DNA of 64,000 nucleotides from Arenicola marina. Lineage: Eukaryota; Annelida; Polychaeta; Arenicolidae. The number at the start of each line of letters is the position of its first letter. Positions within the stretch are counted from its first letter, which is position 1. Positions 1 to 64,000 of the stretch are shown here, one piece after another. The translations under genes were made by a program, and so were the position numbers. The stretch is from NCBI GenBank assembly GCA_964019135.1, contig OZ025265.1:20931143-20995142 (forward strand), written 5' to 3'. Under the pieces are notes generated by a model. That model saw only the letters and a list, made by a program, of their open reading frames with translations. It had not been told where the DNA came from and did no database searches.

Positions 1-67
1 ATTTGAAAGGCGGGGTGTCAATTTGAAGGTTGCATCACATATCATATACCCCATCTAAAGCCACGCC

Positions 68-135
68 AATTTGAAATGATTAAACATATATACAGAGAAC
101 CAAAAACATTCGGCGCTTTCCATTCAGTGAGTTTA
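68..135 (+). promoter_or_regulatory. Upstream module of the gene family, gene 1A copy
   Basis: The stretch contains TTGAAATGATTA, then ACATTCGGCGCTTTC and ATTCAGTGAGTTTA, directly before the start codon at 148. The same word order recurs upstream of pseudogene 2 in both copies and twice upstream of gene 1B. Here the TATAAAA seen in the gene 2 modules is degenerate (TTTACATTT). A promoter role is inferred from position and recurrence only. Confidence 0.45.
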
Positions 136-147
136 CATTTTTTTGCC

Positions 148-3100
148 ATGAGGTGGACTGTTGTCAGAACACCGTTGTTGGCCTTAACGGCTTGTCTGCT
201 GATAAATGGTTTGCTATATCAGGTAAGTACACGGGATGCGGAACGGAGCTGGGCCATGGGATACATTGGGAATGTGTGCTCGTTGGTGAGCGTTTTCATG
301 TATTAGGTAAGCGCCGGAGCGTGGCGAATTGGCAACAAAGATATATAATAACTGTTCCAGTGGAAGCGTCGTCCAACATCAAGAAAAACTCATATAGAGT
401 AGATATTCAAGATCCCTCTAAAGAATGTTTTTCAGAACTAGTCACATTCTAATATGGGTCCTGGCTTTGACGCACGTGTAAGTCCAGTAGTGTTTGGTAT
501 ACATGTTATTATTTTGTTGCAACTGCTATATATCTGCACACTGTGTCACCTTACTGAAGTCATTCATTCATCAGGGCCGCTTAACCGCCAGCCAATCAGC
601 CAACATGTGATAGTCAAGTAGTGGCGGTGACAGTAGGTCTTTGCGTCAAAAATGACAAAATGCAGGCATGTTTCGATCGCGTTCCATTTGGCGTTTAACA
701 AATATATTTCAGCGCGAATACATGACAACATGACCAATATTTCCCGCTCCTACTCGAAGTATTTTCATAAAGGGTTGATATTCAACAAGATCTGACTTTC
801 TTTTAACACGGTAGATCTCACAGAGGATGCCTCTGTCGTACCGCCCCCCTCCCCAGTCCCGCGTCACGGCACTAGGCAAGCCGATGAACGTCAGCGAAAC
901 ACTACTTCGCAAACTCGGGATACCGCCGACGAGGTTCAAGACGCTGACGGCACATAATGTCCGAGACTACGTGTTTGTGACTGCCGCCAGCAGTAACCAC
1001 TTCAACGAGAGTCAGGACTGCGTGGCCGGGATCCAGCAGTTCTTTCCTGGTTGGCAAATACTATACTTCGACATCGGTCTCACGGAGGAACAGCGCGACA
1101 CGGTAAGGTTGGCTTCTATTCGTGATCTACAATAGGATAAACGAGGCCAAGTAAGACTGTATAACAGAGGACATGTTCCCCAACACAGCGCAATAACGTA
1201 ATGATGGAGGTTTCTCACAAGTAGTACTCATCAAAGAGATTCACATACTTCAGGTAAGGCCGAAGAAGGGAAATAGAGTAAATCTGGCATACACGAAGGA
1301 GGACCAGGTCCGTGTCTTCATGCTCAGTAGTTGCAATATAAGGTTCGTGGCTATATACTTGTTGGTATTTGCTACTAATAGTCTGCACCTCCATTTCCCT
1401 CGTAGGGGCGTAGGGGCACTGGGGCTGCTTAATTGGTATAAACAATGTAAGGACGGAAAACCAGACGTGGTACGACGCAGAAATATAGTGAGCCTGCGTT
1501 GTCTCTGACAAACCTGGCCCAAACGAACTGAGTTTCGTTAGCAGTGGCTAGGCCGGGGTTGTCTATGTATCACCAAACGATGATCCCGGTAAATAGATTG
1601 AAAGGGGGAAAGATAAAGAAACGTTGTCGACTTTGAGTCACCTGGATCGTGTAGGCTGAGCGAGAGAGATGAACCGAAAGCGGAACCGAATCAGCAACGG
1701 GTTACGTCGAATGTAATCTATGCAATGCATAGGAGTGCACGGCAAAATAGAGTTAATTCTTCAATCGTTACAGTTCTAACAATACTTGTGACGTATTAAT
1801 GTTTATAGTCAATAAGCAATATAAGACATTAGTGGCATCTGTTAACGAACAACATTAATTTTTTTCAGATACGCACTTGGTGTGACGTGCAGCTTCGGTC
1901 ATTTAGAAAGGAATTATATCCAAAACATGTCAACAATCTCTATACTTACGCATTCAAACCCCTTATTATTCAGGTAAGAAATTCACAACAAGCAAGATAA
2001 AGCTAATAAACTGAGGCAAGTTTCTTTTTTTCTGAAGCATGTTCGGTATGTCGAACACGCCGAGCGATCACCATAACTATCGCGCGCAAAACCTAGCTCA
2101 CGTCTTACTCACCCCTAGCATTTACTATAATAGCGAACAGATCTTAGAGATATCTTTTTGCTTCCACACTGGCCGCTATTTATCTTGATTCATAACGTGC
2201 ATTTACCGAAATAGGCCGAACCCCCAACTTTAATACAATAATGATTTCCAATGAAGGTGAGCCGGATTGTACCAGATGCAGCTCATCGACCGCCATTTGT
2301 TTTATGTCTGTGTCGAATTATTATGATCAAATTAACAAAATTATGAACGTTATTAATCCAAAAGTGTTCTGGTCGATAACGATTAAAGCCGAAGTGTCAG
2401 GGATGGGAAATCGTTTACATTGATTGTAATCGGGCATGCAAGTGAATCTCGTTTTATGTGTGCGAGACCAAATTTTGGAGACAACAACGTTATGTGCGAC
2501 CTTATGTTTTCACTGCGCAGGTCACTCGCTCCCTGCTTGACGAATCGCTGTCATTCTAGTCACGATTTGGGACGAGGAACTAGGCAAACTGCGCGGTGAG
2601 CGTTGCGAGAAAAGGGTGGGTCCATTATAGACCTGTATGCAACTTAAATAAGAACCTGTTAACTATCTAGTGACAATATATTGGTGGAAGACACTTTGAA
2701 CTTGTATTTTTCCGTATCAATAACTGCGGTCAGTAAACTTGGCGCACTACAGCCCGCTGAATACCCAATATTTGCGCTGACCTGACATTGTTGCCGACGG
2801 CCGAATTACAGAGGCAAGCGGAATAAACTATAATTAGCGGAAATGGGGAAATTGCTATTGTTTTCGACAGACCGATTTATCTTGTTCATAGTAGGTTATT
2901 GATGAACATATATACAATGTTTGTTAGCATCATACTACTGACGCATATGGATAAATTTATGAGCAGATATGATTGAACCACTTGAGCTCAATAATACTTA
3001 ATTGTTATTTTACCACGACTGATTTTATTACAGTTTTCATGAATGATGAAGGCTTTGACAAATCATAACTAAGCTTTGTTTAAATATAGCTTTGAACAGA

Positions 3101-4713
3101 AATACTATTATAAAAAGAAAAAAATGCTTACTGGCCTTTTGTATTAACCGAAATATTGTGACAATATAACTCCTCAATCATGCCCTTTGTATTTAGCAAA
3201 TATTGGATGTCAAATAATGTGTACAATATGTATCTACATTTTTGTCTGAGATATATATTACACATAGATATAGAACTAAGCATATGAAATGAAAATGTAC
3301 CTTACATATGTTTTCATCTATGATTAATTCTTTTTTAATTTGTCAAATTTTATTTTATTTCTTATTTGATTAAAATTGAGTTTTTTGCACGTCAACAGTC
3401 AAGTGAACATATCAATAAAACATTGCAAAGTATGTAAATATGAATTAGACAAGAGTACAAAGTACTTAGATGCAAATGTCAACTAAATCTATGAAAATGA
3501 AATGAAAAAGTTAACATGCCGACTGTATGCATAAAACTATAGAACATTTAAATAGAATTGATGAATTTGCAAATGTCATGAATAATAGTTGCCATCACAG
3601 AATGTAGAAAGTTGATGATTATTATAGCCTATTGATCTGTAATTTCGAGTTATATTTAAAATATCGTAAACTGATCTTGTCAAATAATGGAACACATTAT
3701 AACATATATACTATAGCAACCGAGCAGAAGTCTAAAAAAGTGATTATACGAGACCAATTTATTTATTACGACACACAGGATTTATTAAGAAAGCAATATG
3801 TCTTGGTGCTCGTGTCACAACTGTTCAAGGTGTCATCTACCACAATATGGACACGAACAAGTTAATAGTTCTTTATTTAAGTCCCACGAAAGACGAAATG
3901 CGACTCACCCCTTGCTCGCCGCGCCGGCCGCGCAGCTTGCCTGGTTCCACGTTTCATGTAGTAACTAGTATGACAGCCCTCTGCGCGCGGTATCTATTGT
4001 TACGCAGGGGGCGAATGAGGCTGCGCACTGAACAAAAAGCACGTGTTCGTTTGTCTCCAAATTGCCAAGCCGGAAGTAGAACCCGCGAGAACTGACATGC
4101 CCTATTTTCTGATTTTCTCTATGTCTATTAATATAACTTAGGGACATTTTTTCCCTAAATATAGAGTGTATTGACGCAGTTTGACGGCGTTGTCTGGATG
4201 GACGCATCATTTCGAGTTAAACACAACGACTGGGAGGCTATCTACGATCGTCTCTTGGCCACAGATGGATTCTACATGCCGAGAAATCAGGGAATTCCTA
4301 CATTCACCGTCACCCATCCGGGCATGTACGCTTACCTATCTACAGACCTGGAATACCAGAAACACAATATGAGCTACGGGGCAGCGAACGCGTTGATAAT
4401 ACACAACACGAAATCGACGTATTGGAATATTCTCCACTGGTGGTATCTATGCAGTCTGGACCCAGCATGCATTGCGCCGACTGACCAGCGATTCTGCGGA
4501 AATTGGGGAAAATGTGCTGGCAAGGGCGGCAACATCACGTGCTGGGCTGGTTGCCATCGCTACGACCAATCAGCTATTAATATTTTGGCCTCCAACGCCA
4601 TGCGGGATCAAGGGCATATCTTTGTATGCCCAGCATGGGAACAGAATACTTCCATTACAATACAGCGGCGTAATACTGCATGGTATGAAACGCGGTTCTG
4701 TCCGTCAAATTGA
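148..4713 (+). CDS. Gene 1A: DUF1647-type type II membrane protein, 4 exons, 356 aa
   Basis: Proposed exons are 148-285, 824-1102, 1869-1973 and 4165-4713; all junctions are phase 0 with GT..AG borders. Exon 1 encodes a short basic tail and a signal anchor (about residues 5-24). Its end at 285 is preferred over a second good donor at 223, because paralog 2B keeps an identical 138-bp exon 1 although its inner donor is destroyed. The luminal part shows VTAASSNHF (98-106), YFDIGL (127-132), YAFKP (166-170), WMDAS (185-189), a cysteine-rich stretch and CHRYDQSAIN (304-313). Several N-glycosylation sequons are present. This order fits the DUF1647 family of nematodes, recalled from memory; the W.DAS element and topology hint at a Golgi glycosyltransferase-like enzyme, but no activity can be read from the sequence. 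Intron 3 (1974-4164) is AT-rich and holds no recognised element. No lesion is seen. Confidence 0.8.
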
Positions 4714-4983
4714 ACTAATGAAATGTAGTCTATAATAAGAAACATGACAGCAAGGGCAGAAGATTACGGCTTCGATATGAGCAATTAGATGCCTGATGCT
4801 TTCCCAGTTTCCCGCATGCATATCTCAAGTTTAGACGATATGTTGACAATGAGACTCTCATACTCAGTGTTCATGACGTTTTGTTCTTCTCGAATGTAAG
4901 AATGTCTTAATGCACAGCCAGGCTAAGGTACTTGCAGTACACACAGAGGAATACCGTTTTTTTAAATTGTCAGGTCAATACAG

Positions 4984-5300
4984 TAGTAAGTAAGTAAGTT
5001 TATTTCGTATTGGAGGCCATCGGTCCCATAGCACATACAGAGTTACATAAATATGTCGGTGTTACAGGATATATACAATTTAAGTTTCGCCGTTTGCTTG
5101 GTGTAATCTTTCCGCCTTCCATAAATAAATCGATAAATTCAGTATGTCTTGCTTATTGTGGAACTTCATCAATTTAACGATTTAGTTGCCAGATCAATAA
5201 AGTTGACCCATTATAAATGTGCTGTCGGTTTGCAGATGTTTTCAGTTTATCAAGGCTTAAGTACGGGAATCTAAGAAATCGGGGCCTGAACATATATCGA
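4984..5300 (-). mobile_element. 3' end of a LINE (non-LTR retrotransposon), antisense
   Basis: On the minus strand the sequence runs CCTATGGGACCGATGGCC-like text, then AATAAA and a tail of repeated ACTT units. The plus strand shows AGTAAGTAAGTAAGTTTATTT at the edge. Conserved GGGnCC.aGGCC words followed by AATAAA and a short tandem tail also close the LINE remnants at 11.7 and 13.6 kb. No open frame is left, so only the 3' untranslated end is present. The inner boundary is approximate. Confidence 0.5.
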
Positions 5301-5314
5301 TTTATTCAGGATTA

Positions 5315-5382
5315 GATACGTGTGCTCCATGTCAATGCCTAGCATCATCGGCCTGTACGTGCTGCATACCTTCCGGTCGTTC
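5315..5382. repeat. 68-bp direct repeat, unit 1
   Basis: The stretch from GATACGTGTGCTC through ACCTTCCGG reappears at 5743-5810 with about two mismatches, 428 bp downstream. It is probably a small local duplication in the gene 1 to gene 2 interval. Unit 1 could encode a short hydrophobic peptide, but there is no start context or splice support. Confidence 0.75.
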
Positions 5383-5742
5383 TACTATATGTTAAATGGG
5401 TGATTATACTTTAATGTCCGATAAGCAAGATACATGGACACATAATTCGAAGATCTAATCGAGCATGTCTGCATGGTTAAAGCTTTTAAACTGCAGAGAT
5501 GAAAGACACGAGTTTATGGACTCGACAATGCCTTACAAAACTAGGTCAAGGACGCTCAACAATTCCAGCAGAGGTTCAAAACAGAACAGAGCGCGACGGT
5601 CAGATGATAAAAGTTAACCTACAACTTTGAAAGAGATAGTCAGCGAGATTTAATACATAGTAAGGTAGGAACATGTATAACGTAACATTAGGATAAACAC
5701 AGAGTACCGGATACCTAAATCTACGGAATCTCACGGAACAGA

Positions 5743-5810
5743 GATACGTGTGCTCTATGTCAATGCCTAGCATCATCGGCCTGTACGTGCTGCATACCTT
5801 CCGGTTGTTT
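5743..5810. repeat. 68-bp direct repeat, unit 2
   Basis: Second unit of the repeat at 5315-5382. Both units are also present in copy B, at 45128 and 45556, so the local duplication predates the segmental one. Confidence 0.75.
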
Positions 5811-7959
5811 GCCTTCACTCACTTCACATACAAAATCGGCTAAACCTGTCCTTGAATGCAAAACTGACCACTGAAGTTCCGTGCATATCAGAATTATAAC
5901 CATCAAAGTAGATTTATATAATACATGAGCGGTTAGAGAGTTTTAAAAAACCAGAATGCGGTTGCCTCATGAATAACTGTCAGTGTCATGTGATCTAATG
6001 CGCTGCGCTAGGTTTTCCATGTCATATGAGGTAATAATCATCATGGCAGAAATGCAAACAACGTTTCGTCTCATCGAACAGACCACATGAATCATGGAGA
6101 GATAAATGTCTTATCTTTTACTATATTATTCATTTTATGGTTTGGAATGCTTGGACCAAAGCCAACAAAAAAATAGTTTCATACCAACTCGATTATTCAC
6201 GCACAAACCGCGCAGCCGGTCGGTCCCGAAAGCTCAAATGTTGACTACAATGAGTGCGCTTCACGCATCTGTAGCAAGGAACCAGCGTGATGCGCATTCG
6301 TTCTAAGAGCACTTGTTTTTTTGCGTGTCCCCAGAGGGCCTTTAAACGGAAATTGACGGACAAATGGTAAGGCGCCCACTCTTCAATTCTAGTTGTATAT
6401 CAGAGCTCAATCCGGTATTTACGTACACCAGTCTAGTGTTATAAGCGTCGATATTTTGATAATAGTACATAATCCTCTGACATAAGTCAATTGAATTCAT
6501 TGATATTCCACGAAACAAACACAAAATGCATGGTTTTGAAAATCAGTTACCAGGTCGATAGCTGTCAATAATTTGATATAGGCCCGAATACGTTTGATCA
6601 TAATCCTACTGAATGAATGTTTTCCAAACGCATACACTACTCTTCAGTTACAAATAGTGAATAAGTGAGATACGTGTAGCAAAGGGCGGGATGGGGCCTG
6701 TGTAAGGGAAGGGAGAAGAGGGAGGTGGATGGCTTACAGGAGAAGCTCGTAGCGTCATTTGTCTTCCACATTATGTCGATTAAATCATTATCAAATCATC
6801 GTTCAAAATACCCCCCAAAAACGTCCAAGTATTGATTCATGGGATACACCAGGCACAAATCTGACGGCTTTTGGTCGAAAACAACTCGCTACTTGTGGCT
6901 ATAGTGTTATCGATCCCATCATTCATGCAATTACTCAGTTATTTGTTGCTTTCCTGATGCCAAGAAAATATCACTATAACCCCTCTGTCTGAAAGCGGCA
7001 AGTATATCCTATTATCAATGCGTCGAAGAATTAATTGACTGCATAAGCTGGTTATTTAACGCCATGTTATTCGACCCAATAGGGCGCTGTTGTTAAATTG
7101 TATGTTTGTCATACTGACAGAAATGAAAGTTATCACACGATGATAACTGATTTTATGCGGTGTGCAGCCAAGGGTGCATCTAGGGGTGGGTTAACAGAAA
7201 CTGTTGTAACCTGTTATCACCGTATGCAGTATCGATCGCTTGATGCTGTGTCTTCTCTACCTGTTATAATAAAACTTGTTTACCTTTTTATTAGTAGACT
7301 TCTACCGCGACATGTACATACAAGCGGTCGTTATAACCTGCGCGTTCTGCCTTTGCCAATATATCGGATTGGATCTATTTCAAAATTCGAGGCCTTTAGG
7401 CCCATAATAAAAAATAAAATATAACGCAAACGTTTAACAATGTTCGCACAACAACAGCAAAATCATAACTTATTACGAAAATTCATGTCTAATTTCATTT
7501 AACATTTCTGAACACCTCACTGAGTAGTGGCATAATTTGAAGTCATCAAGTGCTTGAAATTTATATCAATAGGGGGATTCCAAAATGTTTGATCTATATA
7601 TAACCTTCTAATATAGTTCCCTAGCGAGTAACTACCTACGGGGCGACACCAGCGCCCTCTGGCGAAGTAGTTTGCCTTTTGTCTTTTCCCCCTTTCGCTA
7701 GATGTCGCTTCATCTGAAACGCCCTGGTTGGTTATTCTCGTCCGGAGCTGTTCCGGGGTATACATTTAAGTGGTAATGGCCGTCCTATCTCGTTCTGAAA
7801 AATTCTGCACCAGAGCCAGGCGAAAACTTCAGCCACCCACCATCCCCAGCCGGCTCTCTGATCGTTTTTGATGTTGCCAATGCCAATCCCAAACCAATCA
7901 CTAATTTTAAAGGTTGAATTTAAACGTTGTGTCATAAACATTTGGCCCCAATGTAAAAC
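5811..7959. other. Intergenic stretch without a recognised gene
   Basis: Frames here are short and not preserved in copy B; for example the 108-codon frame at 7098-7424 loses its start in the equivalent region near 46954. A purine-rich patch (about 6690-6730) is the only simple-sequence feature. From about 5.95 kb onward, mismatches to copy B become much more frequent than before. Confidence 0.5.
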
Positions 7960-8065
7960 CAAACCACTTTGAAATGATTACATATCGATTGGTAATTTTA
8001 AAACATTCGGCGCTTTCAATTCAGCGAGTATAAAAAGTGGTGCAAGAACCACCTGGTACTGGAAT
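7960..8065 (+). promoter_or_regulatory. TATA-containing upstream module, pseudogene 2A
   Basis: The module contains TTGAAATGATTACATATCGA, ACATTCGGCGCTTTCAATTC and AGCGAG, then a canonical TATAAAAA at 8029-8036 and GCAAGAACCACCTGGTACT. In copy B the same module stands about 105 bp before the start codon of exon 1. In copy A the exon that followed has been deleted, leaving an orphan promoter. Confidence 0.5.
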
Positions 8066-8239
8066 AGAATGTGAGCGCACCTACCCTATTGGCGAAGGAT
8101 TCGTGACAAGGGGTATCCATCGCCCGCCCTATAACTAATTATTCTTGCTCTCAACTGGCTCCCTTCATTGCTTGGCTTCAGCTGGCCAGGCACATTTTGA
8201 AAGATTGAGGTTGTTATGCATATTTATTCAGATAAAAGG

Positions 8240-8340
8240 AGACCAGTGAACTCCTGGGACGATAAGGTGCAAGCATGGCACACGGGGTTTAAACCCGCAA
8301 CCCTCTGTCGCTAGGTCCTGACCACGGCGGAAATATCGAC
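8240..8340 (-). mobile_element. tRNA-derived SINE-like fragment
   Basis: Read on the minus strand, GTGGTCAGGACCTAGCGACA is followed by GGGTTGCGGGTTTAAACCCC, resembling A-box and B-box spacing of a tRNA-derived promoter. Intact tRNA stems are not evident. Copy B has the same block near 48620-48700 with one or two changes. Boundaries are uncertain. Confidence 0.4.
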
Positions 8341-8875
8341 GAAATGGCGTGAATTAACTATGCAGCAACAATCCTTGCGCGCAATGAACACTTTTTTAAC
8401 GATTTAAATTTAAGTGTTTCACAAGCTATAAGTTAATCAGCTTTGGTAACAACTTTGTTACAAAATATCATGTTGAAAATGTCAAGCCATTTATTATTAA
8501 TTCAACGCATTGAGCATCCACTGCTTAATTCGTTTCTCACTGTGCAGATACCCAAGTTAGTTCAAATTTAGTAACTATTGACATAGTTACGAAAATATGA
8601 GCCATTTATTTTTGGCAACTAGCCCAAATAGCTTATATGTTATTTTCCATGGGCAAGACAAATCAACGCTATTGAGAAATGTACGAATGACTGGCATTTA
8701 ATCTTGTACCTGTTTGTAGAGAGGTCACAATGATTGGTTTTCGTTATTGAAGATTGAGTGTAAGAAAGAAATGATGCTGGCCCATGTGTAAAGTTTCATA
8801 CGCAGCTATGAGCGATTAATAGGTTTTCAATTAATAAATGTTACGGCTTAGCGTCTGTCATGAAGTTGATCACAC

Positions 8876-8990
8876 CAGCTGATTTGAAATAATTAGATAT
8901 CGATAGGTATGTATGTCCAAGCTTCAACGCTATCCGTTTAGCGAGTTAAAATATTTTTGAGAACAATCGCGTGATATGCCTACATGAATA
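8876..8990 (+). promoter_or_regulatory. Second, diverged upstream module of pseudogene 2A
   Basis: The order TTGAAATAATTAGATATCGA, CGCTATCCGTTTAGCGAGTT, AAAATA and GAATAGAATGTATAGCGATA parallels the module at 7960-8065. It includes TATCGATA at 8898-8905, which equals the DRE/DREF core motif known from insects. Whether it acts here is unknown. It lies upstream of exon 2 of the pseudogene, so it may be an alternative promoter or a duplicated relic. Confidence 0.4.
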
Positions 8991-9481
8991 GAATGTATAG
9001 CGATAGGGAACGTCTGGCAGTATATATATACATGCATATAAACCAGTTAGTGTAGTCCTGCAATTACTCTATATTATATATACCAACTGGTTAGTGTTGT
9101 GTCGTAACGTGCCGCTCGTGGCCGCTCCCGCGCGATTCTCGCAGACAATATCTAGTCGCCATGATTATTTTCAAGTAATATAATCTAAACTCACTCTTTC
9201 GCAATGATTTAATTTTAGAATTGTTGAGGCGATATTGATAAAACGAGTGTTATACATGTCTTAGAGTTCATTTCTTAAGTCTGAAAGGACTAGGACACAT
9301 GAATCTGAACAAAGCAGTACCAAATTGTAATCTTATGTATTTATTTAATTATTGTACTGCACAATAAGAAATATTTGCCACCACCCATATGAGGCGTTCA
9401 ACTGACAGGCTATATCGTTAAAGATGAACCTTAACAAAAAAGTTAATTTCTATATCTCGTTTGTTTTGTATTGCTTTTCAG

Positions 9482-10700
9482 GAGATATCTGTGCCTCTGT
9501 CGTACCGCCCTCCCAGTCCCTGTGTCACGACAATCGGTAAGACGATGAACGTCAGCACAACGCTACTGCGCAGACTCGAGATACCGCCGACGAGGTTCAA
9601 GACTCTGACGTCACAGAACGTCCGAGACCACGTGTTTGTGACCGCCGCCAGCAGTAACCACTTCAGCGAGAGTCGGGACTGCGTGGCCGGGATTCAGCTG
9701 TTCTTTCCGGGGTGGAAAACACTGTACTTCGACATTGGGCTCACAGGAGAACATCGCAACGAAGTTAAGATTTCATCATCGATTGGCACATTCTCGAAAG
9801 TTAATGATTGAATTATCAACTTAAATACATTTTGGGTTGGAATGTGTTGGTAAGATACTCCAAAGCAGCATGAAACGGTGCAACAACATACACACTTTGG
9901 CTTCGTACCCTTATATTTGACTTTTTCAGATAAAAGGCTGGTGCGACGTTGAGTTGCGTGCGTTCGCCTTCGAGGACTTCCCACCGCACGTCAGCAATCG
10001 ATACAAATACGCCTTCAAATCATTATTAAGGTAATTAAGTAAGGGACAAATAACAAGATTTGTCTAGATATGATACAATTTGTCTTGCTATATTGAGAGT
10101 TCGCCAGCTTTAAATCAGGCTTAAATATATTATGTTCTTTTAACACTTTAACAGAGTGTGATGGTGGAGTTTGACCGCATATTCTGGGATCATGCTTCAA
10201 TTCGCATAAAGCACAGAGACTGGGTAACCGTCTACGGGCACGTTATGGATACCAATAGATTTTACATGGCGAGAAATACGTGGATCCCTCTCTTTGCTGT
10301 CACACATCCGGGCATATATGAGTATCTACTCACGGACCTCGAATATCAGAAAGGATATGCGGGCGCTGGTGCCGCGGGGGCTCTGATTCTGCACAACACA
10401 AAGACAACTTATTGGAATATCTTGCATTGGTGGTTCTTGTGCGGTCTTGACCCAGCCTGCATTCCGCCCACTGAGCAGCGCTTATGCGTAGATTGGGGGA
10501 AGTGTGTTGAAGCAGACTTTGGCGCCACGTGCCGGGCTGGTTGTCATCGCTACGACCAATTAACATTGTGGTGTCATGCGGGATCAAGGGCACGTGTACT
10601 TACAACCGGGCGGGGAGAACTCGCCGATCATTGTAGAGAGGAGACCAACATATTAGTACACGCTTCGACATTGCACATTAGACACCCTAAAATAACATAA
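9482..10700 (+). pseudogene. Pseudogene 2A: DUF1647-type paralog, exon 1 deleted, frameshifted
   Basis: Three exon equivalents remain: 9482-9763 (open, same motifs as gene 1 exon 2, donor GAA|GTTAAG), 9930-10030 and 10155-10700. The third is 101 bp, whereas every intact paralog has 105 bp; four bases are missing just after the TTCAAA of the YAFKP region, which breaks the frame. In the last exon the conserved CHRYDQSAIN tail turns into an unrelated sequence because about 6 bp and then about 7 bp are missing relative to gene 3. Exon 1 is absent: a 515-bp block retained in copy B (47924-48439) is gone here. Good splice signals persist and the upstream frame is well preserved, so silencing may be fairly recent. 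Both exon deletions are shared with copy B. Confidence 0.8.
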
Positions 10701-10756
10701 AAACCTGCTTTTTGCATACTGGATACTTGGTCTTCACCAATTATATATTTTGGTTC

Positions 10757-10762
10757 AATAAA
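10757..10762 (+). terminator. Polyadenylation signal AATAAA of pseudogene 2A
   Basis: Canonical AATAAA lies 57 bp after the final stop frame and is followed by a GT/T-rich stretch (about 10785-10800). It is conserved in copy B at 51149-51154. Confidence 0.55.
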
Positions 10763-11559
10763 GTGCTGATGCTTTATATTATATATGTTGTGCTCATTCT
10801 TATTGATCGATTCGTTGGTTATTCCGTATTACTCCGCCGAATAAGCATTTTCGAATTCACCGCTATGTTATCACTAAATCTGTATCACTAAACTATCACA
10901 AAATCTTACTTGAACCACGTAGTAATCGTGGTAGAACTATATGGTATTGCTCACATGTTTATATGATTTCCCGATTTAGTATTAATTATTACGTAGGTTT
11001 TAATTCGTAATAATGCGAGCATTATCCAGTGCATCCAAGCAAACTTTAAATTTCGTAATTGCCAGCATGAAATAATTGATATTACGATCGAGAGCATATT
11101 TACATATATATCTACATGCTATCGGGGTTGAATTTACAGACAAGTTACGCTCGCTCAACCTGAAATCATAAAATTTCTAGAAATACGGCTAGTTACAATA
11201 CTTATAATTAAGTAACATTTTGAAAGATGAAAAAGTGCAAAACATCTGACATCACAAAAGCACCTACACATTGTTTATTCGATTTCAATTGTGAAACCTG
11301 TCTGTCTGCATTAAATTGTGCCAGAATTAGAAAAGCATTGTCGCGTTTCAGGTGTTCCGCCCATTATAATTAGCAATTATTACCAATTAGCAATTATTAG
11401 CAATTAGCACTCGAAGACGAATACCATGCCTTGTTGTGTTGCCCTCGCTATAGAGATACCAGGTAACTATACATAGAAAGCATATTTTGGAACCCACCAA
11501 CCCTTGAAAACTTTCCCATATTAATGACTTGCACCAATACTAGAACTCAAAGGAATTTG
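10763..11559. other. AT-rich intergenic stretch
   Basis: No gene is recognised. A small cluster of AATTAGCAATTATTA-type tandem words lies at about 11368-11408. Copy B matches closely here, with mismatches clearly fewer than at 6-8 kb. Confidence 0.5.
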
Positions 11560-11735
11560 GCGATGTATATTTACACTATTGAGAAAGGAGGGATATTTTT
11601 TATCAATACTTGATAATTTATTGTGTACGCCCAACATTCGTTCTTTCATTTTGTATTTCGTTTTCATTGATTCCTTGTATTATGTACTTTGGGCCCGATG
11701 GCCTGTGAAATAGAAATAAAATCAATGAACAGAAG
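11560..11735 (+). mobile_element. LINE 3'-end fragment
   Basis: The stretch ends in TTTGGGCCCGATGGCCTGTG followed by AAATAGAAATAAAATCAATG. This parallels the GGGCCCAAGGCCTG plus AATAAA ending of the LINE remnant at 13281-13590. No coding part is recognisable. The same block is in copy B at about 51952-52127. Confidence 0.4.
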
Positions 11736-11799
11736 AAAACATTTCAAGAAGTGTTGCGATGCTAATTCATAGGCGTAGAAAGACTGTTGCGATTTGAGA

Positions 11800-12480
11800 G
11801 GGGGGGGGGGGGGGAGCACAACCAATACGTAATTGACCGAACACTTTTCGTTCAGTCATTTTCTGCTCAACAAACGCTATGTATGTACCCCGTCAAAATA
11901 ACACTGGTTTGCTTGTAGTCTACACGATAATTTGCATGCCTATTAGTATTATTACTATAAATCGAGTATCAAATGCTGGAAAAGTCTGTGATCGAATTTT
12001 CTTTTTATACTCGTTGTGCTTAAAGGATTAAAATACCGTGTTCACTAAAGGCATTAACATTTTGTACCCTTTGCCAAATGTAAATAAATACTGTTTACAA
12101 AAATCTGCTCATTCAGCTTAAACCGGTCAATCACGCAAGTTTTCGCATAATTCACAATATAAAAATGTGTTTGAACTCAACCTATATTTTCGCATACCTG
12201 TTTTACATTTACTCTTGATACCGCTGCAAAGACCATGGTAAATGGAACTTTCAGCTTATAGAAGTCTAAGTCATCACAATGAAGTTGAAGTCTTTAAATG
12301 ACCGATAACGACATCAGGACAGATTCCTGTGCCGGATCCAGAAATTTTCAAAAGAGGCGGGGGGCACCATTTAATTTGTGATTGGGGGAGGGGAGGGCGT
12401 GCTGGTTAGATTGTGCAGAAAGAATAGTGACTGTGCCCCCTGTGCCCCCTTCTTCAGATCGCCGGGGGGGGGGGGGGGCT
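11800..12480. other. Intergenic stretch bounded by long G homopolymers
   Basis: Runs of about 15 G (11800-11814) and about 17 G (12464-12478) flank unremarkable AT-rich sequence. A G-rich patch at about 12350-12400 has the look of an old repetitive element. Run lengths differ between the copies, and the runs may carry sequencing error. Confidence 0.45.
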
Positions 12481-13067
12481 GTCCCTCGTTCTGCCACTGG
12501 ATTCTATAACAATCCCTATACTATAGTCATGTATCGTTGCTTAAATCGACGTGCCAGTTTTTCCGTTCTTCTGTTTTCTGGTTTTCTGGAAGTATTGGTG
12601 AGATAAGTAGCCCTCGGCGCATGTGTATCGATGATTTTCAGATCCAGATTCTCAGATCATTTGGCCCACCCTCTCCAGATCTATAATAGAGTAAGGTAGT
12701 CCCTCCACCGTCGAAAATCTAGGTCTAGAATAAATTAGTAGATATGAAACAAATGTCCAACTTCATATTGCCGAGTCGAGATTAGGGCTTACTGACTTAA
12801 TCTGCCGTTTTTCGTGGCCGTTTTACAATCCCAAACATGAGCAGCGTGGAATTTAACGCTTCTCTTCTGGCTTCATATTGTTGGCTTTTCGCGCTTAACG
12901 TAACTCCACGCTGCACGCGAGGCGCTCAGCAATGGCAATGCCGCATTGATCAGATGATTCGTGGTTCTGTATAAGATGCACCCATACAAAGATCTCTGAA
13001 ATTTATCGTGAGGCTTTACCACGACAATAGTAGGAAAAACATTATCATGTCTTACGTTGGAAAGCAG

Positions 13068-13180
13068 CATGAGAATTATTGGCAGGGGGGGGGGGCACAA
13101 AGATACCCGTGCCCCCCGCCCCAATATTTTGATCGGAGGGGTCACATGCCCCCCCCCCCCCCCTGCCGATAATTCTCATG
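13068..13180. repeat. Palindromic MITE-like element with poly-G/poly-C arms
   Basis: CATGAGAATTATTGGCAGGG at the left edge is mirrored by CCCTGCCGATAATTCTCATG at the right edge with one mismatch, and the arms continue into poly-G and poly-C. The loop of roughly 55 bp contains GTGCCCCCCGCCCC and GGGGTCACATGCCCC. No transposase is present. Copy B carries the same structure at 53462-53578 with different homopolymer lengths. Confidence 0.65.
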
Positions 13181-13280
13181 GTCTGTGATTGATATTACGT
13201 AAAATAACTTATCTTCTGATTGCATTTAATACCGACAAATACCTCAGTTGTGTAACATTTATTAATTTCGTCGGATTCTT

Positions 13281-13590
13281 ATGCCAGTAATTAATTCTTT
13301 CAGAAAATTCTGTAGTTATTGTTTGAATCGCAAAAAGGAAGTTGTGGAAGAATGTCATTTCATAATGGTGTGTCCTCTTTATGATAACATAAGAACTCGG
13401 TCTTTGAGTTTGTCAAGCTGTCCAGCGGAACACAAACCCGTCGTAAGCAGTCTCGCTGCTTATGTTTACACCGCAATGAATGTACATTCCACCAGTATTT
13501 GAAGAGCGTTTTTTTTTCAATCGAAATGTTTTCGTTATTTTTACTTTACTATGGGCCCAAGGCCTGAAGTAATAAAGCTATGAATTACAT
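13281..13590 (+). mobile_element. 5'-truncated LINE, C-terminal end of the reverse transcriptase ORF
   Basis: A 73-codon frame (13281-13502) reads CSYCLNRKKEVVEECHFIMV followed by CPLYDNIR. This matches the cysteine-containing C-terminal tail common to CR1/L2-like reverse transcriptase polyproteins. A short 3' untranslated part follows, ending in ATGGGCCCAAGGCCTGAAGT and AATAAAGC. The element is 5'-truncated, as is usual for LINE insertions. Confidence 0.6.
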
Positions 13591-14065
13591 GTATCTAATA
13601 ATTCTCAACAGATCAACCCGTCTGGGGTCATCTATTTGGCAAATATAGGCCAATGAATAATCCATTGAGATCCCCTACGCGTATATACGTAGATACCTCG
13701 TCATAACCAGAAACTCCAAGAACCAGCACGTCATCAGTAGGACGGCTTAATGCACGTTTCTTCTTCAAATACATTTTGTTAAATGGATCATTGCTATGCA
13801 ATTACTACATTTTATGTGTTACTCTGGCATCGTATATACATAGATACCTGTGACTGTGATTAAACTGTGACCGACGTACGTTGCCTCCATGACTCGTTGT
13901 CTGGTCTTGGTTAATGCTCACTAGTCTCCTAGTTTGACGTGTCCAGCGCAGGTTCCAGTACCAGCTCAGGCGTGCGTAGATCGCGAAGAAACCATTTGTA
14001 AAAAAATTGGGATCCAACCTCTGCATCCACGATGGCTGAGTTGGTAACCCTGTTATTGGAATAAG

Positions 14066-14108
14066 TCTTCTTCTTCGTCTTCTTCTTCTTCTTTAGGGGG
14101 GGGGGGCG
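14066..14108. repeat. CTT microsatellite next to a poly-G run
   Basis: About eight CTT/CGT triplets are followed by TTTA and about ten G. In copy B the triplet array is shorter and the G run longer (54461-54498). Confidence 0.8.
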
Positions 14109-15203
14109 CAAGGGGTGATTTTGCATGTCTCTAGTTGCTGCTTCCTTGTTGCAATGCCACAAGAAAAAAAAGATTGTCACGTATAGCTTGAGAAAAAAAA
14201 ACGAAAATCGGTGTTATAGGTGTTAGATGTTAGTACCGACTGCGACTATGTACATTCAATATCGTCACCGCGCCGCTAGGCATTTGGCGTATCGAGGCTT
14301 TATAATAGGATCGATCATGTTAAAGTGTGATTATTTTCTACCGTCCGAACTACTGGTTCGATTTCGATGCTATTTGGCAAACATGATGTTAGTAATTAAC
14401 ATGGCCACACAGTCAACCACCTGCATTCACTTTTGGCAATGTCAAACGTTGATCAGCCAACTCGAAATCTATAAATGTGAGGCAAAATATAATATTACGA
14501 TAATACGATAATGCGCTTCCGCCTCTCTCTAAGAAACACTCTGAAACTAACTGTGAATCTCTAAACCCAATATTAACGTAGTTACGCGGGAAAACATGGT
14601 GTGTGACCTTGACTTTTCTGTGATCTTTACCTTGATCAATATAGTACTTCGCGCCCAAATGCTAATGTCATGTCTCAAGTTGTCGTTTGTCAGACTTGTC
14701 CCCTTCATCGAGAAATTGAGGGTGCTATTTCTCGCCAAAATCCTCTCATCCAAAGGGTTCAATGTTAAAGAATTTTTGTAGAAAAAGTATGCGGGCGATT
14801 TGCAAATTAAAACACTGGCTTTGGCTTTGTGGTAGAACCCTCTCAAACCCAGCCATGTACTGAGTACTTCGCCCCTCCCCCGCTCGTCGGCTCCCCAATA
14901 GGTCACGCTTGTCAACAACATATGGACAGCATTCTAGTTTGCTAAGGTAATTCCTAAACAAAATAGAGAGCGCAAGCGAGCTCTTAAGGTAACATGCATG
15001 TATATGTAGCAAAATCCAAGTTTATTTCAAGCATAGGCTTAGGACTCGAAATATGTTATGTCAAGTCTTTAATAATTAAATTATCTGTCCTAAAAAGGTA
15101 ACGAATAAATTACTCAAACGCTAACACTTCATCTACACTTTACATTACAATACATTGATGAGTTTATCGATCCGCGCCGCGCAAAATAGTAGTTGTCACT
15201 CTC

Positions 15204-15217
15204 CCAGCAGAGGGCGC
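15204..15217 (+). promoter_or_regulatory. CTCF-type consensus match
   Basis: CCAGCAGAGGGCGC fits the vertebrate CTCF core CCASYAGRKGGCRS at every position. It is retained unchanged in copy B at 55602-55615. It lies between pseudogene 2 and gene 3, which converge on this interval. Binding is inferred from the motif alone. Confidence 0.35.
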
Positions 15218-16639
15218 TCGGACTGTGTTCCACTAGACAACAAGCCGGATCTGAGACTGATTGTTTTGGTTTTCACTGACTGGTTCTCGTCCACAGTGGC
15301 TTCCCGTAAAGGGAACGTCACCTACCGGCGTCTTAAACTATAAGCGTCTCCGCTTAAAAACATGGCTGGTCGTCTGCTGGCCTTCTCAATTATAAATAGA
15401 CTGACTGGAATCTTGCAAGAAATAAGTTTCATTTATACAACCTTTTCGTACAGGTTTTGTCGAATTTATGTGACAAAAGTCATCAATGCAAATGTAAGTG
15501 AGGTTACCATCATTGCTACCTATACATATACAATCAAGCACATTAACAAAAGTAAATGAATGATAATTAATAAGAGAAGTTTATAAATACTGTATTTAAT
15601 TTTTCACACATATTTTTCTTATATCTACAATAAATTACTTTTGACTTAAGATCAACTTTTTTTAGCATGTCAGTATCAGTATTTTTTAGCATCAGTAGCT
15701 TAATTTAGAGTTGATTTTATTATCTTAGGCTTAGACCGCAGTAGGGTAATAATAAATTGTACATATTATATATTAAGCATGCACATGTAACGGTATATAT
15801 ATCAAATCCATGGCTAGGCTTATATATACCTAATAACTGCATGTCATTTATTCACTTGTTGTCTGTTATGTTAGTTTAATTTTATAAGAGAGATTAACAT
15901 TGATTGCCCAAAAAGATCCACAGAGTAAAACTGCTCAAGTGTTACTGGTAGGTTAAAGTTGTTATTGTCCATTTCCGTTCCCTGCCTGCATTTGAGAAAC
16001 ACTAATAAAAATTGCATCTATATAAATATAAATGGCAGTTAATAGCTGGTGATCATTTATAGGTGGCTTCATGATTTTCACAGATAGAGTAGCTGTCACA
16101 TCCAGCTCAGCCAATCCATGCAGGATTTTATTTGTTATTCCTCAATTTCATTGGCTTCCAGCATATCATTCATGTTGCGGAGTTGCTAGTTACATTCAGG
16201 GTTTAATATTCTTTTGGTCTGAGATTGTAAGAATGTGGCTATATTGTTAATTTTGTTATGGACTAATACATCAAAATCAATATCCTATTATATATTCTAT
16301 TATAGGTATTATATAAACTTGTCTTACCTTGTAGGCTCAAATGGCATAATGTGCCCCTTTGATATTGAATGCAATCATTTCAGGGTTTATGCATTTGGTT
16401 TCACGTTGTATCAAAATTGAACATCATGGTCAAAATGATATAGTATGTCAGTATGTAGTTTTGCCACATTCAGTTATTTTGCCCATATTTTTGTCTGCTA
16501 CTAGCTGCAGTCATCCGTGTCATCTGGTTATTGCGACAACTTAAGTTACTCCCCTTTCATCATTATACCTTTTATTTTACTATGTTGTAAAATAAAGACA
16601 AAGAGAGATGTAAACCTATGTAGCTATGCAGTAGTTGAT
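15218..16639. other. AT-rich intergenic stretch
   Basis: Only short frames without motifs, and low-complexity AT-rich sequence with ATATA tracts. No gene or RNA is recognised. It is present in copy B with few indels. Confidence 0.5.
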
Positions 16640-17035
16640 TTAAAAATGCAAAATCCCTTGGTAACAAATGGACTAATGAGCCAATTAAAACATTAGGCAA
16701 CTACATATCGTACGACAATGCAGCTAGCTATGACAAACGTGTAAAAAGTAAGATAAAAGACATGAAATATAATAATCAACTTATTGCGAACCTGCAACCT
16801 CACTGTATTAGGTAAAATACAAATTATGAAAAACTACCTTATATCTAAATTACAGTTTATGTTTTCTGTGCAGTTTTTGGATAAAGACACAATTAAACAA
16901 ATAAAAACAATTATACTCAAAATTCATATGGAATGGTAAAAATGGAAAAATAAAGCGAGACACCCGTGTAGACACTAATATAAATGGAGGATTAACTGCC
17001 CCACACCTAGAAAAACACTTAGGGATACCATGCCC
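16640..17035 (+). mobile_element. Decayed L1/Tx1-type LINE fragment, C-terminal part of ORF2
   Basis: Broken frames read KPIKTLGNYISYDNAASYDK early, then NYLISKLQFMF, and after a one-base shift WNGKNGKIKRDTRVDTNINGG with LTAPHLE. The KPIK.LG...SYD, LISKLQF and W.GK..KIKRDT...GGL words are the usual sequence after the reverse transcriptase core in L1/Tx1-clade ORF2. It carries at least one frameshift and ends near a C-rich run at 17048. It is also in copy B. Confidence 0.6.
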
Positions 17036-17147
17036 ATCCTTCTATACCACCCCCCCCCCCAACATAGGGCTCATGTATTAATTCCGCTCTGAAGACCGAA
17101 TCACGGGACAGCCTCGTCAGCTTACGTTATCCCTTATTGTCGTTAAG

Positions 17148-20100
17148 TTATTTTGAGGTGTCTTCGGTACAATGTCGAAGAGTGTACCAATTTGTTGGTC
17201 TCCTTTCCACAGTGATGGGCGGGTTCTCCCCGCCCGGTTGTAAGTACACGTGCCTTTGATCCCGCATGACGTTTGCCACCACAATGTTAATGGCCGATTG
17301 GTCGTAACGATGACAACCAGCCCAGCACGTGGCACCAACGCCTGCTGCAACACACTTCCCCCAATCTCCGCATAATCGCTGCTCAGCAGGCGCAATGCAT
17401 GCTGGGTCAAGACCGCACAAGTACCACCAATGTAGGATATTCCAATAAATTGTCTTTGTGTTGTGCAGAATCAGAGCCCCCGCAGCACCAGCGCCCGCAT
17501 ATCCTTTCTGATAGTCGAGATCGGTGGGTAGGTATTCATATATGTCCGGATGGGTCACAGCAAAGAGAGGGATCCACGTATTTCTGGCCATGTAAAATCC
17601 ATTCGTATCCATAACGTTCTCGTAGACGGTTTCCCATTCGTTGTGCATTATACGAATTGAAGAATCCACCCAGAATATGCCGTCAAACTCCGCCATCACA
17701 CTCTGTTAGAATGTTAAAAGAACTTATTATATTTAAGCCTGATTTAAAGCAGGCGAACTCTCAATTAATTCCTTTAATATTGACAGGATTGTTTTGCAAG
17801 CTTCAGAAAGGTCCCAATTATGTAATATGTGTAAACTCCTAAAGACAACAATGCCATATCAAGACGAATCTTGTTGTTTTCCCCTGCTTAATTACCTTAA
17901 TGATGATGGGTTTGAAGGCGCATGTATATCGATTGCTGACGTGCGGTGGGTAGTCCTCGAAGGCGAACGCCCTCAACTCAACGTCGCACCAGTCTTTTAT
18001 CTGAAAAAGTCAAATATAGGAGTACGGAACCTGCGCGTGTTACACCTTGTCCCGATGCGTTGGAATATCTTGCCAATGCATTCCAACCCAAAATGTAGTT
18101 GATAATTCAATCATTAATTTCGAGAATGTGTCAAGCGATGATTAAGGCTTGATTATTATACTTAAATATATTAATAATAATTCAAATATCGCGTGTCGAT
18201 TCCGTGACAAGTTGCTAAGTGAGAGCCCGGAAAGGAAAATTCAGACACGCACACTTTAAGTTGCAGCGTCCTTCCGACCGGCCTGAGCCATCATGGGAAT
18301 ATAAGCGGCAGTCGTTCAAACGATCAATTTAGTTTCTTTGCGATCTGATATCAAACTATGTTTAACCTCGTTGCGTTGTTCCTCCGTCAGCCCGATGTCA
18401 AAGTAGAGTATTTGCCGACCGGAAAAGAACTGCTGAATCCCGGCCACGCAGTCCCGACTCTCGTTGAAGTTGTTACTGCTGGCGGCGGTCACAAACACGT
18501 GGTCTCGGATGTTCTGTGACGTCAGCGTCTTGAACCTCGTCGGCGGAATCCCGAGTCTGCGCAGTAGCGTTGTGCTGACGTTCATCGGCTTCCCGATTGT
18601 CGTGACGCGGGACTGGGGAGGGGGTCGGTACGAGAGCGGCACCGATATCTCCTGAACGGAAATAAAAAACCAACGAGATTTCGAAATTAACTTCATGATA
18701 TAGCCAACGAATTGGTTCATTTTGGTTCAAGTGGTAGACGTGAGTAATAACGTGGGCTATGCTGATACAATGGTTTCCCCCGAACATGGCAGCACGACAG
18801 TGCGTCTAATCTCAATCAAGGGTTTTGTGTACTATAATCCCACCGAGGCCCCACCATGGAAAATTACAGCTTTTGTTGAAGACTAGCTCCTACGTCCCAA
18901 GGGACTTTCAAAAACATAAATGCCAATATGTTGCTCCATCAAAATAGAATACCCGATAATTTTCTTATGGGAAAGTATTTGCCGTTATCTTTTAACAATT
19001 AATCAGAGCCGTTCATTTGACGTTTCGCAATGTAAACGTGAATTCGCATTTGAAGCTGGTGCTCTGTACGCACGAGGCGGGCAGTCATGCCTTTTTTTCT
19101 GTCACAAACTCCGTTACAAAGCATCGTAGGTTAAAACAAAATTGATGATACTATGAATTCAACACTACAAACACCTACTTGGTGCTTCCTTTATACCAAA
19201 TGCCTATTCGTTTGAATAGCTACATACACCTTTCGCCTGTCTATATTTACCAATTAAACTGGAACCTACGTCACTTGGCGTCAAAATCGGTTTGAATCGT
19301 TCAGAGTTAATGCCCAAGTTGGTTCAGATGTCCTGACTAAAGCAAAACGCCACACTATTTTCGGAAACGAACAAGATTGCTCATTTTCTCTGACCTTTAA
19401 GCGTCAGGTATTTCCATAGGCACTGCCTGTTTTTCAATTGTGAAATAAAACCCGAAATAGGGTCAGATGGTTAAGTAATCGACCAATTATTATTTATTAG
19501 GCTAATTAGTTACTATAGTGCTGCAAAGACCAACAGATATTGGCTTTACCTCAATCGATAGCGAATCGCGGCCACTCGCACGATTAACGTCTGGCGCGTC
19601 CTGTACGGTGGATTCTCCATTGTAGCGTTCTCGGCCGTCAGTCGATGTGGTGCTATTCTGTAAGTTCACTGAAACATGTACTGTAAGTTAAAGTTACTCA
19701 TGCAGCAATATGTTCCCTGTAAAACTTCAAAATAGTTTGAATGGAAATGATGTATACATGTAGGTTTTTCTGTGTATGTGCACACACCTGTATGCAATAA
19801 ATACCAAGGCAAACCACTTTTTAAGGCCAAACGGTTGCATTTCTCGTGGAAAGTGTGGCATCCTTGTCTTCTTGTGTACTCATCAAAATGGCTTCTTATG
19901 TACTCATCGAAATGGCTTCTTGTGTACTCATTACCATGTCTTCTTGTGTACTCAACATGCCTTCTTGTATACTCAACATGTCTTCTTGTATACTCATCAT
20001 CATGACTTCTTGTTTACTCATCAATATATCTTCTTGTGGCCTCACCAACATGTCTTTTTGTGTACTCATCAACATGTCTTCTTGCGTACTCATCAAAATT

Positions 20101-23100
20101 TCTTCTTGTGTACTCATCAAAATGGCTTCTTGTGTACTCATCAAATTGGCCTTCTTGTGTTCTCATCTACATGTCTTCTTGTATACTCATCAGCATGTCT
20201 TCTTGTTTACTCATCAATATATCTTCTTGTGGCCTCACCAACATGTCTTCTTGTATACTCATCAGCACGTCTTCTTGTGTACTCATCAAAATGTCTTCTT
20301 GTGTACCCATCAAAATGGCTTATTGTGTACTCATCAAAATGTCTTCTTGTGTAATCATCAAAATGTGTTTTTCAGTGTATTAATAAGAATACCTTCTTGT
20401 GTACTCATCAATGTGTCTTCTTCTGTACTCATCAAAATGGCTTCTTGTGTACTCATCAAAATGGCTTCTTATGTACTCATCAAAATGGCTTCTTGTGTAC
20501 TCATCAACATGTCTTCTTGTGTACTCAACATGCCTTCTTGTATACTCAACATGTCTTCTTGTATACTCATCATCATGACTTCTTGTGGCCTCATCAAAAT
20601 ATCTACGTGTGTACTCATCAACATGTCTTTACTTTAATATATACCATAACACAATATTGTGTGCAGAGCTAGTATTCACACAGCCAGATAATGATAATAT
20701 GTCCGAGACATTGTATATCCGAGACCCGTTCTATATAGCGGTCATGATACTCTCGGCACTCTCTCAGCAGATGGAGATCAGGTCACACATCACCTGCACC
20801 TCACCTCTGCCCCAAGTAACTGCCAACCTCGCGTCGGCCCTAACGGTGCTGGCGTCACCAAGGTGGTTCGAGGGTCGTTGAATTCGGGGTTTTCGATGCA
20901 GAATTCAAAGATATGTATTCATTTCAGTTATCGTAAAATCACAGCGGGTTAGTTAGTTCGCTGAGCATATTTCCAAATCAACACAGAGCCAGAGTTTAAA
21001 GCCTTTCTATATAGCGGTCATGATACTCTCGGCACTCTCTCAGCAGATGGAGATCAGGTCACACATCACCTGCACCTCACCTCTGCCCCAAGTAACTGCC
21101 AACCTCGCGTCGGCCCTAACGGTGCTGGCGTCACCAAGGTGGTTCGAGGGTCTTGAATTCGGGATTTTCGATGCAGAATTTAAAGATATGTATTCATTTC
21201 AGTTATCGTAAAATCACAGCGGGTTAGTTAGTTCGCCAAACATATTTCCAAATAACACAGAGCCAGAGTTTAAAGCCTTTCACGCCATTGACCTCGATCG
21301 AACTAGCATTTGGTAGTCACATGGCCTCAACCCGAATACAGTTTATACTCATCGTATGAACTCATATGAACTCATCGTATGAAATCAGACCGGAAGGTAA
21401 ACTTTATGAAGTATTTGGAACAAAGGGGCCCATTCCATTGAGTCTAGGGCTTTTTCAAAATCCTTAAAATAAAAGTATACTCTCTATTTTTTACCTTGCT
21501 AAGTACTCTATGACATCGTGAATTAATTGAATATTGTTACCAATAAATTAATTTTTAATAACCCTCGTATTTTCGAATAGTCATGCGTGACCAAATTGGG
21601 TATTATCTATCTATGAGCCAACTGGCATCTACTCGGGCATCCCTCTGCCTGAGGCCAAACTGTATGTGATTGTCATTGGCGTTAGCTGTGTTACAGCCGA
21701 ATCAAGTTTGAACAACATGAATTCGACAGGGAAGTTCAACTTTCTCGACATGTGCCTAATAATGGACCAATCAAACTGTGATTATCTGGTCTTGGCGTCT
21801 TTGTTTTGTATAGCAGGCAAACATACTAAATCCTTCCTAGAATCAACAAAAATATGTAGGTGGCTGCCTCTCTCGATTTTGAGACACTTATTGTTCGCTC
21901 GACTTCGATATTTGACCTCGAATCGATAGCAAAGGGACACACTTTTTGTAAATCGCTGGTGTTTCGATAGAAATTAGAGAGTACGAATGGACTCGGTTAG
22001 ACCTCGAAACGCCTCAACCATCAGTGTCGGCTTGACATCGACTCGATAGTTGACAGCGATTCGGCATTAAAATCCGTCCAGTCCGAAGATCTGAATCCGA
22101 TATAAGCATGCAATTATACTTCGCAAACTAATAGTGTGCACAGTACACATTAAAAAGAAATCAATTCGGCATGATACATGATTTGAAACGTCATAACGTA
22201 TTTAAATGAGACAATTTAATTCATAGGCAGAAATGCTAGGCCAGCTTTGAGAGCTAAAAGTAGTCAAATCGGTAGTCATCCACGATCAATTTACACAAAC
22301 CTTACCTTCATTCTCACGCACCATGCATAAAGTAACAGTGAATTCAAAACTTTACTTTGTTGTGGCATCTTACATTTTAAAAACGCCGACAAAGAATTGT
22401 AGCACTATTCAGTACAACGGGCTGGAGCACGCGGAAACTGTCGTAGTTAGGTCGCCTTGCAATTAAGTCACATACTTGGTGTCGTAAATTATCTATATAT
22501 TTCTCTGCATTCTAATTGTCTTTAATATAGAGATATTAAAAAGGAATAGCAAACGTCAAAAGACGGTTAATTTAATAATATGGGCACGTATTTTATAGTA
22601 AATCCTACAGCAAATTACCAACGTTATTCGAGGTCGAATCGATATCAATTGACGTCGATGGCAAAAATCTTATGGCGACGTTGGATTCGGCTGCACTTTG
22701 TAATGCTACACCGCCAAAATTAATGAAACGACAGCAATTCAATTTTAGTAACAATGATATTTTCATGTTCTAGAGTCAGTTGATCCACGTCACAGGCATG
22801 AAGCATGCCCGCGCTCCAATTGCTGATTATGTTAGTTCAGTGGTCACATTTCGTCCATGTGTTCACAAAAGTTAAACACCAACATTTCCTGTTATTTCTA
22901 AAGACTTTTTGCTTTAAAAAAATTGCAAAATTTATGTCTCAGATTATTGCATAAAATCGATATATATCTGCTGTCACGTTGCCCGAGTGTTCCCATGGCA
23001 GATATCCTCCAACGATGCAATGTCAGATCGACGTCGGTTGCCGACGGCAAATGGGACCCGACAATTAGATATAGTTGGTTTTGGTTTTTCTTTGATAAAG

Positions 23101-23992
23101 TACAATGACATAGATGTTGATAAATGCATACATGAAATTTTACATAGTCCTACGACGACAGAACGCCGTACACAATTTTAATTTAGGTCTTTGCTTTTTT
23201 CAGACAACTCTGAGAAGCGATCTTTAAAAGAGCTGTGATAATTATTGGTTTTATATATAGGCACGACCAAAAATACGTGTTTTAACCAACTTGGTTTGTA
23301 GTATTCTACATAAGTAATATACAAGTGGATATCGTTTAGTATCCAGCAGAAGTGTTTGGTGTGTTATCGATACTTTGTATATATTATACCGACACATTAT
23401 GTTTGTAAACAACTATTCAATTACTACCACGACCAATGTATGAACGTTTGAGGTGAGCATCTACATGTGAATTTGATGTTGCAAACCTCAGAAAAATAAA
23501 TTATGTTTAAACCAAGTACTTGGTTAAAAGTCATGAAATTGTGTTTGATAGCGGACATCTGAGCTAAATTAATTAGATATAATTCGTTTTGTTTTGGTCT
23601 TTGTTTCATACAAATACAATAGCATAGCTGCTGATTAATTTAAATCATCAAAACACTTTCAATCTTCGATAAAAATAGTGGTATATCAGATATTGTGCTG
23701 CATAAGTAAGAACATTATGTTCTTACTTATTCGGACACATCTGGCATTGCGACAAACCTGGATCACCCCACACTTATTATGATCACATGGAGAGCACACA
23801 CGTATTGTCCGTTTGTATCTTGCCAGCGTAATTTGTTATTCATGAGATTATTTTGAACTTACCACTAATCGGATGTGATGGCGGGGTGGCCTCGCCCACC
23901 GCGGACATTGGGTTGTACACATTATTCAGCTTGAAGATGATTATGAAGGTTATAATTGACAGTAGAGCTAGAACCTTTACGGATGATTTCAT
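17148..23992 (-). CDS. Gene 3A: DUF1647-type type II membrane protein, 5 exons, 397 aa
   Basis: Minus-strand exons are 23863-23992, 19550-19668, 18367-18651, 17896-18000 and 17148-17702. Phases run 1, 0, 0, 0: exon 1 ends on a single G that joins TG at the start of exon 2 to make Val. Exon 1 encodes MKSSVK and a strong signal anchor (about residues 5-22). Exon 2 is a Ser/Thr-rich stem that starts at acceptor TTTCAG; using the nearer acceptor, 11 nt into the exon, would create an in-frame stop. The later exons carry VTAASSNNF, YFDIGL, CAFKP, WVDSS, the cysteine-rich region and an intact CHRYDQSAIN. Exon 3 is 285 bp and exon 4 is 105 bp, as in the paralogs. Intron 1 is about 4.2 kb and contains the 24-bp minisatellite and the 276-bp repeats. 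Gene 1 has no equivalent of the stem exon in this position. Function is inferred from family and topology only. Confidence 0.8.
19868..20636. repeat. 24-bp minisatellite in intron 1 of gene 3A, about 32 units
   Basis: Consensus unit TCTTCTTGTGTACTCATCAA plus AATG, with variants GGCTTC, GTATACTC, GTTTACTC and GTGGCCTC. The unit is eight codons long, so several frames on both strands stay open for hundreds of bases (plus-strand repeat VLIKMSSC, minus-strand MSTQEDML). Indels are rare and unit variants recur in a fixed order. It sits inside the long first intron of gene 3A, transcribed on the opposite strand. I regard the frames as a by-product of unit length. Confidence 0.95.
20729..21290 (+). 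repeat. 276-bp tandem duplication with coding-like texture
   Basis: The block starting TTCTATATAGCGGTCATGAT at 20729 repeats at 21005 with few changes. It includes CAAGTAACTGCCAACCTCGC and CACCAAGGTGGTTCGAGGGT. One frame reads FKAFLYSGHDTL, resembling the YS.HDTT motif of histidine acid phosphatases, but the remaining sequence does not follow that family. Possible relic of an exon; it lies in intron 1 of gene 3A. Confidence 0.6.
21291..23701. other. Remainder of intron 1 of gene 3A
   Basis: No gene is recognised. The stretch 21890-22080 is rich in TCGA/ATCGAT words (for example GACCTCGAATCGATAG and GACATCGACTCGATAG). A frame at about 21630-21930 reads YEPTGIYSGIPLPEAKLYVI and stays open in copy B with few changes, but it is unmatched to any family I know. 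Confidence 0.4.
23702..23730. repeat. Near-perfect palindrome, 14-bp arms
   Basis: ATAAGTAAGAACAT, one T, then ATGTTCTTACTTAT. It lies in intron 1, about 130 bp from the exon 1 donor of gene 3A. It could form a hairpin or bind a dimeric factor. The window ends before this point in copy B. Confidence 0.75.
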
Positions 23993-24499
23993 CCTTGTAT
24001 AATGTCTAGAGGCTGATATACAATTGTATATGAGCTGGTTGAATACGCATCTCAGGCGCGTAATAGAGCTGTAACCAAATGACTTCGGTCGGTATAATAT
24101 TGTAAGGAATGCCGTTAGTTTAGGTGTCGTAATATTGGATGTATTTTATTTGACAGACGAAATATATGGGGGATGTCTTTAAAGTGACATATTATTGCAG
24201 ATATTCGTATTGTACCGGTTGTACGCGGATAATTTTCAGCTTTTAGGTGAATAGACGCAGTCATAGCAACGGTTGTCATGGTAGTGACGTCAGATCAATT
24301 ATACTGTTATCGCGTCATGGTAACGGGCGCGCTTTGTTACTACATATGTCACTATGTTGCAATTTTCCACAACGATAGATTCCACAAGCCGTGGAACGGT
24401 AAGTTTGTATCAATAACTGTTGATGTACTGAGACCATATAAATATTTACATTTCATTCGGTGCTATCTAGTAGCGAATATATTCACAGTCTTACCAGCC

Positions 24500-24830
24500 T
24501 GTTAGGATTGCAATTTGTGTATGTTGCCGTCATAAGGAAGTGACTATCTTTTAGGGCTTAACTTACATGTAATGGTAGAAATTTAGTGGAATGCGAGTGG
24601 AATTATGGTGGAAGGTAAAGTTGGTGGAATATGGTATTGGTGGAAATATTGTGGAAATGTCTAAGGTATAAAAGGAGCGCGGATGGGCGTACAAGCAGTT
24701 CGCGTGGGTTACTCTCACGGTACTCGTCTTAGGTTACATAAACTGGTTATTTCAGTTTGAGAAATGCTAATGTATTAAATTAATTATAAGCTTTATTTGA
24801 TTCACGGTCTAAGTGCATACAGGCTGCAGG
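24500..24830 (+). mobile_element. LTR-like fragment with a strong TATA box
   Basis: A canonical GGTATAAAAGGAGCGCGG lies with its TATA at 24667-24674, preceded by degenerate GTGGAA repeats (about 24590-24660). The block starts near TGTTAGG (24500) and could end at TGCATACA (24821), which would fit a TG..CA long terminal repeat. No target-site duplication, matching second LTR or gag/pol frame was found. It may instead be the promoter of an unseen transcript. Confidence 0.3.
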
Positions 24831-27800
24831 TCCTGGTATGGTGCCTCTAGAACATTAGTGGCCTATTTTACCGGTGTCATTGACGTTCAGATGTTTATTC
24901 CTGGTGGCACTCGGGTATTAATTTAGGACACTAGATGGATAGTTTGGACTGGTTTAAGCCGCCACAAGTACGTTGCGGTGAAGGAACCACGGTCATGAGG
25001 TAGAGGGGCTGAGTAGTAGTATAAACGGATGCCAGTTAATGAATCACAAAGACTTATTTTACGTATATGATTGCGATTATTCCTGGGGACTTACTCTTTG
25101 CGTCTGTATAACTGCTTTTACGTATCGAATTGTATACAGGTGTATAATACTACGTTCGTTTTATCACCATATCGAATAAATGGGGCAACCCAAAAGTATT
25201 TCACGCCTTGGTTACTAGAGTCCTGGCGAAAAACCGTTACAATATTGACATATATAAGCAGTGGAAGTTGATTCGCCCCACTCGATGATCTACAGCCATC
25301 ACAACCAATTCAGATGCTTAATCGATGCCACATTGCAGCAGACGAATAGAAACTCGATGCTAAAATCGATAGTGTTGATGACAACGGCAACGCATGCAAA
25401 TAGCCTTATATTTATTGCACACCATATACGTGTCAAGTTTTTATTGATCTGATATTTGAAAGTCAATACAGGTAACCAAATAGGGCGACATTGTGCCGGA
25501 TGATGAAGCTACTTGTAGATTATGCGATCGAAAGGTCCTGGACCTGTATATTGGGCAAACTCAATGGGGGAGCTAACCCGTCTATGCATACATGAGTGCG
25601 AAAGTCAACATGGCATACTACAGAAGTGCTGTTTGATGACACACCCCAACGTGTTAAAACAATTTATACACCAATAAACAGATCATTTCCCATAAAAATT
25701 GTTTAACACGTTTTAGGTGGAAATCATTCATTGGGCGCAGTGTTATGCAATGCCATTGTGAACATTAAATGCAAAGGGGATGCTTTAAAAGATTTTCTTT
25801 TAGACTACTAAAGGTTGATGCCCGCAAAGTATGCAGCAGAGACCGTTGATGCTATAGCATTGACGCAGAAAGTATCACTCTCTCGTGGGGTCTCGAGCCC
25901 TATCATGTCTAAATGTAACTCATATGGAAAGGGTCGTGTGTTGCCCTATATAGTGACAGTTCAACAAAAATGGAAGCGACAGTTTTTTCTGTAATCATAA
26001 GCCGAATATTAGCTTTTTACCGCAAACGACAATATCAAAGCACGTCATCAAACAGCGGGCATTGTCGACGTTCTCTGACGACTTAAAGGGGAACCAATTC
26101 CGGCCGTAAGAGCACTGCCAAGGAGAGAATATAGTCTAAAGATACCATTCATAAAAGAAAACAAATATATAGCTACGAATTTACGGAGTAGAACAACAGT
26201 GTAGACTTAAAACATACTCGATATTACAAAATTGCGTCATCAATGTTGGAACAACGTTAACACAACCAGGCTTTGAGAGGAATTATCGATCTTCAAGGGT
26301 GACCAGATTTCACAAGTGTCGTACCCACAATATTTATGGTTAACCGATAGTGACAATACAATCGTAAGAACTTTTTACTAAACCGAAGCAAATGATAACG
26401 ACCATGACAATTACCCTTTGAAACAGCAAAGCATATTACTTAGTATGCAAATGAATGTATATATTCACTGTTTGAAAAAATTAACATTACCAGAAAGTAA
26501 TTGCCAGTCTTAAAGACCGCATGAGAACCAAAATAAAATATCAGTAAGAGGAGATATGATTTATTCATTGTCTAAGATACCTGAACAAACATTTCCAAAT
26601 TTAAATTGTGTGCCACAAGCCTGTAAACACTACATTTGAGTATTCTAGAACTCATGAATATTCAAATATGATGTCATGTACTGGACGCAAGAAAAATTGG
26701 TGCCAAAGGCTGGGTCCAGAAATATGTAAACTGGAGCAGATTACGTCCGTCCCTAGTTATTGATCTAGTTACAGACTTTGCAACTTCATCCAGTACAAGA
26801 CTTCATACTGAGGCCAATGGTTCCAAGAATCCAGCAAGAATGCTTGAAATGTTGATATGTTAGTTTGTATTAATTGTCAAAATCAGAAACATAAATGCTC
26901 TGGTGTTCCCGTATATTTGAAAGCAGATCTTTTCAGAGCTATCAAGTGGCATCAATACTCTCATGGGGCATTTAAAGAGTGATCAGAATTCTCAATAATG
27001 TGGTTTCCAAAAGATAATGACAGTAGAATTAAGCTAATTGCCGTAAAAGTGATATACAATTAAAATTCCACAAGCTCTTTACTCAGAGTGCTGTCAGTAT
27101 AAATTCCGTTGACGTTTAAGTGTGTGAACGATCTGACGACACTAGCTGAAACGAATTTTCACAGTGCTGATATAAAAATCAATATGAATATTTCCAGTTA
27201 ACCAAAAAGATAAGAAAGATATAGAATAGTGCTCTGCCAGGCCGTTTTGCACAGCACATGTGCGCTTGCAGGTATGACATGATACTGCTTGCATTCTGTA
27301 ATGATCATGTATAACTACTAGCTACCTCAGCGGCAAGGTTCTGTGACCTTCGATGAATACAAGTATAACGATCATTGTGCGTATCAATCTACTTGAATTA
27401 AAAAAAAGTGTGGCAAAATACACGCCGTTTGTTAAAACAGTACATAAGATGATTAGGTCCCCCCTCAGTTCGCAGCACACAACCCGGCGACCATCGGGCA
27501 TTTTGAAGTAATATATAACTGATAGGCCTCGATTTAATTACAACTATATTGCGAACTTGGCCTATTAAACACCTTTGATAATATCTAGATCAAGTGCGAG
27601 CTCTTTAAAATTGTATTTTCATTGACGTTTCTAATGTTTTTGTAACGCTGCATATTGATCAGACGAATAGAATATCGACCTCAAAATCGAATACTCAATG
27701 ACGGTGAACAGTGAGGTGAGGTAGAAAAACATGGGCCTATATAACAACAGCACGAGCTAACGGGGTCCTAGTGACTTCATGTGCCCGACGTCAAGCTGCA

Positions 27801-28444
27801 GCAGCCCGCCACTTTTTAAAACAACAAGAGAGACATAGGCTGCAAATTACTGACAGAAATTGTTCCTACATCGTCCTGATCTCCACGTCGTCTTTCACCC
27901 CCGGAGATTCAAACCGCAACCCATGGCATCAACCATCGCCCAAACCATCGCTGGCTTATGGTATTTAATTCCCCATGTACTTATCATTGTTAACAGGGCA
28001 AAAGGAATGATTCGCTACAACACTGTCTAGCTTCATAAACTGAGCAGGCATACTAAAGTTTTCACTTTTTTCTCGTCTTTTGCCACCGTTTCCAACTCTT
28101 CAACGACCGTATTAAGCGAGTGGTGGCCAGTCCAACTCGCAAGAACTGCCAGTTGTTTCCTCCGTTGACTCGACTGACTCGGTTATGTCGAAGCCACATA
28201 TTTAGGCCGTTAAAGTAAATGGGAATGCAACAACAACAATTCAAACCCAAGCACGTTTATTATCGTATTTTCAAGGGATTCAATATGCAATTCAATGCCA
28301 CATGCAATACCATTTGCAAACTCCTCGCTTTCATACGTTTCATTTCATAAGTGCGTTTTACATTGATGATCAATTTAATGATGCAATTATAATGGTTTTA
28401 TATGAGTGAGAGCATTTTTCAATATATATATTTGGGATGATATG
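24831..28444. other. Intergenic stretch, decayed and unrecognised
   Basis: No frame over about 70 codons and no family match. Related words around AGACGAATAGAA..TCGA..AAAATCGA occur at about 25338-25372 and 27659-27690, which suggests an old dispersed repeat. The 25.5-27.0 kb part has the uneven texture of a decayed mobile element, but I cannot name it. Confidence 0.4.
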
Positions 28445-28584
28445 CATATGGCATTGCGTCGAGTGCGAGATGGGTTTATCTCAGCACAAGTCTCCAAAAT
28501 CCTGCCTGAGCCTTTAGGCGAAGGCAGGATTTCGGAGATGCGTGCTGAGATAAACCCATCTCGCACGAGAAGCAATGCCATATG
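28445..28584. repeat. 140-bp inverted-repeat (hairpin) element
   Basis: The left arm runs CATATGGCATTGC..GTGCGAGATGGGTTTATCTC..AGGATT-complement, and the right arm mirrors it as GAGATAAACCCATCTCGCAC..GCAATGCCATATG. Arms are about 60 bp with a few mismatches and a central loop near 28508-28525. It begins and ends in CATATG. It resembles a foldback MITE or a microRNA-like hairpin. Seen once in this window. Confidence 0.8.
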
Positions 28585-30964
28585 TATTTTCTCGCTCGAA
28601 TAGAACTTCAAACGTCGCCATTAAGTCAACACGGAGATCTAACGATGACAATGATACTCACAACTGCACCTAAATATTTGGTCGAAATCATAACAGTGGC
28701 GCTCAATAGCACCTGTAACTAAGTGTTGCGCGCGACGTGTTTCCTTGGAGATATGACGTCGTCAAAGTGATTACGCCTCTGCGGCGGAGATAGGTCTAAC
28801 GAACATATTGTTTTAGGCAAAATGGTATCTATTTGTTAAATGAACCTTTTGTTTTCGTAAATTGTGGCTGTATTTCTATAGTTGGAGATTATATGATTCA
28901 GGCCTATAGCTATTAAGTTCGGTTGGTTTGTTGGAACTATTTATGTAAATATCAGTTACGCGCATTGACACCGCGGTAACCACGGAGACTGAGTGACAAG
29001 ATCTGTAACGTGAATGGCGGCAGCAAAACAACGCACGATTGGAAAACTAAAATGGATCTTACACAGTAAGTTTCAGCTTTTAAGCCGCCAAACTTCGCCA
29101 CATAAACTAATTTGTCAAACTGTAACATAATATGATAAAATCTCAATTTCTGACACGTATACCGGGATGGGTTTTTCCCGGAACTGGTGTGGACATTGGC
29201 CACTGACAACAGAGTGCGAGAAACAATATTCACTTTGCCCTAACGTTTTGTAAAATGAAATCCTCACTTATTTTACCATTGCATATTAGCAAATCTTTCA
29301 AGAACCATCAATCACTTCAGTGAAAGACTTGAAGAAGAGGCATTTCTGAGGTTTACCCCTATTTATTTGTACATATGTGTTACCCCATATAAATTTCTCT
29401 GTAATATCTCGCCCACACTTTACCTTTAAACACTTCTATAATCTAAATATATTATAATACACACATTTCCTTATAAAATTCTGGTATTTTATCGATCTCA
29501 ACAAAGTTTCTGGCATCGATACAATTGACTAACAATGAACGTTTAGTGTATACACACAGATCGTATTGCAAGATTGTATGCAATAAATAGTTTGACATAT
29601 TGTTAAGCCACTTTTTTGGACCAAATTGAGGACATTAAAGATGTTTTACCTTGTAACATATAACAATACATTTATTTTGAATATAATTGATATCCACATA
29701 TTCAGATAATGTGTCCAAGCCGTTTTCAATATTTAAAGGGATTGAGCAGATTTCAACAAATGCTGTATGAGGAATTTTAAGAATATTACTTGAATAATGT
29801 TCTACATCAGATCACTTACATATGCATGAGATAAATATAATTGCACCCCTAGACCTATTTATTCTTTCGTATATAAATATTAATCAACAATACGAACAGA
29901 CAAAGTCAGACAACTACCACATATTTAATCCTTATGTTTATGATTAATGAAAAGCCTTGATTACGGCGGTCGGCTAATACCCCATTCCCACTTCACAAAG
30001 AATTATTTTCCATATTCCCAGTTCATGGTGAAATGAAAATCCCAGTCCCGAGGAACGCAAATAGCCCTTGCACCCCCCCCCCCCCCCCCACCACCACCCC
30101 ACTGCAAGCCACCCGTTACATGGGCCTGATAAGCAAAACACCCTAAATATGGCACCTTAATAGCAGACAATGACACCATTGTATCAGGTCAACGACTTGC
30201 ACCATGTGCGTTGCGTACGGTTTAGCAAGGTGGCAACACCACTTAGAGCCCCCAAGTTCAAAGTCAAGTTCAAAGTCCATGTGGGAGACATTCTGTTGCG
30301 CAGCGGCCCGCGCCTTGCTAACCTTGTTGCATACACGGCGGGTATCTCATTATGTCGGATGGCGACACGTTTGTTTGTAAACATGCGTTGGTTGGTTTGT
30401 TCTTTTCATTTCCACCGCCTCCACGAATGTCTAGTTTGAGCTGTTACTCTATGCAAATGGTCAAAATCATCTCACAGAAGATAAAGAACGTGTTGAAAAC
30501 TTGAAAATGGATGCATGACCAATTTGAAGCCGATCACTGGCAATGTGGTGGTAGTATAGACAACAAAGCTGTCAAGTTTTGGGGCCACAGCTGTTCTGAG
30601 TGTCCAAGTACACGCATAATGCGAAGGCACCCGCTGAATAACTGAATAATTCTATTAGGGCAACTATGTGCCATACAATTTACAATAGTCGGTATCGACC
30701 TGCCTGGCTTGATCCAGGTCGAGGGATGAAGGGGGCGCAACAATCCTACTTTTGGGAAATAGCAATAGACTGTGAAGCGGAAGGCAGTGATTTTATTTTA
30801 CAGGTTTATTAGCGTGCGCGCACCCGTCGCCATTGTGAATATCTGGCTGATGCAAATGGGACATCAACGAACTGAGAAAGTATGGGTGTTTATTGCAGAC
30901 ACACGCACTCATCCTCCCTTTTTTTTTCCAAACGCACAGGAACAGCGCCCATGCATACCGACGC
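28585..30964. other. AT-rich intergenic stretch
   Basis: No gene is recognised. It contains a run of about 17 C (30073-30089) followed by ACCACCACCCC. AAGTTCAAAGTC is tandemly doubled at about 30255-30275. Confidence 0.5.
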
Positions 30965-31058
30965 ATGTTAAAAGCGGCTCGCCGATATGATACTATACGT
31001 TCTGCACTCTTGATTACTGTGTTTGTTATACTCTGCATACTTTATGCGGACCAGGCAG
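30965..31058 (+). CDS. Possible orphan first exon encoding a signal anchor
   Basis: From ATG at 30965 the frame reads a basic start (MLKAARRYDTIRSA) and then a hydrophobic segment (LLITVFVILCILYADQ), ending at a candidate donor GCAG|GTATCA. The exon would end in phase 1, the same phase as exon 1 of gene 3A. No downstream plus-strand exon of either local family lies before the opposite-strand methyltransferase gene. Another anchor-like frame starts at about 31266. This may be a relic or a chance frame. Confidence 0.3.
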
Positions 31059-31757
31059 GTATCAAATATTGCATTTGGTGCCGTGACAAGAATACGGACA
31101 TAGGATTATCGTTTGGTATTTTCCCTGAATGCAGATGGTCGCAGATCGATCCTGCGTCAGTTCAGACTGTGGACTATTCGGCGTCTATTTGAGCCTGATG
31201 CCTCAAATACTACACATATTGTCGTGAACGCATGCTATCTACGGGGAAATCGCAGAATCGAACTAATGTATGTTTCTTACGGACTAGCAATTTCAGTTGT
31301 GTGCATACTCACCTCAGCGGGTCTTTTTTTAAATAGGAAGCAGACCCATCTGACACCGAGGCGCGAGTCGGACTATGAAATTGTTCTTGAAAGAAACAAT
31401 ATCAGACACAGATGTTTGCATTGTGGCATTTAGACGTATCACACTTTAAGAGATTGGCGTCATTTTCGAAACAGGTTTAGGTGTGGGAGGGTGAGGGGGG
31501 GGAGGGGGGGGGGAGGTAATGTTAAGCCCAATCTACTTGGTTACACCGATGCCGCGCAGTTGAGTAAGAGTCATTCATAATCAATCAATTATAATTGCCA
31601 AATGATTAGCTAATCATGGGTCGGAAATCCCATCAAATGACCTCTCCTGATCTCCAAATTTTGCGCAGCATTCTATATATGTGCAGTTCACATTTCTTCA
31701 TTTCAAACCTTGACACATCTTGACGCACACATTTACTTTGATGACGATGCACTAAGA

Positions 31758-34700
31758 TCAGGTATGCAAATGTGTGTCAGAGACAAAGTTGGTGTTCACG
31801 TAAAATATTTCATAGCAACATAGCGACTTTCCACCGATGGATACTGGTGTCAATTCCGCGAAGCGGCCACAACAATTATTGTTTGTATGGTATATGAACT
31901 TGCGGAATCCGACTCGCTCCAGGTCATCGAAGCTCTGGTAGATCTCGGCGTAGTCCAGGAGTGACATGACCTCCTTGGGGCCCAGAAGACGCGGGGTGTG
32001 GACTTCAATGGCCAGCTGCTTGACCTGGTTAATGACGCCGGAGTCGATCATTTCTCTGAGGGCGGGAAACTCGGCGCCTTCCACGTCCACCTTCAAGTAG
32101 TCGATCGCCCTCTAAAGGGAGAAATAAAATATCGCAAATATGATAAGGTAAATGGCTACTATTGCTATGAGTCTTCTCTTTCAGTATATTTATATTTGTA
32201 TCCCTGAGTTCCCATTCATATTACCTATCATAGCAACACCAGGTAAACCTACTAGGTAATATATTGGCGTAATTATGATGCTAACAAGGGCTAATCTGGA
32301 ACAATGAATGTGATACGAGAATGAGGTATAGGACTCCATAAGTGATCCCACGAACTAACGATGAAACAAATCAAATTCTTGCAGTTTTTTTTGCGTTAGC
32401 TCACGTTTTGGTGCTTGAGCTGCTTGGCGATCTCGCTGAGTGCAGCCATCTTCCATCCGTTCGGGTTCACCAATGAGGAGCCCCATAAGCCCAGATTGTG
32501 GAAGTACATGTTGGGCTTGTGGAGGTGGTCCTCTAGATGTATGCTGGGAGAAAAGATTGGTTTTGTAAATATAGTGCAGTACCTTACTTTAGGAGACAGC
32601 AATTGACAGTTCGATAAATGAGCATTGGGGCGCGGAGTGCTCCAACCCGACCATTTAGAAAAGTAAATAATAATGATTGGTAAGTAAGAACTTGAGGGTG
32701 GATGTGATATTTCGATGGACAATAGCCGCCCCAACGGATCCCTCCCGCACACATGTGAAGTCGAATAATGTTATTGTGATTGATCATTGGAAATGATGCT
32801 TTGTTTACCTGGGATCGAATGAATGTACCTCGCAGCCAAACTCCGCATTAATTGCGTCGTCAAAACTCCAGTCATTTGAAATACTGCAAGACAACGAGAG
32901 TTTTTAAGCTATAATTTTAAAATCAGGGAAGTGTATAATAAGCGAACAATGGACCGCTGCATGCAATGCAAGTGATGCAATTCCATGTAGCAGTAAAACA
33001 CATCTCATAAATTCAAGTAGTTATCTATCTTGCTAGAACTTCGTGGCACATCATCCCATTAAAAACAAAATAATTAATTGGATAGGATATCGATTTATTT
33101 CAAACAGGTACACAATTTTGCAACTGCGTTGTAAGCAGTTCACACTGACCCGAAAGAGTAGACGAGGCAATTGTTTCTGACTGGTGCCAACGGTTCGTCT
33201 AAACACACTTCATAGCCCCCGTCACGCGCCCGACCAAACCTCTGAACCGTGGTGCACTGGTAGCTTTGCGAGGTCATTTTTCTGAGAAACAAAAATAACA
33301 ACAATTATTTTGCCAGTAAAAACAAAACAAAATGTGTTGCCTGGACACAGGGGAAAGAAATAGGTGGTATATGGTAGGCAATTTATTATGAATATAGTGC
33401 AAAAAGTAAGTTTAGAAATATTGGGTGAAAAATGAAATTTAATGAAGCAGGCTGTATGATATCAATACCTGCTGTCAACTTGTGGCAAACGTTAATTAAG
33501 GCTGTAAATTATGGTAATGAAAGGTTTTGGATAGTTATACTTTCGCCAATAGTCGATTCAGGTAGCGACGACGCGTCGGAAAGGGGTAAAGGGGTCTAAA
33601 TGCCTGAGCTGGACTGACAAACCAATGAGAAACTAATATTTAATAACAATAATAAACACAACTATATACTAGTAGCCTTCATAATTAAAATACATTTCAT
33701 TTCTTTTAAACCTGGGCATTGTAGTCACTGAGGAGCCCGCGATCTGTGCATGTTGACGCCAGAGGAAACAATGAACAGCTCAGTTTAAACATGTGGCGCA
33801 TAACGTTAAATATGATTTATTCAAGGTTTTATGTATGTCGGCTTATGGGTGCCAATTATGGGATTTCTCGTCCACGGCATGTCAATCGTTTTATATAGCC
33901 TGGCGGAAGGTGATACGCAGACTATTTGATTTACCTTATCGAACTCACTCTAAATTTCTTCCAATTATGTGTAATGACCTGGCTGTTGAAGTGCAACTTC
34001 ACAATAGATTTATAGTTTTCGTAAAAAGTATGCTGGTAAGTAAGAACCCTTGCACGAATTTCTGTGCACGGTTATCCTTAAAGGGAAGCAAATCCAATGG
34101 AAGTAAGAGTGTGAATTTTATATGTGACAAATATCTTATCAGTAAGTACAATTTTAGTGCTTTATCAGCCAGCCGCTTAAGGAAGCACGTCTTAAATCAT
34201 TGTGATCGTGCCACGGAAGGAGATTTAATGTGTGTCAGTGCCATAAAAGAATTTTTGCAATTAAGGGCACAAAATACAGGTTCTGACGACAATGAAAGCA
34301 TAACTGACATCATCGAGTATTTATGCACTGAGTAGCACAGACCTAAACGTTCCTCTGAATTTCTTTCTGTTCTGTTTTTGTTGTTGTTGTTTTTTTTGTT
34401 CTCTGAATTTCTATGTTTTGCTCATTTTTTTTGTTCTCTGTGACTGCCATCTGTACTCCGTGTACGAATAAAGATATATAAAGAAAGGAGGGCTATGAAG
34501 GTTGGTGGAAAGGTGAATATATATCGACTCGCACACTTCGCAAATACACAAGAGCTTTAACTCGTCTGCCGCGCACAGGGCAAAGACTACTTTGTCTGAG
34601 ACGTGTCCCCGAAATAGCGGTCCCATTATATTTAATAAAGGGCCGAGAAAAGTTGGGCGCGTTCATATACATGTCCAAGTCACATGTTAAATGTATCCGA

Positions 34701-36098
34701 TGAGCGCACTGCTTCCCTTAGATGTGTTATCCATTAACGTTACTGTGACTTATGTTGCCATAGATATTACGAAACCTTCAATGACTCCAATAGTTTTATA
34801 TTTATTTAACTTAGTCCTGCCCTTTTTCTTTCCAAGTTTCGTCGTCTTTTGCGCGTGTATCATGTTCAAATTAACACTCCCATCTTAGTCGAGTGAACAA
34901 GCCTTTGGTTTCTGCACTTGCTGCGAGTAGCTGTCATGCAAATTAATTTGATTGAATGCAAGTTATTTTCGTGTGAGAATAAACTGATTGTTAAAACAGA
35001 AAGTTGCTCGAATCCGAAGACCCGCACTTTTGTAGTAGGGCGATTTGTGTCATGCCTCAAGCAGCTCGAAAGAATGGAATAAAGTATGTGACTAAGTATT
35101 TACTTATGCAATCACAATATTTTACAATGACTCACCCATGGAACAGTCCTTGGGCCTCCAGCAAAGAAAGATTGGCGACTATCATGGAGATTTGTCCGTC
35201 GCCAAGGTAGCGACCCGGGTCCTCTTGTTTGAGGCGTCGTGCGTCGGCAGCAGAAACCCGGGACGGTGGGTTGTTCAGTAGAAGGTTGACGGGGCCCATC
35301 GATGGAATCTCCATCTTTAAAGATACGAGTGTTAATTGACTATTGCAGTAAAATCTAATGTTACTATTAGAAATGCAATGCTTAATTAAGCGATCATTAC
35401 ACAAAATATAAACTGCTTACAACGGATTTTAAAGTGACTTATATATACAAGGAATGTTAGTGAGAATTACGATAAATGTCAGTGGCAATCACCATCAACG
35501 CTAAAGTGAAGAAATGTTAGGGGTCTAGTCTCCAGTGTTTCTTTTGCAAAGTGTTCAGTGTCCACCCTCGATTTTTTGAGTAAAGGTGACACTGTCGAAA
35601 CTTCGAAAAACACATGTAAAACTGTATAAGTGTCGAATTTGAAATTTTCGAAGTTGGGAATTTGGATTGCAATGTCGGGTATTTATTTAACCAGCATGCA
35701 GCCTGTCGCCTTGTTCCCAACCAGACCCACTGTATTGTCAATCTAGCGTCCAGCGTCCATTTCTCCAAAGTGTCAGTGTTCACTCGATTTTTTTAATAAC
35801 GGTGTCGCTGTCGAAATTTCTGTAAAACCTTTTCTGTGTCGGGAATTTGAAGTGTTCCGGGTATCGTGGGTGTTGATGATTAGCGTTTAAAGTTAGCAAT
35901 GGCGAGTGATGCTTAAATTCGTTTGATTCTAGTTTCACCAGCGTCACACTTAATTTACCGCATACCCAGACCTACCTGTCCGTTCGCTGTCACGCGTGCA
36001 GCACCACCATATATAATGTGATTAGCCAGCCCAACCAGGAAGACTCCCATAGCAACGAGGGCGAACCCCTTGCAATATTTCACCGGCCAGACATGCAT
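31758..36098 (-). CDS. METTL24-like (Methyltransf_22) type II membrane protein, 6 exons, 333 aa
   Basis: Minus-strand exons are 35976-36098, 35136-35314, 33150-33281, 32809-32883, 32405-32543 and 31758-32111. All borders are GT..AG and phases 0, 2, 2, 2, 0 chain without a stop. Exon 1 encodes a short tail and a signal anchor (about residues 11-30). Exon 3 ends in CLVYSFG, exon 4 gives SNDWSFDDAI and FGCEVHSFDP (160-169), and exon 6 gives LKVDVEGAEF (from 222). These words are characteristic of the Methyltransf_22 domain of METTL24-like proteins, a class related to FkbM S-adenosylmethionine-dependent methyltransferases. The substrate is unknown; a Golgi or secretory-pathway location is inferred from topology. 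A CAG acceptor-like site just 5' of the ATG on the minus strand suggests a 5' UTR intron. A LINE fragment lies antisense in intron 2. Confidence 0.85.
33793..34480 (+). mobile_element. 5'-truncated LINE: C-terminal reverse transcriptase part plus 3' UTR
   Basis: An uninterrupted 180-codon frame (33793-34335) includes YGCQLWDF, FYIAWRKVIRRLFDLPYRTH and EVQLHNRFIVF, typical of the region after the reverse transcriptase domain in CR1/L2-like LINEs. The 3' part is T-rich (TTGTTGTTGTTGTTTTTTTT) and ends with GAATAAAGATATATAAAG. It lies in intron 2 of the methyltransferase gene in antisense orientation. The long intact frame suggests a fairly young insertion. Confidence 0.75.
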
Positions 36099-36187
36099 GC
36101 CACGTCTGAATCGGAACGATGGGGATTACTAAGGAAAGCATAATTTGAATATGATGGACACAAATGCGGAAGTTGGTGACCTGCTCT

Positions 36188-36276
36188 ACATTTTACTTCA
36201 CATTTTACTCAACATTTTATTTTACTTTACATTTTACTACACATTTTACTACATATTTTACTGCACATTTTACTTC
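36188..36276. repeat. Tandem repeat of ACATTTTACT(T/A)C units
   Basis: About eight degenerate 11-12 bp units. It lies about 100 bp upstream of the start codon of the methyltransferase gene, so it may be in its promoter or 5' UTR. Confidence 0.85.
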
Positions 36277-36382
36277 ATCTTTGACTGAAGTTACACCGAA
36301 GAGGACTTCGCCAAGAATGTCCTTCATCGAAAGAGCCATGAGAGGCTCAATGATTTGTAGGTATTATCTTCAATTTGGCGAC

Positions 36383-36812
36383 GAACCCATATCCTGCGAC
36401 CGGGGCCATAACCCGCGACCGGGGCCATGGCCCGGAGCCCGGAGCCACAGCCTTGATCGGTGCCCAGTGCTATAGCCTGACGCCCAGAACCATAACCCGG
36501 AGCCATAGTCCGGCGTCAGGAGCCATAGTCCACCGCACGAACCCATAGTTCGCGACCGGGGCCATAGCCCGCGACCAGAGCAAAGGCCCGGCAACAAGAG
36601 CCATAGCCCGGTGTCCGGTGCCCAGAGCCATGACAGGCGCAAAGTGCTATATCCAGACGCCCAGAGCCATAGCCGGGAATGCTATTCCGGCGACCGGAAC
36701 CATAGCCAATGCCCGGAGCCATAGTCTAGCACTCGGAACCAGAGCCGGCGACCGGGCTATAACCGATACCATAGTCCGAAGCTATAGTCCGGCGACCGAA
36801 GCCGTAGCGCTC
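36383..36812. repeat. GC-rich degenerate minisatellite (CCGGnnCCATAGCC)
   Basis: GACCGGGGCCATAACCCGCG and CCGGAGCCATAGTCC variants repeat with irregular spacing across about 430 bp, in sharp contrast to the AT-rich surroundings. Long frames exist on both strands (for example Gly/Tyr/Pro-rich on the minus strand), but they follow from the repeat. It lies 0.3-0.7 kb upstream of the methyltransferase start codon. Confidence 0.85.
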
Positions 36813-37379
36813 GCGAATTCATAATTGCGTTCTCGCGTTGCGGCCCCTTCTTGTGCCAGCCGAGAATGCGAGATGGCGAGCGGCCCAAGTAAACCACCAT
36901 AGTATCGTGTCATACGGCGAAGTTATTGGAAAGTACAGAAACGGTAATTAAACTGATCTAAATAAGTTATACCAGTTCAACCTAAACAAACGAGAGACAC
37001 AGTGCGTGTATCACGATATATTGGTTCTTTCCAATGATGATGACATCAAACTTACCAATGATAAGCTTCTTGATCAATGAAACTGATACCCACAAGTTGC
37101 TTCAAGTTGCCTCTCCTTCACCGTCTTCAGACAAGCTAGGAATGAGCACCGAGAAATATTGGTGTGTTTCTGCGGTAACACGAGACAAAATAAGATGTGA
37201 TGTCTGAGGTTCGGTAGGTAGTCTGGCCAATGCCAGCCAAACTCTCGTTCTCGCTCCGCACAAATCAATTGAATGAATTAGTTTTCAAGAGCGGGTAAAG
37301 GCCATATTGGTGCGTTTTCATTGGTTGCAACGAAAATATCAATGGGCGAGTCTAGTATCGCACGTAGGGCGACGGGAGG

Positions 37380-37757
37380 ATGCCGTGGGTCAGTGACATC
37401 TACACAATGTTGCTGAACAGTCACCCCGGGATCTCATCGAGACCTTACTGGACAAGGAACGTTATTCAATTAATCGGTTTAATCGCAGTGTTTATGATTG
37501 GCCATATATGTCGCCTGTGGTATTTGGAACGGTATATTGGTTCCCGCAGACTACAGATCAGCATTACCGTACGATCAGAAGGCTGCGGGCAATCGTGCAA
37601 CATTACTCATTTCTGGTTATTGGAATATGAAGACGGGACGGGGGGGGGGGGGCGGGTATCTTTTCAGATCTTAGCAGCGACTGGCATCCAGAAAATCTTG
37701 GAGATTCGCGATCAGCTTTTGACAATTTTTGCAGATCCCTATCCGTACAATTCTTAG
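37380..37757 (+). other. 125-codon frame with one membrane segment; coding status unclear
   Basis: The frame starts MPWVSDIYTMLLNSHPG and has a hydrophobic stretch VIQLIGLIAVFMIGHICRLW. It then runs through a poly-G tract (from about 37638), which argues against the second half being coding. The first half could be a first exon of a type II membrane protein, but I see no convincing donor or partner exon. Confidence 0.25.
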
Positions 37758-38448
37758 TTCAACGCGAAGACCCTTTGCCTATTTACCGCGATGCGTTATA
37801 GCAGTCTGCGAATTTCTCGCGATATATTCGCGATATCACCATTAAGACTTTTTTTTCTCGCGCCCAGCTTGAAAACGTCCTAATCTTGGAGATTCGTTAT
37901 TGCTCTCTCCAATGTTTGGGCATTCGCGATTCAGAGAATTGACAGACAAATGGTGACAGAATTAACACACAAATGGGGATACTCCCACCCTTCAATTCTG
38001 CTTATATAATGACATAACTGTAGCCGGTATTTATGTATCTCGGTATGAATTCATAATGATAAGCGGGCTCGCCCGCAGCTTCCCGTTACCTCTGGCACGT
38101 TTAAGTAAAAGAGGAATTGAAAATATATTAAGATCACTAATAATTAATGTGCTGGCTTAAACTTGACGCATCATTTTCAGTAAGCTTGAGTTAACACGTG
38201 TTAAAAGTTCAACTGAGCTGATTGCTCTTATCGGTTAGTCAAGGAAATTCAGGGGACATTCGTCATGCTCAGAAATATATGATCAATGACATTCATTATT
38301 TTCATATTTAAATATCTTGACACCACATGTATTATATAAATAGGCTTTATTCTGAATTGAAATCATCCTGTTGATCAAATCAAAAAGAATTTGTGACATA
38401 AAATTAAAATGAACCAATTTCGATTTTTATACTTGGTATGGAGACTTA
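37758..38448. other. AT-rich intergenic stretch
   Basis: No gene, RNA or repeat recognised. Confidence 0.5.
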
Positions 38449-38488
38449 TTCTGATTGGTTAAAACTCATTCTGATTGGTTAAAACTCA
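38449..38488. repeat. Two tandem copies of a 20-bp unit containing ATTGG
   Basis: ATTCTGATTGGTTAAAACTC occurs twice in a row. Each unit holds an inverted CCAAT box. Confidence 0.85.
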
Positions 38489-38587
38489 GTCCGATCGCTT
38501 TCATGAGACGCACTGGAAATATCGCTTGTAATGCATTATTCTATTTAATTGAAAGCTGGGGGTATCGAAAGTGTTATGTAATTGAAG

Positions 38588-38760
38588 TATTCATATGTCC
38601 CATGAACAAAAACCACACGACACGACAACTGACAGTCTCAAGAAGGGTTTTATTAAAGTCACCCCTCTTTATACATACGTTTCCCCTGGTGGCCAATACA
38701 ACAATCACACTAGCGCCACATACAAGATATACACATCAGTTCATATGAGCTGGTTCAAAG
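38588..38760 (-). mobile_element. Possible LTR remnant
   Basis: On the minus strand TATAAAGAGGGGTGACTTT is followed by AATAAAACCCTTCTTGAGAC and a GT-rich stretch, the compact TATA plus poly-A layout of a retroelement LTR. Ends, target-site duplication and internal genes were not found. Confidence 0.3.
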
Positions 38761-39652
38761 TGAATCAGCTCTTCACTATAATGCAAACATACATGAAAGT
38801 ATTGAAAAGAAGTGGTTGCCGTGCTGCCCATTTCTAACCGAGTGGTTCACAACACGGTAAGAAATCCAACAGTTGCAAAAAGTTTTGTGGTTCACTCACA
38901 CTGATCCCAGTGGACAGCACGTGGGCGACTCGCTATTCGATATCATAAAAATCTCTGCTATTTCTCAACCGTGTTTCTTGGGACTAATAGATTTCTTGTT
39001 TTTCTTTGAAGTCTACAGCGGGTGTCCAACCTAATCTAGTAGATCGATCGAGACGCCGACTCTAAGACCCGCCCACGCTTGAATCATTTTTCCTTACTCG
39101 TGAGTATGAAATCAACAATCACAGCTGATGGTAGGTACAAGTGAGAGTCACTCATCTCTGAAACTGACAACAAAGTAACATGCTGCTTTGTTTGTCCGAC
39201 TTGTTTGTCCGACATAACGCACGTGGAAGATATTTTTTGCCACGTGATTGGATAAAGGCATAAGTGACGTCAGGGAATGATTGACAGCCTGGATCGGTCT
39301 ATTGCAATCTGCCCCGAAAGTTTACGTCTTAAAATTAAATTTGCGAGTTTTAATGATTCGTTTCGGCCGACTGTGATCGCTTTGTCCGAAAATACAAACC
39401 ATAACCTATGAAAGCCTGATAATATCAGCGATGTTCATGTTGTTCGCCATTGACATTAATCTCATCGCGATCGCTAATTTGAAAGGCGGACTGTCAATTT
39501 AAAGGTTGCGTCACATATCATATACCCCATGTAAAGCCACACCGGTTTAAAATGATTAAATATTGATAGATAGAACCAAAAACATTCGGCATTTTCAATT
39601 CAGTGAGTTTAAATATGATTGCAAGAACCACCTGATATTTGAATTTATATAA

Positions 39653-39697
39653 GCGAATGTAATATGAGCGAATGTAGTATGAGCGAATGTAACATGA
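39653..39697. repeat. Three tandem 15-bp units (GCGAATGTAATATGA)
   Basis: Units at 39653, 39668 and 39683 differ at one or two bases. They sit in the first promoter unit, where related modules have GAATGTGAGCGATGGG. Confidence 0.85.
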
Positions 39698-39881
39698 CCG
39701 ATAGGGAAATATATTGCATCATTATACAAATGCAAAATATAACCTATGAAAGCATGATAGTATCACCAATGTTCATGTTGTTCGCCATTGACATTAGTCT
39801 CATTGCGATCGCTAATTTGAAAGGCGGGGTGTCAATTTGAAGGTTGCATCACATATCATATACCCCATCTAAAGCCACGCC

Positions 39882-39949
39882 AATTTGAAATGATTAAACA
39901 TATATACAGAGAACCAAAAACATTCGGCGCTTTCCATTCAGTGAGTTTA
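39882..39949 (+). promoter_or_regulatory. Upstream module of the gene family, gene 1B copy
   Basis: Identical in layout to 68-135. A related module at about 39540-39612 precedes it as part of the 338-bp tandem duplication. Confidence 0.45.
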
Positions 39950-39961
39950 CATTTTTTTGCC

Positions 39962-42900
39962 ATGAGGTGGACTGTTGTCAGAACACCGTTGTTGGCCTTA
40001 ACGGCTTGTCTGCTGATAAATGGTTTGCTATATCATGTAAGTACACGGGATGCGGAACGGAGCTGGGCCATGGGATACATTGGGACTGTGTGCTCGTTGG
40101 TGAGCGTTTTCATGTATTAGGTAAGCGCCGGAGCGTGGCGAATTGGCAACAAAGATATATAATAACTGTTCCAGTGGAAGCGTCGTCCAACATCAAGAAA
40201 AACTCATATAGAGTAGATATTCAAGATCCCTCTAAAGAATGTTTTTCAGAACTAGTCACATTCTAATATGGGTCCTGGCTTTGACGCACGTGTAAGTCCA
40301 GTAGTGTTTGGTATACATGTTATTATTTTGTTGCAACTGCTATATATCTGCACACTGTGTCACCTTACTGAAGTCATTCATTCATCAGGCCGCTTAACTG
40401 CCAGCCAATCAGCCAACATGTGATAGTCAAGTAGTGGCGGTGACAGTAGGTCTTTGCGTCAAAAATGACAAAATGCAGGCATGTTTCGATCGCGTTCCAT
40501 TTGGCGTTTAACAAATATATTTCAGAGCGAATACATGACAACATGACCAATATTTCCCGCTCCTACTCGAAGTATTTTCATAAAGGGTTGATATTCAACA
40601 AGATCTGACTTTCTTTTAACACGGTAGATCTCACAGAGGATGCCTCTGTCGTACCGCCCCCCTCCCCAGTCCCGCGTCACGGCACTAGGCAAGCCGATGA
40701 ACGTCAGCGAAACACTACTTCGCAAACTCGGGATACCGCCGACGAGGTTCAAGACGCTGACGGCACATAATGTCCGAGACTACGTGTTTGTGACTGCCGC
40801 CAGCAGTAACCACTTCAACGAGAGTCAGGACTGCGTGGCCGGGATCCAGCAGTTCTTTCCTGGTTGGCAAATACTATACTTCGACATCGGTCTCACGGAG
40901 GAACAGCGCGACACGGTAAGGTTGGCTTCTATTCGTGATCTACAATAGGATAAACGAGGCCAAGTAAGACTGTATAACAGAGGACATGTTCCCCAACACA
41001 GCGCAATAACGTAATGATGGAGGTTTCTCACAAGTAGTACTCATCAAAGAGATTCACATACTTCAGGTAAGGCCGAAGAAGGGAAATAGAGTAAATCTGG
41101 CATACACGAAGGAGGACCAGGTCCGTGTCTTCATGCTCAGTAGTTGCAATATAAGGTTCGTGGCTATATACTTGTTGGTATTTGCTACTAATAGTCGGCA
41201 CCTCCATTTCCCTCGTAGGGGCGTAGGGGCACTGGGGCTGCTTAATTGGTATAAACAATGTAAGGACGGAAAACCAGACGTGGTACGACGCAGAAATATA
41301 GTGAGCCTGCGTTGTCTCTGACAAACCTGGCCCAAACGAACTGAGTTTCGTTAGCAGTGGCTAGGCCGGGGTTGTCTATGTATCACCAAACGATGATCCC
41401 GGTAAATAGATTGAAAGGGGGAAAGATAAAGAAACGTTGTCGACTTTGAGTCACCTGGATCGTGTAGGCTGAGCGAGAGAGATGAACCGAAAGCGGAACC
41501 GAATCAGCAACGGGATACGTCGAATGTAATCTATGCAATGCATAGGAGTGCACGGCAAAATAGAGTTAATTCTTCAATCGTTACAGTTCTAACAATACTT
41601 GTGACGTATTAATGTTTATAGTCAATAAGCAATATAAGACATTAGTGGCATCTGTTAACGAACAACATTAATTTTTTTCAGATACGGACTTGGTGTGACG
41701 TGCAGCTTCGGTCATTTAGAAAGGAATTATATCCAAAACATGTCAACAATCTCTATACTTACGCATTCAAACCCCTTATTATTCAGGTAAGAAATTCACA
41801 ACAAGCAAGATAAAGCTAATAAACTGAGGCAAGTTTCTTTTTTTCTGAAGCATGTTCGGTATGTCGAACACGCCGAGCGATCACCATAACTATCGCGCGC
41901 AAAACCTAGCTCACGTCTTACTCACCCCTAGCATTTACTATAATAGCGAACAGAACTTAGAGATATCTTTTTGCTTCCACACTGGCCGCTATTTATCTTG
42001 ATTCATAACGTGCATTTACCGAAATAGGCCGAACCCCCAACTTTAATACAATAATGATTTCCAATGAAGGTGAGCCGGATTGTACCAGATGCAGCTCATC
42101 GACCGCCATTTGTTTTATGTCTGTGTCGAATTATTATGATCAAATTAACAAAATTATGAACGTTATTAATCCAAAAGTGTTCTGGTCGATAACAATTAAA
42201 GCCGAAGTGTCAGGGATGGGAAATCGTTTACATTGATTGTAATCGGGCATGCAAGTGAATCTCGTTTTATGTGTGCGAGACCAAATTTTGGAGACAACAA
42301 CGTTATGTGCGACCTTATGTTTTCACTGCGCAGGTCACTCGCTCCCTGCTTGACGAATCGCTGTCATTCTAGTCACGATTTGGGACGAGGAACTAGGCAA
42401 ACTGCGCGGTGAGCGTTGCGAGAAAAGGGTGGGTCCATTATAGACCTGTATGCAACTTAAATAAGAACCTGTTAACTATCTAGTGACAATATATTGGTGT
42501 AAGACACTTTGAACTTGTATTTTTCCGTATCAATAACTGCGGTCAGTAAACTTGGCGCACTACAGCCCGCTGAATACCCAATATTTGCGCTGACCTGACA
42601 TTGTTGCCGACGGCCGAATTACAGAGGCAAGCGGAATAAACTATAATTAGCGGAAATGGGGAAATTGCTATTGTTTTCGACAGACCGATTTATCTTGTTC
42701 AAAGTAGGTTATTGATGAACATATATACAATGTTTGTTAGCATCATACTACTGACGCATATGGATAAATTTATGAGCAGATATGATTGAACCACTTGAGC
42801 TCAATAATACTTAATTGTTATTTTACCACGACTGATTTTATTACAGTTTTCATGAATGATGAAGGCTTTGACAAATCATAACTAAGCTTTGTTTAAATAT

Positions 42901-44526
42901 AGCTTTGAACAGAAATACTATTATAAAAAGAAAAAAATGCTTACTGGCCTTTTGTATTAACCGAAATATTGTGACAATATAACTCCTCAATCATGCCCTT
43001 TGTATTTAGCAAATATTTGATGTCAAATAATGTGTACAATATGTATCTACATTTTTGTCTGAGATATATATTACACATAGGTATAGAACTAAGCATATGA
43101 AATGAAAATGTACCTTACATATGTTTTCATCTATGATTAATTCTTTCTTAATTTGTCAAATTTTATTTTATTTCTTATTTGATTAAAATTGAGTTTTTTG
43201 CACGTCAACAGTCAAGTGAACATATCAATAAAACATTGCAAAGTATGTAAATATGAATTAGACAAGAGTACAAAGTACTTAGATGCAAATGTCAACTAAA
43301 TCTATGAAAATGAAATGAAAAAGTTAACATGCCGACTGTATGCATAAAACTATAGAACATTTAAATAGAATTGATGAATTTGCAAATGTCATGAATAATA
43401 GTTGCCATCACAGAATGTAGAAAGTTGATGATTATTATAGCCTATTGATCTGTAATTTCGAGTTATATTTAAAATATCGTAAACTGATCTTGTCAAATAA
43501 TGGAACACATTATAACATATATACTATAGCAACCGAGCAGAAGTCTAAAAAAGTGATTATACGAGACCAATTTATTTATTACGACACACAGGATTTATTA
43601 AGAAAGCAACATGTCTTGGTGCTCGTGTCACAACTGTTCAAGGTGTCATCTACCACAATATGGACACGAACAAGTTAATAGTTCTTTATTTAAGTCCCAC
43701 GAAAGACGAAATGCGACTCACCCCTTGCTCGCCGCGCCGGCCGCGCAGCTTGCCTGGTTCCACGTTTCATGTAGTAACTAGTATGACAGCCCTCTGCGCG
43801 CGGTATCTATTGTTACGCAGGGGGCGAATGAGGCTGCGCACTGAACAAAAAGCACGTGTTCGTTTGTCTCCAAATTGCCAAGCCGGAAGTAGAACCCGCG
43901 AGAACTGACATGCCCTATTTTCTGATTTTCTCTATGTCTATTAATATAACTTAGGGACATTTTTTCCCTAAATATAGAGTGTATTGACGCAGTTTGACGG
44001 CGTTGTCTGGATGGACGCATCATTTCGAGTTAAACACAACGACTGGGAGGCTATCTACGATCGTCTCTTGGCCACAGATGGATTCTACATGCCGAGAAAT
44101 CAGGGAATTCCTACATTCACCGTCACCCATCCGGGCATGTACGCTTACCTATCTACAGACCTGGAATACCAGAAACACAATATGAGCTACGGGGCAGCGA
44201 ACGCGTTGATAATACACAACACGAAATCGACGTATTGGAATATTCTCCACTGGTGGTATCTATGCAGTCTGGACCCAGCATGCATTGCGCCGACTGACCA
44301 GCGATTCTGCGGAAATTGGGGAAAATGTGCTGGCAAGGGCGGCAACATCACGTGCTGGGCTGGTTGCCATCGCTACGACCAATCAGCTATTAATATTTTG
44401 GCCTCCAACGCCATGCGGGATCAAGGGCATATCTTTGTATGCCCAGCATGGGAACAGAATACTCCCATTACAATACAGCGGCGTAATACTGCATGGTATG
44501 AAACGCGGTTCTGTCCGTCAAATTGA
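39962..44526 (+). CDS. Gene 1B: near-identical copy of gene 1A, 4 exons, 356 aa
   Basis: Exons are 39962-40099, 40637-40915, 41682-41786 and 43978-44526, with the same phase-0 borders as gene 1A. The inner donor of exon 1 changes from CAG|GTAAGT to CAT|GTAAGT; the outer donor TTG|GTGAGC is unchanged. I count three amino-acid differences from gene 1A: Gln25 to His, Asn42 to Thr, and Ser336 to Pro in EQNTS. The last removes an N-glycosylation sequon. The CGC to CGG change in exon 3 is silent. All family motifs, including WMDAS and CHRYDQSAIN, are intact, so both copies look able to make protein. Confidence 0.8.
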
Positions 44527-44796
44527 ACTAATGAAATGTAGTCTATAATAAGAAACATGACAGCAAGGGCAGAAGATTACGACTTCGATATGAGCAATTA
44601 GATGCCTGATGCTTTCCCAGTTTCCCGCATGCATATCTCAAGTTTAGACGATATGTTGACAATGAGACTCTCATACTCAGTGTTCATGACGTTTTGTTTT
44701 TCTCGAATGTAAGAATGTCTTAATGCACAGCCAGGCTAAGGTACTTGCAGTACACACAGAGGAATACCGTTTTTTTAAATTGTCAGGTCAATACAG

Positions 44797-45113
44797 TAGT
44801 AAGTAAGTAAGTTTATTTCGTATTGGAGGCCATCGGTCCCATAGCACATACAGAGTTACATAAATATGTCGGTGTTACAGGATATATACAATTTAAGTTT
44901 CGCCGTTTGCTTGGTGTAATCTTTCCGCCTTCCATAAATAAATCGATAAATTCAGTATGTCTTGCTTATTGTGGAACTTCATCAATTTAACGATTTAGTT
45001 GCCAGATCAATAAAGTTGACCCATTATAAATGTGCTGTCGGTTTGCAGATGTTTTCAGTTTATCAAGGCTTAAGTACGGGAATCTAAGAAATCGGGGCCT
45101 GAACATATATCGA
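44797..45113 (-). mobile_element. LINE 3' end, copy B
   Basis: Copy B equivalent of the antisense LINE 3' end at 4984-5300, nearly identical, including the AGTAAGTAAGTAAG tail. Confidence 0.5.
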
Positions 45114-45127
45114 TTTATTCAGGATTA

Positions 45128-45195
45128 GATACGTGTGCTCCATGTCAATGCCTAGCATCATCGGCCTGTACGTGCTGCATACCTTCCGGTCGTTC
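45128..45195. repeat. 68-bp direct repeat, unit 1, copy B
   Basis: Equivalent of 5315-5382. Its partner is at 45556-45623. Confidence 0.75.
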
Positions 45196-45555
45196 TACTA
45201 TATGTTAAATGGGTGATTATACTTTAATGTCCGATAAGCAAGATACATGGACACATAATTCGAAGATCTAATCGAGCATGTCTGCATGGTTAAAGCTTTT
45301 AAACTGCAGAGATGAAAGACACGAGTTTATGGACTCGACAATGCCTTACAAAACTAGGTCAAGGACGCTCAACAATTCCAGCAGAGGTTCAAAGCAGAAC
45401 AGAGCGCGACGGTCAGATGATAAAAGTTAACCTACAACTTTGAAAGAGATAGTCAGCGAGATTTAATACATAGTAAGGTAGGAACATGTATAACGTAACA
45501 TTAGGATAAACACAGAGTACCGGATACCTAAATCTACGGAATCTCACGGAACAGA

Positions 45556-45623
45556 GATACGTGTGCTCTGTGTCAATGCCTAGCATCATCGGCCTGTACG
45601 TGCTGCATACCTTCCGGTTGTTT
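45556..45623. repeat. 68-bp direct repeat, unit 2, copy B
   Basis: Equivalent of 5743-5810, with one extra substitution (GTGCTCTGTGTC instead of GTGCTCTATGTC). Confidence 0.75.
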
Positions 45624-45759
45624 GCCTTCACTCACTTCACATACAAAATCGGCTAAACCTGTCCTTGAATGCAAAACTGACCACTGAAGTTCCGTGCATA
45701 TCAGAATTATAACCATCAAAGTAGATTTATATAATACATGAGCGGTTAGAGAGTTTTAA

Positions 45760-47804
45760 AAAACCAGAATGCGGTTGCCTCATGAATAACTGTCAGTGTC
45801 ATGCGATCTAATGCGCTGCGCTAAGTTTTCCATGTCGTATGAGGTAATAATCATCATGGCAGAAATGCAAACAACGTTTCGTCTCATCGAACAGACCACA
45901 TGAATCATGGAGAGATAAATGTCTTATCTTTTACTATATTATTCATTTTATGGTTTGGAATGCTTGGACCAAAGCCAACAAAAAAATAGCTTCATACCAA
46001 CTCGATTATTCACGCACAAACAGCGCAGCCGGTCGGTCCCGAAAGCTCAAATGTTGACTACAATGAGTGCGCTTCACGCAACTGTAGCAAGGAACCAGCG
46101 TGATGCGCATTCGTTCTAAGAGCACTTGTTTTTTTGCGTGTACCCAGAGGGCCTTTAAACGGAAATTGACGGACAAATGGTAAGGCGCCCACTCTACAAT
46201 TCTAGTTGTATATCAGAGCTCAATCCAGTATTTATGTACACCAGTCGAGTGTTATAAGCGTCGATATTTTGATAATAGTACATAATCCTCTGACATAAGT
46301 CAATTGAATTCATTGATATTCCACGAAACAAACACAAAATGCATGGTTTTGAAAATCAGTTACCGGGTCGATGGCTGTCAATAAGTTGATATAGGCCCGA
46401 ATACTTTTGATCATAATCCTACTGAATGAATGTTTTCCAAACGCATACACTACTCTTCAGTTATAAATAGTGAATAAGTGAGATACGTGTAGCAAGGGGC
46501 GGGATGGGGCCTGTGTAAGGGAAGGGAGAAGAGGGAGGTGGATGGCTTACAGGCGAAGTTCGTAGCGTCATTTGTCTTCCACATTATGTCGATTAAATCA
46601 TTATCAAATCATCGTTCAAAATACCAAACAAAAAACGTCCAAGTATTGATTCATGGGATACACCAGGCACAAATCTGACGGCTTTTGGTCGAAAACAACT
46701 CGCTACTTGTGGCTATAGTGTTATCGATCCCATCATTCATGCAATTATTGAGTTATTTGTTGCTTTCCTGATGCCAAGAAAATATCACTATAACCCATCT
46801 GTCTGAAAGCGGCAAGTATATCCTATTATCAATGCATCGAAGAATTAATTGACTGCATAAGCTGGTTATTTAAAGCCATGTTATTCGACCCAATAGGGCG
46901 CTGTTGTTAAGCTGTATATTTGTCATAGTGACAGAAATGAAAGTTATCATACGATGATAAGTTATTTTATACGGTGTTCAGCCAAGGGTGCATCTAGGGG
47001 TGGGTTAACAAAAACTGTTGTAACCTGTTATCGCCGTATGCAGTATCGATCGCTTGATGCTATGTCTTCTCTACCTGTTATAATAAAATTTGTTTACCTT
47101 TTTATTAGTAGACTTCTACCGCGACATGTACATACAAGCGGTCGTCATAACCTGCGCGTTCTGCCTTTGCCAATATATCGGATTGGAATTATTTCAAAAT
47201 TCGAGGCTTTTAGGCCCATAATACAAAACAAAATATAACGCAAGCGTTTAACAATGTGCGCACAACAACAGCAAATTCATAACTTATTACGAAAATTCAT
47301 GTCTAATTTCATTTAACATTTCTGAGCGCGTTTTTCAACAGTGTATACAAACATGGCTGCACCTCACTGAGTAGTGGCATAATTTGAAGTCATCAGGTGC
47401 ATGAAATTTATATCAGTAGGGGGATTCCAAAATGTTTGATCTATATATAACCTTCTAATATAGTTCCCTAGCGAGTAACTCCCTACGGGGCGACACCAGC
47501 GCCCTCTGGCGTAGTAGTTTGCCTTTTGTCTTTTCCCCCTTTCGCTAGATGTCACTTCATCTGAAACGCCCTGGTTGGTTATTCTCGTTCGGAGCTGTTC
47601 CGGCGTATACATTTAAGTGGTAATGGCCGTCCTGTCTCTTTCTGACAAATTCTGCACCAGAGCCAGGCGAAAACTTCAGCCACCCAACATCCCCAGCCGG
47701 CTCTCTGATCGTTTTTGATGTTGCCAATGACAATCCCAACCCAATCACTAATTTTAAAGGTTGAATTTAAAAGATGTGTCACAAACATTTTGCCCCATGT
47801 AAAA
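45760..47804. other. Intergenic stretch, copy B
   Basis: Equivalent of about 5947-7959. No gene is recognised. Mismatches to copy A are frequent here. It has a copy-specific insertion of about 33 bp at about 47326-47358. Confidence 0.5.
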
Positions 47805-47910
47805 CCAGACCACTTTGAAATGATTACATATCGATTGGTAATTTTAATACATTCGGCGCTTTCAATTTAGCGAGTATAAAAATTTGTGCAAGAACCACCT
47901 GGTACTTGAA
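47805..47910 (+). promoter_or_regulatory. TATA-containing upstream module, pseudogene 2B
   Basis: Same module as 7960-8065, with TATAAAAA at 47875-47882 and the exon 1 start codon at 47980. In this copy the promoter and first exon are still joined. Confidence 0.5.
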
Positions 47911-48619
47911 TAGAATGTGAGCGATGGGACATATATATATGGCTTCATTGTAACTAGCTTCCCACACGACGTATCCGCCATGAGGGGGAAAGTTAGCCGG
48001 ATAGCGTTGTTGACCTTAACGGCTTGTCTGCTGATAACTGGTTCGCTATATCATTTAAGTTCACAGGATGCGGAACAGGGCTATGCCATGGGAAATATTA
48101 GGACTGGTTTCTCGCTGGTAAGAGTTTTTATGTCTTAGGCAAGCGACGGAGCGTGGCGAGTTGGTAAAATATATATATATATAAAATATTTTTTGCTTTG
48201 AATTCGTCGGCCTTGTCGCCTATTTTATTTAAGCTGCATGGAAGCGCCGTTCAAGATTAAGAAAATCTCACATAGAGTAGATATTCAAGATACCTCTAGA
48301 GTATGTTTTTCATCTAAGGTTCAATCGAAGTAATTCAATATAAATTGGCCTGAGGCAAAACTTAGTAGCTCCAGGAGGGAGGATGGATACCCATCAGGTC
48401 GTATTTTGTAGGTATAAGTGCGCTCATTGAACCTTTATCACATACCCTATTAGCGAAGGATTCCTGATAAGGAGTATCCATCGCACGATCTAATAACTAA
48501 TTATTCTTGCTCTCAACTGGCTCCCTTCATTGCTTGGCTTCAGCTGGCCAGGCACATTTTGAAAGATTGAGGTTTTTATGCATATTTATTCGGATAAAAG
48601 GAGACCAGTGAACTCTTGG

Positions 48620-48700
48620 GACGATAAGGTGCAAGCATGGCACACGGGGTTTAAACCCGCAACCCACTGTCGCTAGGTCCTGACCACGGCGGAAATATCG
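48620..48700 (-). mobile_element. tRNA-derived SINE-like fragment, copy B
   Basis: Copy B equivalent of 8240-8340 with the same B-box-like GGTTTAAACCCGC on the plus strand. Confidence 0.4.
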
Positions 48701-49252
48701 ACGAAATGGCGTGAACTAACTATGCAGCAACAATCCTTGCGTGCAATGAACACCTTTTCAACGATTTAAATTTAAGTTTTTTCGCAAGCTATAAGTTAAT
48801 CAGCTTTGGTAACAACTTTGTTATAAAATATCACGTTGAAAATGTCAAACCATTTATTATTAATTCAACGCATTGAGCATCCACTGCTTAATTCGTTTCT
48901 CACTGTGCAGATACCCAAGTTAGTTCAAATTTAGTAACTATTGACATAGTTACGAAAATATGAGCCATTTATTTTTGGCAACTAGCCCAAATAGCTTATA
49001 TGTTATTTTCCATGGGCAAGACAAATCAACGCTATTGAGTAGCGTATTGATGTACGAATGACTGGCATTTAATCTTTACCTGTACCTGTTTGTAGTGAGG
49101 TCACCATGATTAGTTTTCGTTATTGAAGATTGAGTGTAACAAAGAAATGACACTGGCCCATGTGTGAAGTTTCATACGCAGCTATGAGCGATTAATAGGT
49201 TTTCAATTAATAAATGTTACGGCATAGCGTCTGTCATGAAGTTTATCACACC

Positions 49253-49370
49253 AGCTGATTTGAAATAATTAGATATCGATAGGTATGTCCAAGCTTCAAC
49301 GCTATCCGTTTAGCGAGTTAAAATATTTTTGAGAACAATCGCGTGTTATGCCTACATGAATAGAATGTAT
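49253..49370 (+). promoter_or_regulatory. Second upstream module of pseudogene 2B
   Basis: Equivalent of 8876-8990, with TATCGATA and TTTAGCGAGTTAAAATA retained. A 4-bp GTAT duplication seen in copy A is absent. Confidence 0.4.
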
Positions 49371-51148
49371 AGCGATAGGGAACGTCTGGCAGTATATATA
49401 TACATGCATATAAACCAGTTAGTGTGGTCCTGCAATTACTCTATATTATATATACCAACTGGTTAGTGTTGTGTCGCAACGTGCCGCTCGTGGCCGCTCC
49501 CGCGCGATTCTCGCAGACAATATCTAGTCGCCATGATTATTTTCAAGTAATATAATCTAAACTCACTCATTCGCAATGATTTAATTTTAGAATTGTTGAG
49601 GCGATATTGATAAAACGAGTGTTATACATGTCTTAGAGTTCATTTCTTAAGTCTAAAAGGACTAGGACACATGAATCTGAACAAAGCAGTACCAAATTAT
49701 AATCTTATGTATTTATTTAATTATTGTACTGCACAATAAGAAATATTTGCCACCACCCATATGAGGCGTTCAACATACAGGCTATGTCGTTACAGATGAA
49801 CCTTAACAAAAAAGTTAATTTCTATATCTCGTTTGTTTTGTATTGCTTTTCAGGAGACATCTGTGCCTCTGTCGTACCGCTCCCCTCCCCCCCCCCCCCC
49901 CCTCCCCAGTCCCGTGTCACGACAATCGGTAAGACGATGAACGTCAGCACAACGCTACTGCGCAGACTCGGGATACCGCAGACGAGGTTCAAGACTCTGA
50001 CGTCACAGAACGTCCGAGACCACGTGTTTGTGACCGCCGCCAGCAGTAACCACTTCAGCGAGAGTCGGGACAGCGTGGCCGGGATTCAGCAGTTCTTTCC
50101 GGGGTGGAAAACACTGTACTTTGACATTGGGCTCACAGGAGAACATCGCAACGAAGTTAAGATTTCATCATCGATTGGCACATTCTCGAAAGTTAATGAT
50201 CGAATTATCAACTTAAATACATTTTGGGTCGGAATGTGATGGTAATTTACTCCAAAGCAGCATGAAACGGTGCAACAACATACACACTTTGGCTTCGTAC
50301 CCTTATATTTGACTTTTTCAGATAAAAGGCTAGTGCGACGTTGAGTTGCGTGCGTTCGCCTTCGAGGACTTCCCACCGCACGTCAGCAATCGATACAAAT
50401 ACGCCTTCAAATCATTATTAAGGTAATTAAGTAAGGGACAAATAACAAGATTTGTCTAGATATGATACAATTTGTCTTGCTATATTGAGAATTCGCCAGC
50501 TTTAAATCAGGCTTAAATATATTATGTTCTTTTAACACTTTAACAGAGTGTGACGGTGGAGTTTGACGGCATATTCTGGGATCATGCTTCAATTCGCATA
50601 AAGCACAGAGACTGGGTAACCGTCTACGGGCACGTTATGGATACCAATAGATTTTACATGGCGAGAAATACGTGGATCCCTCTCTTTGCTGTCACACATC
50701 CGGGCATATATAAGTATCTACTCACGGACCTCGAATATCAGAAAGGATATGCGGGCGCTGGTGCCGCGGGGGCTCTGATTCTGCACAACACAAAGACAAC
50801 TTATTGGAATATCTTGCATTGGTGGTTCTTGTGCGGTCTTGACCCAGCCTGCATTCCGCCTACTGAGCAGCGCTTATGCGTAGATTGGGGGAAGTGTGTT
50901 GAAGCAGACTTTGGCGCCACGTGCCGGGCTGGTTGTCATCGCTACGACCAATTAACATTGTGGTGTCATGCGGGATCAAGGGCACGTGTACTTACAACCG
51001 GGCGGGGAGAACTCGCCGATCATTGTAGAGAGGAGACCAACATATTAGTACACGCTTCGACATTGCACATTAGACACCCTAAAATAACATAATAACCTGC
51101 TTTTTGCATACTGGATACTTGGTCTTCACCAATTATATATTTTGGTTC

Positions 51149-51154
51149 AATAAA
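51149..51154 (+). terminator. Polyadenylation signal AATAAA of pseudogene 2B
   Basis: Same position relative to the last exon as 10757-10762. Confidence 0.55.
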
Positions 51155-51951
51155 GTGCTGATGCTTTATATTATATATGTTGTGCTCATTCTTATTGATC
51201 GATTCGTTGGTTATTCCGTATTACTACGCCGAATAAGCATTTTCGAATTCACCGCTATGTTATCACTAAATCTGTATCACTAAACTATCACAAAATCTTA
51301 CTTGAACCACGTAGTAATCGTGGTAGAACTATATGGTATTGCTCACATGTTTATATGATTTCCCGATTTAGTATTAATTATTACGTAGGTTTTAATTCGT
51401 AATAATGCGAGCATTATCCAGTGCATCCAAGCGAACTTTAAATTTCGTAATTGCCAGCATGAAATAATTGATATTACGATCGAGAGCATATTTACATATA
51501 TATCTACATGCTATCGGGGTTGAATTTACAGACAAGTTACGCTCGCTCAACCTGAAATCATAAAATTTCTAGAAATACGGCTAGTTACAATACTTATAAT
51601 TAAGTAACATTTTGAAAGATGAAAAAGTGCAAAACATCTGACATCACAAAAGCACCTACACATTGTTTATTCGATTTCAATTGTGAAACCTGTCTGTCTG
51701 CATTAAATTGTGCCAGAATTAGAAAAGTATTGTCGCGTTTCAGGTGTTCCGCCCATTATAATTAGCAATTATTACCAAATAGCAATTATTAGCAATTAGC
51801 ACTCGAAGACGAATACCATGCCTTGTTGTGTTGCCCGCGCTATAGAGATACCAGGTAACTATACATAGAAAGCATATTTTGGAACCAACCAACCCTTGAA
51901 AACTTTCCCATATTAATGACTTGCACCAATACTAGAACTCAAAGGAATTTG

Positions 51952-52127
51952 GCGATGTATATTTACACTATTGAGAAAGGAGGGATATTTTTTATCAATA
52001 CTTGATAATTTATTGTGTACGCCCAACATTCGTTCTTTCATTTTGTATTTCGTTTTCATTGATTCCTTGTATTATGTACTTTGGGCCCGATGGCCTGTGA
52101 AATAGAAATAAAATCAATGAACAGAAG
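51952..52127 (+). mobile_element. LINE 3'-end fragment, copy B
   Basis: Equivalent of 11560-11735, with TTTGGGCCCGATGGCCTGTG and AAATAAAATC. Confidence 0.4.
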
Positions 52128-53461
52128 AAAACATTTCAAGAAGTGTTGCGATGCTAATTCATAGGCGTAGAAAGACTGTTGCGATTTGAGAGGGGGGGGG
52201 GGTGGGCACAACCAATACGTAATTGACCGAACACTTTTCGTTCAGTCATTTTCTGCTCAACAAACGCTATGTATGTACCCCGTCAAATTAACACTGGTTT
52301 GCTTGTAGTCTACACGATAATTTGCACGCCTATTAGTATTATTACTATAAATCGAGTATCAAATGCTGGAAAAGTCTGTGATCGAATTTTCTTTTTATAC
52401 TCGTTGTGCTTAAAGGATTAAAATACCGTGTTCACTAAAGGCATTAACATTTTGTACCCTTTGCCAAATGTAAATAAATACTGTTTACAAAAATCTGCTC
52501 ATTCAGCTTAAACCGGTCAATCACGCAAGTTTTCGCATAATTCACAAGATAAAAATGTGTTTGAACTCAACCTATATTTTCGCATACCTGTTTTACATTT
52601 ACTCTTGATACCGCTGCAAAGACCATGGTAAATTGAACTTTCAGCTTATAGAAGTCTAAGTCATCACAATGAAGTTGAAGTCTTTAAATGACCGATAACG
52701 ACATCAGGACAGATTCCTGTGCCGGATCCAGAAATTTACAAAAGAGGCGGGGGCACCATTTAATTTGTGATTGGGGGAGGGGAGGGCGTGCTGGTTAGAT
52801 TGTGCAGAAAGAATAGTGACTGTGTCCCCTGTGCCCCCTTCTTCAGATCGCCGGTGGGGGGGGGGGGGGGGCTGTCCCTCGTTCTGCCACTGGATTCTAT
52901 AACAATCCCTATACTATAGTCATGTCTCGTTGCTTAAATCGACGTGCCAGTTTTTCCGTTCTTCTGTTTTCTGGTTTTCTGAAAGTATTGGTGAGATAAG
53001 TAGCCCTCGGCGCATATGTATCGATGATTTTCAGATCCAAATTCTCAGATCATTTGGCCCACCCTCTCCAGATCTATAATAGAGTAAGGTAGTCCTTCCA
53101 CCGTCAGAAAATCTAGGTCTAGAATAAATTAGTAGATATGAAACAAATGTCCAACTTCATATTGCCGAGTCGAGATTAGGACTTACTGACTTTATCTGCT
53201 GTTTTTCGTGGCCGTTTTACAATCCCAAACTTGAGCAGCGTGGAATTTAACGCTTCTCTTCTGGCTTCATATTGTGTGCTTTTCACGCTTAACGTAACAC
53301 CACACTGCACGCGAGTTGCTCAGCAATGGCAATGCCGCATTGATCAGATGATTCGTGGTTCTATATAAGATGCACCCATACAAAGATCTCTGAAATTTAT
53401 CGTGAGGCTTTACCACGATAATAGTAGGAAAAACATTATCATGTCTTAGGTTGGAAAGCAG

Positions 53462-53578
53462 CATGAGAATTATTGGCAGGGGGGGGGGGGGGGCACAAAG
53501 ATACCCGTGCCCCCCACCCCAATATTTTGATCGGAGGGGTCACATGCCCCCTCCCCCCCCCTGCCAATAATTCTCATG
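53462..53578. repeat. Palindromic MITE-like element, copy B
   Basis: Arms CATGAGAATTATTGGCAGGG and CCCTGCCAATAATTCTCATG are a perfect inverted pair here, whereas copy A has one mismatch. The G run is longer and the C run is interrupted by a T. Confidence 0.7.
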
Positions 53579-53669
53579 GTCTGTGATTGATATTACGATT
53601 AATTAAATTGCATTTAATAATCGACAAATACCTCAGTTGTGTAACATTAATTAATTTCGTCGGATTCTT

Positions 53670-53982
53670 ATGCCAGTAATTAATTCTTTCAGAAAATTCT
53701 GTAGTTATTGTTTGAATCGCGAAAAGGAAGTTGTGGAAGAATGTCATTTCATAATGGTGTGTCCTCTTTATGATAACATAAGAACTCGGTCTTTGAATTT
53801 GTCAAGCTGTCCAGCGGAACACAAAACCGTCGTAAGCAGTGTCGCTGCTTATGTTTACACCGCAATGAATGTACATTCCACCAGTATTTGAAGAGCGTTT
53901 TGTTTTCCAATCGAAATGTTTTCGTTATTTTTACTTTACTATGGGCCCAAGGCCTGAAGTAATAAAGCTATGAATTACATGT
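53670..53982 (+). mobile_element. 5'-truncated LINE end, copy B
   Basis: Equivalent of 13281-13590. The 73-codon frame is still open (CSYCLNREKEVVEECHFIMV, CPLYDNIR) with about five amino-acid changes. Confidence 0.6.
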
Positions 53983-54460
53983 ATCTAATAATTCTCAACA
54001 GATCAACCCGTCTGGGGTCATCTATTTGGCAAATATAGGCCAATGAATAATCCATTGAGATCCCCTACGCGTATATACGTAGATACCTCGTCATAACCAG
54101 AAACTCCAAGAACCGGCATGTCATCAATAGGACGGCTTAATGCACTTTTCTTCTTCAAATACATTTTGTTAAATGGATCATTGCTATGCAATTCCTACAT
54201 GTTATGTGTTACTCTGGCATCGTATATATATACACAGATACCTGTGACTGTGATTAAACTGTGACCGACGTACGTTGCCTCCATGACTCGTTGTCTGGTC
54301 TTGGTTAATGCTCATTAGTCTCCTAGTTTGACGTGTCCAGCGCAGGTTCCAGTACCAGCTCAGGCGGGCGTAGATCGCGAAGAAACCATTTGTAAAAACA
54401 TTGGGATCCGGCCTCTTCATCCGAGATGGTTGAGTTGGTAACCCTGTTATTGGAATAAGT

Positions 54461-54498
54461 CTTCTTCTTCTTCTTCTTTCTTAGGAGGGGGGGGGGGG
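54461..54498. repeat. CTT microsatellite next to a poly-G run, copy B
   Basis: Shorter CTT array and longer G run than at 14066-14108. Confidence 0.8.
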
Positions 54499-55601
54499 GC
54501 CCAAGGGGTGATTTTGCATGTCTCTAGTTGCTGCTTCCTTGTTGCAATGCCACAAGAAAAAAAGATTGTCACGTATAGCTTGAGAAAAAAAAACGAAAAT
54601 CGGTGTGATAGGTGCAAATTGAACATGTTAGTACCGACTGCGACTATGTACATGCAATATCGTCACCGCGCCGCCAGGCATTTGGCGTATCGAGGCTTTA
54701 TAATAGGATCGACCATGTTAAAGTGCGATTATTTTCTACCGTCCGAACTACTGGTTCGATTTCGATGCTATTTGGCAAACATGATGTTACTAATTAACTT
54801 GGGCCCACAGTCAACCGCCTGCATTCACTTTTGGCAATGTCAAACGTTGATCAGCCAACTCGAAATCTATAAATGTGAGGCAAAATATAATATTACGATA
54901 ATACGATAATGTGCTTCCGCCTCTCTCTAAGAAACAGTTAGTTACTAACTGTGAATCTCTAAACCCAATATTAACGTAGTTACGCGGGAAAACATGGTCT
55001 GTGACCTTGACTTTGCTGTGATCTTTACCTTGATCAATATAGTACTTCGCGCCCAAATGCTAATGTCATGTCTCAAGGTGTCGTTTGTCAGCCTTGTCCC
55101 CTTCATCGAGAAATTGAGGGTGCTATTTCCCGCCAAAATCCTCTCATCCAAAGGGTTCAATGTTAAAGAATTTTTGTAGAAAAACTATGCGGGCGATTTG
55201 CAAATTAAAACACTGGCTTTGGCTTTGTGGTAGAACCCTCTCAAACCCAGCCATGTACTGAGTACTTCGCCCCTCCCCCGCTCGTCGGCTCCCCGATAGG
55301 TCACGCTTGTCAACAACATATGGACAGCATTCTAGTTTGCTATGGCAATTCCTGAACAAAATAGGGAGCGCAAGCGAGCTCTTAAGGTAACATGCATGTA
55401 TATGTAGCAAAATCCAAGTTTATTTCAAGCATAGGCTTAACACTCGAAATATGTTATGTCAAGTCTTTAATAATTAAATTATCTGTCCTAAAAAGGTAAC
55501 GAATAAATTACTCAAACGCTAACACTTCATCTACACTTTACATTACAATGCATTGATGAGTTTATCGATCCGAGCCGCGCAAAAGAGTAGTTGTCACTCT
55601 C

Positions 55602-55615
55602 CCAGCAGAGGGCGC
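55602..55615 (+). promoter_or_regulatory. CTCF-type consensus match, copy B
   Basis: CCAGCAGAGGGCGC is conserved although the next base differs from copy A. Confidence 0.35.
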
Positions 55616-57038
55616 ACGGACTGTGTTCCACGAGACAACAAGCCGGATCTGAGACTGATTGTTTTGGTATTCACTGACTGGTTCTCGTCCACAGTGGCTT
55701 CCCGTAAAGGGAACGTCACCTACGGGCGTCTTAAACTATAAGCGTCTCCGCTTAAAAACATGGCTGGTCGTCTGCTGGCCTTCTCAATTATAAATAGACT
55801 GACTGGAACCTTGCAAGAAATTAGTTTCATTTATACAACCTTTTCGTGCAGGTTTTGTCGAATTTATGTGACAAAAGTCATCAATGCAAATGTAAGTGAG
55901 GTCACCATCATTGCTACCTATACATATACAATCAAACACATTAACAAAAGTCAAAGAATGATATTTGATAAAAGAAACTTATAAACCCAGTATTCAATTT
56001 TTCACACATATTTTTCTTATATCTACAATAAATTACTTTTGACTTAAGATCAACTTTTTTTAGCATGTCAGTATCAGTATTTTTTAGCATCAGTAGCTTA
56101 ATTTAGAGTTGATTTTAATATCTTAGGCTTAGTCCACAGTAGGGTAATAATAAATTGTACATATTATATATTAAGCATGCACATGTAACGGTATATATAT
56201 CAAATCCATGGCTAGGCCTATATATACCTAATAACTGCATGTCATTTATTCACTTGTTGTCTGTTATGTTAGTTTAATTTTATAAGAGAGATTAACATTG
56301 ATTGCCCAAAAAGATCCACAGAGTAAAACTGCTCAAGTGTTACTGGTAGGTTAAAGTTGTTATTGTCCATTTCCGTTCTCTGCCCGCATTTGAGAAATAC
56401 TAATGAAAATTGCATCTATATAAATATAAATGGCAGTTAATAGCTGGTGATCCTTTATAGGTTGCTTCATGATTTTTACAGACCGAGTAGCTGTCACATC
56501 CAGCTCAGCCAATCCATGCAGGATTTTATTTGTTATTCCTCAATTTCATTGGCTTCCAGCATATCATTCATGTTGTATAGTTGCTAGTTACACACAGGGT
56601 TTAATATTCTTTTGGTCTGAGATTGTAAGAATGTGGCTATATTGTTAATTTTGTTATGGACTAATACATCAAAATCAATATCCTATTATATATCCTATTA
56701 TAGGTATTATATAAACTTGTCTTACCATGTAGGCTCAAATGGCATAATGTGCCCCTTTGATATTGAATGCAATCATTTCAGGGTTTATACATTTGGTTTC
56801 ACGTTGTATCAAAATTGAACATCATGGTCAAAATGATATAGTATGTCAGTATGTAGTTTTGCCACATTCAGTAATTTTGCCCATATTTTTGTCTGCTACT
56901 AGCTGCAGTCATCCGTGTCATCTGGTTATTGCGACAACTTAAGTTACTCCCCTTCCATCATTATACCTTTTATTTTACTATGTTGTAAAATAAAGACAAA
57001 GAGAGATGTGAACCTATGTAGCTATGCAGTAGTTGATT

Positions 57039-57434
57039 TAAAAATGCAAAATCCCTTGGTAACAAATGGACTAATGAGCCAATTAAAACATTAGGCAACT
57101 ACATATCGTACGACAATGCAGCTAGCTATGACAAACATGTAAAAAGTAAGATAAAAGACATGAAAAATATTAATCAACTTATGGCGAACCTGCAACCTCA
57201 CTGTATTAGGTAAAATACAAATTATGAAAACCTACCTAATATCTAAATTACAGTTTATGTTTTCTGTGCAGTTTTTGGATAAAGACACAATAAAAAAAAT
57301 TAAAAAAATTATACTCAAAATTCATATGGAATGGTAAAAATGAAAAAATAAAGAGAGACACCCGTGTAGACACTAATATAAATGGAGGATTAAATGCCCC
57401 ACATCTAGAAAAACACTGAGAAATACCATGCCCA
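57039..57434 (+). mobile_element. Decayed L1/Tx1-type LINE fragment, copy B
   Basis: Equivalent of 16640-17035 with the same KPIKTLGNYISYDNAASYDK words and further decay (TAAAAAAATTAAAAAAATTA). Confidence 0.55.
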
Positions 57435-57548
57435 TCCTTCTATACCCTCCCCCCCCCCCCCAACATAGGGCCCATGCATTAATGCCGCTCTAAAGACCGA
57501 ATCACGGGACAGCCTCGTCAGCTTACGTTATCCCTTATTGTCGTTAAG

Positions 57549-60204
57549 TTATTTTGAGGTGTCTTCGGTACAATGTCGAAGAGTGTACCAATTTGTTGGT
57601 CTCCTTTCCACAGTGATCGGTGGGTTCTCCCCGCCCGGTTGTAAGTACACGTGCCCTTGATCCCGCATGACGTTTGCCACCACAATGTTAATGACCGATT
57701 GGTCGTAACGATGACAACCAGCCCAGCACGTGGCGCCAACGCCTGCTTCAACACATTTCCCCCAATCTCCGCATAATTGCTGTTCAGCAGGCGCAATGCA
57801 TGCTGGATCAAGACTGCACAAGTACCAGCAATATAGGATGTTGCAATAAGTTGTCTTTGTGTTGTGCAGAATCAAGGCCCTCGCAGCGCCGGACCCCGCA
57901 TATCCTTTCTGATAGTCGAGGTCCGTGAGTAGATACTCATATATGCCCGGATGGGTCACAGCAAAGAGAGAGATCCACGTATTTCTCGCCATGTAAAATC
58001 CATTGGTATCCATAACGTGCTCGTAGACGGTTTCCCAGTCGTTGTGCATTATGCGAATTGAAGAATCCACCCAGAATATGCCGTCAAACTCCATCATCAC
58101 ACTCTGTTAGAGCGTTAAAAGAACATAATATGTTTAAGCCCGATTTAAAGCAGGCGAACTCTCAATTAATTCCTTTAATATAGACTGGATTATTTTGCAA
58201 GCCTCAGAAACGTCCGAATTATGTAATATGTGTAAAGTCCTAAGGACAACAATGCCATATCAAGACGAATCTTGTTGTTGTCCCCTGCTTAAATACCTTA
58301 ATAATGATGGGTTTAAAGGCGTATGTATATCGATTACTGACGTGCGGTGGGAAGTCCTCGAAGGCGAACTCCCTCAACTCAACGTCGCACCAGCCTCTTA
58401 TCTGAAAAAGTCAAGTATAGGAGTACGGAAGCTGTGGGTGTTACACCTTGTCACGGTGCTTTGGAGTATCTTGCCAATGCATTCCAACCCAAAATGTAGT
58501 TGATAATTCAATCACTAATTTTCGACAATATGACAAGCGATGATTTCTTACATTTTTTTTACATCTCAAAATTATGATGCGTATGTTTTTCTTTCTGTAT
58601 TGCAAACCAAAATGTGGTTAAGGTGGTTACGCGGGATCACCGTGGAGCCACCAAGCGAATACTATTTATTTGTGACCGTTTCTCGACCTTGCGAGCATTT
58701 TTTGTGTTCGGTATCTCAAAATTAATTCAAATATCGCGTGTCGATTTCGTGACAAGATGCTAAGTGAGAGCCCATTGGAAGCCCCCACCCCACTTGATTT
58801 TCTTTGAGACGGAAGAGAAAATTCAGACAATTTCGTTCAAACGATCAATTTCGTTTCTTTGCGATCTGATATAAACTATTTTTAACCTCGTTGCGTTGTT
58901 CCTGCGTCAGCCCGATGTCAAAGTAGAGTATTTGCCGACCGGGAAAGAACTGCTGAATCCCGGCCACGCAGTCCCGACTCTCGTTGAAGTTGTTACTGCT
59001 GGCGGCGGTCACAAACAAGTGGTCTCTGACGTTCTGTGGCGTCAGCGTCTTGAACCTAGTCGGTGGAATCTCGAGCCTGCGCAGTAGCGTTGTGCTGACG
59101 TTCGTCGGCTTACCGATTGTCGTGACGCGGGACTGGGGAGGGGGTCTGTACGAGAGCGCCATGGATATCTCCGGAACGGAAAAAAAAAAAAAACGATTTC
59201 GAAATTAACCTTTTTGTTAATCAATGCTGAATCAATGATATTGCCCACGAAATGGCTCATTTTGGTTCAAGTGGTAGACGTGAGTAATACGTGGGCTATG
59301 CTGAAACAATGGTTCACCCGAACAGGGCAGCACGACGGTGCCGCTAAACTCAATCAAGGGTCTTGTGTACTAAAATCCCACCGAGGCCCCACCTTGGAAA
59401 AATATACAGCTTTTGTTAAAGACTAGCTCCTACGTCCAAAGGGACTTTCAAAGACATGAATGCCAATATGTTGCTCCATCAAAAGAAAATACCCGGTAAT
59501 TTCCTTATGGGAAAGTATTTGCCATTATCTTTTAGCAATTAGTCAGAGCCGTTCATTTGACGTTTCGCAATGTAAACGTAGATTCGCATTTGCTGGTGCG
59601 CTGTACGCATGAGGCTGGCAGTCTTGCCTTTTCTTTTGTCACAAACTCGTTACAAAACATAGTAGGCTAAAACAAAATTGATGATACTATGAATTCAACC
59701 CTACAAACACCTACTGAGTGCCTCCTTTATGACAAATGCCAATTCGTCTGAATAGCTACATACAGCCTTCACCTGTCTATATTTACCAACTAAACCGGAA
59801 CCTACGTCACCTGGCGTCAAAATCGGTTTGAATCGTTCAGAGTTGATGCCCAAGTTGGTTCAGATGTCCTGACTAATGCAAAACGCCACACTATTTTCGG
59901 AAACAAACAAGATTGCTCATTTTCTCTGACCTTTAAGCGTCAGGTATTTCCATAGGCACTGCCTGTTTTTCAATTGTGAAATAAAACCCGAAATAAAGCC
60001 AGATGGTCAAGTAATCGACCTATTATTATTTATTAGGCTAATTAGTTACTATACTGCTGCAAAGACCAACAGATATTAGCTTTACCTCAATCGATAGCGA
60101 ATCGCGGCCACTCGCACGATTAACGTCTGGCGCGTCCTGTACAGTGGATTCTCCATTGTAGCGTTCTCGGCCGTCAGTCGATGTGGTGCTATTCTGTAAG
60201 TTCA
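57549..60204 (-). CDS. Gene 3B: diverged copy of gene 3A, exons 2-5 in window
   Basis: Minus-strand exons are 60086-60204, 58887-59171, 58297-58401 and 57549-58103; exon 1 lies beyond the right edge. Frames and phases equal those of gene 3A. The exon 3 acceptor has changed from TTCAG|GAG to TTCCG|GAG, but the next AG, three bases on, keeps the frame and costs one Glu, so the exon would start at 59168. The last exon differs from gene 3A at about 17 of 183 residues. Changes in the normally conserved TYWNILHWWYL block give TYCNILYCWYL, replacing two tryptophans by cysteine. CHRYDQS is kept. The stem exon has only a silent change. It is either functional with altered properties or in early decay. 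Confidence 0.7.
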
Positions 60205-60403
60205 CTGAAACATGTACTGTGGGCTAAAGTTACTCATGCAGCAATATGTTCCCTGTGAAACTTCAAAATAGTTTGAATGGAAATGATGCATACATGTAGG
60301 TTTTTCAGTGTATGTCCACACACCTGTATGCAATAAATACCAAGGCAAACCACTTTTTAAGGCCAAACGGTTGCATTTCTCGTGGAAAGTGTGGCATCCT
60401 TGT

Positions 60404-62213
60404 GGCCTCATCAAAAGGGTCTTTTTGTGTACTCATCAACATGTCTTCTCATATACTTATCAACATGTCTTCTTGTATACTCATCAACACGTCTTCTTGT
60501 GTACTCATCAAAATGGCTTCTTGTGTACTCATCAAAATGGCTTCCGTATACTCATCAGCATGTCTTCTTGTTTACTCATCAATATATCTGCTTGTGGCCT
60601 CATCAACATGTCTTTTTGTATACTCATCAACATGTCTTCTTGTGTACTCATCAACATTTTCTCTTGTGTACTCATCAAAATGACTTCTTGTGTACTCATC
60701 AAATTGGCCTTCTTGTGAACTCATCAACATGTCTTCTTGTATACTCATCAGCATGTCTTTTTGTTTACTCATCAATATATCTTCTTGTGGCCTCACCAAC
60801 ATGTCTTCTTGTATACTCATAAACACGTCTTCTCGTGTACTCATCAAAATGGTTTCTTGTGTACTCATCAAAATGTCTTCTTGTGTACCCATCAAAATGG
60901 CTTATTGTGTACTCATCAAAATGGCTTCTTGTGTACTCATCAAAATGTGTTTTTTAGTGTATTAATAAGAATATCTTCTTGTGTACTCATCAATGTGTCT
61001 TCTTGTGTACTCATCAAAATGGCTTCTTGTGTACTCAGCAAAATGGCTTCTTATGTACTCATCAAAATGGCTTCTTGTGTACTCATTAACATGTCTTCTT
61101 GTGTACTCAACATGCGTTCTTGTATACTCAACATGTCTTCTTGTATACTCATCATCATGACTTCTTGTTTACTCATCAATATATCTTCTTGTGGCATCAC
61201 CAACATGTCTTCTGGTGTACTCATCAACATGTCTTCTTGTGTACTCATCAAAATTTCTTCTTGTGTACTCATCAAATGGCTTCTTGTGTACTCATCAAAT
61301 TGGCCTTCTTGTGTTCTCATCAACATGTCTTCTTGTATATACATCAGCATGTCTTCTTGTTTACTCATCAATATATCTTCTTGTGGCCTCACCAACATGT
61401 CTCTTGTATATTCATCAACACGTCTTCTTGTGTACTCATCAAAATGGCTTCTTGTGTACTCATCAAAATGTCTTCTTGTGTACCCATCAAAATGGCTTAT
61501 TGTGTACTCATCAAAATGTCTTCTTGTGTAATCATCAAAATGTTTTTTTTAGTGTATTAATAAGAATATCTTCTTGTGTACTCATCAATGTGTCTTCTTG
61601 TGTACTCATCAAAATGGCTTCTTGTGTACTCATCAAAATGGCTTCTTATGTACTCATCAAAATGGCTTCTTGTGTACTCATTAACATGTCTTCTTGTGTA
61701 CTCAACATGTCTTTTTGTATACTCAACAGCATGTCTTCTTATTTACTCATCAATATATCTTCTTGTGGAATCACCAACATGTCTTTTTGTATACTCATAA
61801 ACACGTCTTCTCGTGTATTCATCAAAATGGCTTCTTGTGTACTCATCAAAATGTCTTCTTGTGTACCCATCAAAATGGCCTATTGTGTACTCATCAAAAT
61901 GTCTTCTTGTGTACTCATCAAAATGTGTTTTTTAGTGTATTAATCAGAATATCTTCTTGTGTACTCATCAATGTGTCTTCTTGTGTACTAATCAAAATGG
62001 CTTCTTGTGTACTCATTAACATGTCTGCTTGTGTACTCAACATGCCTTCTTGTATACTCAACATGTCTTCTTGTATACTCATCAGCATGTCTTCTTGTTT
62101 ACTCATCAATATATCTTCGTGTGGCCTCACCAACATGTGTTCTTGTATACTCATCATCATGACTTCTTGTGGCCTCATCAAAATATCTACGTGTGTACTC
62201 ATCAACATGTCTT
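60404..62213. repeat. 24-bp minisatellite in intron 1 of gene 3B, about 75 units
   Basis: Same 24-bp unit as 19868-20636 but about 1.8 kb long. A higher-order pattern is visible: the marker GTGTATTAATAAGAATATCT, or its TCAGAAT variant, occurs at about 60957, 61553 and 61936, each time followed by the unit ending CAATGTG and three or more GGCTTC units. Plus-strand frames of up to 298 codons and minus-strand frames of up to 115 codons span it. Confidence 0.95.
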
Positions 62214-62660
62214 GGCGTCACCAAGGTGGTTCGAGGGTCGTTGAATTCGGGGTTTTCGATGCAGAATTTAAAGATATGTATTCATTTCAGTTATCGGAAA
62301 ATCACAGCGGGTTAGTTAGTTCGCTAAACATATTTCCAAATAACACAGAGCCAGAGTTTAAAGCCTTTCTATATGGCGGTCATGATACTCTCGGCACACT
62401 CTCAGCAGATGGAGATCAGGTCACACATCACCTGCACCTCACCTCTGCCCCAAGTAACTGCCAACCTTGCGTCGGCCCTAACGGTGCTGGCGTCACCAAG
62501 GTGGTTCGAGGGTCGTTGAATTCGGGGTTTTCGATGCAGAATTTAAAGATATGTATTCATTTCAGTTATCGTAAAATCACAGCGGGTTAGTTAGTTCGCC
62601 AAACATATTTCCAAATAACACAGAGCCAGAGTTTAAAGCCTTTCACGCCATTGACCTCGA
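62213..62660 (+). repeat. 276-bp repeat block, copy B, fused to the minisatellite
   Basis: The minisatellite runs straight into GGCGTCACCAAGGTGGTTCG, the middle of the 276-bp unit. The spacer and first half-unit present in copy A (about 20637-20847) are missing. One complete unit follows from about 62365 (CTTTCTATATGGCGGTCATG). Confidence 0.8.
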
Positions 62661-64000
62661 TCGAACTAGCATTCGGTAGTAACATGGCCTCAACCCGAAT
62701 ACAGTTTATACTCATCGTATGAACTCATATGAACTCATCGTATGAAATCAGACCGGAAGGTAAACTTTATGAAGTATTTGGAACAAAGGGGCCCGTTCCA
62801 TTGAGTCTAGGGCTTTTTCAAAATCCTTAAAATAAAAGTATACTCTCTATTTTTTACCTTGCTAAGTAGTCTATAACATCGTGAACTAATTGAATATTGC
62901 TACCAATAAATTAATTTTTAATAACCCTCGTATTTTCGAATGGTCATGCGTGACCAAATTGGGTATTATCTGTCTATGAGCCAACTGGCATCTACTTGGG
63001 CATCCCTCTGCCTCAGGCCAAACTGTATGTGATTGTCATTGGCGTTAGCTGTGTTACAGCTGCACCAAGTTTGAACAACATGAATTCGACAGGGAAGTTC
63101 AACTTTCTCCAAATGTGCCTAATAATGGACCAATCAAACTGTGATTATCTGGTCTTGGCGTCATTGTTTTGTATAGCAGGCAAACATACTAAATCCTTCC
63201 TAGAATCAACAAAAATATGTAGGTGGCTGCCTCTCTCGATTTTGAGACACTTATTGTTCGCTCGACTTCGATATTTGACCTCGAATCGATAGCAAAGGGA
63301 CACACTTTTTGTAAATCGCTGGTGTTTCGATAGAAATTAGAGAGTACGAATGGACTCGGTTAGACCTCGAAACGCCTCAACCATCAGTGTCGGCTTGACA
63401 TCGACTTGATAGTTGACAGCGATTCGGCATTAAAATCCGTCCAGTCCGAAGATCTGAATCCGATATAAGCATGCAATGATACTTCGCAAACTAATAGTGT
63501 GCACAGTACACATTAAAAAGAAATCAATTCGGCATGATACATGATTTGAAACGTCATAACGTATTTAAATGAGACAATTTAATTCATAGGCAGAAAATGC
63601 TAGGCCAGTTTTGAGAGCTAAAAGTAGTCAAATCGGTAGTCATCCACGATCAATTTACACAAACCTTACCTTCATTCTCACGCACCATGCATAAAGTAAC
63701 AGTGAATTCAAAACTTTACTTTGTTGTGGCATCTTACATTTTAAAAACGCCGACAAAGAATTGTAGCACTATTCAGTCCAACGGGCTGGAGCACGCGGAA
63801 ACTGTCGTAGTTAGGTCGCCTTGCAATTAAGTCACATACTTGGTGTCGTAAATTATCTATATATTTCTCTGCATTCTAATTGTCTTTAATATAGAGATAT
63901 TAAAAAGGAATAGCAAACGTCAAAAGACGGTTAATTTAATAATATGGGCACGTATTTTATAGTAAATCCTACAGCAAATTATCAACGTTATTCGAGGTCG
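62661..64000. other. Part of intron 1 of gene 3B
   Basis: Equivalent of about 21300-22636. It is close to copy A, with TCGA/ATCGAT-rich words at about 63250-63430. No gene is recognised. Confidence 0.4.

Follow-up and report, generated by a model that had tools for sequence, protein, structure and literature searches.

Two copies of a large repeat lie side by side in a 64,000-nt window of the Arenicola marina genome (hereafter, the window), and the identity between them changes abruptly about 6 kb into the first. What does this step mark? An earlier note on the sequence read the near-identical tract to its left as a sign that gene 1 had been homogenised. We find that the window covers two units, A and B, of an array in which repeats of ~40 kb with DUF1647 genes follow one another in tandem. 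Because repeats of this array have swapped large blocks, the step at position 5991 most likely marks a switch of ancestry in one repeat, mainly in B.

Divergence between units A and B

Alignment of A 1–5990 with B 39815–45803 yields 20 substitutions in 5989 columns (0.33%), after which divergence rises to 3.8%. The earlier count of roughly 20 substitutions and one 1-bp indel in the first 5950 bp agrees with ours (20 in 5949 columns plus one 1-bp indel, 1–5950 versus 39815 onward), where a uniform rate would predict 150 substitutions; its figure of about 15 in the next 600 bp is slightly high (11 in 600 bp, 15 by 650 bp). The sharp step that it placed near 5.95 kb is real. The ML single step within 1–8500 falls at 5991 (2-lnL interval 5934–6268), and the first split of the whole alignment is found at the same position (LLR 112.7 nats; none of 200 column shuffles was as high, the largest reaching 8.1). 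A uniform rate, which the note had set against its own reading, does not describe the alignment: variance/mean is 10.98 across 42 500-bp windows, while 2000 shuffles gave at most 1.88. Positions 19860–21000 (a minisatellite and its neighbouring sequence) were removed before the step and variance counts.

Along A, divergence from B is 0.33% in 1–5990, 3.81% in 5991–8486, 2.64% in 8487–9855, 0.85% in 9856–12786, 3.23% in 12787–16767, 4.42% in 16768–17333, 8.92% in 17334–19275, 2.82% in 19276–21800 and 0.60% in 21801–22636. Six of the eight change-points had none of 200 shuffles as high, and those at 8487 and 17334 had one of 200. The previously noticed dip at 9–12 kb is present with limits of 9.86–12.79 kb (0.85%), as is the maximum around gene 3 at 17–19 kb, which spans 17.33–19.28 kb (8.9%). 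Here and below, strand is given where a feature has one.

5934..6268: step in A/B divergence, ML position 5991
1..5990: stretch of unit A with low divergence from B (0.33%); forms the right-hand part of a block of 13.3 kb
9856..12786: second low-divergence tract between A and B, 25/2928 (0.85%); contains gene 2 exons 3–4
17334..19275: high-divergence tract between A and B over gene 3, 167/1872 (8.92%); B is the outlier among five units compared

Within the low-divergence tract, changes show no GC bias (8 in each direction), and the share of transitions resembles that in the rest of the alignment (10/20 versus 279/520, Fisher p 0.82).

Genes and other features of the window

148..4713, + strand: gene 1 of unit A, DUF1647, 356 aa; exons 148–285, 824–1102, 1869–1973 and 4165–4713
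39962..44526, + strand: gene 1 of unit B; exons 39962–40099, 40637–40915, 41682–41786 and 43978–44526; 4 nt and 3 aa differences from A
9509..10700, + strand: gene 2 of unit A, a degenerate DUF1647 copy with a frame break and a stop in exon 4; exon 1 not found
47980..51092, + strand: gene 2 of unit B, with the same frame break and stop and an extra stop in exon 3; exon 1 retained
47924..48438: 515 bp in B, missing from A at 8077/8078; contains gene 2 exon 1
17148..18627, − strand: gene 3 of unit A, exons 2–4; exon 1 not found
57549..59147, − strand: gene 3 of unit B; dN 0.043 and dS 0.153 versus A
31782..32111, − strand: methyltransferase exon (Pfam Methyltransf_21, FkbM); one per unit in six units
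19865..20629: 24-bp minisatellite of unit A, 32 copies; excluded from counts
60399..62213: 24-bp minisatellite of unit B, 76 copies

The splice sites of gene 1 were placed by us. Its exon 2 matches DUF1647 (PF07801) at 31.2 bits, above the gathering cut-off of 25.7, and exons 2 and 4 joined score 26.7. Exon 4 alone returned no Pfam match and, by sequence, no PDB match; its five pattern matches in viral contigs yielded no confirmed relative, and one of four in genome contigs was confirmed, over a short stretch in Brevundimonas intermedia at 50% identity (E 1e-4). A search of Rfam gave nothing at the gathering threshold. Since the 515 bp present in B contain gene 2 exon 1, this length difference is probably a deletion in A.

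The window lies in a tandem array

A and B belong to an array that, in the genome from which the window comes, stretches over ~290 kb without N and holds further copies. More than two copies of the large unit lie head to tail on one strand, the arrangement of a tandem segmental duplication, with unit-start spacings of 47.5 (Ya–A), 39.8 (A–B), ~38.9 (B–C), 39.2 (C–Da) and 64.2 kb (Da–E). All units were read from one assembly and one chromosome. Colinearity of units was determined with 19860–20640 masked, keeping only colinear matches of ≥80% identity and ~80 bp or more, and window distances between units skipped comparisons of <300 columns. Units C, Da and E are without positions 1–1450. A unit's nearest relative shifts along its length, as expected under exchange between tandem units.

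With more than two copies in existence, the A/B profile is a comparison of two mosaics. The gene 3 peak, for example, is due to B alone: B differs by 7–10% from A, C, Yb and Dd, and these four by 0.2–1.5% among themselves in 17–19 kb. Gene 3 of B has no closer full-length relative in its own genome than other units (91–92% and 85%; 40 scored candidates). We considered gene-2/gene-3 conversion as a cause of this peak and rejected it; the differences look clustered, but neither the number of runs (5031/20000) nor the longest run (4630/20000) is significant, and a scan test is weak (719/20000).

Long repeats are hard to assemble, and false duplications with raised heterozygosity, especially at homozygous/heterozygous borders, are described in a passage of PMC9516828. 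It is nonetheless unlikely that an assembly error, with alleles or units misjoined and the steps representing haplotype or contig switches, lies behind the step. According to that passage, false heterotype duplications most often have an assembly gap between the copies, whereas C20:20840001-21150000 (310 kb) holds zero N, and the longest exact direct repeat across the array region is 2434 bp. At 7–8 kb the units form at least three lineages, {A, Dd, Ya, C}, {B, Da, E, Dc} and Yb, so at least two real copies must exist, though A and B could themselves still be alleles. In own-genome searches with gene queries (40 candidates scored per search), two gene 3 queries gave 64 and 66 matches, all on C20 among the candidates scored, and for two other queries the matches off C20 among those scored were only part-length.

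The low-divergence tract is part of a 13.3-kb block

The low tract crosses into the preceding unit: it begins 7.1 kb before the unit start and carries 44 differences in 13301 columns at an unchanged rate. Its centre does not fall on gene 1. Relative to the unit start, the block occupies −7125..6176 (0/200 shuffles at both ends); left of it, through the previous unit, divergence is 0.86% for ~18 kb more.

32689..45989: second copy of the block, end of A plus start of B; 44/13301 differences versus the end of Yb plus the start of A

The claim that gene 1 looks homogenised is only partly right: the low tract makes up just the right-hand portion of a block crossing the unit boundary. We consider it very unlikely that local conversion of gene 1, maintained by selection on that gene, produced the tract. 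The units in which all four gene-1-type exons were found (Ya, A and B) are indeed the near-identical ones (0.1–0.7% in 1–5 kb), and human interlocus gene conversion tracts have a mean of 6.26 kb, with the top 10% above 14.4 kb, in a passage of PMC10172114. Against this, the block is 13.3 kb long and passes over the unit boundary, and degenerate gene 2 also falls within a low tract. By hand count, the coding sequence of gene 1 (1071 bp) carries 4 of the 20 low-tract substitutions, 3 of them nonsynonymous and 1 synonymous, and the other 4919 bp carry 16; three of four coding differences thus alter the protein.

This similar density in coding and non-coding sequence also means that constraint fails to account for the tract. 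A low mutation rate or strong constraint in 1–5990 has only the low count itself in its favour, and we give it next to no weight: positions 1451–5000 differ by 2.0–4.6% between A/B/Ya and C/Da/E, and 1–146, where A and B do not differ (their first substitution is at 222), is nevertheless ~86% identical to a neighbouring copy at 39477–39622.

Unit B changes relatives at the step

45804..49244: unit B beyond the step (5991–8868 in A coordinates), painted C, Dd, Da, Dc, Da; nearest Da in 1-kb windows

At positions distinguishing Ya from Da, the Ya:Da matches of B number 120:10 up to 5990, 1:2 in 5991–6450 and 9:74 beyond (0/2000 permutations). With E replacing Da, the ratios are 113:11, 3:1 and 8:38 (0/2000 permutations). 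Unit A, used as a control at the Ya/Da sites, stays with Ya on both sides (116:14, 1:2 and 70:13). The distance between B and Ya rises from 0.26% (1–5523) to 3.39% (5524–9541). Across sites informative for A, Ya, B and Da (n=89), B groups with Da at 0 of 10 in 1451–6450, 61 of 61 in 6451–8950 and 1 of 18 in 8951–9950, where Ya itself switches relatives. The break position varies by test: 5991 (ML), 5681–5699 (Ya/Da test) and 6177 (joined series). The control A shows a weaker change near 5.4–5.6 kb (56 and 17 of 2000 permutations), and in the painting A and B are both mixed up to ~6.9 kb. The note's preference for gene conversion or a recombination boundary over uniform ageing of a single duplication gains support, in that B moves from Ya to Da and A largely stays.

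Could two old array haplotypes, each with its own kind of unit, instead have been joined at B by an in-register allelic crossover? Unit ends split into {Yb, A} versus {B, C}, with B joining both kinds; A and B are ≥3% apart in 10 of 12 1-kb windows of 26001–38000, and A–Yb and B–C are mostly <1.5% apart. However, Z and Dd switch sides between windows, and such a crossover alone yields neither a 15-kb block shared by A and Dd at different array positions nor chimeric genes. We regard this as rather unlikely.

Other blocks are shared between units

6937..21928: block of A common to unit Dd, 147 kb away; 45/14184 (0.32%)

The A–Dd block has other ancestry on both sides and is patch-like, though a double crossover could give the same pattern. 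B and C share a block at 19473–36846 (29/14414). The three best-defined blocks are 13–17 kb each. The A–Dd and B–C blocks, like the B–Ya segments above, were called with the LLR threshold set at 12 and no shuffling. A mosaic describes the units better than the best single donor in all four regions tested (0/100 shuffles each). Outside the large blocks, painting at one parameter setting gives many short segments with 1–8% mismatch and no good donor unit.

We hold it to be quite probable that the mosaic arose by non-allelic homologous recombination between units of the array. From the block pattern we infer the order and direction of the events and their split between crossover and conversion. 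At the 5991 step, one recently shared block would end on its right side; to the left of the step, A, B and Ya would have a recent ancestor in common. To the right, ~1 kb of mixed ancestry in A and B would be followed by the Da lineage in B (with E and Dc too at 7–8 kb), and beyond this kilobase A would group with Dd and Ya. Blocks crossing the unit boundary in the same register suggest unequal crossing-over; those with other ancestry on both flanks suggest conversion-like transfer or a double exchange.

Chimeric genes switch parents in exon 2

Three genes of the array, elsewhere than in the A/B window, combine gene-2-type exons 1–2 with gene-1-type exons 3–4. Up to 982 almost every diagnostic site is gene-2-like and from 1081 gene-1-like, with mixed sites in 983–1080 (exon 2). 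A hybrid gene with a single switch zone in homologous sequence, as unequal crossing-over would leave, is seen in these three chimeric genes; this finding concerns them and not the 5991 step itself. The exon 2 switch, located beyond the window, may be older.

A doubtful extension is that exon 2 of DUF1647 genes is a recombination site that has repeatedly made new gene combinations. The chimeric genes switch parents inside this exon, silent divergence between genes 1 and 3 is 0.33–0.44 in exon 2 and 1.2–1.4 in exon 4, and exon 2 is the most similar part (90–94%) in distant clusters on the same chromosome, among 40 scored candidates per search. Against this, the exon 4 values are near saturation, exon 2 is also better conserved as protein, and genes 2 and 3 are without such a contrast (0.241 and 0.220). 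If true, the array would be a generator of chimeric genes, beyond a drifting repeat.

Discussion

Non-allelic recombination in a tandem array is known in kind and unusually legible here. As in human segmental duplications (passages of PMC10172114; theory in PMC4132178), multi-kb blocks have moved between duplicated units, here of 13–17 kb; the Arenicola marina case differs in being a tandem array of ~40-kb units, with events read from one chromosome. The maize P1-wr / p2-p1 array, as portrayed in part of PMC2686159, is likewise a tandem gene array with repeat exchange and chimeric genes. The maize p2/p1 chimera contains filler DNA, and that account assigns it a mechanism entirely different from meiotic repeat exchange; here, unlike in maize, the parent switches inside a homologous exon in alignment. 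In Caenorhabditis elegans, DUF1647 genes are also clustered with potential methyltransferase genes, in a passage of PMC7614267 that calls the function unknown, pending biochemical data, and, unlike the array here, is silent on exchange between copies.

Only once the whole array is in view can a divergence profile between two adjacent copies be interpreted in terms of age or of homogenisation of a particular gene; the one step studied here turned out to be mostly an ancestry switch in one mosaic unit. The array offers a clear case, in a family of animal genes whose function is unknown, of large-block exchange together with chimeric genes.

Divergence between adjacent units changes in steps

We compared two adjacent ~40-kb tandem units, A and B (positions are in the window, mostly in A coordinates):

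Window 1-22636, copy A
Window 39815-64000, copy B

Global alignment of 1-5950 contained exactly the 20 substitutions and one 1-bp indel that the earlier note had put at about that number. Change-point analysis placed a rise in A/B divergence from 0.33% to 3.81% at 5991 (2-lnL range 5934-6268; LLR 112.7 nats; 0/200 shuffles as high); the rate is thus not uniform, and the abrupt step proposed near 5.95 kb is borne out. The drop described at 9-12 kb and the maximum at 17-19 kb were likewise recovered, segmented as a dip at 9856-12786 (25/2928 differences) and a peak at 17334-19275 (167/1872); the weakest of their edges was 17334 (1/200 shuffles as high). Among the 20 low-tract substitutions (window 222-5757), the first 12 include 10 transversions and the final eight are all transitions, a post hoc pattern. 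A 68-bp direct repeat (97% identity; window 5314-5381 and 5742-5809) lies left of the step.

Gene content of the units

Gene 1 has four exons and encodes 356 aa in both A and B, with splice sites assigned by us; its exon 2 passes the Pfam cut-off for DUF1647. Since coding sequence within the low tract has diverged about as much as the remainder, the tract is not explained by selection on gene 1. Gene 2 is degenerate in both units, and its exon 1 lies inside a 515-bp indel present in B and absent from A. For gene 3, which lies on the minus strand, the A/B dN is 0.043 and dS 0.153. Silent divergence between genes 1 and 3 is 0.33-0.44 in exon 2 (window 824-1102 and counterparts) and 1.2-1.4 in exon 4, a contrast not seen between genes 2 and 3. 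A 233-bp repeat (87%) of the stretch preceding gene 1 exon 1 occurs at window 39390-39622 and 39728-39960, with weaker copies upstream of gene 2. Six units (Z, Yb, A, B, C and Dd) share one further exon, its protein 97-100% identical to that of A:

Window 31782-32111, minus strand, FkbM-type methyltransferase exon

Extent of the array

The window (C20:20931143-20995142; assembly 867 Mb, 762 contigs) was studied within C20:20840001-21150000, which contains no N, and every unit was projected onto A; the labels Z, Ya, Yb, C, Da-Dd and E are ours. The first array-like matches lie at ~20.841 Mb, close to the left edge of the region taken, and the last at ~21.134 Mb. With four query stretches and 40 candidates scored for each, no full-length copy was seen outside the array; off-C20 matches of two queries were part-length and dispersed-repeat-like, and the other two matched only C20 among the matches listed. 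Window 2428-3000 and ~24101-25245 have copies on many contigs and are probably dispersed repeats. Further clusters of similar genes appeared on C20 at 0.13-0.26, 15.345-15.470 and 26.243-26.299 Mb, among the matches listed.

Three units start at A coordinate 1451, and a search of them for gene-1-type exons 1-2 found none:

C20:21011325, start of unit C
C20:21050488, start of unit Da
C20:21114708, start of unit E

The low tract extends beyond gene 1

When the end of one unit joined to the start of the next was compared across the boundary (Yb to A against A to B), the low tract ran from -7125 to 6176 (44/13301 differences), with 0.86% divergence to its left, back to -25026 (140/16324). The earlier note's view that gene 1 was homogenised holds for the low divergence over that gene, but a process specific to gene 1 is weakened by a tract this extensive. 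Nor does a mutation cold spot fit, as 1451-5000 has diverged 2.0-4.6% from C, Da and E.

Nearest units in 1-kb windows

A, 1-6 kb: B or Ya, 0.3-0.6% (Ya 1.2% in 5-6 kb)
A, 7-22 kb: Dd, 0.0-0.6%
A, 22-39.8 kb: mostly Yb, 0.1-1.4%; Z, B or C equal or nearer in a few windows
B, 1-6 kb: Ya or A
B, 6-9 kb: Da
B, 9-12 kb: C or A
B, 13-20 kb: no close unit; 7-10% from all at 17-19 kb
B, 21-37 kb: C

Painting gave the same large blocks, with finer and more numerous switches. Three lineages among the units at 7-8 kb imply that at least two copies are real, but A and B themselves could, with low probability, be alleles of each other. Some of the pattern may, also with low probability, stem from array haplotypes recombining in register.

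The switch lies chiefly in B

At sites where Ya and Da differ, B matched Ya at 120/130 up to 5990 and Da at 74/83 from 6451, while A matched Ya at 116/130 and then 70/83. With E replacing Da, Ya:E counts went from 113:11 to 8:38 in B and from 109:15 to 38:8 in A. All 61 informative four-unit sites at 6451-8950 agreed with a switch in B. Because these counts shift far more in B than in A, it is mainly B that changes at the step. A shows a weaker shift near 5.4-5.6 kb (56/2000 and 17/2000 permutations), and ancestry is mixed in both units at ~5.7-6.9 kb; the break position varies by test.

Exchange within the array

Unequal crossing-over would explain those blocks that run on from one unit into the next without leaving the 39.8-kb register. 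The 15-kb block shared by A and Dd fits conversion or a double exchange, as more diverged sequence flanks it on both sides (2.13% and 2.24%). For the 5991 step itself, the process is one that we infer. The clearest sign of crossover in the array comes from chimeric DUF1647 genes outside the window, each with gene-2-type exons 1-2 and gene-1-type exons 3-4:

C20:20891379-20895648, chimeric gene
C20:21069973-21075428, chimeric gene
C20:21078844-21083114, chimeric gene, stop in exon 1

All three switch parent at exon-2 positions 983-1080, a shared zone most simply read as one event, copied afterwards.

Array exchange of this kind is already known. Human interlocus conversion tracts are given a mean of 6.26 kb (PMC10172114), theory is provided for conversion with crossover (PMC4132178), and maize P1-wr is described as a tandem array with chimeras (PMC2686159).
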